Shown: positions 1 to 34,474 of the stretch, in pieces
How the letters are laid out: the number at the start of each line of letters is the position of its first letter
How positions within the stretch are numbered: the stretch's first letter is position 1
Source: Candidatus Tanganyikabacteria bacterium
Lineage (GTDB): Bacteria > Cyanobacteriota > Sericytochromatia > S15B-MN24 > VGJW01
Assembly (NCBI GenBank): GCA_016867235.1
Contig: VGJY01000025.1
Location: 1-34,474, forward strand
Direction: 5' to 3'
DNA length: 34,474 bases
Translations under genes and position numbers: made by a program
Notes under the pieces: generated by a model
What the model was told of the DNA's origin: nothing
Database searches by the model: none
What the model saw: only the letters and a program-made list of their open reading frames with translations

Positions 1-103
1 TCCGGCATCGCGGCCGGCACGGAGGCCGGCCCCACCCGTTGCATCGGTGGCGCAGGCCTCCGTGCCTGCGTCCGATAGGCGCCAGGTCATTTGAGCGCCG
101 CTA
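1..103 (-). mobile_element. MITE-like foldback element, copy 1 (partial, cut by window start)
   Basis: Reading the minus strand from 103 down to 1, this stretch is identical to 5440-5542 of the complete copy. Its outer end reads TAGCGGCGCTCAAATGAC, the left terminal inverted repeat of the full element, and is preceded on that strand by TCA, the same trinucleotide that flanks the full copy. The other end lies before the window. There is no coding capacity. The outermost TAG is also the stop codon of the methyltransferase gene. The identity is seen directly; transposition is inferred from the terminal repeats and target duplication of copy 2. Confidence 0.75.
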
Positions 104-1357
104 TGACGCCACCCGATACGCGCGGTATCCCACCTTGTTGCCAAGTCTCCGAATCACCTCAGCGACACGTGCGCGGGCAATGTCGGCGATCGTGGGATAG
201 CGGGCATAAGCCGTGCGTTCGGGCAACTGGACCAGGACGAAGCGGCGGTCGCCGCCGTCGGCGGCGTTGGCCTCCAGCACGGCCTGGGCCGTCGTGCCGG
301 ATCCGGCGAAGCAGTCGAGCACGATGTCGCCGCCCGCCGGATCGGTCGCTATCTCCAGGATTCGCCGGATCAGGGTCGGCGGCTTGGGGGTCTCGAACTT
401 CATGTCCGGCAGCAGGGCCCGCAGGGCTTGCGTGGCGCTCTGCGTGCTGCCGACCTCGGAGTAGGTCCACACGGTGCGCGGCACGACCCGCCTGGCCGCC
501 GAGAGGTGCTTCTTGAACCGCGGCCGGCGCGATTTGCCATCGCGGCCCCAGTAGAGGAGGCCTTCCAGGGCGTGGCGTTCGGCCACTTCCCGCGAATAGG
601 CCCAGACCGCCGCGGGGCTCGGCCAGGCGTCCTCGCCGGTGTGTGGATTGCGGATGGGGTAGTAGAGGTTCGGCCGCTCGCTGCGCGTCTTGTTGCAGGT
701 GTACGTCGTCGAGTTCCAGGGGCCGCGCGGATCGGCATCCGGGTTCTGGTAGTACCGGCGCTGCCGGCTGGTCATGGGCAGGCGGTTGGGCCGCCAGGCG
801 GCCTTGTCCCGGGCGTACACCAGGATCCAGTCGTGGTCGCTGCTGAAGTACCTGGCGTCGTTGGCCGGGGAGACCTTGCGCTGCCACGCGATGGAGGTCA
901 CGAAGTTGCCTTCGCCGAAAAGCTCGTCGCAGAGCATCCGCAGGTGGTGGCATTCCGCGTCGTCGATGGTGACGAAGAGCGCACCGTCGGGCCGCAGCAG
1001 GCGATGGGCCAGCGCCAGGCGGGGGAACATCATCGAAAGCCATGCGGCGTGGTCGCGGCCGTCGGCCGCCGCGAGCGAGCGGTCGCGGAAGCGATCGGGG
1101 TAGATGAAGGACTGGCCCGTGTTGTAAGGCGGGTCGATCACGACGGCCTTGACCCGTCCGACGAGTTCGGGTTCGAGCAATTTGAGCGCATCGAGGCAAT
1201 CGCCGGTGACGAAGAGATGCTCGGCACCCTCGGGCCGCACGCTCTCGTCAGGCCGAAAGACGAGCTGAAAGCGGCTCGGCGCGTCGGCCGCCTCGCGGCT
1301 GGCTGCCTTGCCCGGCCAGGACAGGCCAAACCGCTCGCTGACGGGCGCATCGATCAT
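101..1357 (-). CDS. Site-specific DNA methyltransferase, type III Mod-like (beta class)
   Basis: 418 aa from the ATG at 1357; the longer open frame upstream is only a shadow of the hemolysin III gene. The order is: N-terminal DPPYNTG catalytic motif IV (adenine-N6 or cytosine-N4 amino-methylation), a central region that would recognise the target, then the AdoMet motif DCFAGSGTT near the C-terminus. This motif order is that of type III Mod and related beta-class methyltransferases. It is shorter than typical type III Mod proteins, and no Res helicase/nuclease gene is visible, so it may be an orphan unless a partner lies before position 1. It sits 20 bp behind the hemolysin III gene and is probably co-transcribed. 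Its stop codon (TAG, 103-101) is the end of a MITE, so the original C-terminus may have been altered. Confidence 0.88.
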   Translation of the reverse strand: MIDAPVSERFGLSWPGKAASREAADAPSRFQLVFRPDESVRPEGAEHLFVTGDCLDALKLLEPELVGRVKAVVIDPPYNTGQSFIYPDRFRDRSLAAADGRDHAAWLSMMFPRLALAHRLLRPDGALFVTIDDAECHHLRMLCDELFGEGNFVTSIAWQRKVSPANDARYFSSDHDWILVYARDKAAWRPNRLPMTSRQRRYYQNPDADPRGPWNSTTYTCNKTRSERPNLYYPIRNPHTGEDAWPSPAAVWAYSREVAERHALEGLLYWGRDGKSRRPRFKKHLSAARRVVPRTVWTYSEVGSTQSATQALRALLPDMKFETPKPPTLIRRILEIATDPAGGDIVLDCFAGSGTTAQAVLEANAADGGDRRFVLVQLPERTAYARYPTIADIARARVAEVIRRLGNKVGYRAYRVAS

Positions 1358-1377
1358 TCGGCCATTGTAGCCTCGCG

Positions 1378-2073
1378 TCAGGCGATGTTCAGGTAGATAT
1401 AGAAGTAGTGGCAGCCCGCGCCCAGAAGCACGCAGACGTGCCAGATCTCGTGGTGGCCCAGCAGTCCCGGCCAGTAGTCGAAGAGTTTCCGCGTGAACAC
1501 GATCGCGCCGAAGGTATACGCGAGTCCGCCGGCCGCCATCAGGCCGATCGTCCAGCCCCGCGACGCCGCGATCAGCGGCATGAGCTGCGTGACCGCCAAC
1601 CAGCCCAGGGCGACGTAGATGGCGGTCATGAGCAGGCTGGGTGGAGCCGCGACGTCGGGCGGATCGGGCGCGAGGGCCAGCTGGTACACCACGCCGATCA
1701 TGGCGATCGCCCAGACCATCGCCAGGAGGATGCGGCCACTGGGCCCGGGCAGCATGTGGATGCAGATCGGCGTGTAGCAACCGGCGATGAAGGGATAGAT
1801 GGCGGCGTAATCGATGCGGAAGAGCCTGATCTCGGTCCGCGGAGCGGCACTTATCAGGTGATGGAAAGTGCTGGCAAGGAAACAAAGCGACATCGTGCCG
1901 CCAAAGATCGCCGCCGTCGCGATCCGGCCCGCGTCTGGATAGCACCGCCAGAGCAGCAGGGCCGTGCCCAGCACCGACAGCACGAAACCGCCCAGGTGCA
2001 GGAAGCCGTTGACCGGTTCGCGAAAGCGCGGGCGCGCCGCAACGACGTCGGCAGCGGGAGTCTGCAGGCTCAT
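1378..2073 (-). CDS. Hemolysin III / PAQR family membrane protein (TrhA-like)
   Basis: 231 aa from the ATG at 2073; an 18-residue longer version starting at 2127 is possible but its N-terminus is not family-like. Seven hydrophobic segments are visible. PAQR-family metal-site motifs are present: STFHH after the second segment, a conserved Asp in the RIDYAAIY stretch, and the C-terminal HHEIWHV motif. Family members are integral membrane proteins with a bound metal; bacterial members (TrhA, YqfA) are linked to membrane lipid homeostasis rather than proven haemolysis. It is the upstream gene of a two-gene unit with the methyltransferase. I am confident of the family and not of the physiological role. 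Confidence 0.9.
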   Translation of the reverse strand: MSLQTPAADVVAARPRFREPVNGFLHLGGFVLSVLGTALLLWRCYPDAGRIATAAIFGGTMSLCFLASTFHHLISAAPRTEIRLFRIDYAAIYPFIAGCYTPICIHMLPGPSGRILLAMVWAIAMIGVVYQLALAPDPPDVAAPPSLLMTAIYVALGWLAVTQLMPLIAASRGWTIGLMAAGGLAYTFGAIVFTRKLFDYWPGLLGHHEIWHVCVLLGAGCHYFYIYLNIA

Positions 2074-2257
2074 CTCTTGCCTAATCGGCTTCCCTGGCCG
2101 GTTTCTTTCGTGCCTGCAACACTGCACAACAAATCTTGACGGACATGACGGCTAATGAGCGGTAGAATGGAGCCACGCCAAAATTGAATAGAATTCTGGA
2201 ATAACCAGGGTCTGCGCCCGGATTGGCGTGGGCCCGGCTTGTTTTTGAGGTGACACG

Positions 2258-2476
2258 ATGAAGGGTGACTCGATCGAGATGGAGGGCGTCGTTGAAGAGG
2301 CCCTCTCCAACGGCATGTTTCGCGTGCGCCTCGACAACGACGTGGTCGTCCTTGGCCACCTGGCGGGCCGGATGCGCAAGTTCCGGATCCGCGTGCTGCT
2401 AGGCGACCGCGTGACGATCGATCTCTCTCCCTACGACCTCACCCGCGGCCGCATCACCTACCGCAAGCGCGCCTAG
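2258..2476 (+). CDS. infA: Translation initiation factor IF-1
   Basis: 72 aa, the usual IF-1 length. It is a single S1-like OB-fold protein that binds the ribosomal A site during initiation. Hallmarks are the N-terminal [11 protein letters not shown], the MFRVRLDN strand, and the almost invariant [21 protein letters not shown] near the end. The start is the ATG at 2258, with GAGGTG about six bases upstream. It is monocistronic here: no ribosomal protein genes or map/adk flank it as in many genomes, and a hairpin terminator follows about 20 bp after its stop. Compared with common IF-1 it has [18 protein letters not shown] where most have HISGKMRKNYIRILPGD. Identification is secure. Confidence 0.97.
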
Positions 2477-2496
2477 CCCGCATAGCTTTCGTCGGC

Positions 2497-2528
2497 GGTC
2501 CCCGGCCTCCGGGGGCCGTCGCATTTTT
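2497..2528 (+). terminator. Rho-independent terminator after infA
   Basis: A 9-bp stem (GGTCCCCGG at 2497-2505 with CCGGGGGCC at 2509-2517, one G-T pair) closes a 3-base loop and is followed within a few bases by TTTTT at 2523-2527. Position just after the infA stop, and before a gene on the opposite strand, fits an end-of-operon terminator. It could also act on the convergent transcript from 2883, although that strand has no matching T-run. Confidence 0.6.
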
Positions 2529-2541
2529 GGGGGGACACATT

Positions 2542-2883
2542 CTACCCATCCAGGACGGGCGCCAGCCCCCTCATGACGCTCCAGACCTCGGAGTAGAGGT
2601 GCGCGCGGTCGGCCCCCTGGGCCTTGGCGACGCGGGTCTTGAAGTTGTCGTAGTCGATGGTCGTGGCCAGCCATACCAGAGCCTGGCCGAATGCCTTGCG
2701 CGAGACGGTCGCCCGGTAGGGATAGTCCGCAGAGGGCGTCGCCTCGGTGGGAGACAGGTCGGGCAGGTAGCGCTCGCGCAAAGCGGCGAGATCTTCGCAA
2801 GCGCGAGCGCGCACGAGCAGCGACTCGGGGCTGTCCCGATGCGCAACCACGCTGAAAAAGCCGATGGCGGTGAAGAGCCACAT
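2542..2883 (-). CDS. Conserved small protein of unknown function
   Basis: 113 aa with a well-placed AGGAGG about eight bases before the ATG at 2883. The sequence opens MWLFTAIGFFSVVAHR, has a middle part rich in Arg/Glu/Leu (VRARACEDLAALRERYLP), then ADYPYRATVS and a motif IDYDNFKTRVAKAQG. From memory, short proteins with this MWLFT...GFFSVV start and DYDNFK motif occur widely in bacteria as uncharacterised proteins; I cannot assign a function. No signal peptide or metal motif is evident, and the size and soluble profile suggest a cytoplasmic alpha/beta domain. It is divergent from the next gene and ends against the infA terminator. Confidence 0.8.
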   Translation of the reverse strand: MWLFTAIGFFSVVAHRDSPESLLVRARACEDLAALRERYLPDLSPTEATPSADYPYRATVSRKAFGQALVWLATTIDYDNFKTRVAKAQGADRAHLYSEVWSVMRGLAPVLDG

Positions 2884-2981
2884 CGTGTCGAACCTCCTGG
2901 ATAGGCAACGCGGCGGGCGGAGAAAATATTACGGGCGACCAGGCCTTTCCCCCTCCCCCGGCAGCGCATAGACTGCGCGCC

Positions 2982-3416
2982 ATGAAAGTAGTCGACGAAT
3001 ACGGGATCGACCGCGATGAAGCCGAAAGGCTCTTCGAGGCCTATCTCCGGGACACTGCCGGGGATCCCGCGGCCAGCTTGGAAGGGCTGCGACTGGAAGA
3101 CGGCCGCTGGCAAGCCGCGGTGGTCGGGAGCCGCCGCCGCCTGGCGACGGTGTTCCTGAACCAGCACACGGGCCGCGTGGTCGTGGGCCACACGAGCGCC
3201 GAAGGGCCCCCCGTACACGCGCCGACCGAGGAAGCGGCCTTCCGGCACGCGTTCTACCCCGCCGCGGACCTGCCCGAATCCCAGCCCAACCAGACCATCG
3301 CCTACCCGAGCGCCGTGCCGCCTGCCGAGGAGGCGATCGCCGGCGGCATGGAACCCACGACCCTCAAGTTCCGGGACCAGACACGCCACCGGGCGATACG
3401 GTCCGAGCGCGATTAA
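2982..3416 (+). CDS. Hypothetical protein, possibly PepSY-like
   Basis: 144 aa. The first third is acidic and helical (DRDEAERLFEAYLRD). The middle holds a beta-rich stretch, GRWQAAVVGSRRRLATVFLNQHTGRVVVG, whose 'strand, turn, strand ending in HTGRV' pattern weakly recalls PepSY-type domains; this is only an impression. The C-terminal quarter is low-complexity and proline/glutamate rich. There is no signal peptide and no good Shine-Dalgarno sequence before the ATG at 2982, although the 98-bp gap to the divergent neighbour could hold a promoter. The stop at 3414-3416 overlaps the first bases of a 21-bp minisatellite. Confidence 0.6.
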   Translation: MKVVDEYGIDRDEAERLFEAYLRDTAGDPAASLEGLRLEDGRWQAAVVGSRRRLATVFLNQHTGRVVVGHTSAEGPPVHAPTEEAAFRHAFYPAADLPESQPNQTIAYPSAVPPAEEAIAGGMEPTTLKFRDQTRHRAIRSERD

Positions 3417-3603
3417 CCCGCCGGCGCTCAAGGCAGACCGCCCGGCGCTCCTGGCCGACCTGCCGCCGCCCTAGCCAGACTTCCCGGCGCTCCTGGCCGA
3501 CCTGCCGGCGCCCCAGCCAGACTTCCCGGCGCTCCTGGCCGATCTGCCTGCGCCCCAGCCCTACCTGCCGGCGCTCTATGCTGACTCGCCGGCGATCCTG
3601 GCA
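3415..3603. repeat. 21-bp minisatellite, nine units
   Basis: Nine consecutive 21-bp units of the form GAC.T.CCGGCGCTCCTGGCC fill the space between the convergent hypothetical gene and arfB. Two variants alternate for part of the array (GACTTCCCGGCGCTCCTGGCC-like and GACCTGCCGGCGCCCCAGCCA-like), giving a 42-bp higher-order period. The unit length is seven codons, but the frames lie beyond the stop codons of both neighbours, so the array appears non-coding. Copies near the arfB side are more degenerate. Confidence 0.85.
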
Positions 3604-3645
3604 GTCGGGCGCCTGTTTCTCCCGGATGGTCTCTCTGGGCGCCCT

Positions 3646-4077
3646 TCAGTCCAGCCCCTCGCCGGGCGGGGTGCGGCCGCGCTTGACCCGGGCCCGGGCT
3701 TGCTTGCCTGCCAGGCGGCGCTCCCGCGAGGCCATGGTGGGGCGCGTCTTGCGGCGCAGCCGCGGCGGGACCAGGGCGCGGCGGATCAGCGCCACGAGCT
3801 TCTCTTCGGCAAGGCGCCGGTTCTCGAGCTGGTTCCTCGTCTCCGACGAAGTCACGACCAGTTCGTCGCCCTCCACCCACCGGGTGCCGGCCAGCTTTTG
3901 CAGCCGCGTCCGGGCGTCCGGGGCCAGGCCGGAGATGCGATCGACCGCGACGCGCAGCATCACCTTGCTCGCGACCTTGTTGACGTTTTGTCCGCCAGGT
4001 CCCGAGGCGCGAACCGCCTGGAAGGCGATCGCGTCGGCCGGCACGATCACGCCAGGCGCGACTTCCAGATCCGCCAC
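3646..4077 (-). CDS. arfB: Alternative ribosome-rescue peptidyl-tRNA hydrolase ArfB (YaeJ-like)
   Basis: 143 aa from a GTG at 4077. The frame is open to a TTG at 4083, but AGGAGG touches that codon while lying seven bases before the GTG, so the GTG is preferred. The N-terminal half is a release-factor domain 3 with GPGGQNVNKVASKV, the GGQ hydrolysis motif. The C-terminal part is a basic tail (IRRALVPPRLRRKTRPTMASRERRLAGKQARARVKRG) that in ArfB enters the empty mRNA channel of stalled ribosomes. The codon-recognition domains of RF1/RF2 are absent, as expected. It is divergent from the lipoprotein gene with a gap of about 80 bp. Confidence 0.93.
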   Translation of the reverse strand: MADLEVAPGVIVPADAIAFQAVRASGPGGQNVNKVASKVMLRVAVDRISGLAPDARTRLQKLAGTRWVEGDELVVTSSETRNQLENRRLAEEKLVALIRRALVPPRLRRKTRPTMASRERRLAGKQARARVKRGRTPPGEGLD

Positions 4078-4162
4078 GGGCAATCCTCCTCGAGTTAAGG
4101 CGAGACTAGGCTCAGTTTAAGACATGTGTTAACTTGGCACCGGATCGAGGAGGGTGCCGTCG

Positions 4163-5086
4163 TTGCGTTTCCGTTTCGCGCTCACCCTGTCGCTGGCCTT
4201 GGCCGGCTGCGGGACCGAACCCACGCTGCGTGCTGCCTCCGCTCCCGGCCAGCAGGTTGCTCGCGGCGGGAAGGCTGCGCAGACCGCGACCCCGGGCATC
4301 TCGCTAGCCGCGGCTTCTGGAACCTCGCAAGCCGGGGCCGCAAGGACCTCGCCAGCCACGGCCTCAAGAACCTCGCCGGCCGCGGCCTCAAGGACCGCGC
4401 CAGCCACGGCCTCAGGAGTATCGCCAGCCGCGGCCGCCGGCACTTCGGTGTCCGCGGGCGCGCCAAGCCCGGCCGATCCGGCGCAGGCGCTGCGCGGCAA
4501 GCTTGTCGCAGCCATGGGGCAGCTCAGGACCTTCGCCGGGACGGTGGCGACCAGCGAGATCGATTGGCAGGGCAGGCCGCAATTCGCGAGCATGGCGTTC
4601 CGCACCGACGTGGTGCGACGGTGGATTCGCGGGACGCAGGTCCGGGCGTTCCGGCCCGATCTGTCCGGTTCGGAGCTGCTGTTTCTAAACGACCGTCGCG
4701 TGACGCTCCAGCTCACGGTCGGCTCGGTGACCGTCACCCGATCGTTCCCGTACGAAGACGAGCACGTGGTGTCGCCCCGCCGGCTCCGCATCGACCAGAC
4801 CGACTTCACGGCCATGGTCGGCGCCGTGCTCACCCCAGATGCGCGCCTGCGCTACCAAGGTCTTGCCACGATCGACGGCAAGGCAGTCGAGGTCCTCGAC
4901 GTCTGGCCCTCGCGAGTACCGGGCGCAGCCAGCGAGCGTGTGGGCCTCGATCCCGCGACATTCCTGCCCGTGACCCGCCAGGTCTTCGCGTCGTCGCTCG
5001 GCGGCGGGCAGGGCGAGTTCTTGCGGCAGGTCATCGACGGCGCCGCGGTCAATCCGCCCCTGCCGCCCGAGACCTGGCGACTCTAG
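4163..5086 (+). CDS. Putative lipoprotein with repeat-expanded linker and LolA/RseB-like domain
   Basis: 307 aa from a TTG at 4163, which lies nine bases after AGGAGG (4148-4153); the longer GTG start at 4154 would touch that site. A lipoprotein signal, RFRFALTLSLALAGC, puts the lipidated Cys close to the N-terminus. Next comes an Ala/Ser/Thr/Pro linker encoded by a 24-bp tandem repeat (4313-4432). The remaining ~200 residues look like a beta-rich half-barrel: LRTFAGTVATSEIDWQG, then strands, then KAVEVLDVWPS and GLDPATFLPVTRQVF. That arrangement resembles the LolA/RseB-type fold seen in many uncharacterised lipoproteins. The role is unknown; a lipid- or signal-binding periplasmic protein is a reasonable guess. 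Confidence 0.8.
   Translation: MRFRFALTLSLALAGCGTEPTLRAASAPGQQVARGGKAAQTATPGISLAAASGTSQAGAARTSPATASRTSPAAASRTAPATASGVSPAAAAGTSVSAGAPSPADPAQALRGKLVAAMGQLRTFAGTVATSEIDWQGRPQFASMAFRTDVVRRWIRGTQVRAFRPDLSGSELLFLNDRRVTLQLTVGSVTVTRSFPYEDEHVVSPRRLRIDQTDFTAMVGAVLTPDARLRYQGLATIDGKAVEVLDVWPSRVPGAASERVGLDPATFLPVTRQVFASSLGGGQGEFLRQVIDGAAVNPPLPPETWRL
4313..4432 (+). repeat. 24-bp coding minisatellite in the lipoprotein linker
   Basis: Five 24-bp units, the first degenerate, each of the type GCCTCAAGGACCTCGCCAGC plus four bases, encode eight-residue blocks such as ASRTSPAT. The unit keeps the frame. The repeat gives a flexible spacer between the lipid anchor and the folded domain, so copy-number change would alter tether length without disrupting the protein. 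Confidence 0.85.
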
Positions 5087-5153
5087 CCCGTTCGTCGGGC
5101 TTGCTGCCTGGCTGTTCCCCGCTGCAAACGGCCGCCAGGGACTGGACCGGATC

Positions 5154-6180
5154 CCATGCGTGAAGCTTTCACCGCCGGGACCGGCCGCGCCTCATGCGTC
5201 AGACCACCGGGCCAGAACTGACCGGCAGGCCATGCGTGAAGATTTCCCGGCCGGCCGGGACGGGCCGCACCTCATGCGTCAGACCCCGGGAAGGACTGAC
5301 CGGCTGGCCATGCGTGAAGATTTCCCGGCCGGCCGGGAATGCCCGCACCTCATGCTTCAGGCCACCGGGCCAGAACTGACCGGCAGGCCATGCGTGAAGA
5401 TTTCTCCGCCGGCCGGGACGGGCCGCACCTCATGCGTCATAGCGGCGCTCAAATGACCTGGCGCCTATCGGACGCAGGCACGGAGGCCTGCGCCACCGAT
5501 GCAACGGGTGGGGCCGGCCTCCGTGCCGGCCGCGATGCCGGAGCGAAGTCATCAGAGCCGCGCTATCAGACCCCGGGAAGGGCTGACCGGCTGGCCATGC
5601 ATGAAGATTTCCCGGCCGGCCGGGAATGCCCGCACCTCATGCGTCAGGCCCCCGGGGAGGACCGACCGGCTGGCCATGAGTGAAGATTTCTCCGCCGGCC
5701 GGGACGGGCCGCACCTCATGCGTCAGACCCCGGGAAGGGCTGACCGGCTGGCCATGCGTGAAGATTTCCCGGCCGGCCGGGAATGCCCGCACCTCATGCG
5801 TCAGGCCCCCGGGGAGGACCGACCGGCTGGCCATGCGTGAAGTTTTCCCCGCCGGCCGGGACTGGCCTTACCTCATGCGTCAGGCCCTCGCCCAGGACTG
5901 ACCGGCCGGCCATGCGTGACGTTTTCGGCCGCCGGCCGGGACTGGCCGGCAGCCCATGCGTGAAGTTCCCCCCGCCGGCCGGGACTGGCCGGCAGCCCAT
6001 GCGCGAAAACCTCGCCGCCGGACGGGACTGGCCGCACCTCATGCGTCAGGCCCCCGGCCGCGACTGACTGGCAACCCGTGCGCGAAACCGTCCCCGCCGG
6101 CCGGGACTGGGCGGCAGCCCAAGCGCGAAACCCCCCGCCGGCCAGGACCGACCGCCTTCCATGCGTAAAGAATTCCCGGC
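5154..6180. repeat. Alternating ~40/79-bp tandem repeat array, about 23 half-units
   Basis: The 1.16-kb space between the lipoprotein and helicase genes holds no convincing gene. It is filled with half-units that each start CATGCGT. Type A continues GAAGATTTCCCGGCCGGCC and type B continues CAGRCCCCGGG; they alternate, so A+B repeats every 78-80 bp. Several A units contain the perfect 18-bp palindrome TTCCCGGCCGGCCGGGAA. Variation of 78, 79 and 80 bp between copies breaks any long frame. From about 5910 to 6180 the alternation decays into A-type units of about 44 bp. A MITE interrupts one B unit at 5440-5565. There are no unique spacers, so it is not a CRISPR array. Confidence 0.9.
5440..5565 (+). 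mobile_element. MITE-like foldback element, copy 2 (complete, 126 bp)
   Basis: The ends TAGCGGCGCTCAAATGAC and, read inward on the other strand, TAGCGCGGCTCTGATGAC match at 14 of 18 positions. Inside, GGCACGGAGGCC and GGCCTCCGTGCC flank a shorter CCACC/GGTGG stem, so nearly the whole element can fold as one hairpin. It interrupts a repeat unit that elsewhere reads GCGTCAGACCCC; TCA appears on both sides (5437-5439 and 5566-5568), a 3-bp target duplication. No transposase is encoded, so mobilisation would have to come from elsewhere. Confidence 0.82.
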
Positions 6181-6249
6181 CGGCCGTGGTCTGGTCAACG
6201 GAAACGACTTAATGTCCATGCGGCTCTAACCGATCCGGCGTGCGTGAAC

Positions 6250-9200
6250 CTACGAGGCCATCTCCACCAGGCGGCAAAGGCCGTTGACCATGCGCATCTG
6301 GTCGAGGCTGCGGCACGGGACGTCCAGCAGGCGGGGGCTTGCGACCAGATAGGCCAGGCACTGGGCCCGGGAGATCGCCACGTTTAGACGGTGGCGTGAG
6401 AACAGGAAGTCGAGCGTGCGGGGTAAATCCTCGCCGCTGGACGTGGCCATCGAGAAGAAGACCACCGGCGCCTCCTGGCCCTGGAACTTGTCGACCGTGC
6501 CCACCCGGATACCGGCCGGCAGGATGTCGCGCAGGCGCTTGACCTGGAGGTTGTAGGGCGCGACTACCATGATATCGGCCTCGGTGAGTGGCCGCGGGGC
6601 ATTCCGGCCGTCCCGATACGCCAACCCGAGCAGGCGGCTGACCTCGGCGGCGATGGCTAGCGCCTCCTGGTGGGATTCCTGCGAGTTGCCGACGTGCTCG
6701 ACCGGAAGGTAGCGCAGGCCCGCACCAGCCGGGTCCAGGGCAAGCTTTTCGCGACCCGGTGCCGAGTGTAGGCGCTCTTCGTAGGAGATCTCCGACACGA
6801 AGCGGCAGATCGCCGGGTGCAACCGGTAGGTGTCGGCCAGGAAAAGCCCGCGGTCGGGCGGGATGGTGAGGTGGCCGGCGAGCAGGTGCTCCAGGACCGA
6901 CCGGCCGGCGCCGCCGGGGTGGGTGCCCTGACGGACCTGCGGCAACTGCTGCGGGTCGCCCAGCAGCACGAGGTTGCGTGCCGCCGTGCCCATCGCCAGG
7001 GCGTCGGCCAGGGAGATCTGGCCGGCCTCGTCGAGGAACAGGTAGTCGAGGCTGCCGTCCATGTCATCCCGGCAGAACAGCCAGGCGGTGCCGGCCAGCA
7101 GGTTGAAGCCCCCTTGCGGGAAGCGGTCGTAGTCGGTCACGCTCTCTATGAGGCCGTGGGCGGAGGGGAACCGCGTGTCTGGATCGCTCTCGCTGGCCTT
7201 CTTGAGGCCCCGCAGCGCTACACCCCGCTTGCTGGCCACGCGTTCGGTCTCCGCCAGCAGGTTGTGGATGGCCTTGTGGCTCAGGGCAGACACGCCGACG
7301 CGGGCACCCTGGGCCACGAGGGAGGCGATCAGTCGCGCCCCGAGGTACGTCTTGCCGGCTCCCGGCGGGCCCTGCACGACCAGGTGGCTCGCGTCGAGGC
7401 CGGTGCATAGCCGCAACGCCTCGGTCTCCGTGGGGGTGCCGCTCTGCAGGGGCCCTCCGGGCGAGATTCCGCGAATACGCGGCCGCGCCCCCGTAAGGAT
7501 GTCCCAGGCCGCCCGATAGCGGTGCGCCTCGCCCGACCCGATGGCGCGCGCCAGGCGCACCAGGGCCGCCCGCTGGCTCGACGTCTCGATCGGCGGCCCG
7601 GGCTTGATCGCCTCGGGCCAGTCCTCGGCCGCCCGCGACAGGGACCGCTTGAGGTCGATCTCGGCCCGATCGTCGCGCACGGCGACGACCCGGCCCGCCC
7701 GGAGCCCGGTGCGGGCGTCGTAGGCCTCGTCGCCGGACCTGAAACGGTGCTGCTGCGGTGGGTAGGCGAAGCGCCGGATCTCCGATCGCTTCTCGACTCC
7801 CACCTGCCCGGCGGGGCTCAGACCCGCCAGGCAGTCGGGATCGTCGCGCAACGCGTCGTCTTCCTGGAGCGCCCGGTCGAACCATGCCCACCACTGGGGC
7901 TTGGCCTCGCGCCGGTGATACTCGAGGACGTCGGCCATGAGCCGCCGCCCGGCCGCCTCGGGCCGGGCATCGCCCTCCTCGACTCCCTCCAGCAACGCGG
8001 CGCACAGGGCCGCATTCTCGGCCTGGACGGCCTCGCGGGCCTCGGACGGAACGGGTGATTCGGGCGAATACCACGGCATGGCCGGATCGCGCAGCGTCAG
8101 GAGCCAGTCCCGCAACAGGCGGGTGGATACGCAATCCTCCTCGTTGTAGCGGCCGATCTCCGCGAGGATGGCCGGATCCTGCGACTCGAGCCAGCGCTCG
8201 TAGGCCACGATCGAGCCGCCGGCGTCCTTCACCTCGGCTTGCCGGGAGCCCATGTAGAAGATCTCCAACTGCTTGATGGAGTAACTCGGCCTGCCCACCC
8301 GCAAACCCTGACGCACCACGCGGTACAGGTCGACCAGCACCCCGCCGCGGAGCAGATCGTCGATCTCGTTTTCGCGCGTGCCGTACTGGCCGGCCAGGCG
8401 CTTGAGGGCGGTCGCCTCGTAGGCGGCGTAGTGGTAGATGTGCATCCCCGGGAAGCGCTTGCGCCGCGCCGACACCATGTCGACAAAGGTCTCGAATGCC
8501 TGTCGCTCGGAGGCCGCGTCGTGCGCCCAGAGGTCCTGGAAGCGCCACTCGCCGCCCTCCTGCGGCACGAATCCGAACAGGTACTCCAGGCCGCCGGCGA
8601 CGTATGGATCGCCTTCCATGTCGAAGAACACGTCGCCCGGATCTGGTGCCGGCAAGAGGGCCAGCCCGCGCCCCTCCTCGGGCGACAGCACGCGCCGGGC
8701 CGGCTCGCCGGAGCGGCGGGTCTGAAGCTGCAGGGCGGCCTGATCCTGCAAGCGGGCGAACACGGCGGGATTGAACCCGTCCGGCGGCGCCGCAGGATCT
8801 TCCTCCGCCAGGCGGGTGAGCGTGCCGAGGCCCGCCTCGCGCAGGTTGGCCGCATGATCGCGGCGCATTCCCGCCACCAGGCACAGATCGTCGGCGGCCT
8901 CCCACTCCCGCCGGCACTCCTCGGCCCAGGGGCAAAGGCCGCAGTGCTCGACCGGCTCCGGATGCGCGGCCAGCCGGCCGTGCGCCACGTCTGCCAGGAA
9001 CCGCTCGCGAACGCGCCGAAAGTACGCCGCGAAGTCCCGCCGCGCCACGGTCTCGCGTCGCAAGTCGCCCAGGATGACATGGAGGAACTCGGGCTCGACA
9101 CCTTGGAGCCTGGCCAGGGCCTCCGCGTAGACGCAAAGCTGCAGCACGAAGTAGGGCTTCATGCCGCGTGCGAGCTTGGTATCTGCCGGCTCGTAGCTGT

Positions 9201-9570
9201 AGGCGCCGAGATCCGACGGGACCTCCACCTTGAAGAGGAAGTCGGCGTAGCCCTGCCACGCGTCGTCCCGGAATGCCGCCTGGTAGACGACGTCGGGCCC
9301 CTCGCGCAGGGCGGCGACCGTATCGCCGACCGCGGCAGGGCCGCGGACGATCTCGATGATGCTCCGGCCCTGGGCGCGCAGTAGCTCCAGGTAGGCCCGC
9401 TCGTGCTCGTCCCCCTTGCGGCGCACCAGGTCGCCGGAAGGGTCGTCGCGCTGCGCCCGCGGCCGCTCGCCCCGCGCCGCCTCGAGGTCGAGACGGACCA
9501 GGTAGGGGCATGCCAGGTAGTTGTTGAGGTCGGAAGCCGAGTACCTGATCTGGGTGCCGGTGAGTTGCAT
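6250..9570 (-). CDS. RecB-like nuclease / RNase H-like / SF1 helicase fusion (TM0106-like)
   Basis: 1106 aa; GGGAGG lies about eight bases before the ATG at 9570. Three parts are visible. Residues 1-240 are a Cas4/AddB-like PD-(D/E)XK nuclease with GYADFL, PADTK and QLCVYAEA, and a likely 4Fe-4S cluster from Cys20 plus the C-x2-C-x5-C of CGLCPWAEEC near 209. Residues about 310-490 are an RNase H-like (YprB/DEDD) domain with FFDMEGDPY, YEATALKRLA and EEDC. Residues about 700-1106 are an SF1 (Upf1/Dna2-like) helicase: Walker A GPPGAGKT near 731, DEAG near 845, LLGDPQQLPQ, TVDKFQGQE and NVAISRAQ. The architecture matches the TM0106-type family. A role in DNA repair or foreign-DNA processing is inferred. 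Confidence 0.92.
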   Translation of the reverse strand: MQLTGTQIRYSASDLNNYLACPYLVRLDLEAARGERPRAQRDDPSGDLVRRKGDEHERAYLELLRAQGRSIIEIVRGPAAVGDTVAALREGPDVVYQAAFRDDAWQGYADFLFKVEVPSDLGAYSYEPADTKLARGMKPYFVLQLCVYAEALARLQGVEPEFLHVILGDLRRETVARRDFAAYFRRVRERFLADVAHGRLAAHPEPVEHCGLCPWAEECRREWEAADDLCLVAGMRRDHAANLREAGLGTLTRLAEEDPAAPPDGFNPAVFARLQDQAALQLQTRRSGEPARRVLSPEEGRGLALLPAPDPGDVFFDMEGDPYVAGGLEYLFGFVPQEGGEWRFQDLWAHDAASERQAFETFVDMVSARRKRFPGMHIYHYAAYEATALKRLAGQYGTRENEIDDLLRGGVLVDLYRVVRQGLRVGRPSYSIKQLEIFYMGSRQAEVKDAGGSIVAYERWLESQDPAILAEIGRYNEEDCVSTRLLRDWLLTLRDPAMPWYSPESPVPSEAREAVQAENAALCAALLEGVEEGDARPEAAGRRLMADVLEYHRREAKPQWWAWFDRALQEDDALRDDPDCLAGLSPAGQVGVEKRSEIRRFAYPPQQHRFRSGDEAYDARTGLRAGRVVAVRDDRAEIDLKRSLSRAAEDWPEAIKPGPPIETSSQRAALVRLARAIGSGEAHRYRAAWDILTGARPRIRGISPGGPLQSGTPTETEALRLCTGLDASHLVVQGPPGAGKTYLGARLIASLVAQGARVGVSALSHKAIHNLLAETERVASKRGVALRGLKKASESDPDTRFPSAHGLIESVTDYDRFPQGGFNLLAGTAWLFCRDDMDGSLDYLFLDEAGQISLADALAMGTAARNLVLLGDPQQLPQVRQGTHPGGAGRSVLEHLLAGHLTIPPDRGLFLADTYRLHPAICRFVSEISYEERLHSAPGREKLALDPAGAGLRYLPVEHVGNSQESHQEALAIAAEVSRLLGLAYRDGRNAPRPLTEADIMVVAPYNLQVKRLRDILPAGIRVGTVDKFQGQEAPVVFFSMATSSGEDLPRTLDFLFSRHRLNVAISRAQCLAYLVASPRLLDVPCRSLDQMRMVNGLCRLVEMAS

Positions 9571-9658
9571 TTCAAGCCTCCCGATCCTGGAACGCGGGCG
9601 CGCCCTCGATCATTACCGCGCGCCGGGGATTGCCGCGAGCGGATGCGTCGGCAGCCGC

Positions 9659-11932
9659 CTAGAAAGAAAGCTTGAACCCGGCGCCGACGGTTGCGCCCTT
9701 TAGATCGTCGGCCTTGAAGGAGTTCGCCGACCCGCCGATCCAGAACGACGCGCCTTCCTCCTTGCCCACCTCGACATTCAGCGCCGGTGCCCAGGAACGG
9801 CCGTAAGCCGGCGCGTCCTCGACGCCTCCCCGGACGCGCAGCCACTCGGTCACGCGCTGCTCGACGCCGTAGGTCTGGTTGATCCCCCGCAGGCCCGTCA
9901 CCTTCTCCCAGTCGGCCCGCACCGTGGTGGACGCCGTGACGGGCGCCTGGAGGGCCAGACGGTAGGTCGGGGGGAAGAAGTCCGGGTAGACGTTGCGCTT
10001 CTCGACATCCGCCAGCTCGAACGCCGTCCCCGAGCCGATCGGGCCTGCGAGCCGCCAGGTTTCCTCCTTGCCAGGCATGTAGCCCACCAGGTTGTCGGCG
10101 GTGAGCGCGAAGTCAACGGGCAGGCCGACATGGACCGTGCCCGAGAGCCCCAGGCCCAGTCCGGCCCCGAATGGCGCCCTGGGCTGGACCACCTTGCCGG
10201 TCACGTCGGCCTTGACCTTGAACTCGCGCTCCAGGCCCGAGATCGCTTCTACCAGGTCGCGATTGGCCGCCGTCACGCCCTGGAGAGCGCTGTTGGCCTC
10301 GGCGAGCCGCTGCGGATCGGCCGCGGGCAGGGACGCCAGTTGCTTGCGCAGGGCGTCGACACGAGCCAGTAGGACCGAGAGATCGAGGGGACTGCCGCTC
10401 CCGAGCGCTGCTTCCAGGTCGGTCTGCAAATCGGCCGCTTCCGCCAGGGCCGGCCGGGCTCCCGCCAGCGCCCGCTGGAGATCGGCCAGGGCGGCATCGG
10501 CGGCCGCCGTGGCCTGCTGGCTGGCATCGAGCAGCCGCGAGGCCGCCGCGCCGACTTCGCGCAGGCGGTCGGTTCCCTCGACCCACACGGTCGCCCGCGT
10601 ACGCATCGCACCCAGCGCGTACCGCAGTTGCGGCCGGTCGGTGACCGACGGGTCGTAGGAAGGATTGGGCGGAACGTAAACAAGCTGCCCCGAGACGCCG
10701 ATTGCGAGATCGGTCACCGCCGCGCCCATATCCGGAAGCGACTTGCGCAGCGTGGCGCGGGCTCGCACGATCCCGCCGGCCGCCATCTCGGCGGTCAGTT
10801 GCCGGGTCTGGTCGCGAAGGCTCCTGGCGAGGGAGTTGCCCTGCCCCACCGCGCCGCCGGCGTCCGCGAGGATGCCCGTCGCCGACGAAAGCAACGCGCG
10901 GCCATCGGCGAGGGTCCCGAGCGCGGCGTCGAGCCTGGCGACGTACTCGGCCGGCGGGATCCGCCCCGCGGCAAGCGATTGCTGGAGGGCCACGGCCTCG
11001 GCCTGGACGGCGGCCGCGCGGGCCGTGAGGTCGGCCAGCCGCGAGTCGAGGCCGAGCGCACTCACCTGGTCCTGGAGCGCCTTGATCTGCCGGATGGGCT
11101 CCTGCTGCTCGCGCAGGAATGCCGCCATGTCGGCGCCCTGCACCGCTCCGGCCACGCCAGCCTGCGTGCCAAGAGACAGGTCGAAGTTTCGCGATCGGAA
11201 GGCGATCTCGGCGTTGCCCGTCGCTTCGGCGCGCGGGTCGAGCGCCAGCAGATCGGCCAGCTCGCCGGCACCCCGCGCCGGGTCCGAGAAATCGGGGGCT
11301 CGCAGCCCCTTCGCATTGCCGACGGGCACGTTCGAGCCTGCCGCGGCGCCGCCGCTCACTTCCAGGGTCGGCTGGCGGGGGCCCCTGGCCCAGCTCTTCC
11401 CGGCGAGCTTGTCCTGGGTTGACGCGGTGGGGAACAGCTTGCGCCCGGCGGCCGGCCGGCCGGGATCCTGCCGCGGTCCGCGGGCCGCGAAGGTCTTCGG
11501 ATCGAGCGCCGCCAGCTTGTCGGAGAGGGCCCCGAAGGACTCCGCCAGCCGCTTACCCGTCTCGCGCAACTCCTCGGCCTGCGCCTTGCCGCCCGCCACG
11601 GTCGCGAGGTAGTCGTCAAGCTGCTTGGCGAACCCGGGGTCGTAGGGCTGAACCTGGCCGATGACGCCCGGAAGCCAGCCCTTGAGGGCGTCGAGACTGG
11701 CAGGCAGATTGCCGGCGATCTGGCCGAGTTGCTCGCCCAGGGCCCCCAGATCGATCTGCTTGCCGATCCCCGACAGCGACAGGTTGTCAGGGCGGAGCGA
11801 ACCCGGCGGGACGGGCATATCCGGCACGCCGTCTCGCACCGGCCGCCGCGTCAGGCCTTGCAGCCGCTCGCGCGCCGGATCGGTCTTGCGCGGCACCTTC
11901 TCCTCCGTTGCCGGGGCTTCCCGATTTTTCAT
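9659..11932 (-). CDS. Large coiled-coil protein with barrel-like C-terminus
   Basis: 757 aa from the ATG at 11932; the frame stays open further upstream, but that part is antisense to the SDR gene. No known family was recognised. Residues 1-60 are charged, without a signal peptide. Residues 60-200 and 320-600 are rich in Ala/Leu/Gln/Asp and heptad-like (for example RLADLTARAAAVQAEAVALQ). Between and after them are beta-type stretches (AEIAFRSRNFDLSLGTQAG, LAIGVSGQLVYV). The last ~160 residues alternate hydrophobic and polar residues and end GAGFKLSF, with the terminal Phe typical of outer-membrane beta-barrels. A barrel protein without an export signal is odd, so either the start is wrong or the resemblance is misleading. 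Confidence 0.75.
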   Translation of the reverse strand: MKNREAPATEEKVPRKTDPARERLQGLTRRPVRDGVPDMPVPPGSLRPDNLSLSGIGKQIDLGALGEQLGQIAGNLPASLDALKGWLPGVIGQVQPYDPGFAKQLDDYLATVAGGKAQAEELRETGKRLAESFGALSDKLAALDPKTFAARGPRQDPGRPAAGRKLFPTASTQDKLAGKSWARGPRQPTLEVSGGAAAGSNVPVGNAKGLRAPDFSDPARGAGELADLLALDPRAEATGNAEIAFRSRNFDLSLGTQAGVAGAVQGADMAAFLREQQEPIRQIKALQDQVSALGLDSRLADLTARAAAVQAEAVALQQSLAAGRIPPAEYVARLDAALGTLADGRALLSSATGILADAGGAVGQGNSLARSLRDQTRQLTAEMAAGGIVRARATLRKSLPDMGAAVTDLAIGVSGQLVYVPPNPSYDPSVTDRPQLRYALGAMRTRATVWVEGTDRLREVGAAASRLLDASQQATAAADAALADLQRALAGARPALAEAADLQTDLEAALGSGSPLDLSVLLARVDALRKQLASLPAADPQRLAEANSALQGVTAANRDLVEAISGLEREFKVKADVTGKVVQPRAPFGAGLGLGLSGTVHVGLPVDFALTADNLVGYMPGKEETWRLAGPIGSGTAFELADVEKRNVYPDFFPPTYRLALQAPVTASTTVRADWEKVTGLRGINQTYGVEQRVTEWLRVRGGVEDAPAYGRSWAPALNVEVGKEEGASFWIGGSANSFKADDLKGATVGAGFKLSF

Positions 11933-11958
11933 ACCCGGCAGGGAGTAAACTGGCGGCC

Positions 11959-12696
11959 ATGGACCTGGGACTCGCGGGCCGGAGGGCCCTGGTGACCGGC
12001 GCGTCGGCGGGGCTGGGCAAGGCCATCGCGGCGGCGCTTGCCGCCGAGGGGGCGCGCGTGGCGATCTGCGCCCGGGGAGCCGACCGACTCGAACTGGCAA
12101 GGGCAGAAGTCGGGGCCGCGGCCGCGTTCGCCTGCGACCTCTCCTTGCCGGGCGCCGGGGCCGCGGCGGTCGAGCAGGCGATCGCCGCCCTGGGAGGCCT
12201 GGACATCCTCGTGACAAACTCCGGCGGCCCGCCGACGGGGGCTTTCCGGGATGTCTCCGACCAGGCGTGGCAGGCCGGCTTCGACGGCCTCTGGCAGAGC
12301 GCGGCGGGGGCGATCCGCGCCGCCTTGCCCGGAATGACGGCGGCGCGCTGGGGGCGGGTGCTGCTGGTGACCTCGGTGGCCGCCCGCGAGCCGATCGCCG
12401 GCTTGACGGTCTCCAACGCCCTGCGGGCCGGATTGCTCGGCCTGGCCAACTCCTTGAGCCGGGAAGTCGCCGGCGACGGCATCACCGTCAACGTCCTGCT
12501 GCCCGGCTACACGCGCACGGAGCGACTGGTCGAACTTGGCGTCAGCGACGCGAAGATTGGCGCCGAAGTGCCCGCCGGGCGACTCGCCATGCCCGAGGAA
12601 CTGGCGGCGCTCGCCGCATTCCTCGCGTCGGAGCGGGCGGCGTACGTCACCGGCCAGGCCATCGCCTGCGACGGCGGCTGGCTGCGAAGCATCTAA
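11959..12696 (+). CDS. SDR-family oxidoreductase lacking the catalytic Tyr/Lys
   Basis: 245 aa from the ATG at 11959, the usual classical SDR length. The nucleotide-binding motif TGASAGLG is intact, TNSGG replaces NNAG, and Ser139 of the triad is present in VTSVA. Thirteen residues later, where the catalytic Tyr belongs, there is Ser152, and the Lys of YxxxK is Arg156 (TVSNALRAG). The C-terminal half is FabG-like: LSREVAGDGITVNVLLPGYTRT, then AYVTGQAIACDGGW. Similar SNxxRAG variants exist among FabG-like proteins, so this may be a natural subgroup with altered chemistry rather than a decayed gene. The AGGGAG upstream is about 14 bases away, so the start is not certain. Confidence 0.9.
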   Translation: MDLGLAGRRALVTGASAGLGKAIAAALAAEGARVAICARGADRLELARAEVGAAAAFACDLSLPGAGAAAVEQAIAALGGLDILVTNSGGPPTGAFRDVSDQAWQAGFDGLWQSAAGAIRAALPGMTAARWGRVLLVTSVAAREPIAGLTVSNALRAGLLGLANSLSREVAGDGITVNVLLPGYTRTERLVELGVSDAKIGAEVPAGRLAMPEELAALAAFLASERAAYVTGQAIACDGGWLRSI

Positions 12697-12760
12697 ACAG
12701 ACTCGCGCCGGTCGAAAATGATCGACGGTCAGTGTGAGTTTGCAAAGTCCCGACCGGCAT

Positions 12761-14074
12761 TTAGCATTCCGGCGTCGGGCCCACATAGCGGGCTCTGGGG
12801 CGGATCATCCGGTCCAGTCCGTACTGCTCGATGGCGTGGCCGAGCCAGCCGGCCGTGCGGCCGACGGCGAATAGGGCGATCGCCGAGCCCGGCGGCAACC
12901 CGAGCGCCCGGGCCGCCGTCACCAGGCCGAAGTCCACCGAGGGCCGCTCGCCGAGCAACTCGCGCATGCCCTCCTCGAGGGCGTGCGCGAGCGCGACCTG
13001 CGGCGAGCGCGGGCGGACAGCGGTAGCCAGGTCCACGAGCAGGCGCCCCCGGGGGTCGCCTTCGGGGTACAGCGGCGGGCTCGTGCCCGGGATGTCCTCG
13101 CCGCGCCGCAGCCGCGCCGCCAGGCAAGCAGCGGCGTCCTTCGCGGCGGCGGCCTCCTCGAACAGCGCCTCGACGCGATCGCAGTGGCCGCCGTGCTTGC
13201 CGCCCTGCAGCGCCGCTAGGCCCGCGGACACCACGGCGTAAGGCGTGGCTCCAGCCGAAGCCACGCAGCGGGCGGCAAAGGCCGACACGTTGAGCTCGTG
13301 GTCGGCGGTGAGCACCAGGGCGGCGTTGAGCAAGTCGCGGGCCGGGCGGTCGGTGAGACCGTGCGCCCCGGCCAGCAGATCGGCCGCGCTCCGGCCGGCC
13401 GCCCCCCGGCCGGTCGCCCCCAGGCCCGTCGCCCTCCCCGAATCGCCGGCCGCGCTCCGGCCGGCCGCCTCTGCCGGATCGCCTGCCGCTCCCCGGCCGG
13501 CCGCCTTCTCCGGATCGCCGGCCGCGACGGCAGCCACCAGGCGCAGGATGCGGGCAGCGGTCAATTGCAGCGCGCCCGGCCGCAGATCGTAGGCCGCGGG
13601 ATCCAGCGTGCCCGCCAGCGGCAGCAGGATCTGCAACCGCTCGAAAGCCGAGACCGGCCCCAGGCGCTCCGCGACGGCTGCCAGCCGTCCGGCCGTGGCG
13701 GGCGCCGACGGCGCGGCGGGCATGAGGCCCAGGGTCCCGGACCACAGCAGCGCGGCGACTTCCTCGAAGTCTCTGGCGCAGGCCAGATCGGTGGCGGAAA
13801 GGCCACGGTAGAAGAGGCGCCCGCCTGTAATGAGGGTGATGGCCGACTCCAGCACCGGCACACCCCAGTGCAGCACCCCGGCCGCCGCGCGGCCCGGGTC
13901 CGCCCGCACCTCCTTGCGCTGCCGGAACGCGAGCACGTCCTCGCGACGGTACTGCCTGGCGCGGCTTCCGGGGACCGCCTCGGACCTGATCAGCCCGCGG
14001 CTGACGTAGGCATAGAGGGTCGCCGCGGTTATCCCGAGTTCCGCGGCGGCCTGGCGAGCAGTGAGGAACTCCAT
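12761..14074 (-). CDS. Citrate synthase family protein with N-terminal MerR-like HTH
   Basis: 437 aa. Residues 1-60 form an excisionase/MerR-type winged helix-turn-helix (FLTARQAAAELGITAATLYAYVSRG, then RQYRREDVLAF). The rest is citrate synthase: TADHELNVSAFAAR and GGKHGGH supply the two active-site His, PSVDFG the Asp, and the end GWLGHAIEQYGLDRMIRPRARYVG is typical. Residues about 187-235 are an inserted Ala/Gly/Asp/Arg repeat. Such HTH-fused citrate synthases are a known subgroup; whether they catalyse, regulate, or both is unclear. The ATG at 14074 lies just after a TATAAT (14086-14081) with no Shine-Dalgarno site, so the mRNA may be leaderless. It is divergent from the paralogue at 14149. 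Confidence 0.92.
   Translation of the reverse strand: MEFLTARQAAAELGITAATLYAYVSRGLIRSEAVPGSRARQYRREDVLAFRQRKEVRADPGRAAAGVLHWGVPVLESAITLITGGRLFYRGLSATDLACARDFEEVAALLWSGTLGLMPAAPSAPATAGRLAAVAERLGPVSAFERLQILLPLAGTLDPAAYDLRPGALQLTAARILRLVAAVAAGDPEKAAGRGAAGDPAEAAGRSAAGDSGRATGLGATGRGAAGRSAADLLAGAHGLTDRPARDLLNAALVLTADHELNVSAFAARCVASAGATPYAVVSAGLAALQGGKHGGHCDRVEALFEEAAAAKDAAACLAARLRRGEDIPGTSPPLYPEGDPRGRLLVDLATAVRPRSPQVALAHALEEGMRELLGERPSVDFGLVTAARALGLPPGSAIALFAVGRTAGWLGHAIEQYGLDRMIRPRARYVGPTPEC
13379..13530 (-). repeat. 36-bp coding repeat inside the HTH-citrate synthase
   Basis: Units starting at 13441, 13477 and 13513 are spaced exactly 36 bp and share the core ATCGCC.GCCGC; more degenerate copies continue towards 13379. 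They encode 12-residue blocks of the type AAGDPxEAAGRx on the minus strand. The insert falls between helices of the citrate synthase fold, where a flexible surface loop would be tolerated. Confidence 0.75.
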
Positions 14075-14080
14075 ATATTG

Positions 14081-14125
14081 ATTATATCGTCAAGATTGAC
14101 GAAATACCAGGAGTTGATCCATATT
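14081..14125. promoter_or_regulatory. Bidirectional promoter with palindromic operator between the citrate synthase genes
   Basis: The palindrome TCGTCAAGATTGACGA (14087-14102), extendable to 14083-14106 with one mismatched pair, sits in the 74-bp divergent gap. On the minus strand it directly abuts TATAAT (14086-14081), whose transcript would start close to the ATG at 14074. On the plus strand its right arm contains TTGACG (14096-14101), 18 bp before CATATT (14120-14125), a plausible sigma-70 promoter for the gene at 14149. A dyad lying immediately upstream of a -10 box fits MerR-type operators, and the minus-strand product carries a MerR-like HTH, so autoregulation is a natural hypothesis. 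Confidence 0.6.
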
Positions 14126-14148
14126 CTCGTAGAAACGGAGGGCACGGC

Positions 14149-15402
14149 ATGGACCTGCTGAGCACGGCCCTGAGCCAGGTGGACGGCGCGCACGGCCGCC
14201 TGATCGTGCGGGGCGAATCGATCGACGACCTGGCGCGGGATGCGGGGTACGAGCGCATGGCCGCTTTCCTGTGGAACGGCCTGTCTGGTGAAGTCGAGAC
14301 AGAGGCGGGCATCCGGGCGGCTCTAGGGGCGGCACGGGTGGCTGCCGCGCGGCTGGTAGCCCCCGTGCTGCGACCAGCCGCGGCCCTGCCGCCAATCAAC
14401 GGCTTGCGCCTGTGCCTGGCCGCCTTGCCGGACGAGGCCGCCCTGCCGGACGAGGCCGCCCTGCCGGACGAGGCCGCCCTGCCGGACGAGGCCGCCTTGC
14501 CGGACGAGGCCGCCCTGCCGGACGGGGCCGCCCTGCCGGACGAGGCCGCCCTGCCGGACGAGGCCGCCTTGCCCGCGACGCGACGCCGCGCTGCCGGCCC
14601 GCCCCCCGGGCAGCCTGCCCCCCGCCCACGCATCCCGGCCCACTACCTGGTGACCGCTGCCGTCCCGGTGATCCTGGCCGGCAGCGCGGCGTTGCGCCGC
14701 GGGCTGGCGCCGCCGGCCCCCGATCCGGCGCTCGGCCAGGTGGCGGACTTCCTGCGCATGATCCACGGCGCGCCCGCGGCGCCCGAGATCGTGCGCGCCC
14801 TCGAAACGTACCTGGTCACCGTGGCTGAGCATGGCCTCAACGCCTCGACCTACGCGGCGCGGGTGATCGCCTCGACGAGCGCCGGGATGGTGGCGGCGGT
14901 CGTGGGCGCGGCGTGCGCGCTCAAGGGGCCCTTGCATGGCGGAGCCCCGGGGCCGGTGCTGGACATGCTCGACGCCATCGCGACGCCCTCCAACGCCAGG
15001 TCCTGGACGGAGGCCGAACTGGCGGCCGGCCGCCGCATCATGGGCTTCGGCCACCGCATCTACCGCGTGCGCGATCCGCGAGCCGACATCCTGCAAGGTG
15101 CCGTGATGCGCCTGGGAGACGACCGGGGACGCCTGGCGTTCGCCCGGGCGGCCGAAGCCGAGATCGCGGCGGTGCTCGCGCGCCGCAAGCCTGACAGGGC
15201 GTTGCCGACCAACGTCGAGTTCTACACCGCAGTGCTCCTGGAGGCGGTGGGCCTCGACCGCGACATGTTCACCCCGGTCTTCGCACTGGGGAGGATGCTC
15301 GGGTGGACCGCGCACGTTTTCGAACAGGTCGCGACCGGCCGATTGATCAGGCCCGAGTCCGCATACGTCGGCCCGCAGGCCGCCGCCACCGTCGGCCGGT
15401 GA
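14149..15402 (+). CDS. Citrate synthase with a hexapeptide repeat insertion
   Basis: 417 aa; GGAGGG lies about six bases before the ATG at 14149. Citrate synthase features are EHGLNASTYAARVIAST (active-site His228), LKGPLHGGA (His263), GFGHRIYRVRDPRA (citrate-binding His/Arg), and GWTAHVFEQVATGRLIRP near the end. The position of the catalytic Asp is Glu in TNVEFYTA, a conservative change that I recall in other citrate synthase subgroups. It condenses acetyl-CoA with oxaloacetate, or propionyl-CoA if a methylcitrate synthase; the sequence does not decide. Residues 91-138 are eight AALPDE hexapeptides absent from normal family members. It has no HTH, unlike its divergent paralogue. Confidence 0.92.
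   Translation: MDLLSTALSQVDGAHGRLIVRGESIDDLARDAGYERMAAFLWNGLSGEVETEAGIRAALGAARVAAARLVAPVLRPAAALPPINGLRLCLAALPDEAALPDEAALPDEAALPDEAALPDEAALPDGAALPDEAALPDEAALPATRRRAAGPPPGQPAPRPRIPAHYLVTAAVPVILAGSAALRRGLAPPAPDPALGQVADFLRMIHGAPAAPEIVRALETYLVTVAEHGLNASTYAARVIASTSAGMVAAVVGAACALKGPLHGGAPGPVLDMLDAIATPSNARSWTEAELAAGRRIMGFGHRIYRVRDPRADILQGAVMRLGDDRGRLAFARAAEAEIAAVLARRKPDRALPTNVEFYTAVLLEAVGLDRDMFTPVFALGRMLGWTAHVFEQVATGRLIRPESAYVGPQAAATVGR
14419..14562 (+). repeat. 18-bp coding minisatellite (AALPDE)x8 in citrate synthase
   Basis: Eight near-perfect copies of GCCGCCCTGCCGGACGAG, differing only by CTG/TTG synonyms and one GAG-to-GGG change (Glu to Gly in unit 6). Near identity at the DNA level indicates recent expansion. 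It stays in frame and is followed by a Pro/Arg-rich stretch before the citrate synthase fold resumes at HYLVTAAVPV. Confidence 0.95.
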
Positions 15403-15422
15403 GGCCGGCAGGGAAGCCGGCC
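15403..15422 (+). terminator. Hairpin directly after the citrate synthase stop codon
   Basis: GGCCGGC (15403-15409) and GCCGGCC (15416-15422) form a 7-bp stem around AGGGAA, starting at the base after the TGA stop. No T-run follows, so it may stabilise the mRNA end or act with Rho rather than being an intrinsic terminator. The rest of the gap to 15540 shows nothing recognisable. Confidence 0.35.
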
Positions 15423-15540
15423 CGACCCGAGGTGGCGCGCTGGTCTATATGAGCCATCCGCCGAGGCGCCGGGGATGCCCTCACAAGAGCCTACTCCGGG
15501 GGAGCCACCCTCCCGGATCGCAGGGCTGGCCGCAGCGCCG

Positions 15541-16521
15541 CTAGGGCGTTTCCGAGGCCAGGTCCTCGGGATCCTCCTGGTCCTCGGGATCAAACGACGG
15601 CGAAGCCAGGCCAGGCGGCGACGGCACGTCCGGGTCGTCGTGCGCGAACGCCTCCTTGGCGACGTCCGGGACGTCGGTGACGACCGAGTCGGCGCCCACG
15701 CGGCGGGCTTCCAGCAGGACCTTGGCGGAGTTCAACGTCCAGGAGAACACGGGCAGGCCGCCCTCGTGGGCCGCCTTCACGAAGTGCGACGTCGTCCGGT
15801 GGCGGGCCGGCCACACCGAGTCGGCGCGGATCTGCTTGGCCGTCTTGATGGGATTGACCCGCAGGAAGAAGAGCAAGCCGGTCCTGAGATCCGGTTGCAG
15901 GGTCTCGACTCGCGCCACCGCGTCGCGGTAGAAGCTGATGACCATCACCCGCGAATTCAGGCCGGCCTTGTTGACCGCGGCGACGACCTTGTCGGCGATC
16001 TCCGGGCAGACCTTCCGCTTGGCCTTGATCTCGACGACCAGGCCGAGGTCGGGCTGGGAGGCCGTGAAACTCAGGAGTTCCTCGAGGGTGGGGATCCGCT
16101 CGCCCTGGCCGGCGTCGAGTTGTTTCAACTGCTCGAGGGTGAACTGGCGCACGGGGCCCTTGCCGTCGGTCGTCCGATCCACGGTCTTGTCGTGGATGAT
16201 CACCAGGGCGCCGTCCTTGGAGCACTGGACGTCACATTCGAGGATCGCCGCGCCGTGCCTGGGCCCCAGCCGGAAAGCCGCCATGGTGTTCTCGGGGGCC
16301 TTGTCGCTGCCGCCGCCGCGGTGCCCCACGATGACGGGATCGTGGGCGAGGGTGCCGGGGGTGAGCTGGCCGAAGTTCAGGGCCGCCAGGCCGACCGGGG
16401 GCACGACGAGCCGCGGCGGCGCGACCTGCAATCCGCAGCCGGCGACGATCGACACGCAGAGCGCCAGCGCCAGGCGGCGAAGGAGGCCCGCAGGCCCATG
16501 TGCCAATCCTGCCCGGTCCAT
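15541..16521 (-). CDS. Glycerophosphodiester phosphodiesterase, lipoprotein form
   Basis: 326 aa. An N-terminal signal with twin Arg and a hydrophobic core ends in the lipobox VAGC, so the enzyme is predicted to be exported and lipid-anchored. The GDPD TIM barrel follows: GHRGGGSDKAPENT (catalytic His/Arg and Glu), ECDVQCSKDGALVIIHD (metal-binding acids and the second His), then VEIK and VFSWTLN. Family members hydrolyse glycerophosphodiesters to glycerol-3-phosphate and an alcohol, for phosphate or phospholipid salvage. About 35 C-terminal residues form an acidic, proline-rich tail (DPEDQEDPEDLASE) of unknown purpose. The ATG at 16521 has only a weak GAGAG upstream; no neighbour in the same orientation suggests an operon. 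Confidence 0.9.
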   Translation of the reverse strand: MDRAGLAHGPAGLLRRLALALCVSIVAGCGLQVAPPRLVVPPVGLAALNFGQLTPGTLAHDPVIVGHRGGGSDKAPENTMAAFRLGPRHGAAILECDVQCSKDGALVIIHDKTVDRTTDGKGPVRQFTLEQLKQLDAGQGERIPTLEELLSFTASQPDLGLVVEIKAKRKVCPEIADKVVAAVNKAGLNSRVMVISFYRDAVARVETLQPDLRTGLLFFLRVNPIKTAKQIRADSVWPARHRTTSHFVKAAHEGGLPVFSWTLNSAKVLLEARRVGADSVVTDVPDVAKEAFAHDDPDVPSPPGLASPSFDPEDQEDPEDLASETP

Positions 16522-16634
16522 GCTCTCGCCAGCTACCTCCGCGCGTCCGCCTCTCGATATGGGGGTGATTGTCGGCGGAAATTCCCGAGAGGTTCTTAAC
16601 GCGAGGGAATGCTTTCATTAAGATAAACGACTTC

Positions 16635-16652
16635 TTGAATAACCAAATTCAA
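16635..16652. promoter_or_regulatory. Inverted repeat upstream of the kor-rnf gene run
   Basis: TTGAATAACCAAATTCAA is a perfect 6-bp dyad around AACCAA in an unusually AT-rich part of the 251-bp divergent gap between the phosphodiesterase and korA. Its TTG...CAA outline and 18-bp length recall Rex (NADH/NAD+) boxes and, more loosely, FNR/CRP-type sites, which would make sense upstream of a redox operon. A second palindrome, GGAAATTTCC, lies at 16674-16683. No clear -35/-10 pair was found. The assignment to a regulator is speculative. Confidence 0.35.
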
Positions 16653-16772
16653 CGCCCCGGCCGCCCGTAAACGGGAAATTTCCTGATTCACCCCTAGGTA
16701 CTTGCCCTCTAAGCTGGTGCCCGAGGCTCGTACGAAGTGCCGCAAGCCTCTTCACGCGGGAGTCCACACCAG

Positions 16773-18650
16773 ATGCCTGAAACGGCCGCGGTCGAGAAGA
16801 CCTGCCAGACCCTGACCCGGCAGACCCACACGCTCGAGATCGTGAGCGACTCGGGAGAGGGCGCGCAGAAGTGCGGCCAGATCTTCGGCCGCGTCAGCGC
16901 CCGCATGGGCAACGGCGTGTGGACGGTCGAGATCATCCCGGCCGAGATCCAGCCGCCGGCCCGCCACCCGACCAGCGCGAGCGGCAACCGCGTGCGCATC
17001 GGGACTGGCCAGGTGACCAACTGGGGCGATGCGGCCGACCTGGTGGTGGCCTTCAACGAGCAGGTCCTGCTGCAACGGCATCGCCTGGGCGCCCTCGCCC
17101 GGGGCGCCATCATCCTGCTCGAGAGCATGTGGGAGAACCACGACGACCCGGACATCCGCGAAGCTCATGCGGCGGCCCTGGAGGAGATGAGTACCGGCGG
17201 CTATCGCTTCGTCATGGTGCCCATGGAGGAGCAATGCCTCCAGCTCGTCGACAACCCTCGCAAGGGCAAGAACATGTTCGCCCTGGGCATGCTCGCCTGG
17301 ATCTACTCCCGCGACATCGAGAAGATCAAGGAGCAGATCGCCTTCGAGTTTCGCAAGAAGCGCAAGGAGATCTACGAGAGCAACGTGACGCTGCTCGACG
17401 CCGGCTTCAAGTGGGCGGGCGAGAACCTCGACTTCCGCGTGGCGGTGCCGTCCGCGCCCTTCGATCGCCCGATGGTGGTGATGAACGGCAACCAGGCCGT
17501 CGCGATGGGCGCCATCGCCGCGGGCCTCGAACTCTGCTCGATGTACCCCATCACGCCCGCCACCTCCGCGTCCCACTACCTCTCGGAGATCATCGAGAAG
17601 TACGGCGGCATCGTCCACCAGGCCGAAGACGAGATCGCCGCCGCCGGCGTGGCCATCGGCGCCTCGTACGCGGGAAAGACCGCTTTCACCATCACTTCGG
17701 GCCCGGGCCTCGCCCTCAAGACCGAACTGCTGGGCCTGGCCATCATGACCGAGTTGCCGCTGGTCGTGGTGGACGTGCAACGCGGCGGGCCGTCCACCGG
17801 CCTGCCCACCAAGGTCGAGCAGGCGGACCTCCTGGCCGCCGTCTACGGCCAGACCGGCGACGCCCCGCACATCGTGCTCGCCCCGGCCACCATCGAGGAG
17901 TGCTTCACCGCGATGATCACCGCCCGGCGCCTGGCCGAGGCCTATCGCGGCGTCGTCCTGGTCCTCACCGACGCCAACCTCGCCACGGGCGTGCAACCCT
18001 TCCCGCGGCCCGTCCTCGACGAGCGCTTCTGCGGCCCGCCGCTGGATTTCGGCCCCGTGCCCGACGGCTTGCGCGCCTACGACTGGGATGCCGAGACCGG
18101 CGTGTCGCGCCGCTTCATCCCGGGCCAACCCGGCGGCATGCACACCGTCACCGGCCTGTCCCATGACGAGCACAGCCGCGTGGGCTACACGCCGGACGTC
18201 CACGAGCGGGGCTGCCTGATGCGCAGCCGCAAGCTCGCGGTGTTCCAGCAAACGCTCCTGCCGCCGGAGGTCCACGGCGACGAGTCGGGCGACCTGCTCG
18301 TGGTGGGCTGGGGTTCGACGCTGGGAGCCATCCAGGAGGCGGTGGACCGCGCCCGCGCCGACGGCCTCCGGGTGTCTTCGCTGCACCTCCGCTTCCTTTC
18401 ACCGCTCGAACCGGGCCTGCAAGCCATTTTCAGCCGGTTCCGGAAGGTGATGACCGTCGAGATCAACTACAGCGATACCGTGGGCGATCCCCACATCACC
18501 GCGGAGAATCGCCGCTACGGGCAGCTGGCCTGGTTGCTGCGGGCCGCAACCCTGGTCGACGTCGACTGCTGGACCCGCGTCCCGGGCGAGCCACTCCGGC
18601 CGGGCGACATCCACCGCGGCATCCTGGCGCAACTGGCGGCGTCGGTGTGA
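16773..18650 (+). CDS. korA: 2-oxoglutarate:ferredoxin oxidoreductase, gamma-alpha fused subunit
   Basis: 625 aa from the ATG at 16773, with GGGAG ten bases upstream; a GTG at 16737 would add 12 residues but has no ribosome binding site. The N-terminal ~200 residues are the gamma domain, starting LEIVSDSGEGAQKCG. The alpha part begins at about 236 with MNGNQAVAMGAIAAGLELC, followed by the hallmark YPITPAT near 257, HQAEDEIAAAGVAIGASYAG and SGPGLALKTE, then VQRGGPSTGLPTK. With KorB it oxidatively decarboxylates 2-oxoglutarate (or a related 2-oxoacid) to the acyl-CoA, reducing ferredoxin. The fused gamma-alpha layout is the KorA/ForA type. The stop is immediately followed by the korB ribosome binding site. 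Confidence 0.93.
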   Translation: MPETAAVEKTCQTLTRQTHTLEIVSDSGEGAQKCGQIFGRVSARMGNGVWTVEIIPAEIQPPARHPTSASGNRVRIGTGQVTNWGDAADLVVAFNEQVLLQRHRLGALARGAIILLESMWENHDDPDIREAHAAALEEMSTGGYRFVMVPMEEQCLQLVDNPRKGKNMFALGMLAWIYSRDIEKIKEQIAFEFRKKRKEIYESNVTLLDAGFKWAGENLDFRVAVPSAPFDRPMVVMNGNQAVAMGAIAAGLELCSMYPITPATSASHYLSEIIEKYGGIVHQAEDEIAAAGVAIGASYAGKTAFTITSGPGLALKTELLGLAIMTELPLVVVDVQRGGPSTGLPTKVEQADLLAAVYGQTGDAPHIVLAPATIEECFTAMITARRLAEAYRGVVLVLTDANLATGVQPFPRPVLDERFCGPPLDFGPVPDGLRAYDWDAETGVSRRFIPGQPGGMHTVTGLSHDEHSRVGYTPDVHERGCLMRSRKLAVFQQTLLPPEVHGDESGDLLVVGWGSTLGAIQEAVDRARADGLRVSSLHLRFLSPLEPGLQAIFSRFRKVMTVEINYSDTVGDPHITAENRRYGQLAWLLRAATLVDVDCWTRVPGEPLRPGDIHRGILAQLAASV

Positions 18651-18661
18651 GGGAGACAGTC

Positions 18662-19621
18662 ATGACGATGACGACACTGCAAGCCTGCTCGCTCCTGGGC
18701 TGCCCCATAGACGACCGCTTCCTCGCGGCCGACGACTACGCCGGTCCCTTGGCCCGCTGGTGCCCCGGCTGCGGCGATCACGCCATCCTCGCATCGGTGC
18801 GCCGGCTCTGCGAGAACCACCAGTTGCAGCCCGAACAGACGGTCTTCGTGTCGGGAATCGGCTGCTCGAGCCGCTTTCCCCACTACATGAAGACGTACGG
18901 CTTTCACGGCCTCCACGGCCGCGCGCTGCCGCTGGCACTGGGCGTGAAGCTGCGGCGGCCCGACCTGACGGTCTTCGTGTCCACCGGCGACGGCGACTGC
19001 TTCTCGATCGGCAGCGCCCACTGGCTGCACACCGTGCGCTACAACCCCGACATGGTCGTCATGGTGTTCGACAACAACGTCTACGGCCTCACCAAGAACC
19101 AGACGTCGCCCACCAGCCCGCAGGGGTACCCGTCCAACACGCAGCCCACGGGCGCGCTGCTGGGCCCGATGAACCCGCTCTCGGTCACCCTCGGCATCTC
19201 GGGCGCCTCCTTCGTGGCGCAGACATGCGACTGGCTCCCCGCGCACCTGGACGCCGTGCTGGAAAAGGCCTTCGCGCACCGCGGCCTGTCCTTCGTGCGC
19301 ATCCTGCAACGGTGTCCCGAGTACACCGACAAGATCTTCACCGAGGCGATGCGCAACCCCGACCGCGTCGAACTGCTGACCCACGAGGACGGCGTGGACC
19401 TGCCGCAACTGGCACGTACCTACCAGCACCAGACCAGGCACGACCCTTCGGACCTCCACCGGGCGCGCCAGCTGGCCGAATCGACCGACCGGTACCGGCT
19501 CGGCATCTTCTACCGGAATGCGGCCATGCCGGTCTACGAGCAGGTGCGAGCGGTGCCGGCCCGCAGCGCCGCCGAGCGCCTGGCCACCCTCGAGCTCGAA
19601 CTCGACAAGTACGCGGTCTAG
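18662..19621 (+). CDS. korB: 2-oxoglutarate:ferredoxin oxidoreductase, beta subunit
   Basis: 319 aa from the ATG at 18662, six bases after AGGGAG; the frame opens slightly earlier at GTG 18647, inside korA. It is the thiamine-diphosphate-binding subunit: WCPGCGDHAI with two Cys for the 4Fe-4S cluster, GIGCSSRFPHY, the ThDP motif GDGDCFSIG followed by FDNNVYGLTKNQTSPTS, and a C-terminal Kor-type tail (FYRNAAMPVYEQVR). No ferredoxin-like delta subunit is encoded next to it, so a separate ferredoxin must accept the electrons. It is co-transcribed with korA, 11 bp apart. Confidence 0.94.
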   Translation: MTMTTLQACSLLGCPIDDRFLAADDYAGPLARWCPGCGDHAILASVRRLCENHQLQPEQTVFVSGIGCSSRFPHYMKTYGFHGLHGRALPLALGVKLRRPDLTVFVSTGDGDCFSIGSAHWLHTVRYNPDMVVMVFDNNVYGLTKNQTSPTSPQGYPSNTQPTGALLGPMNPLSVTLGISGASFVAQTCDWLPAHLDAVLEKAFAHRGLSFVRILQRCPEYTDKIFTEAMRNPDRVELLTHEDGVDLPQLARTYQHQTRHDPSDLHRARQLAESTDRYRLGIFYRNAAMPVYEQVRAVPARSAAERLATLELELDKYAV

Positions 19622-19639
19622 CGACCGCAGGAGCCCTCA

Positions 19640-20629
19640 ATGACCGTCACGACAACCGACCGCGGCGCTCGCGCCCTGGAAGCCCTCGCGGGCCCGCTGG
19701 ACGAGTTCGGCGGAGCGCTGCGCGCCACCCGCGACGCCCTGCGCGCCCGCCTTCCGCGGGGAGAAGCGCCCGCCGAGCGGCTGGCGCAGCTTGCCGCCGA
19801 ACTCGGTCCCTTCGCCACCGGGCGCATCGACCTGGATCGCTTTGCCGCCCTCTTCGGCACGCAGGTCGCCCCCAGCGCCCCGGGCGCCGACGGCATCGCG
19901 CGTGCCGTGGCGGCCCTGGAAGCCTTGCTGGCCGAGGGCGATCAGCTGGTCAGACTGCGCGTCGCGCCCGGCGGCAGCCTGTATGACACGGTCAACAGGG
20001 GCCTTGAGCACGCGGGCGCGGCATTCGCCGCCGCCAGGGAGGCGCGGGCGCTGCTCGACGGCTCTGGCGACGCGCCGCGCGGCGAAGTCGGCGGCCTGGC
20101 GTTCCGCCACTGGAGCCGGGCCGAGCGCCGCCTGGCGCCGCCGCTCGTCGTCGAGGTCGCGGGTGCCGACCTGCGCGCCGGCGGCCTGGCCGAGTTCCTG
20201 GACGGCGGGGTCAAGATCGTGCTGCTGGTGGACGGCCCGAGCGCGCCCGCGCCGCTGGCGCGCCTGGTGGCGCCGGGCGTCTGGGTCCTGCAGACCGCCG
20301 ACGGGTCCGACCTCGACCGCTTCGCGGCCTGGCCCGGCCCCGGCATCGCGGCCTGGGTTTCCGCGGACGCGGCCGTCTTCTCCCACGACCCGGCGGGCGG
20401 CTTGGCCCCCTGGCAGCGGATCGCGGTCGCCAGCCTGCCCGAGGCGGCGCCCCGCAACCCCATCGGCGGGGCGAGCGTCGCCCAGCAGGTGGCCGAACTG
20501 CAGATCCTGGCAAGCCTGGCCCAGCGGCCAGAGGGCGGCGAGGCGGCCGCGCCGGCGGCCGATGGCGACACGGCCGGCAAGCTGGCCGCCTGGCTGCTGC
20601 GCAACGCCGACCTCTCCGGGTTGCCGTAG
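19640..20629 (+). CDS. Unknown Cys-free protein in the kor-rnf cluster
   Basis: 329 aa, 18 bp after korB, with AGGAG about nine bases before the ATG. I do not recognise the family. The N-terminal third is helical and Ala/Leu/Arg rich; the middle reads GSLYDTVNRGLEHAGAAF and VGGLAFRHWSRAERRLAPPL; the second half has a beta-alpha look (VKIVLLVDGPSAPAPLARL, VWVLQTADGSDLDRF). There is no cysteine, signal peptide or membrane segment, so it is not an Fe-S protein. VWVLQTADGSD and FSHDPAGGL weakly echo VFVLQSSQASP and LCYDPAAGP in the PFOR encoded two genes downstream. Its place between korB and rnfB suggests a scaffold, assembly or regulatory role for oxidoreductases; this is inference. Confidence 0.8.
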   Translation: MTVTTTDRGARALEALAGPLDEFGGALRATRDALRARLPRGEAPAERLAQLAAELGPFATGRIDLDRFAALFGTQVAPSAPGADGIARAVAALEALLAEGDQLVRLRVAPGGSLYDTVNRGLEHAGAAFAAAREARALLDGSGDAPRGEVGGLAFRHWSRAERRLAPPLVVEVAGADLRAGGLAEFLDGGVKIVLLVDGPSAPAPLARLVAPGVWVLQTADGSDLDRFAAWPGPGIAAWVSADAAVFSHDPAGGLAPWQRIAVASLPEAAPRNPIGGASVAQQVAELQILASLAQRPEGGEAAAPAADGDTAGKLAAWLLRNADLSGLP

Positions 20630-20686
20630 GCCGCCGATGAGCTATCCAACTTCCGCGCTTCCCTCATGTGAGCCGAGGAGGCTCCC

Positions 20687-21550
20687 GTGAGCCTCGCGAC
20701 CATCGGCCTGGCGGCCCTCATCCTCGGGGCGGTGGGGCTCGCCTTCGCAGGATTGATAGGCCTGGTCCACCGCCGCTTCGCGGTGTGGGAGGATCCGCGC
20801 ATCGAGGGCGCCGTCTCGCTACTCCCGGGCAACAACTGCGGCGCGTGCGGCTTGCCGGGCTGCCGCGGCTTCGCGGAGGCGGTGGTCGGCGGGACGGTCA
20901 AGCCGGCCCAGTGCACGGTCCTGTCCGCGGACGGCGTCGACGAGCTGGCGGCCTACCTAGGGGTGGACGCCGGCGAGGCCAACAAGCGCGTCGCGCGCCT
21001 GGCCTGCGGCGGCGGCAGCGACATGGCGGTGATGCGAGCGCAGTACGTCGGGCTGCAGACCTGCAAGGCGGCCGCTGCGGTGGCCGGCGGCGGCAAGGGC
21101 TGCCCGTGGGCCTGCCTGGGCCTTGCCGACTGCGAGCGGGCCTGCACGTTCGACGCCATCTTCATGAACCCCGTCGGCCTGCCGGTCGTCGTCCCCGAGA
21201 AGTGTACGGCGTGCAACGACTGCGTCGTGGCCTGCCCCCGAGATCTGTTCTCGCTGCAGCCGCTCGATCAGAAGCTCATCGTCCAGTGCCGCAGCCTCCT
21301 GGCGGGCGAGCAGGCCGAGGCGCTCTGCCGGGTCGCCTGCAACGCCTGCGGCCGCTGCGTCGCCGACGCCGCGCCGGGGCTCATCTCCATCGTGGACAAC
21401 CTGGCGGTCGTCGATTACGCGAAGAACAAACTGGCCACGGCTGCCGCCACCGCGCGCTGCCCGACCGACTCCATCGTGTGGGTGGAAGGCCAGCAGTTCG
21501 ATCCGGCCCGCACCACGCCCGCGGGCCGCCTGGGAGTACCAGCCGAATGA
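20687..21550 (+). CDS. rnfB: Rnf complex subunit B (multi-cluster ferredoxin protein)
   Basis: 287 aa from a GTG at 20687, preceded by AGGAGG. Residues 1-25 form one membrane helix. Next is the RnfB-specific 4Fe-4S domain (NNCGACGLPGCRGFAEAV ... QC), then a two-cluster ferredoxin domain (CPWACLGLADCERAC ... CTACNDCVVACP), then a further Cys group, CRVACNACGRC. The extra C-terminal cluster puts it among the long RnfB forms rather than the short E. coli type. RnfB is the presumed entry point for electrons from reduced ferredoxin. Its stop overlaps the PFOR start as ATGA, and the other rnf genes follow only after that gene. Confidence 0.94.
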   Translation: MSLATIGLAALILGAVGLAFAGLIGLVHRRFAVWEDPRIEGAVSLLPGNNCGACGLPGCRGFAEAVVGGTVKPAQCTVLSADGVDELAAYLGVDAGEANKRVARLACGGGSDMAVMRAQYVGLQTCKAAAAVAGGGKGCPWACLGLADCERACTFDAIFMNPVGLPVVVPEKCTACNDCVVACPRDLFSLQPLDQKLIVQCRSLLAGEQAEALCRVACNACGRCVADAAPGLISIVDNLAVVDYAKNKLATAAATARCPTDSIVWVEGQQFDPARTTPAGRLGVPAE

Positions 21551-24500
21551 AACTCGCCGCCCGGCCGCAGTCCGCGCCAGCCGCCGCTCCGCCGCGATTC
21601 CCCGGAGTCCCGGCATTCACGGACGGCTGCGGCGCCGTCGTGGCGGTCGAGACGGCGGCGAGCGAGGGCGCCGGCGCCTATCCCATCACGCCGTCCACAC
21701 CCATGGGCGAGGGCTGGGCGCAAGCGGTCGCGGCCGGCAAGCGCAACGCGTTCGGCCGGCCCCTGGCATTCTTCGAACCGGAGGGCGAGCACGCCGCCGC
21801 CGCGGTCACGGCCGGCATGAGCATGACCGGGATGCGCGCCGCCAACTTCTCCTCCGGCCAGGGCATCGCGTACATGCACGAGTCGCTGTACGCCGCGGCC
21901 GGCAAGCGCCTGACGTACGTCCTGAGCGTGGCGGCGCGCGCCATGACCAAGCACGCGCTCAACGTCCACGCGGGCCATGACGATTACCACGCGGTGGACG
22001 ATACCGGCTTCTTCCAGCTTTTCGCGAAGAACCCCCAGGAAGCGGCCGACCTGACGGTGATCGCCCACCGCATCGCCGAACTCGCCCTCAACCCCGGCCT
22101 GGTGGCCCAGGACGGGTTTCTGACCAGCCACGTGGTGGAGTCGGTGCGGTTGCCCGAACCGGCCCTCGTGCGCGCCTACCTGGGCGATCCGGCCGACCTC
22201 ATCGACGCGCCGACGCCGGCGCAGCGCATGGTTTACGGCGAGAAACGCCGCCGCGTGCCCGCCGTGTTCGACGTCGACTTCCCGGCCGCACTCGGGCCGG
22301 TGCAGAACCAGGACGCCTACCAGCAGGGAGTGGCCGCGCAGCGGCCCTTCTTCTTCAACCACGTGCGCGAGTTCGCGGACCAGGCGTTCGAGGAGTATGC
22401 CGGTCTCACCGGGCGGCACTACGCGCGGGTCGAGGCGTACCGGGCGGACGATGCGGAGATCGTCCTGGTGGCCCAGGGGTCGGTCGTGTCGGACGCGCAG
22501 GCCGTGGCCGATCACCTCCGCGCGACGCGCAAGCTCAAGGTGGGCGTGCTGGGCCTGACGATGTTCCGGCCGTTCCCGGCCGACCTGCTCACGCGCCACC
22601 TGGCCGGCAAGAAGGCGGCGATCGTGCTGGAACGCGTGGATCAGCCGCTCGCGGTCGATCCCCCGCTGCTGCGCGAGATCCGCGCGGCGGCCTCCAAGGC
22701 CCTCGAGAATGCCCTGGCCGCGGGGCAGAGCCTGCCGTACCCGGACCTGGCAAAGATCCCGGCCGACCGCCAGCCGCGCTTCTTCTCCGGCTGCTTCGGC
22801 CTCGGGTCGCGCGACCTGCAACCGGGCGACCTTGTGGCCGCGGTCGAGAACGCGTTGCCCGGCGGGGCGGGCCGGCGGCACTTCTACCTTGGGGTCGAGT
22901 TCGTGCGGCAAGGCACGCGCCTGCCCAAGCTCCAGATCTGGCAGGAACAGTTGCTCGCGGGTTACCCGCACCTGGCGGATCTCGCCCTTCCGCCGGGCGC
23001 CAACCTGGACCTCCTACCCGCGGGATCGCTGGCGGTGCGCATCCACTCGGTGGGCGGCTGGGGTGCCATCACCATGGGCAAGAACCTCGGCGTCACGACG
23101 GCCGAACTGCTCGGCCGGCACCTCAAGGCCATGCCGAAGTACGGCTCCGAGAAGAAGGGCCAGCCCACGCTGTTCCACTTCATCGTCGCCCCCGAACCCG
23201 TGCGCCTCAACTGCGAAGTCAGGCACGTCGGCGCGGTGCTCTCGCCCGATCCCAACGTCTTCATGCACGGGGACCCTCTCGCCGGCCTGGCCGAGGGCGG
23301 CGCCTTCGTGGTGCAGAGCAACCTCCCGCCGGGCGAGTTGTGGGCCGCTATCCCGGCATGGGCGCGCCAGATCATCCTGGACCGGAAGGTTCGCGTCTTC
23401 GCCCTCGACGCGTTCCGCATCGCCACCGAGGAGGTCAGCGATCCGGGCCTGCGGTACCGGTTGCAGGCGGCGGCATTCATGGGTGCGTTCTTCGCGACGG
23501 GCGTCGATCCCGAAATCGCGGCCCTCGGCGAGGAGAAGGTGCTGGCCGGCATCCGGGAGCAGATCGCCCGCAAGTTCGGCGCGCAGGGAGATCGCGTCGT
23601 CGAGGACAACATGCGGGCCATCCGCCGGGGCTATGAAGAGGTCGTGCCAATCGAGTGCGCGCCGCTCGACATGGCCGGCGCCGCCGACGCCGCGGTGCCC
23701 GGGATCCCGCCGGAGCTCGATCGCCGCAAGGCGAGTGCCGGCTTTGCCAACCCCGGCCGGTTCTGGGAGCAGGTGGGACATCCGTGGAAGCTGGGCCAGG
23801 ACGGCATCGCCGATCCCTTCGCCGCGCTGTCGTTCATCCCGGCGGCTACCAGCACCATCCGCGACCTGACGTTCATCCGCTTCGAGGTACCGCAGTTCGT
23901 CGCCGACAAGTGCACCGGTTGTGGCCAGTGCTGGACGCAGTGCCCCGACTCGGCCATCCCCGGCGTGGTCACCTCGCCCCAGGATCTCCTCGGGGCCGCG
24001 ATCAAGACCCTCGCACAGGACGGGCGCAGCTTCGACAGGCTCAAGGCCGTGGTCCGGCCCGTTGCGGCGGCGGCCCGCGGCCTGCTCGCGGAGAAGTGGC
24101 CGCTGCCGGTCGGCGAGCTATTCGCGGAGGCCTACAAGCAGACCACCGCCAAGCTCGAGTTCGACGCCGAGAAGCAGGCCGCCCTGGATGCCGAGTTCGC
24201 GCCGGTGCGGGAGGCCATCGCCCGGTTCCCGGTCGCACGGACCGCGCCGTTCTTCGACGTGCCCGAGGCAAACGAGAAGGGCAGCGGCGGCCTGCTCTCC
24301 ATCACCGTCAACCCGGAAGCCTGCAAGGGCTGCAACCTCTGCGTGGACGTCTGCCACGACGGCGCCCTGATCACCGTGCCGCAGGACGACCGGATGGATG
24401 CCAGCCTGCGGGCCAACTGGCGGCTCTGGCGCAACCTGCCCGAGACCCCCGACCGGTTCGTCAACGTCTCCAACCTGGCCGAGGGCATCGGCGTGTTGCC

Positions 24501-26625
24501 CACGCTGCTGCTCAAGCAGCGGATCTACGGCTCGCTGTGCCCCGGAGACGGCGCCTGCATGGGCTGCGGCGAGAAGACCGGCGTACACCTGGTGCTCTCG
24601 GCGGTAAACGCCCTGCTGCTGCCCCGGGTCGAGAAGTACGTCGCGCGCCTGCGCGACCTGTCGGCCCGCCTCGACGAGATGGCCCGCAAGCACCTGGCGG
24701 CCGGCGCCGATCTGGCGGCGATCGCCCGGGGCGCGGAAGCGGCGCCCGGCACGACCCCGGCCGACGCAGGGGCCGCGCGGCGCATCGCCCGCATCAAGGC
24801 CGACGTGGACGATCTCGTGTGGCGCTACGAAGCGGGCCCCGGCGGGCGAGGCCGGGCGAACGCGGGCATCGCGAACGCCACCGGCTGTTCCAGCGTCTGG
24901 GGAAGCACGTGGCCCCTCAACCCGTACCCGATCCCGTGGGTCAACCACCTCTTCCAGGATGCGCCTTCCCTGGCCATCGGCCTCTTCGAGGGGCAGATGC
25001 GGAAGATGGCTGCGGGCTTCGCCGCCGTCCGCCGCGCCGAACTCGAAGTGGCGGGCCAGTACGACCCGGCCGAGCACGACCCGGAACTGGCCACGCTGGG
25101 GTGGCAATCCTTCACCCCAGAAGAGTTCGACCTGTGCCCGCCGATCTTCGCGGTGGGCGGCGACGGCGCGATGCTCGACATCGGCTTCCAGAACCTCTCG
25201 CGCCTGCTCGCCTCGGGCAAGCCCATCCGCGTGCTGATCCTCGACACGCAGGTGTACTCCAACACGGGCGGCCAGGCCTGCACGAGCGGCTTCACCGGCC
25301 AGGTTAGCGACATGGCGGGCTACGGCGCGGCGCAACGCGGCAAGGAAGAGGTGCGCAAGGAGGCCGCCCTGCTCGCCATGGCGCACCGCGACGTTTTCGT
25401 GCTGCAATCGTCGCAGGCCTCTCCCGCCCACCTCATCGGCGGCACGCTGCGGGCGCTGCAGGCCCGGAGGCCGTCGGTCGTCATCCTCCATTCGCCCTGC
25501 CCGCCCGAGCACGGCATCGGCGACGAAGCCGCCGAGCGCGCGGCGCGGCTGGCCCTCGAAAGCCGGGCCTTCCCCCTGCTGTGCTACGACCCGGCCGCCG
25601 GCCCCGCGCTAGCCGACCGGCTAAACCTGGACGGCAACCCGCAGGTGGGAGAGTTGTGGCCGACCTACGAGCTGGCCTACCTGGCTGATGACGGGTCGGG
25701 GCAGCGCATGGAGCTACCGCTCACCACCGCCGACTGGGCGGCCACCGAGGGGCGGTTCCGGCAGCACTTCGCGCCGCTCTCCGCGGAGGCCGACGCGGTG
25801 CCGTTCCACGAATACCTGGAGCTGCCGGCCGACGATCGCGAGGGCAAGACGCCTTTCATCTACCTGCTCGGCGCGGGCCGCAAGCTCGACCGTCTGGCCG
25901 TCGCCGCCGAGATCGTGCGTCTGGCCGAGGATCGTCGCGACTGCTGGCGCCTGCTCGAGGAGATGGCGGGGCTGCGGCTCGCGCCTTCGGTCGAGCAGGC
26001 CGCCAGGGCGGCGCTGGCCAGCGAGTGGCAGGCGAAGGTGGATGCCTTGCGGGCCGAGTACGAGGCTCGGCTGGCCGAGTTCCGCCGCGAGTACCCGGCG
26101 AAGGTGGCGCGGCGCCTGGCCGAGGGCCTGGTGCGCGCCGGCGACCTCGACCCGTCGGTCGCCGCCATGCTGTCGCGGGTGGGTTCGCTGGCCGATCTCG
26201 AACCCGTGGCAGGCTGGGGCGAGCCGGCACCCGGCGGCAACGGCGGCGGCCCGGCCCGCGAGAGTGCGCCCCCCCGCGTGGCCGCCGCGACGGTCGAGGC
26301 GCCGCCGGCCCCCTCGGCTCCCGCGGCCGCCCCGGAGGCCGCGTCCGCCCCCGCACCGGCCGCCGACGCCGGGATCGGCCTCGACCCGTACATCGAGACC
26401 GAGCGGTGCACCAGTTGCGACGAGTGCACGCGACTCAACAAGCGCATGTTCGCCTACGACGCCCAGAAGCAGGCCTACATCAAGGATGCGACCGCGGGCA
26501 CGTTCCGCGACCTGGTCATGGCCGCCGAGAAGTGCCCGGTGCGCATCATCCACCCCGGCACCCCGCTGAATCCCGGCGAGAAGGACCTCGCCAAGTGGGT
26601 CAAGCGGGCCGAGCCCTTCAACTAG
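21547..26625 (+). CDS. Pyruvate:ferredoxin oxidoreductase with C-terminal ferredoxin domain
   Basis: 1692 aa, about 500 more than homodimeric PFOR/NifJ. The start is the ATG overlapping the rnfB stop; the open frame further upstream is only a shadow of rnfB. Parts in order: pyrimidine-binding domain with YPITPST (45); transketolase-C-like region; gamma domain with GGWGAITMGKNLG (about 500); two 4Fe-4S clusters, CTGCGQCWTQCP (788) and CKGCNLCVDVC (926); ThDP domain with CMGCGEKTG (1003), NATGCSSVWG and GGDGAMLDIGFQN (1204), interrupted by a helical insertion after 1020; a helical region; a Pro/Ala linker (about 1558-1614); and a ferredoxin-like domain with CTSCDEC (1621) and a distant Cys-Pro (1663). 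It should oxidise pyruvate to acetyl-CoA and pass electrons to its tethered domain and on to Rnf. Confidence 0.9.
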   Translation: MKLAARPQSAPAAAPPRFPGVPAFTDGCGAVVAVETAASEGAGAYPITPSTPMGEGWAQAVAAGKRNAFGRPLAFFEPEGEHAAAAVTAGMSMTGMRAANFSSGQGIAYMHESLYAAAGKRLTYVLSVAARAMTKHALNVHAGHDDYHAVDDTGFFQLFAKNPQEAADLTVIAHRIAELALNPGLVAQDGFLTSHVVESVRLPEPALVRAYLGDPADLIDAPTPAQRMVYGEKRRRVPAVFDVDFPAALGPVQNQDAYQQGVAAQRPFFFNHVREFADQAFEEYAGLTGRHYARVEAYRADDAEIVLVAQGSVVSDAQAVADHLRATRKLKVGVLGLTMFRPFPADLLTRHLAGKKAAIVLERVDQPLAVDPPLLREIRAAASKALENALAAGQSLPYPDLAKIPADRQPRFFSGCFGLGSRDLQPGDLVAAVENALPGGAGRRHFYLGVEFVRQGTRLPKLQIWQEQLLAGYPHLADLALPPGANLDLLPAGSLAVRIHSVGGWGAITMGKNLGVTTAELLGRHLKAMPKYGSEKKGQPTLFHFIVAPEPVRLNCEVRHVGAVLSPDPNVFMHGDPLAGLAEGGAFVVQSNLPPGELWAAIPAWARQIILDRKVRVFALDAFRIATEEVSDPGLRYRLQAAAFMGAFFATGVDPEIAALGEEKVLAGIREQIARKFGAQGDRVVEDNMRAIRRGYEEVVPIECAPLDMAGAADAAVPGIPPELDRRKASAGFANPGRFWEQVGHPWKLGQDGIADPFAALSFIPAATSTIRDLTFIRFEVPQFVADKCTGCGQCWTQCPDSAIPGVVTSPQDLLGAAIKTLAQDGRSFDRLKAVVRPVAAAARGLLAEKWPLPVGELFAEAYKQTTAKLEFDAEKQAALDAEFAPVREAIARFPVARTAPFFDVPEANEKGSGGLLSITVNPEACKGCNLCVDVCHDGALITVPQDDRMDASLRANWRLWRNLPETPDRFVNVSNLAEGIGVLPTLLLKQRIYGSLCPGDGACMGCGEKTGVHLVLSAVNALLLPRVEKYVARLRDLSARLDEMARKHLAAGADLAAIARGAEAAPGTTPADAGAARRIARIKADVDDLVWRYEAGPGGRGRANAGIANATGCSSVWGSTWPLNPYPIPWVNHLFQDAPSLAIGLFEGQMRKMAAGFAAVRRAELEVAGQYDPAEHDPELATLGWQSFTPEEFDLCPPIFAVGGDGAMLDIGFQNLSRLLASGKPIRVLILDTQVYSNTGGQACTSGFTGQVSDMAGYGAAQRGKEEVRKEAALLAMAHRDVFVLQSSQASPAHLIGGTLRALQARRPSVVILHSPCPPEHGIGDEAAERAARLALESRAFPLLCYDPAAGPALADRLNLDGNPQVGELWPTYELAYLADDGSGQRMELPLTTADWAATEGRFRQHFAPLSAEADAVPFHEYLELPADDREGKTPFIYLLGAGRKLDRLAVAAEIVRLAEDRRDCWRLLEEMAGLRLAPSVEQAARAALASEWQAKVDALRAEYEARLAEFRREYPAKVARRLAEGLVRAGDLDPSVAAMLSRVGSLADLEPVAGWGEPAPGGNGGGPARESAPPRVAAATVEAPPAPSAPAAAPEAASAPAPAADAGIGLDPYIETERCTSCDECTRLNKRMFAYDAQKQAYIKDATAGTFRDLVMAAEKCPVRIIHPGTPLNPGEKDLAKWVKRAEPFN

Positions 26626-26635
26626 CGAGGCGAGC

Positions 26636-27991
26636 GTGATCCAGTTTGGCAGTGTGTGGGTCACTCCCGGGTCAAGCCCGGGGTTCCGTCATGGGGTCCA
26701 CCCGCCCGAAAACAAGGAACTGACCGAGCACCTGCCGATCCGGCGCCTGCCGTATCCCGCCGAGGTGGTGATCCCCCTGCGGCAGCACACGGGCAAGCCG
26801 GCGCGGGCGGTCGTGCGGGCGGGCCAGCACGTCGAACGCGGGGACGTGATCGCCGAGGCCGACGGCTTCGTGTCGGTGCCCATGCACGCCTCGGCGGCCG
26901 GCCGCGTGGTCGAGGTGGGGCTCTGGCCGCATCCCGACGGCTCCTGGTCGCCGGCGGTGCGCATCGCCGTCGATCCCTTCTCGGCGCAGATCGAGCGGCC
27001 GCGCCTGGTACCCGCCTGGGAGCCGCTCACCCCCAAGGAGGTGGGCGCCGCCATCCAGCAGGCCGGCCTGGTGGGCCTGGGCGGCGCGGCGTTCCCGACT
27101 CACGTGAAACTGGCGCCGCCGCCCGACGTCACGCTCGATACCCTGGTGGTCAACGGCTGCGAGTGCGAGCCGTACCTCACCACCGATCACCGCACGATGG
27201 TCGAGTACGCCGAAAGGGTCCACATGGGCGTCCGCATCTTGCTGAAGGCCCTTGGCGTCTCCCGGGCGCTGATCGGCGTCGAGCGCAACAAGCCCGACGC
27301 CATCGCGGCCCTGCAGCGCACGCGGCCCGCCGATCTGCCGGTCGAAGTGGTACCCCTGGAGGTCAAGTATCCGCAGGGCGCCGAGAAGATGCTCATCAAG
27401 ACCCTCCTGGGCCGAGAGGTGCCGTCGGGCAAGCTCCCGATGCACGTGGGCGTGGTGGTCCAGAACGTGGGCTCGGTGGCCACGGTGGCGGAGGTCTTCG
27501 AGACGCGGCTTCCCCTGGTCGAGCGCATCGTGACCGTCACGGGACGCGGCGTGCGCCAGCCCGCCAACCTCATCGTGCCCATCGGCACGAAGCTGCGCGA
27601 TCTGCTGGAGGCGTGCGGCGGCCTGGCGCCCGACGCGGGCGAGGTGATCTTCGGCGGGCCCATGATGGGCGTCGCGCAGGCCTCGCTCGACGTGCCCGTG
27701 CTCAAGGGCACGACGGGCGTGGTGGTGCTGTCGCGAGACGACGTGAAGGTCCAGGAGCAGCATCCGTGCATCCGGTGCGGGCGCTGCATCGAGGCCTGCC
27801 CGATGCTACTCAACCCGCAGATGCTGGGCCGCCTGGCCAAGGCCGGCAAGTACGAGGACATGCCGGCCTACCACCTGGCCGACTGCGTCCTGTGCGGTTG
27901 CTGCTCCTACGCCTGCCCGTCCAACATCCCGCTCCCGCAGCTGTTCGTGGCGGCGCGGGGCGCGCTCCGCAAGCAGCAGGCCTCCGCATGA
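26636..27991 (+). CDS. rnfC: Rnf complex subunit C (NADH-binding, 4Fe-4S)
   Basis: 451 aa from a GTG at 26636 with GAGGCGAG just upstream. It follows the family pattern: FRHGVHPPENKELT near the N-terminus, biotinyl-lipoyl-like FVSVPMHASAAGRVVEV, a Nuo51-like FMN/NAD domain (GLGGAAFPTHVKL, NGCECEPYLTTDHR), a SLBB region, and two 4Fe-4S motifs, CIRCGRCIEACP and CVLCGCCSYACP. RnfC carries electrons to NAD+ on the cytoplasmic face. The first ~17 residues are unusual because a GC-rich palindrome lies in their codons. It overlaps rnfD by ATGA. Confidence 0.96.
   Translation: MIQFGSVWVTPGSSPGFRHGVHPPENKELTEHLPIRRLPYPAEVVIPLRQHTGKPARAVVRAGQHVERGDVIAEADGFVSVPMHASAAGRVVEVGLWPHPDGSWSPAVRIAVDPFSAQIERPRLVPAWEPLTPKEVGAAIQQAGLVGLGGAAFPTHVKLAPPPDVTLDTLVVNGCECEPYLTTDHRTMVEYAERVHMGVRILLKALGVSRALIGVERNKPDAIAALQRTRPADLPVEVVPLEVKYPQGAEKMLIKTLLGREVPSGKLPMHVGVVVQNVGSVATVAEVFETRLPLVERIVTVTGRGVRQPANLIVPIGTKLRDLLEACGGLAPDAGEVIFGGPMMGVAQASLDVPVLKGTTGVVVLSRDDVKVQEQHPCIRCGRCIEACPMLLNPQMLGRLAKAGKYEDMPAYHLADCVLCGCCSYACPSNIPLPQLFVAARGALRKQQASA
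26666..26682. repeat. Palindrome inside the 5' end of rnfC
   Basis: CCCGGG-TCAAG-CCCGGG forms a 6-bp hairpin at codons 11-16 of rnfC, with TCACT before and GTTCCGTCATG after. The core resembles the small dispersed palindromic repeats known from intergenic DNA of alphaproteobacteria. Here it is read in frame as TPGSSPG, before the conserved RnfC sequence begins. It may also influence translation of the early mRNA. Confidence 0.5.
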
Positions 27992-29001
27992 GCGCACCGC
28001 ACCTGGTCGTCACGGCCTCGCCGCACCTGGCCGGCAAGCTGACCACGCCCGGCGTGATGTGGCAGGTGGTCCTGAGCCTCGCGCCCGTGGTGGCGGCCGC
28101 CACGTACTTCTTCGGGATCAGCGCCTTGCTGGTGATCGCGGCGTCCATCGCCGGCGCCGCGGCCACCGAGGCGGCTTTCGGGCGCCGGGGCACGCTGCGC
28201 GACGGGTCGGCCGTGGTCTGCGGTATCTTGCTCGGGCTGACGCTGCCGGCCGGCCTGCCGCTCTGGATGGCGTTCGTTGGAGCCGTTTTCGGCATCGGCG
28301 TGGGCAAGGCGGTGTTCGGCGGCCTCGGCCAGAACCCGTTCAATCCCGCCTTGCTCGGACGCGCCTTCCTGCAAGCCGCGTTCCCGGTGGCCATCACCAC
28401 CTTCCCGCCGCCGGGCGGGCGGGCGTGGTGGCACCTGGCGGGAGACAACTTCGCCCTCCCGCTGATGCGCTCCGGCGTGGACGCGATCACCGCCGCCACG
28501 CCCCTGGGCCTGATGAAGTTCGAGCGGCAAGGCACCGAACTGTGGGCCCTGGCGATCGGCAACACCGGCGGATCGCTCGGCGAGACGGCCGGGATCGTGA
28601 TCGTGGTCTGCGGCGCCTATCTGGTCTGGCGCGGCCTGATGAACTGGCGCATCCCGGCCAGCATCCTGCTGACGGTGGCGCTGTTCGCCGGCGCGCTCAA
28701 CCTCCTGGCGCCGGACAAGTTCCCGGGGGCCCCGTTCATGCTGCTGTCGGGGGGGTTGCTGCTCGGGGCGATCTTCATGGCCACCGATCCGGTGACCAGT
28801 CCCACTACCGGCCGCGGTTGCTGGCTGTTCGGGATCGGCATCGGCTTGCTGGTCGTGATCATCCGGCTCTGGGGCGGCCTCAACGAGGGCGTCATGTACG
28901 CCATCTTGCTGATGAACGCACTGGTGCCGTTCATCGAGCGCATCAGCCAGCCCGTGCCCTTCGGGAAGGCCGCGGCCAGGCCCGCGGGGAAGCAGTCATG
29001 A
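27988..29001 (+). CDS. rnfD: Rnf complex subunit D (membrane flavoprotein)
   Basis: 337 aa from the ATG at 27988, which overlaps the rnfC stop. It is a polytopic NqrB/RnfD family membrane protein; the start LVVTASPHLAGKLTTPGVMW is family-like. Many hydrophobic helices are seen, with GLGQNPFNPALLGRAFL in a conserved loop. The covalent FMN site is DAITAATPLG, with Thr171 as acceptor, corresponding to the TxATPL motif of other RnfD proteins. Near the end, IFMATDPVTSPTTGRGCWLFG and GGLNEGVMYAILLMNALVPFIER are conserved. Flavinylation would be done by the ApbE encoded at the end of the run. It helps form the ion-translocating core. Confidence 0.96.
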   Translation: MSAPHLVVTASPHLAGKLTTPGVMWQVVLSLAPVVAAATYFFGISALLVIAASIAGAAATEAAFGRRGTLRDGSAVVCGILLGLTLPAGLPLWMAFVGAVFGIGVGKAVFGGLGQNPFNPALLGRAFLQAAFPVAITTFPPPGGRAWWHLAGDNFALPLMRSGVDAITAATPLGLMKFERQGTELWALAIGNTGGSLGETAGIVIVVCGAYLVWRGLMNWRIPASILLTVALFAGALNLLAPDKFPGAPFMLLSGGLLLGAIFMATDPVTSPTTGRGCWLFGIGIGLLVVIIRLWGGLNEGVMYAILLMNALVPFIERISQPVPFGKAAARPAGKQS

Positions 29002-29702
29002 GCGAACCGGTCCTCGCGCCGCCTGGCGCGCCGCCCCCCGAGGCGCCTCTCGCCCCGCCGGCTGAGGCGGCCGAGACCGGGAAGGTCCCGGCCGGCGTGC
29101 TGCTCGGCGTTTCCGGCGCGATCGCCGGCCTGCTCATCGCCGGCGTGTTCGGCGCGGCCGAGCCCACCATCCTGGCCAATCGCCAGGCCCGGCTGGAAAA
29201 GGCGGTCGTCGAGGTCCTGGCGTCGCCCGAGAAGTTCGAGCGGTTGTACGTGATCGGCGGAGGCCTGGCGCGCGAGGTGCCGGCCGGAACCGATCCCAAG
29301 GGAATCGAGTCGGTCTACCTCGGCTACGGTCCGCAAGGTAAGCGGCTGGGCTTTGCCGTCGTGGCGGCCGGGCCAGGGTTCCAGGACACCATCCGGCTGA
29401 TCTACGGCTACGATCCGGCCGGCAAGCGCCTCACCGGCATGAAAGTGCTGGAGTCCAAGGAGACGCCCGGCCTGGGCGACAAGATCGAGAAGGATGCGAG
29501 CTTCGTCGGCCAGTTCGTCGGCCGCCTGGCGCCGCTCCTGGGCGTCAAGCCCAAGGCCAAGGGTTCCGACGAGCCGAACGCCATCGTGATGATCACCGGC
29601 GCGACCATCTCGTCGCGCGCGATCGTCCGCATCATCAACACCTCGCTCGCCCGGATGGGCCCGATGCTGCACGGCTACTGGGACGCGGAGACCCGGCGAT
29701 GA
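28998..29702 (+). CDS. rnfG: Rnf complex subunit G (covalent FMN protein)
   Basis: 234 aa from the ATG at 28998, overlapping the rnfD stop. A Pro/Ala/Glu-rich cytoplasmic N-terminus of about 30 residues precedes one membrane helix (GVLLGVSGAIAGLLIAGVFG). The periplasmic FMN-binding domain follows, with YGYDPAGKRLTGMKVLESKETPGLGDKI and the flavinylation motif MITGATISSRAI, Thr203 being the acceptor attached by ApbE. It is slightly longer than usual because of the Pro-rich N-terminus. After it comes a 124-bp gap, the only sizeable one within the rnf genes. Confidence 0.95.
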   Translation: MSEPVLAPPGAPPPEAPLAPPAEAAETGKVPAGVLLGVSGAIAGLLIAGVFGAAEPTILANRQARLEKAVVEVLASPEKFERLYVIGGGLAREVPAGTDPKGIESVYLGYGPQGKRLGFAVVAAGPGFQDTIRLIYGYDPAGKRLTGMKVLESKETPGLGDKIEKDASFVGQFVGRLAPLLGVKPKAKGSDEPNAIVMITGATISSRAIVRIINTSLARMGPMLHGYWDAETRR

Positions 29703-29791
29703 GTCGGTCACCAGCCGCCCCGAAACCTGTTCACGAGCCCCTCGCCGGGCAGGGATGCCCGGCGGACCGTCACGGACGGCCCAGCGGGGGG

Positions 29792-29821
29792 CCTCGGGGG
29801 GGCGGCACCCCCCCGAGGAGG
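29792..29821 (+). promoter_or_regulatory. Hairpin overlapping the rnfE ribosome binding site
   Basis: CCTCGGGGGGG (29792-29802) pairs perfectly with CCCCCCCGAGG (29808-29818) around CGGCA, an 11-bp, nearly all-GC stem. The last three bases of the right arm are the first half of the AGGAGG (29816-29821) that lies five bases before the rnfE GTG. If the stem folds, that site is partly hidden. No T-run follows, so it is not an intrinsic terminator. Confidence 0.6.
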
Positions 29822-29826
29822 CTCTA

Positions 29827-30498
29827 GTGAGCAAGACCACCGCGCGGGAGGATCTGGTCCGCGGCGTCTGGCGCGAGAACCCCGTGCTCGTGCAGATGCT
29901 CGGCCTGTGCCCGGCCCTGGCCGTGACCAACACCGTCGAGAACAGCCTGGTCATGGCCGCGGCCACGACCTTCGTGCTCCTGTGCTCGAGCCTGCTGGTG
30001 TCGCTGGTCCGCCGCATCGTGCCTGGCCAGGTACGCATCACCACGTACATCCTGATCATCGCGACGTTCGTCACCGTGGCCGACATCGGCCTGGAAGCGC
30101 TGCTGCCGGACGTCCACAAGGCCCTCGGGGCCTTCGTGGCCCTGATCGTGGTCAACTGCATCATCCTGGGGCGCCAGGAAGCTTTCGCCTCGCGCAACGG
30201 CGTCTGGCGGTCGCTCCTCGACGCGGCCGGCACGAGCGTCGGCTTCCTGATCGCGATGCTGCTCATGGGGTCGGTGCGCGAGATCCTGGGTTCGGGCACG
30301 TTCCTGGGCCACGCGGTGTTCGGCAAGAACTTCGAGCCGTGGGTCGTCATGGTGCTGCCGCCCGGCGGCTTCTTCACCATCGGCCTGCTGCTCCTGGCCC
30401 TGGCCTGGTGGGAACGGCGGAAGGCCGCGCGGCTGGCCGCGCCGGCAGCCGGCGCGCCGGCCTCGGAAACGCGCGAACTGGTCGGGGGGGCCCGGTAG
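29827..30498 (+). CDS. rnfE: Rnf complex subunit E (membrane)
   Basis: 223 aa from a GTG at 29827, five bases after AGGAGG; the open frame back to 29755 lacks family-like sequence. It belongs to the RnfE/NqrD family of six-helix membrane proteins: RENPVLVQMLGLCPALAVTNT, LVMAAATTFVLLCSSLLVS, VNCIILGRQEAFAS and GSVREILGSGTF. Cys28 and Cys111 sit in the two half-helix repeats that, with their RnfA counterparts, bind an iron centre in the membrane. A basic, Ala-rich tail of about 25 residues follows the last helix. It abuts rnfA with no spacing. Confidence 0.96.
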   Translation: MSKTTAREDLVRGVWRENPVLVQMLGLCPALAVTNTVENSLVMAAATTFVLLCSSLLVSLVRRIVPGQVRITTYILIIATFVTVADIGLEALLPDVHKALGAFVALIVVNCIILGRQEAFASRNGVWRSLLDAAGTSVGFLIAMLLMGSVREILGSGTFLGHAVFGKNFEPWVVMVLPPGGFFTIGLLLLALAWWERRKAARLAAPAAGAPASETRELVGGAR

Positions 30499-31077
30499 AT
30501 GGCGGAACTGGCGATCATCTTCGTCTCGGCGCTGCTCATCAGCAACTTCACGCTGGCGATGTTCCTCGGACTGTGTCCGTTCCTGGGCGTCTCCAAGCAG
30601 ATCCCCACGGCGCTCCGGATGGGCGCGGCCGACATCTTCGTGCTGACCCTGACGTCGGTTTGCGCCTGGGCGCTCAACACCTACGTCCTGCCCCACGCGC
30701 CCTACTTGCGGCTCATCACCTTCATCATCGTCATCGCCTCGCTCGTGCAGATCGTCGAGATGGTGATCAAGAAGCTCAGCCCCACGCTGTTTCGCGAGCT
30801 AGGCATCTACCTGCCGCTCATCACCACCAACTGCGCGGTGCTGGGGCTCGCGATGTTCCAGACCAATCGCGGCTACGGCCTGATCGAGGGCCTGGTGTTC
30901 GCCGTAGGGGCGGGTCTCGGGCTCACGCTGGCCCTGGTGATGATGGCGTCGCTGCGTGAGACCCTCGACCTGGCCGACGTTCCGAAGGTGGCACAGGGCA
31001 CGGCCCTGGTCTTCCTGGTCGCGGGCTGCCTGTCGCTGGCGTTCATGGGCTTCGCCGGCCTGCTGAGTGCGGGGTAG
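30499..31077 (+). CDS. rnfA: Rnf complex subunit A (membrane)
   Basis: 192 aa; the ATG directly follows the rnfE stop. It is an RnfA/NqrE family six-helix membrane protein: ALLISNFTLAMFLGLCPFLGVSK (Cys26), LITTNCAVLGLAMF (Cys112) and ASLRETLDLADVPK. The two Cys match those of RnfE; together they ligate the intramembrane [2Fe-2S] centre known from NqrD/NqrE and Rnf structures. It shares the inverted-topology pseudo-symmetry with RnfE. It completes a B-(PFOR)-C-D-G-E-A gene order. Confidence 0.96.
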   Translation: MAELAIIFVSALLISNFTLAMFLGLCPFLGVSKQIPTALRMGAADIFVLTLTSVCAWALNTYVLPHAPYLRLITFIIVIASLVQIVEMVIKKLSPTLFRELGIYLPLITTNCAVLGLAMFQTNRGYGLIEGLVFAVGAGLGLTLALVMMASLRETLDLADVPKVAQGTALVFLVAGCLSLAFMGFAGLLSAG

Positions 31078-31084
31078 GCGCGAG

Positions 31085-31246
31085 ATGGGAACGGGCGATC
31101 TAATCGGAATCGTGGCCTGCGCCGCGCTGTTCGTGGCGTTCGGCCTGCTGTATCGGGGCCGCGGCGGAGGAGCTTGCGGCGGCAGTTGCGGCGCGTGCGG
31201 GGACAAGCCCCCGGAGCGGTGCCGCTCGGAGGTCGATCATGCGTGA
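31085..31246 (+). CDS. Small Cys-rich membrane protein, NqrM-like
   Basis: 53 aa, seven bases after the rnfA stop, with GCGAG before the ATG. The layout is one N-terminal membrane helix (LIGIVACAALFVAFGLLY), a short basic stretch (RGRGG), then a Cys motif ACGGSCGACGDKPPERC with Cys31, 35, 38 and 46. Size, topology and Cys tail resemble NqrM (DUF539), the factor needed to mature the iron site of Na+-NQR, whose gene often lies beside apbE. Here it lies between rnfA and apbE, overlapping apbE by eight bases. FeoB-associated Cys-rich proteins are an alternative. A role in building the RnfA/RnfE iron centre is inferred. Confidence 0.75.
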   Translation: MGTGDLIGIVACAALFVAFGLLYRGRGGGACGGSCGACGDKPPERCRSEVDHA

Positions 31247-32234
31247 ACGCAACCCCGTGCTGGGCCGGCGGGACTTCGTCGTCCTGGGCGTCGGCGCCTT
31301 CGTGGCGCTGGCGTTGCCCTTTGCCTGGGCGCGGCCTGGGTTGTTGCGACGGCAGGTCCCGGTGATGGGCACCATCGCGGAGTTCGCCGTGGCGGCCGGC
31401 GGGCTGCCGGGCGAGCGCGAACGGGCGCAGCGCGCCATCGACGCGGCCATCGCCGAGTTGCTGGACGTCGAGCGACGCATGACGCGCTTCGAGGCCGGCT
31501 CGGACGTCTCGCGGGCCAACGAGGGAGCGGCGCGGGCGCCCGTAGAGATCGGCCGGGATACCGGCCTCGTGCTGCGCGAAGCCCTGCGCTGGGCGCGCGC
31601 CACGGACGGCCGGTTCGATCCGGCGCTCGGCCGAGCCACGGCGCTCTGGGATGTCGCGCGGCGCAAGTCGCCGCCGCCCGCCGCGCTGTTCACGCGGCTC
31701 GCCGGCCGCGACCTGTATCGCGCGGTCAGCCTGGCCGGCGATCTCGACCGGCCGGCGGTGCGGTTCGAGGATGCCGACGTGGCGCTGGATCTGGGCGGCA
31801 TCGCAAAGGGCTACGGCGTGGATCGGGCGGCCGCGGCGTTGCGGTCGCATGGCGTCGAGAACGCGCTGATCAACGTGGGCGGCGATCTGGTGGCCCTGGG
31901 TGCCGCACCGGGCGAGGATCACTGGCGGGTCGGCGTCCGGTCGCCGCAGGCCCCCGGCGCGCTGGCGGGCGAACTGGCCGTCCGCGACATCGCGGTGGCC
32001 ACCTCGGGAGACTACGAGCAGTTCTTCGCGTACGGCGGCAGGCGGTACCACCACCTGCTGGATCCCGAGACCGGCGCGCCGCGCCTCGCTTCCTTCCACA
32101 GCGTGACCGTCGAGGCCCCCACGTGCATGGCCGCCGACGCGGGCGCCACGGCCGTCTTCGGCCTCCCGCCGGCCGCGGCCGGCCGCCTCCTGGCCCTCGC
32201 CGCGCCGGGGGCGCGGGTGGCGAGCGTGGTGTAG
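31239..32234 (+). CDS. apbE: FAD:protein FMN transferase ApbE
   Basis: 331 aa from the ATG at 31239, seven bases after GGAGG and overlapping the preceding small gene. The N-terminus (GRRDFVVLGVGAFVALALPFAWA) looks like a Tat signal, so the enzyme acts outside the cytoplasm, where RnfG and RnfD present their acceptor Thr. Motifs are VMGTIAEF, ERRMTRFEAGSDVSRAN, ALDLGGIAKGYGVD, NVGGD, ATSGDYEQFF and HHLLDPETG; the last two are typical of the FAD/Mg2+ site. It transfers FMN from FAD onto Thr residues of Rnf flavoproteins. It ends the collinear run that begins at korA. Confidence 0.95.
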   Translation: MRERNPVLGRRDFVVLGVGAFVALALPFAWARPGLLRRQVPVMGTIAEFAVAAGGLPGERERAQRAIDAAIAELLDVERRMTRFEAGSDVSRANEGAARAPVEIGRDTGLVLREALRWARATDGRFDPALGRATALWDVARRKSPPPAALFTRLAGRDLYRAVSLAGDLDRPAVRFEDADVALDLGGIAKGYGVDRAAAALRSHGVENALINVGGDLVALGAAPGEDHWRVGVRSPQAPGALAGELAVRDIAVATSGDYEQFFAYGGRRYHHLLDPETGAPRLASFHSVTVEAPTCMAADAGATAVFGLPPAAAGRLLALAAPGARVASVV

Positions 32235-32292
32235 CGCGAGGCGCCGCTTGGCGTTGCCAGCCGGGATGGCCTGCTGGTAAGCTCCTGCAGCC

Positions 32293-32832
32293 ATGACGCC
32301 CGAGCAGACCATGCGGCCGCCCGAGACCCTGTCCCCCGGCTTCACCGTGCGGGAGGCCGCGGCCGCCGACGGGCAGGCCATTCGAGACCTGGTTTACGGT
32401 GTCCTGGCCGAGTATGGCCTGGAGCCCGATCCCGCGGCCACCGACGCGGATATCCAGGACGTCGCGGCATCCTACGGAGCGCGCGGCGGCGTCTTCGAGG
32501 TGGTCGAAGACGCGGGGGGGCGGTGCGTCGGCACGGTCGGCCTGTACCCCCTGGATGACGGGGTCTGCGAACTGCGCAAGATGTACCTGGCCAGGGACGC
32601 CCGGGGGCACGGCCTGGGCAAGCGCTTGCTCGCGCGCACGGTGGACCGGGCCCGGGCTCTCGGGTTCCGGCGGGTCGAACTGGAGACCGCCAGCGCGCTC
32701 GTGGAGGCGATCGGCCTCTACCGGCGCTTCGGGTTCCAGGCCAAGGCCAGCGGACACATGTCGCCGCGCTGCGACCAGGCGTTCTACCTGGATCTGGACA
32801 CGACCGGGCGGCCCAGCAGCACCGACCGGTAG
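32293..32832 (+). CDS. GNAT-family N-acetyltransferase
   Basis: 179 aa. It is a single GNAT domain: the start FTVREAAAADGQAIRDLVYGVLAEYGL, the beta4 strand CVGTVGLYPLDDGVCELRKMYL, the acetyl-CoA P-loop ARGHGLGKRLLARTV, and RVELETASALVEAIGLYRRFGFQ at the end of the fold. Similarity to ArsN2/MarR-fused type GNATs is likely but the substrate is unknown. No Shine-Dalgarno sequence precedes the ATG at 32293; an in-frame ATG at 32311 is an alternative. Its last 49 bases overlap the end of the convergent GNAT gene. Confidence 0.88.
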   Translation: MTPEQTMRPPETLSPGFTVREAAAADGQAIRDLVYGVLAEYGLEPDPAATDADIQDVAASYGARGGVFEVVEDAGGRCVGTVGLYPLDDGVCELRKMYLARDARGHGLGKRLLARTVDRARALGFRRVELETASALVEAIGLYRRFGFQAKASGHMSPRCDQAFYLDLDTTGRPSSTDR

Positions 32833-33323
32833 GTCTTGCCCAGCCACTGGATGTGGCCGATGCGGCGGTAGCCCATCTTCTCGTAGTAACCGGGCAACCA
32901 CGGATGGTTCTCCGGCGTGTCCAGGACCATGCGCCGGCCGCCGGCTTGCCGCGCGGCGGCCTCGACGTGGCGGACGAGCGCCCGGCCCAGGCCCGCCCCC
33001 CCGGCGCTCCCCGCGACGGCCAGGTTGTGCAGCGCCCAGTCGCCGGGATCGGGCTCGGGCGGATCGCGGTGCACGATGTGCGGATCCTGGCCGGGCAAAT
33101 CGGGCTCGATCGAGACCGTGCCGACGATCCGGCCGTCGATTTCCGCCACGAAGTAGGTCGCCGTCGCGAAGCGATCCAGGAGGTCGGCCGGCGTCACCGT
33201 GGCCGCCGTGAAATTGAAGCCGTGGGCCAGGTTCCAGGCGTGGGCCTCGTGCATGATCGCGCAGGCGGCCGGGGCGTCGGCGGCCTGCGCGGGGCGGATC
33301 TTCCACTCCGGCACGACCGTCAT
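32784..33323 (-). CDS. GNAT-family N-acetyltransferase, convergent with its neighbour
   Basis: 179 aa from the ATG at 33323; the frame stays open further upstream but that part is antisense to the next gene. GNAT features are KIRPAQAADAPAACAIMHEAH, YFVAEIDGRIVGTVSIEPD, HNLAVAGSAGGAGLGRALVRHVE (acetyl-CoA loop) and LPGYYEKMGYRRIG. The substrate is unknown. It is not close in sequence to the GNAT on the opposite strand, so a recent local duplication is unlikely. The last ~16 codons are antisense to the neighbour's final codons. Confidence 0.87.
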   Translation of the reverse strand: MTVVPEWKIRPAQAADAPAACAIMHEAHAWNLAHGFNFTAATVTPADLLDRFATATYFVAEIDGRIVGTVSIEPDLPGQDPHIVHRDPPEPDPGDWALHNLAVAGSAGGAGLGRALVRHVEAAARQAGGRRMVLDTPENHPWLPGYYEKMGYRRIGHIQWLGKTYRSVLLGRPVVSRSR

Positions 33324-33419
33324 GGTAGCTCGCCGGGTGTTCACCCATCCTTGAGCTCCGAGGCGGAAGTCGTGGGCAGAGCTTTGCGATGTAAGTCGGT
33401 GGAGAGAGGAGTGCGCGTC

Positions 33420-34088
33420 ATGAACTGGGGAGCGATTTCGCACCTGGCAAAGGGCCAGGTCGCCGGGGCCCGCAAGGGCTTCGACCAGGCGTCGGCCGGG
33501 TTCGCCCACAAGCTCTGGGGCGTTGCCGACGTCGTGGGCAAGGATTTCGACAAGGCCATCAGCTTGCGCAACGCGACGCGCAGCAAGGTCCGCCGCGAGG
33601 TCTACGACAATGCGGCCTCCTCCCTGCTGTGGCTGTCGGGCTGGCTGCGGTCCAACACCCTCAACGCCACGACTCCCGAGGGCCGCGCGGCGGTCGTCAA
33701 GCAGCTGAAGGTCGTGATGCGGTCGCGGGATGTCGTGGCGGCCCGCGCGCTGGTGCGGCACCCCAAGAGCTCCCTGCGATTCGAGGCGGCGCACAAGGCG
33801 CTGGCGCATTCCCACGTCAAGCGCGAGTCGGTCGCGAAGCTTCCAGCATACCGGGAGGTCAAGAAGGCCTTCGACCGGATCTCCGAGGCCCTCGGCCGGC
33901 CGGCCGGCAAGCGCGTGAAGGACGAGGGCATCCTGGAAATCGCCTACCAGGACCTCGACGCCGTACGCTACTTCATCCCGAACAACAAGGGCGCGCGGAC
34001 GCGCGAGGGCCAGACGGCCTTCCGCGAAGGCTTCAAGGCCCTCCGCGACAATCCGCTGCTGGCGGGTCTGCGGAAGTTCTTCGGCTAG
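33420..34088 (+). CDS. Hypothetical helical basic protein
   Basis: 222 aa; GAGGAG lies about nine bases before the ATG at 33420. I do not recognise the family. It appears all-helical, with many Lys/Arg/Ala (KGQVAGARKGFDQASAGFAHK, RNATRSKVRREVYDNAASSLLWLSGWL), a middle segment LVRHPKSSLRFEAAHKALAHSHVKRES, and an ordered end YQDLDAVRYFIPNNKGARTREG. There are no Cys, no signal peptide and only one weakly hydrophobic stretch (SSLLWLSGWL). A cytoplasmic nucleic-acid- or membrane-associated protein is possible, but nothing in the neighbourhood supports a function. Confidence 0.7.
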   Translation: MNWGAISHLAKGQVAGARKGFDQASAGFAHKLWGVADVVGKDFDKAISLRNATRSKVRREVYDNAASSLLWLSGWLRSNTLNATTPEGRAAVVKQLKVVMRSRDVVAARALVRHPKSSLRFEAAHKALAHSHVKRESVAKLPAYREVKKAFDRISEALGRPAGKRVKDEGILEIAYQDLDAVRYFIPNNKGARTREGQTAFREGFKALRDNPLLAGLRKFFG

Positions 34089-34098
34089 CCGTCCGCCA

Positions 34099-34474
34099 TC
34101 AGGCCCGGTTGCGGGCCGCCCACTCCTTGCGGAAACGGTCGCCGTGGCGGCTGTCCACCTCGACCAGGGCGTAGTCGCCGACGATACGGATGTTGCCGAA
34201 GGCCGAAGGCGGCAGGCCAGTCTGGCTCGCCAGCCACCCGGGCAGCGCGGACGCGCTCGCGTGGCGCACGTTGCGCAGGGAGAAGCGGAAGCGCCTCACG
34301 CTGCGCGGGGCCGCCGCCTCGCGGTCGGGCCGAGATTCCAGGGTCCGAGATTCGCGGTCGGCCGGTTCCGGCTTGCGACGCCGCGGCGGCGCGGGCATTT
34401 GGTCTCCAGGAGAAGGCGGCGGCGCGGGCTTGCGGCCTCCAGGAGGAGGCGGCGGCGCGGGCTTGCGGCCTCCA
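34099..34474 (-). CDS. C-terminal part of a DEAD-box-type RNA helicase (DbpA-like RNA-binding domain), partial
   Basis: An ATG at 34398 would give a 99-aa protein, but the frame continues open to the window edge and encodes GGRKPAPPPPP repeated twice before it, so this is probably the end of a longer protein. The last ~75 residues fit the DbpA-type RNA-binding domain at the C-terminus of some DEAD-box helicases: RFRFSLRNVRHASA, LPGWLASQTGLPPSAFGNIRIVGDYALVEVDSRHGDRFRKEW. A Pro/Arg linker between helicase core and RNA-binding domain is common. The helicase core itself is outside the window, so the full identity is inferred. Confidence 0.7.
   Translation of the reverse strand, partial: GGRKPAPPPPPGGRKPAPPPSPGDQMPAPPRRRKPEPADRESRTLESRPDREAAAPRSVRRFRFSLRNVRHASASALPGWLASQTGLPPSAFGNIRIVGDYALVEVDSRHGDRFRKEWAARNRA
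34405..34474 (-). repeat. 33-bp coding repeat in the Pro-rich linker
   Basis: Two 33-bp copies with the shared core GGCGGCGGCGCGGGCTTGCG (plus-strand reading) run to the window edge; a degenerate third follows at 34375-34398. Each encodes GGRKPAPPPPP or a close variant on the minus strand. More copies may lie beyond the window. Confidence 0.75.

Follow-up and report, generated by a model that had tools for sequence, protein, structure and literature searches.

The window analysed here (the whole stretch of 34,474 nucleotides from a Candidatus Tanganyikabacteria bacterium) encodes, on the plus strand as for all features below, a single-chain PFOR-ferredoxin protein of 1692 amino acids (PFOR-Fd; 21547-26625, an open frame with an ATG start) inside an rnf operon. 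Our overall interpretation, which we hold with somewhat better than even confidence, is that this chain is a probably active PFOR dedicated to Rnf, in which a leashed ferredoxin links the PFOR clusters to RnfB, and that the oxidative direction is favoured.

The domains of the OFOR superfamily were detected with Pfam in the expected order (POR_N, PFOR_II, POR gamma, dicluster, and ThDP). Domain I (POR_N) covers residues 40-214 (21664-22188), domain II (PFOR_II) residues 303-385 (22453-22701), the gamma/POR domain residues 503-697 (23053-23637), and the ThDP domain core residues 1098-1345 (24838-25581), with the GDG motif at residues 1205-1207 and a TPP_C match at residues 1199-1312. By residue alignment, all pyruvate/ThDP residues compared with DaPFOR (T31, E64, R114, and N996) are kept, as T48, E81, R131, and N1239, respectively. 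Two cluster motifs were assigned in domain V by Pfam Fer4 and alignment (C789-C799, 23911-23943, and C926-C936, 24322-24354), and the alignment placed the proximal cluster at the CxxC of C1004 and C1007 (24556-24567) with C1114 and C1318 as the remaining ligands. The 12 core-cluster cysteines, which correspond to three [4Fe-4S] clusters, are invariant in the family alignment (73 full-length members from at least 8 phyla). Residues 493-1692 were modelled with AlphaFold2, and the best Foldseek matches of this model were all PFOR. The complete PFOR domain set proposed in an earlier note on this DNA was thus borne out, and the window PFOR-Fd is, judging from its residues, probably an active enzyme.

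A long helix was predicted by AlphaFold2 at residues 1480-1530 (25984-26136), ahead of a leash at residues 1546-1609 (26182-26373). The leash is rich in Ala and Pro (81% P/A/G/E/S), unconserved, and predicted to be disordered (pLDDT 32-50); the Pro/Ala linker of the earlier note was accordingly found, at about 64 residues instead of the roughly 55 given there. The chain ends in a single [4Fe-4S] ferredoxin domain with a conserved C-tail (residues 1610-1692, 26374-26622; cysteines C1621, C1624, C1627, and C1663, as the note had listed), assigned with Pfam, alignment, and AlphaFold2. Fer4_13 was matched at residues 1617-1669 with 27.3 bits (cut-off, 24.5), and the last 102 residues matched Desulfovibrio africanus ferredoxin I (E 2e-6). 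In the AlphaFold2 model the tail is predicted to fold as a ferredoxin (pLDDT about 86-92), with a ferredoxin-like pattern of strands and helices; no ferredoxin was among the Foldseek matches of the whole model. The four cysteines are invariant in 73 of the 73 aligned full-length members, which excludes chance, and the pairwise identity within the family is 61% for the ferredoxin versus 20% for the leash. D. africanus ferredoxin I (Fer4_13 type) has the same single-cluster CxxCxxC...C pattern; the ferredoxin of PFOR-Fd differs in being tethered, in an extra conserved C-tail (HPGxP...KWxKR), and in being far less acidic (median core charge, -2 versus -13 in the matching stretch). The low acidity fits a tethered rather than a free-docking carrier.

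Single-chain PFOR/NifJ (D. africanus, 1b0p/7plm; Moorella thermoacetica, 6cin) has the same domain order, catalytic residues, and proximal and two domain-V clusters, with about 20% of residues identical across the modelled part. PFOR-Fd differs from it by the extra C-terminal region, leash, and ferredoxin, and by 82 additional residues between the CxxC and NATGC motifs: the spacing is 100 residues in the window protein versus exactly 18 in 18/18 sampled canonical NifJ. The additional residues form a helical insert in the ThDP domain (residues about 1008-1113, 24568-24885; helices 1008-1049 and 1071-1095), as judged from the spacing and AlphaFold2. An insertion had been noted there at about 1020-1090; its presence was confirmed and its extent proved wider, at about 1008-1100.

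The gene cluster of the window contains a complete rnfBCDGEA set. The stop codon of rnfB (20687-21550) overlaps the start codon of PFOR-Fd (ATGA, 21547-21550), in agreement with the earlier placement of rnfB just upstream. Downstream follow RnfC (26636-27991; TIGR01945, 524 bits), RnfD (27985-28998, approximate start; PF03116), RnfG (28998-29702), RnfE (29755-30498), RnfA (30499-31077), and ApbE (31239-32234), an FMN transferase probably serving RnfG/RnfD. Upstream lie citrate synthase (14149-15402), KorA (2-oxoacid:acceptor oxidoreductase alpha-gamma, 16737-18650), KorB (ThDP subunit, 18647-19621), and a degenerate ThDP-like protein with zero Cys (19640-20629). Contamination of the contig was considered and rejected (GC content, 0.709 versus 0.67-0.71; tetranucleotide correlation with the genome's other contigs, 0.80-0.90). 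The operon was probably acquired laterally, because RnfC above the cut-off was found in none of the other genomes of the class Sericytochromatia.

The PFOR-Fd family is widespread and not a local oddity. Of 69 informative loci, 68 have rnfC within 0.82 kb downstream of PFOR-Fd (median gap, 30 bp); rnfB lies within the cluster in 67/67 loci, a count that includes L091; and the rnfCDGEA set is complete in 52 of 53 loci. For one long form (L089), no Rnf genes lie within reach. The PFOR distances follow the RnfC distances (Spearman, 0.93), and 20 cysteines of RnfB are at least 97% conserved in the family set. In Persicobacter (L042), where rnfB was seemingly absent upstream, PFOR-Fd was considered as a substitute for RnfB; this was rejected when rnfB was found downstream of an FNR-like gene. 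Note that, in the open-access literature searched, with most subscription papers lying outside the search, neither a PFOR with a C-terminal ferredoxin nor a PFOR inside rnf operons was described, and PFOR was not mentioned in a 2025 Rnf/Nqr review.

In 12 gammaproteobacterial genomes, a pseudo-PFOR occupies the slot of PFOR-Fd (type-2 operons). All 11 testable cases have lost the cysteines of the proximal cluster together with key ThDP/pyruvate residues, so that, by its residue pattern, the gammaproteobacterial pseudo-PFOR is catalytically dead; the eight domain-V cysteines (both motifs) and the insert are present in all 11. The ferredoxin tail is carried in these operons by a neighbouring gene encoding a half-PFOR, directly before rnfB, in the slot that the degenerate ThDP-like protein occupies in the window. 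In split catalytic relatives without Rnf, the insert and the ferredoxin are missing in 5/5, and in the long forms the insert, the ferredoxin, and the Rnf linkage occur all together. The ferredoxin and the insert, absent from the split relatives and kept in type-2 operons, therefore track Rnf and not catalysis. The link of the leashed ferredoxin to RnfB, suggested at first from the window only, thus gained support from the near-universal operon linkage and from the retention of the ferredoxin and domain-V clusters after the loss of catalysis.

RnfB takes electrons from ferredoxin (PMC12174285), and the Rnf complex, with RnfB as its input module, is the operon partner of PFOR-Fd. In the proposed scheme, pyruvate would react at ThDP, and electrons would pass to the proximal cluster and then to the two domain-V clusters, from which the leashed C-terminal ferredoxin would collect them and dock on RnfB; RnfB would feed Rnf, with reduction of NAD+ and pumping of ions. 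Lying next to the proximal cluster, the helical insert may serve Rnf assembly or docking and not catalysis. The electron transfer to RnfB, its direction, the mobility of the ferredoxin, and the docking site are what we infer. In the window genome, conversion of pyruvate to acetyl-CoA is favoured, with KorAB and citrate synthase encoded nearby in the cluster; the reverse would be possible with identical wiring.

This reverse direction, in which NADH and the ion gradient would reduce the leashed ferredoxin via Rnf and the enzyme would serve as a pyruvate synthase for acetyl-CoA assimilation, is a serious though less likely reading. Rnf is reversible (PMC12174285), haem-copper oxidases, found in 17 of the 18 host genomes, could sustain a strong ion gradient, and PDH E1 for oxidation is already present in 16/18, so that oxidative use of PFOR-Fd is not obligatory. 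Isocitrate lyase was not found in 10 of the 18; the window's own genome, however, has isocitrate lyase and gave no PDH E1 above the cut-off, and gene absence in MAGs is weak evidence. The presence of isocitrate lyase and PDH did not decide the direction of the enzyme.

We regard it as improbable that the ferredoxin tail serves other partners (the FNR-like protein, KorAB, or soluble enzymes) and that the Rnf linkage is metabolic co-regulation only. An FNR-like protein is encoded in 38/53 loci and KorAB adjoins PFOR-Fd in the window and in Gemmatimonadota-type loci, but lineages differ in both, in contrast to the essentially constant RnfB and RnfC, and the type-2 ferredoxin gene immediately precedes rnfB. 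For D. africanus PFOR, it has been proposed that the C-terminal domain VII shields a cluster from O2. A fixed or protective role of the tail of that kind, rather than that of a mobile carrier, would suit hosts that mostly carry aerobic respiration genes; it is very doubtful, however, with invariant cluster ligands, an unconserved leash predicted to be disordered, and a ferredoxin that persists on a separate chain where no active PFOR site remains. That PFOR-Fd is an ordinary NifJ with family-wide extra length is refuted, although TIGR02176 is its best NCBIfam model: the score of 388 bits is under the curated cut-off of 911, so that on this score it is not a NifJ in the strict sense, the tail and the insert are missing in 18/18 NifJ compared, contrary to the refuting case named in the note (extra length common to all NifJ), and the long forms are one clade on a very long branch of the tree.

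Fusion of a redox partner has precedents. Pyruvate:NADP+ oxidoreductase is a PFOR fused C-terminally to a cytochrome P450 reductase-like module; there the partner is a flavin module leading to NADP+, and in PFOR-Fd it is a ferredoxin beside a membrane pump. CarE of Acetobacterium woodii, an EtfA with an N-terminally fused ferredoxin-like domain, was proposed to be a specific adaptor for its physiological partner (PMC5861303); it differs from PFOR-Fd in the unrelated enzyme, the two clusters, and the N-terminal position.

More tentatively, and with slightly less than even confidence, PFOR-Fd may be stably built as a module into a PFOR-Rnf supercomplex that couples pyruvate oxidation or synthesis directly to ion pumping, the gammaproteobacterial scaffold having decayed to a catalytically dead electron wire (the pseudo-PFOR and a dead ThDP half with ferredoxin) from KorAB to Rnf. 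In the pseudo-PFOR operons, it can be tested directly whether catalysis and electron wiring are separable, and the docking of ferredoxin on RnfB could be solved with the fused chain as a natural construct. PFOR and Rnf are unexpected in hosts with mostly aerobic respiration genes; many aerobic bacteria seem to have their pyruvate chemistry hard-wired to an ion pump in the membrane. If true, this would be a widespread joining of 2-oxoacid oxidoreductases to Rnf without dependence on the free ferredoxin pool.

The window ORF at 21547-26625 (+) encoded a 1692-aa protein (PFOR-Fd), in which Pfam found the PFOR domains in order and, apart from these, at 1617-1669, a Fer4_13 domain that scored over its cut-off; the closest solved relative of this tail was Desulfovibrio africanus ferredoxin I. 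The structure of residues 493-1692 was predicted with AlphaFold2 from 48 sequences (mean pLDDT 77.8, pTM 0.75). A long helix was predicted at 1480-1530, a disordered stretch at about 1546-1609 (the leash, 81% P/A/G/E/S) and a folded domain at 1610-1692, and the segment of the ThDP domain between the CxxC motif and NATGC (the insert) was predicted to be helical at 1008-1049 and 1071-1095. With the whole 1200-residue model as query, the top Foldseek matches were PFORs throughout (overall TM-score near 0.48). The separate C-terminal ferredoxin domain, the Pro/Ala linker ahead of it and the helical insertion, all proposed in the earlier note, were thus recovered. Neither the tail nor the insert was present in canonical NifJ (18 of 18 sampled), where the CxxC-to-NATGC spacing was invariably 18 aa, in contrast to 100 aa in PFOR-Fd; the extra length is therefore not general to NifJ. 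T48, E81, R131 and N1239 corresponded to T31, E64, R114 and N996 of D. africanus PFOR, whose roles we take from general knowledge of that structure, and C1318 lay at the position of the fourth proximal-cluster ligand; given these matches, the enzyme looks catalytically intact. C1197 and C1245 of the ThDP domain, outside the identified cluster ligands, were invariant across the long-form family.

Relatives were collected by a GTDB genome scan with a three-sequence alignment, and the best 80 of the 365 confirmed were retained, a choice that favours full-length relatives, so that fusion-free clade members could be under-sampled; two further genome searches were aimed at these. According to the record titles, the best 80 came from Gemmatimonadota, Planctomycetota, Bacteroidota, Pseudomonadota, Myxococcota, Acidobacteriota, Verrucomicrobiota, Hydrogenedentota and others; Gemmatirosa and Persicobacter members were added from plasmid records. 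Ten proteins were excluded before counting: most were truncated at a contig end, the tail of L049 was frameshifted, and L091, L111 and L122 gave an irregular C-terminal or overall reading. All four ferredoxin cysteines were kept in the 73 aligned proteins, the window's included, and mean pairwise identity among these was 0.61 for the ferredoxin, 0.59 for the C-tail and 0.20 for the leash. The net charge of the ferredoxin core (median -2, versus -13 over the same stretch of D. africanus ferredoxin I; only two free ferredoxins were compared) would fit a tethered partner without need for long-range electrostatic capture. In the tree, the long forms made a single clade, set apart from NifJ by a long branch, and PFOR-Fd fell with the Gemmatimonadota-type clade.

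Of 69 informative loci, 68 had rnfC within 0.82 kb downstream of the PFOR-Fd gene, at a median gap of 30 bp; rnfCDGEA was complete in 52 of 53, and rnfB was within the cluster in 67 of 67 (the script placed it upstream in 48 and downstream in 18; the other, L091, was scored as lacking rnfB because its match coordinates begin early, but has rnfB upstream). Distances of the PFOR core correlated with those of RnfC (0.93), RnfE (0.88) and RnfB (0.81), which shows co-inheritance of the operon and not contact, because shared descent alone could produce such a correlation. The sole long-form gene without nearby Rnf, L089:9974-14887, may be displaced, since it has genes for a transposase, a TIR protein and repeat proteins among its neighbours. 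On a Calditrichales contig (L062), two sets of rnf genes (409-4815 and 15027-19331) fell inside a 20-kb stretch, one of them with the PFOR-Fd. An FNR-like gene was found in 38 of 53 loci; this FNR/PetH-like reductase gene closes many of the operons (e.g. L042:22082-22939), and its product might provide a second exit towards NADP(H).

Among the relatives were five catalytic two-subunit OFORs of split form (about 660 + 540 aa; L146-L149 and L151), with 43-46% identity in the alpha domain; this domain is nearer to the long-form family than that of NifJ. The ferredoxin and the insert were absent from all five (spacing, 27-28 aa), and Rnf genes were not found beside them within the 11.6-18 kb read. 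Another arrangement, the type-2 operon, occurred in 12 of 369 sampled gammaproteobacterial genomes (L143, L144, L145 and L173-L181; e.g. L144:3313-10981), in the order KorA-KorB-dead ThDP half-RnfB-PFOR-like protein-RnfC-D-G-E-A, complete as far as the contigs permit. The dead ThDP half (755-869 aa) bears the same ferredoxin tail as PFOR-Fd, and the PFOR-like protein (pseudo-PFOR) is without ferredoxin. In L143 the tail is in a different frame from the dead ThDP half; a frameshift or an error in sequencing would account for this. The 11 testable pseudo-PFORs had all lost T48, E81, N1239 and the four proximal cysteines and had all retained the insert (120-126 aa) and the eight cysteines of domain V; judged from these residues, two [4Fe-4S] clusters would be kept and the proximal cluster lost. 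The L181 pseudo-PFOR was on a long branch and its tree placement is unsure.

KorAB and a homologue of the window protein at 19640-20629 were found in Gemmatimonadota-type loci as well as in the window; in those loci the homologue is conserved between KorB and RnfB. The 329-aa protein of the window had no family match and no cysteine. By profile comparison it aligned with the type-2 dead ThDP half (probability 94%, E 1e-7); its alignment with the ThDP domain of PFOR was weaker (81%, E 1e-5). Its predicted structure gave no significant PDB match; many of the best matches were ThDP enzymes, with E values of 0.2 and above. It is tentatively regarded as a degenerate ThDP-type subunit. Kinship places the host in the cyanobacterial phylum. 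Genes for the photosystem II reaction centre were present in two of three tested phylum relatives outside its class and absent from all five tested genomes of the class. RnfC was over cut-off in no other genome of the class, which, together with the gene affinities to Gemmatimonadota, suggests that the Rnf/PFOR-Fd cluster was acquired laterally.

Most likely, pyruvate electrons would pass from ThDP through the proximal cluster and the domain-V clusters to the leashed ferredoxin, and then via RnfB and Rnf to NAD+. For this genome, oxidative flow accords with the genes for KorAB and citrate synthase that the window's cluster also holds, but pyruvate synthesis driven by reverse Rnf stays a serious rival because most hosts have PDH. 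Two divergent citrate synthase-type genes, at 12761-14074 (-) and 14149-15402 (+), adjoin the cluster, one of them fused to a MerR-type helix-turn-helix domain. The window's genome contained terminal oxidases, a canonical NifJ and isocitrate lyase, and no PDH E1 over cut-off.

PFOR, single-cluster ferredoxins and Rnf are already known; no description of the fused architecture, of its near-universal rnf linkage or of the pseudo-PFOR operons was found in the open-access literature searched. The split forms and the type-2 operons separate the features; read parsimoniously, the link to Rnf would be served by the ferredoxin, the insert and the domain-V clusters, and catalysis on the PFOR chain may be dispensable if KorAB is present.

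Follow-up and report, generated by a model that had tools for sequence, protein, structure and literature searches.

The rnf operon and the small gene behind rnfA

The window, by which is meant the whole analysed stretch of 34,474 nucleotides from a Candidatus Tanganyikabacteria bacterium, carries an rnf operon in which a gene for a small protein, here designated X, is located between rnfA and apbE. The genes of this operon, with the models or evidence that identify them, are as follows.

20687..21550, + strand: rnfB, intact; N-terminal helix and FeS motif present (PF04060)
21547..26625, + strand: PFOR-type pyruvate:ferredoxin oxidoreductase, 1692 aa, with ferredoxin-like C-terminal domain
26636..27991, + strand: rnfC (TIGR01945 above cut-off)
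27988..29001, + strand: rnfD (TIGR01946 above cut-off)
28998..29702, + strand: rnfG (PF04205; TIGR01947 under its cut-off)
29827..30498, + strand: rnfE, with Cys28 and Cys111 numbered from the GTG at 29827 (TIGR01948 above cut-off)
30499..31077, + strand: rnfA, with Cys26 and Cys112 (PF02508 and TIGR01943 above cut-off)
31085..31246, + strand: X, 53 aa, one helix followed by a Cys tail (translation, conserved position, AlphaFold2)
31239..32234, + strand: apbE flavin transferase, its first 8 nt shared with X (PF02424)

X is a real gene in the window. A reading made previously from the sequence only had placed a 53-aa gene between rnfA and apbE, and the ORF 31085-31246 (+) indeed translates into exactly 53 aa, MGTGDLIGIVACAALFVAFGLLYRGRGGGACGGSCGACGDKPPERCRSEVDHA, starting 7 nt past the rnfA stop and ending within the start of apbE; both neighbours were confirmed by Pfam and NCBIfam models. 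The single membrane helix and the four tail cysteines of that reading were likewise recovered, the helix being predicted by AlphaFold2 at residues 3-24 and the tail cysteines being Cys31, Cys35, Cys38 and Cys46 (C31-x3-C35-x2-C38-x7-C46), while an extra cysteine, Cys12, lies within the helix. The block-mean pLDDT was above 90 at residues 1-20 and about 50 in the tail, which is predicted to be disordered, and the AlphaFold2 model of X displayed nothing beyond helix and disordered tail. Also, the cysteine pairs claimed for the Rnf subunits, C26/C112 in RnfA and C28/C111 in RnfE, are present as described and nearly invariant in relatives, the individual residues being kept in 127/127 and 126/127 related RnfA sequences and in 78/79 and 79/79 related RnfE sequences, respectively.

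The PFOR gene overlaps rnfB via ATGA, so that a single operon encodes both Rnf and ferredoxin reduction. The PFOR is unusually long and its 4Fe-4S ferredoxin-like domain comprises residues 1617-1669. Directly upstream of rnfB, genes for a korAB-like two-subunit 2-oxoacid:ferredoxin oxidoreductase (16737-18650 and 18647-19621) and a 329-aa ORF that gave no Pfam match (19640-20629) are found. Elsewhere in the window, a gene at 12764-14074 (- strand) encodes a citrate synthase domain joined to a MerR-type helix-turn-helix and adjoins a separate citrate synthase gene (14149-15402).

Among 117 sampled genomes of the phylum, only the window genome possesses rnfA. The tetranucleotide profile of the rnf half of the window agrees with its own genome at 0.85-0.94, as compared with 0.81-0.94 for pieces of that genome, and this agreement counters the idea of a foreign or misbinned contig and makes an acquisition followed by amelioration likelier. 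The rnf region (20687-32234) is probably an old acquisition.

Distribution of X among rnf operons

A survey for homologues in the same position, proposed along with the initial reading, was performed with 80 RnfA from a genome scan, two plasmid loci and the window, in a sample without Clostridia, Thermotoga and Methanosarcina; 82 rnfA ends had enough downstream sequence to be scored. With X defined as a small ORF having one helix and tail cysteines near the rnfA end, X was detected no more than 200 nt past rnfA in 57 of the 82 loci. Under a strict filter X was present at 53/82 rnfA ends versus 1/372 ends of other rnf or apbE genes, and an X-like ORF was encountered at 31/4980 random positions. 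X often overlaps rnfA or apbE, the rnfA end being overlapped by 23 of 58 X starts, and as a rule there is one X per rnf operon. Carriers belong to about ten bacterial phyla (Gemmatimonadota, Planctomycetota, Acidobacteriota, Rokuibacteriota, Myxococcota, Pseudomonadota, Verrucomicrobiota, Kiritimatiellota, Hydrogenedentota and Bacteroidota) and include a cultured bacterium, Parasulfuritortus cantonensis (L052). The dN/dS values of 0.12-0.53 across 14 close X pairs show that X evolves under purifying selection.

A search profile (A1) built from the 57 X was subsequently employed to search 229 Gammaproteobacteria and 247 Bacteroidota genomes, a few of which are closely related to training genomes. 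The sole training genome among the strong gammaproteobacterial matches (G155) was excluded from the count of new matches. All 14 new gammaproteobacterial matches with E < 1e-5 were located directly behind rnfA, versus none of 7 weaker ones, and as the sole new strong match in Bacteroidota was also behind rnfA, the total amounts to 15/15 held-out strong matches. Among the weaker matches, that at L117 (E 7.9e-5) turned out to be a genuine NqrM adjoining apbE. Weak matches away from rnfA were obtained at L120, L118, L121, L124 and L125; other helix-plus-Cys peptides occur among them, for instance L120 with ...KSGSCGGCSACGGDSCSD, indicating that further unnamed families of such layout exist. From the position statistics, the held-out genomes and the dN/dS values, it is evident that X is not a chance ORF.

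In a tree of 127 RnfA rows, 45 rows lacking X form one branch (100/97), and the other 82 rows contain all 74 X, with 8 rows lacking X scattered among them. The X label requires 8 changes on this tree versus 40.9 with shuffled labels. The branch without X consists of canonical operons, in which rnfA is mostly followed by rnfB, whereas most operons with X have the order rnfB-PFOR-rnfCDGEA-X(-apbE). Both Rnf types can share one genome (G155). Among the scattered rows lacking X, L005 comes from a genome with a second rnf operon that carries X (L215), and for L029 (Thiomargarita) an X-like gene unlinked to rnfA was detected (L228, about 1501-1644). The L228 gene is flanked by rhodanese-like and ABC-ATPase-like ORFs, as judged by eye.

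Relation of X to known families and possible roles

The label "NqrM-like" that X had initially received holds for architecture, predicted topology and the apbE neighborhood but not for homology. PF04400 gave no match to the window X up to E 10 and was absent from the matches listed for the 57 X members (25 of 33 families). The motif GSCGG, invariant in 19 NqrM collected, is lacking in the X tail. The comparison with an HMM of DUF539/NqrM, which had been suggested as a check, turned out negative in that X scored no higher than X with shuffled tails. X is thus ruled out as a member of the NqrM family by profile, missing GSCGG and shuffle controls. As to topology, the mean charge pattern predicts a cytoplasmic X tail, like that of NqrM, though the same prediction was obtained individually for only 41 of 57 members, which weakens the case for the NqrM analogy. 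NqrM genes are found next to apbE or, in nqr operons, on the side of nqrE. NqrM itself is rare where X occurs: PF04400 had 0 matches anywhere in the window genome (G000), and NqrM was present in 3/50 and 1/37 of other rnf genomes.

Profile-profile comparisons of X with NqrM, FeoB_associated and the N-terminal region of RnfB (RnfB-N) yielded probabilities of 86-92%, but these matches were not accepted as homology because column-shuffled controls scored close; judging from these shuffles, they rest mainly on the common layout of a helix followed by cysteines, the NqrM match spanning only helix and first Cys. A search of NCBIfam with X returned nothing useful, no PDB chain matched X, Rnf structures included, and a literature search retrieved no named relative. 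To judge from these searches X is a family without Pfam or NCBIfam model, and the check for clear membership in an unrelated family revealed none. The sole Pfam match of the window X was to PF12669 (FeoB_associated; 22.4 bits, E 1.5e-4, cut-off 27 bits), which 16/57 members match weakly. X might be an outlying member of FeoB_associated, a membrane peptide with a general role in Fe(II) handling whose location in rnf operons is incidental. The Cys spacing of the window X meets the published motif Cx3-5Cx2-3Cx6-8C (PMC8749426), although spacing differs among other X, and an HMM of Bacteroidota FeoB_associated members gave at least 8 bits for 21% of X versus 8% of tail-shuffled X. However, no match exceeded the PF12669 cut-off across 51 rnf genomes, the window X is not beside feoB, and strong X matches were found behind rnfA only, bar one unlinked case, which makes this origin unlikely. 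Even less probable is a derivation from RnfB, namely that X is a duplicated N-terminal piece of rnfB, left when rnfB moved upstream, that kept an RnfB-like docking or cluster role. Canonical operons have rnfB at the position of X, and hhalign aligned X with RnfB-N at a probability of 90% over 46 columns including three Cys, a score reached by 1/60 tail-shuffled and 0/60 helix-shuffled controls; yet this score resembles those against NqrM and FeoB_associated and may reflect architecture only, and the RnfB FeS motif C-x2-C-x4-C-x16-C, fixed in 48/48 RnfB, is absent from the window X, whereas Cys number and spacing vary between X members, most having four tail Cys. An outright replacement of RnfB by X was rejected because rnfB is intact upstream.

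The variable Cys number and spacing, which would suit a metal-handling role more than a fixed cluster, also bear on a doubtful, though less remote, alternative, namely a structural or electron-transfer role for X as a small subunit whose tail holds an Fe-S centre linking PFOR/ferredoxin input to the membrane core. X is fixed to one Rnf clade, its tail mostly has four cysteines, and PFOR is present within the operon in 36/39 testable X loci versus none of the 9 testable loci in which rnfB follows rnfA. However, the cysteines are too variable for a conserved cluster fold, the tail is predicted to be disordered, and X did not match any chain of the Rnf structures. PFOR may still be the true partner of X, a possibility weakened by L051, in which X occurs without PFOR; conversely, PFOR occurs without linked X in L005, L010, L020, L027 and L084.

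As X follows rnfA throughout one Rnf branch in about ten phyla, it is probably a helper of the Rnf pump that has been overlooked, perhaps loading the iron-sulphur centre of the pump. In the best reading X would work like NqrM and yet be no detectable member of the NqrM family, and by analogy an NqrM-like function is plausible. We tentatively favour, with a probability of roughly 0.4, that X is a clade-specific Rnf accessory, an assembly or iron-handling factor for the RnfA/RnfE centre analogous to NqrM. Its helix would be anchored N-out/C-in beside RnfA and RnfE, and the flexible cytoplasmic Cys tail, after binding either Fe(II) or a nascent [2Fe-2S], would pass it on to the intramembrane cluster formed by C26/C112 of RnfA and C28/C111 of RnfE. 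This would parallel what NqrM is proposed to do in Na+-NQR, with the neighbouring ApbE serving the flavin part. The more specific proposal that X represents a maturation factor particular to Rnf, the first to be described, loading the RnfA/RnfE [2Fe-2S] as an independent counterpart of NqrM and marking a mostly PFOR-linked branch, is possible, if somewhat more tentative. Against the favoured explanation stand the 8 rows in the X branch without linked X and the lack of NqrM sequence homology. The dedicated Rnf iron-site factor of the sequence-only reading gains from the clade specificity and conserved position of X and from carriers being nearly all without NqrM. However, canonical Rnf retain the RnfA/RnfE Cys pairs without X and mostly without NqrM, which among the Gammaproteobacteria was found in 26/229 genomes versus an RnfA-family match in 153/229, so that X is not generally required for the iron site; either the need for X is specific to its clade or X has another job, for instance at the PFOR-linked input side or as a small subunit.

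NqrM is required for maturation of the NQR iron centre and is named for NQR only in a 2025 RNF/NQR review (PMC12174285). The papers retrieved neither explain how Rnf acquires the buried iron-sulphur cluster of RnfA/RnfE nor describe an iron maturation factor specific to Rnf. X is a concrete candidate for Rnf iron-sulphur assembly, for which the canonical branch without X provides a natural contrast, and it can also serve to recognise a separate kind of Rnf operon, in most cases linked to PFOR.

Compared with known systems, X resembles the N-terminal region of RnfB, whose gene usually adjoins rnfA in canonical operons, in having a helix and then a Cys cluster, but differs from it in lacking the fixed motif spacing and in being encoded in the window operon alongside an intact RnfB. 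With FeoB_associated it shares size, helix, Cys spacing in the window and a weak profile match, although it stays under the curated cut-off and its genomic link is rnfA. Although the GSCGG and C-x7-13-C-x1-3-C spacing of NqrM (PF04400/DUF539) are absent from X, which has no profile match to that family, both proteins possess an N-terminal helix, positive charge behind the helix and a tail of four Cys, and both are encoded next to apbE and to genes for subunits that are RnfA and RnfE or homologous to them.
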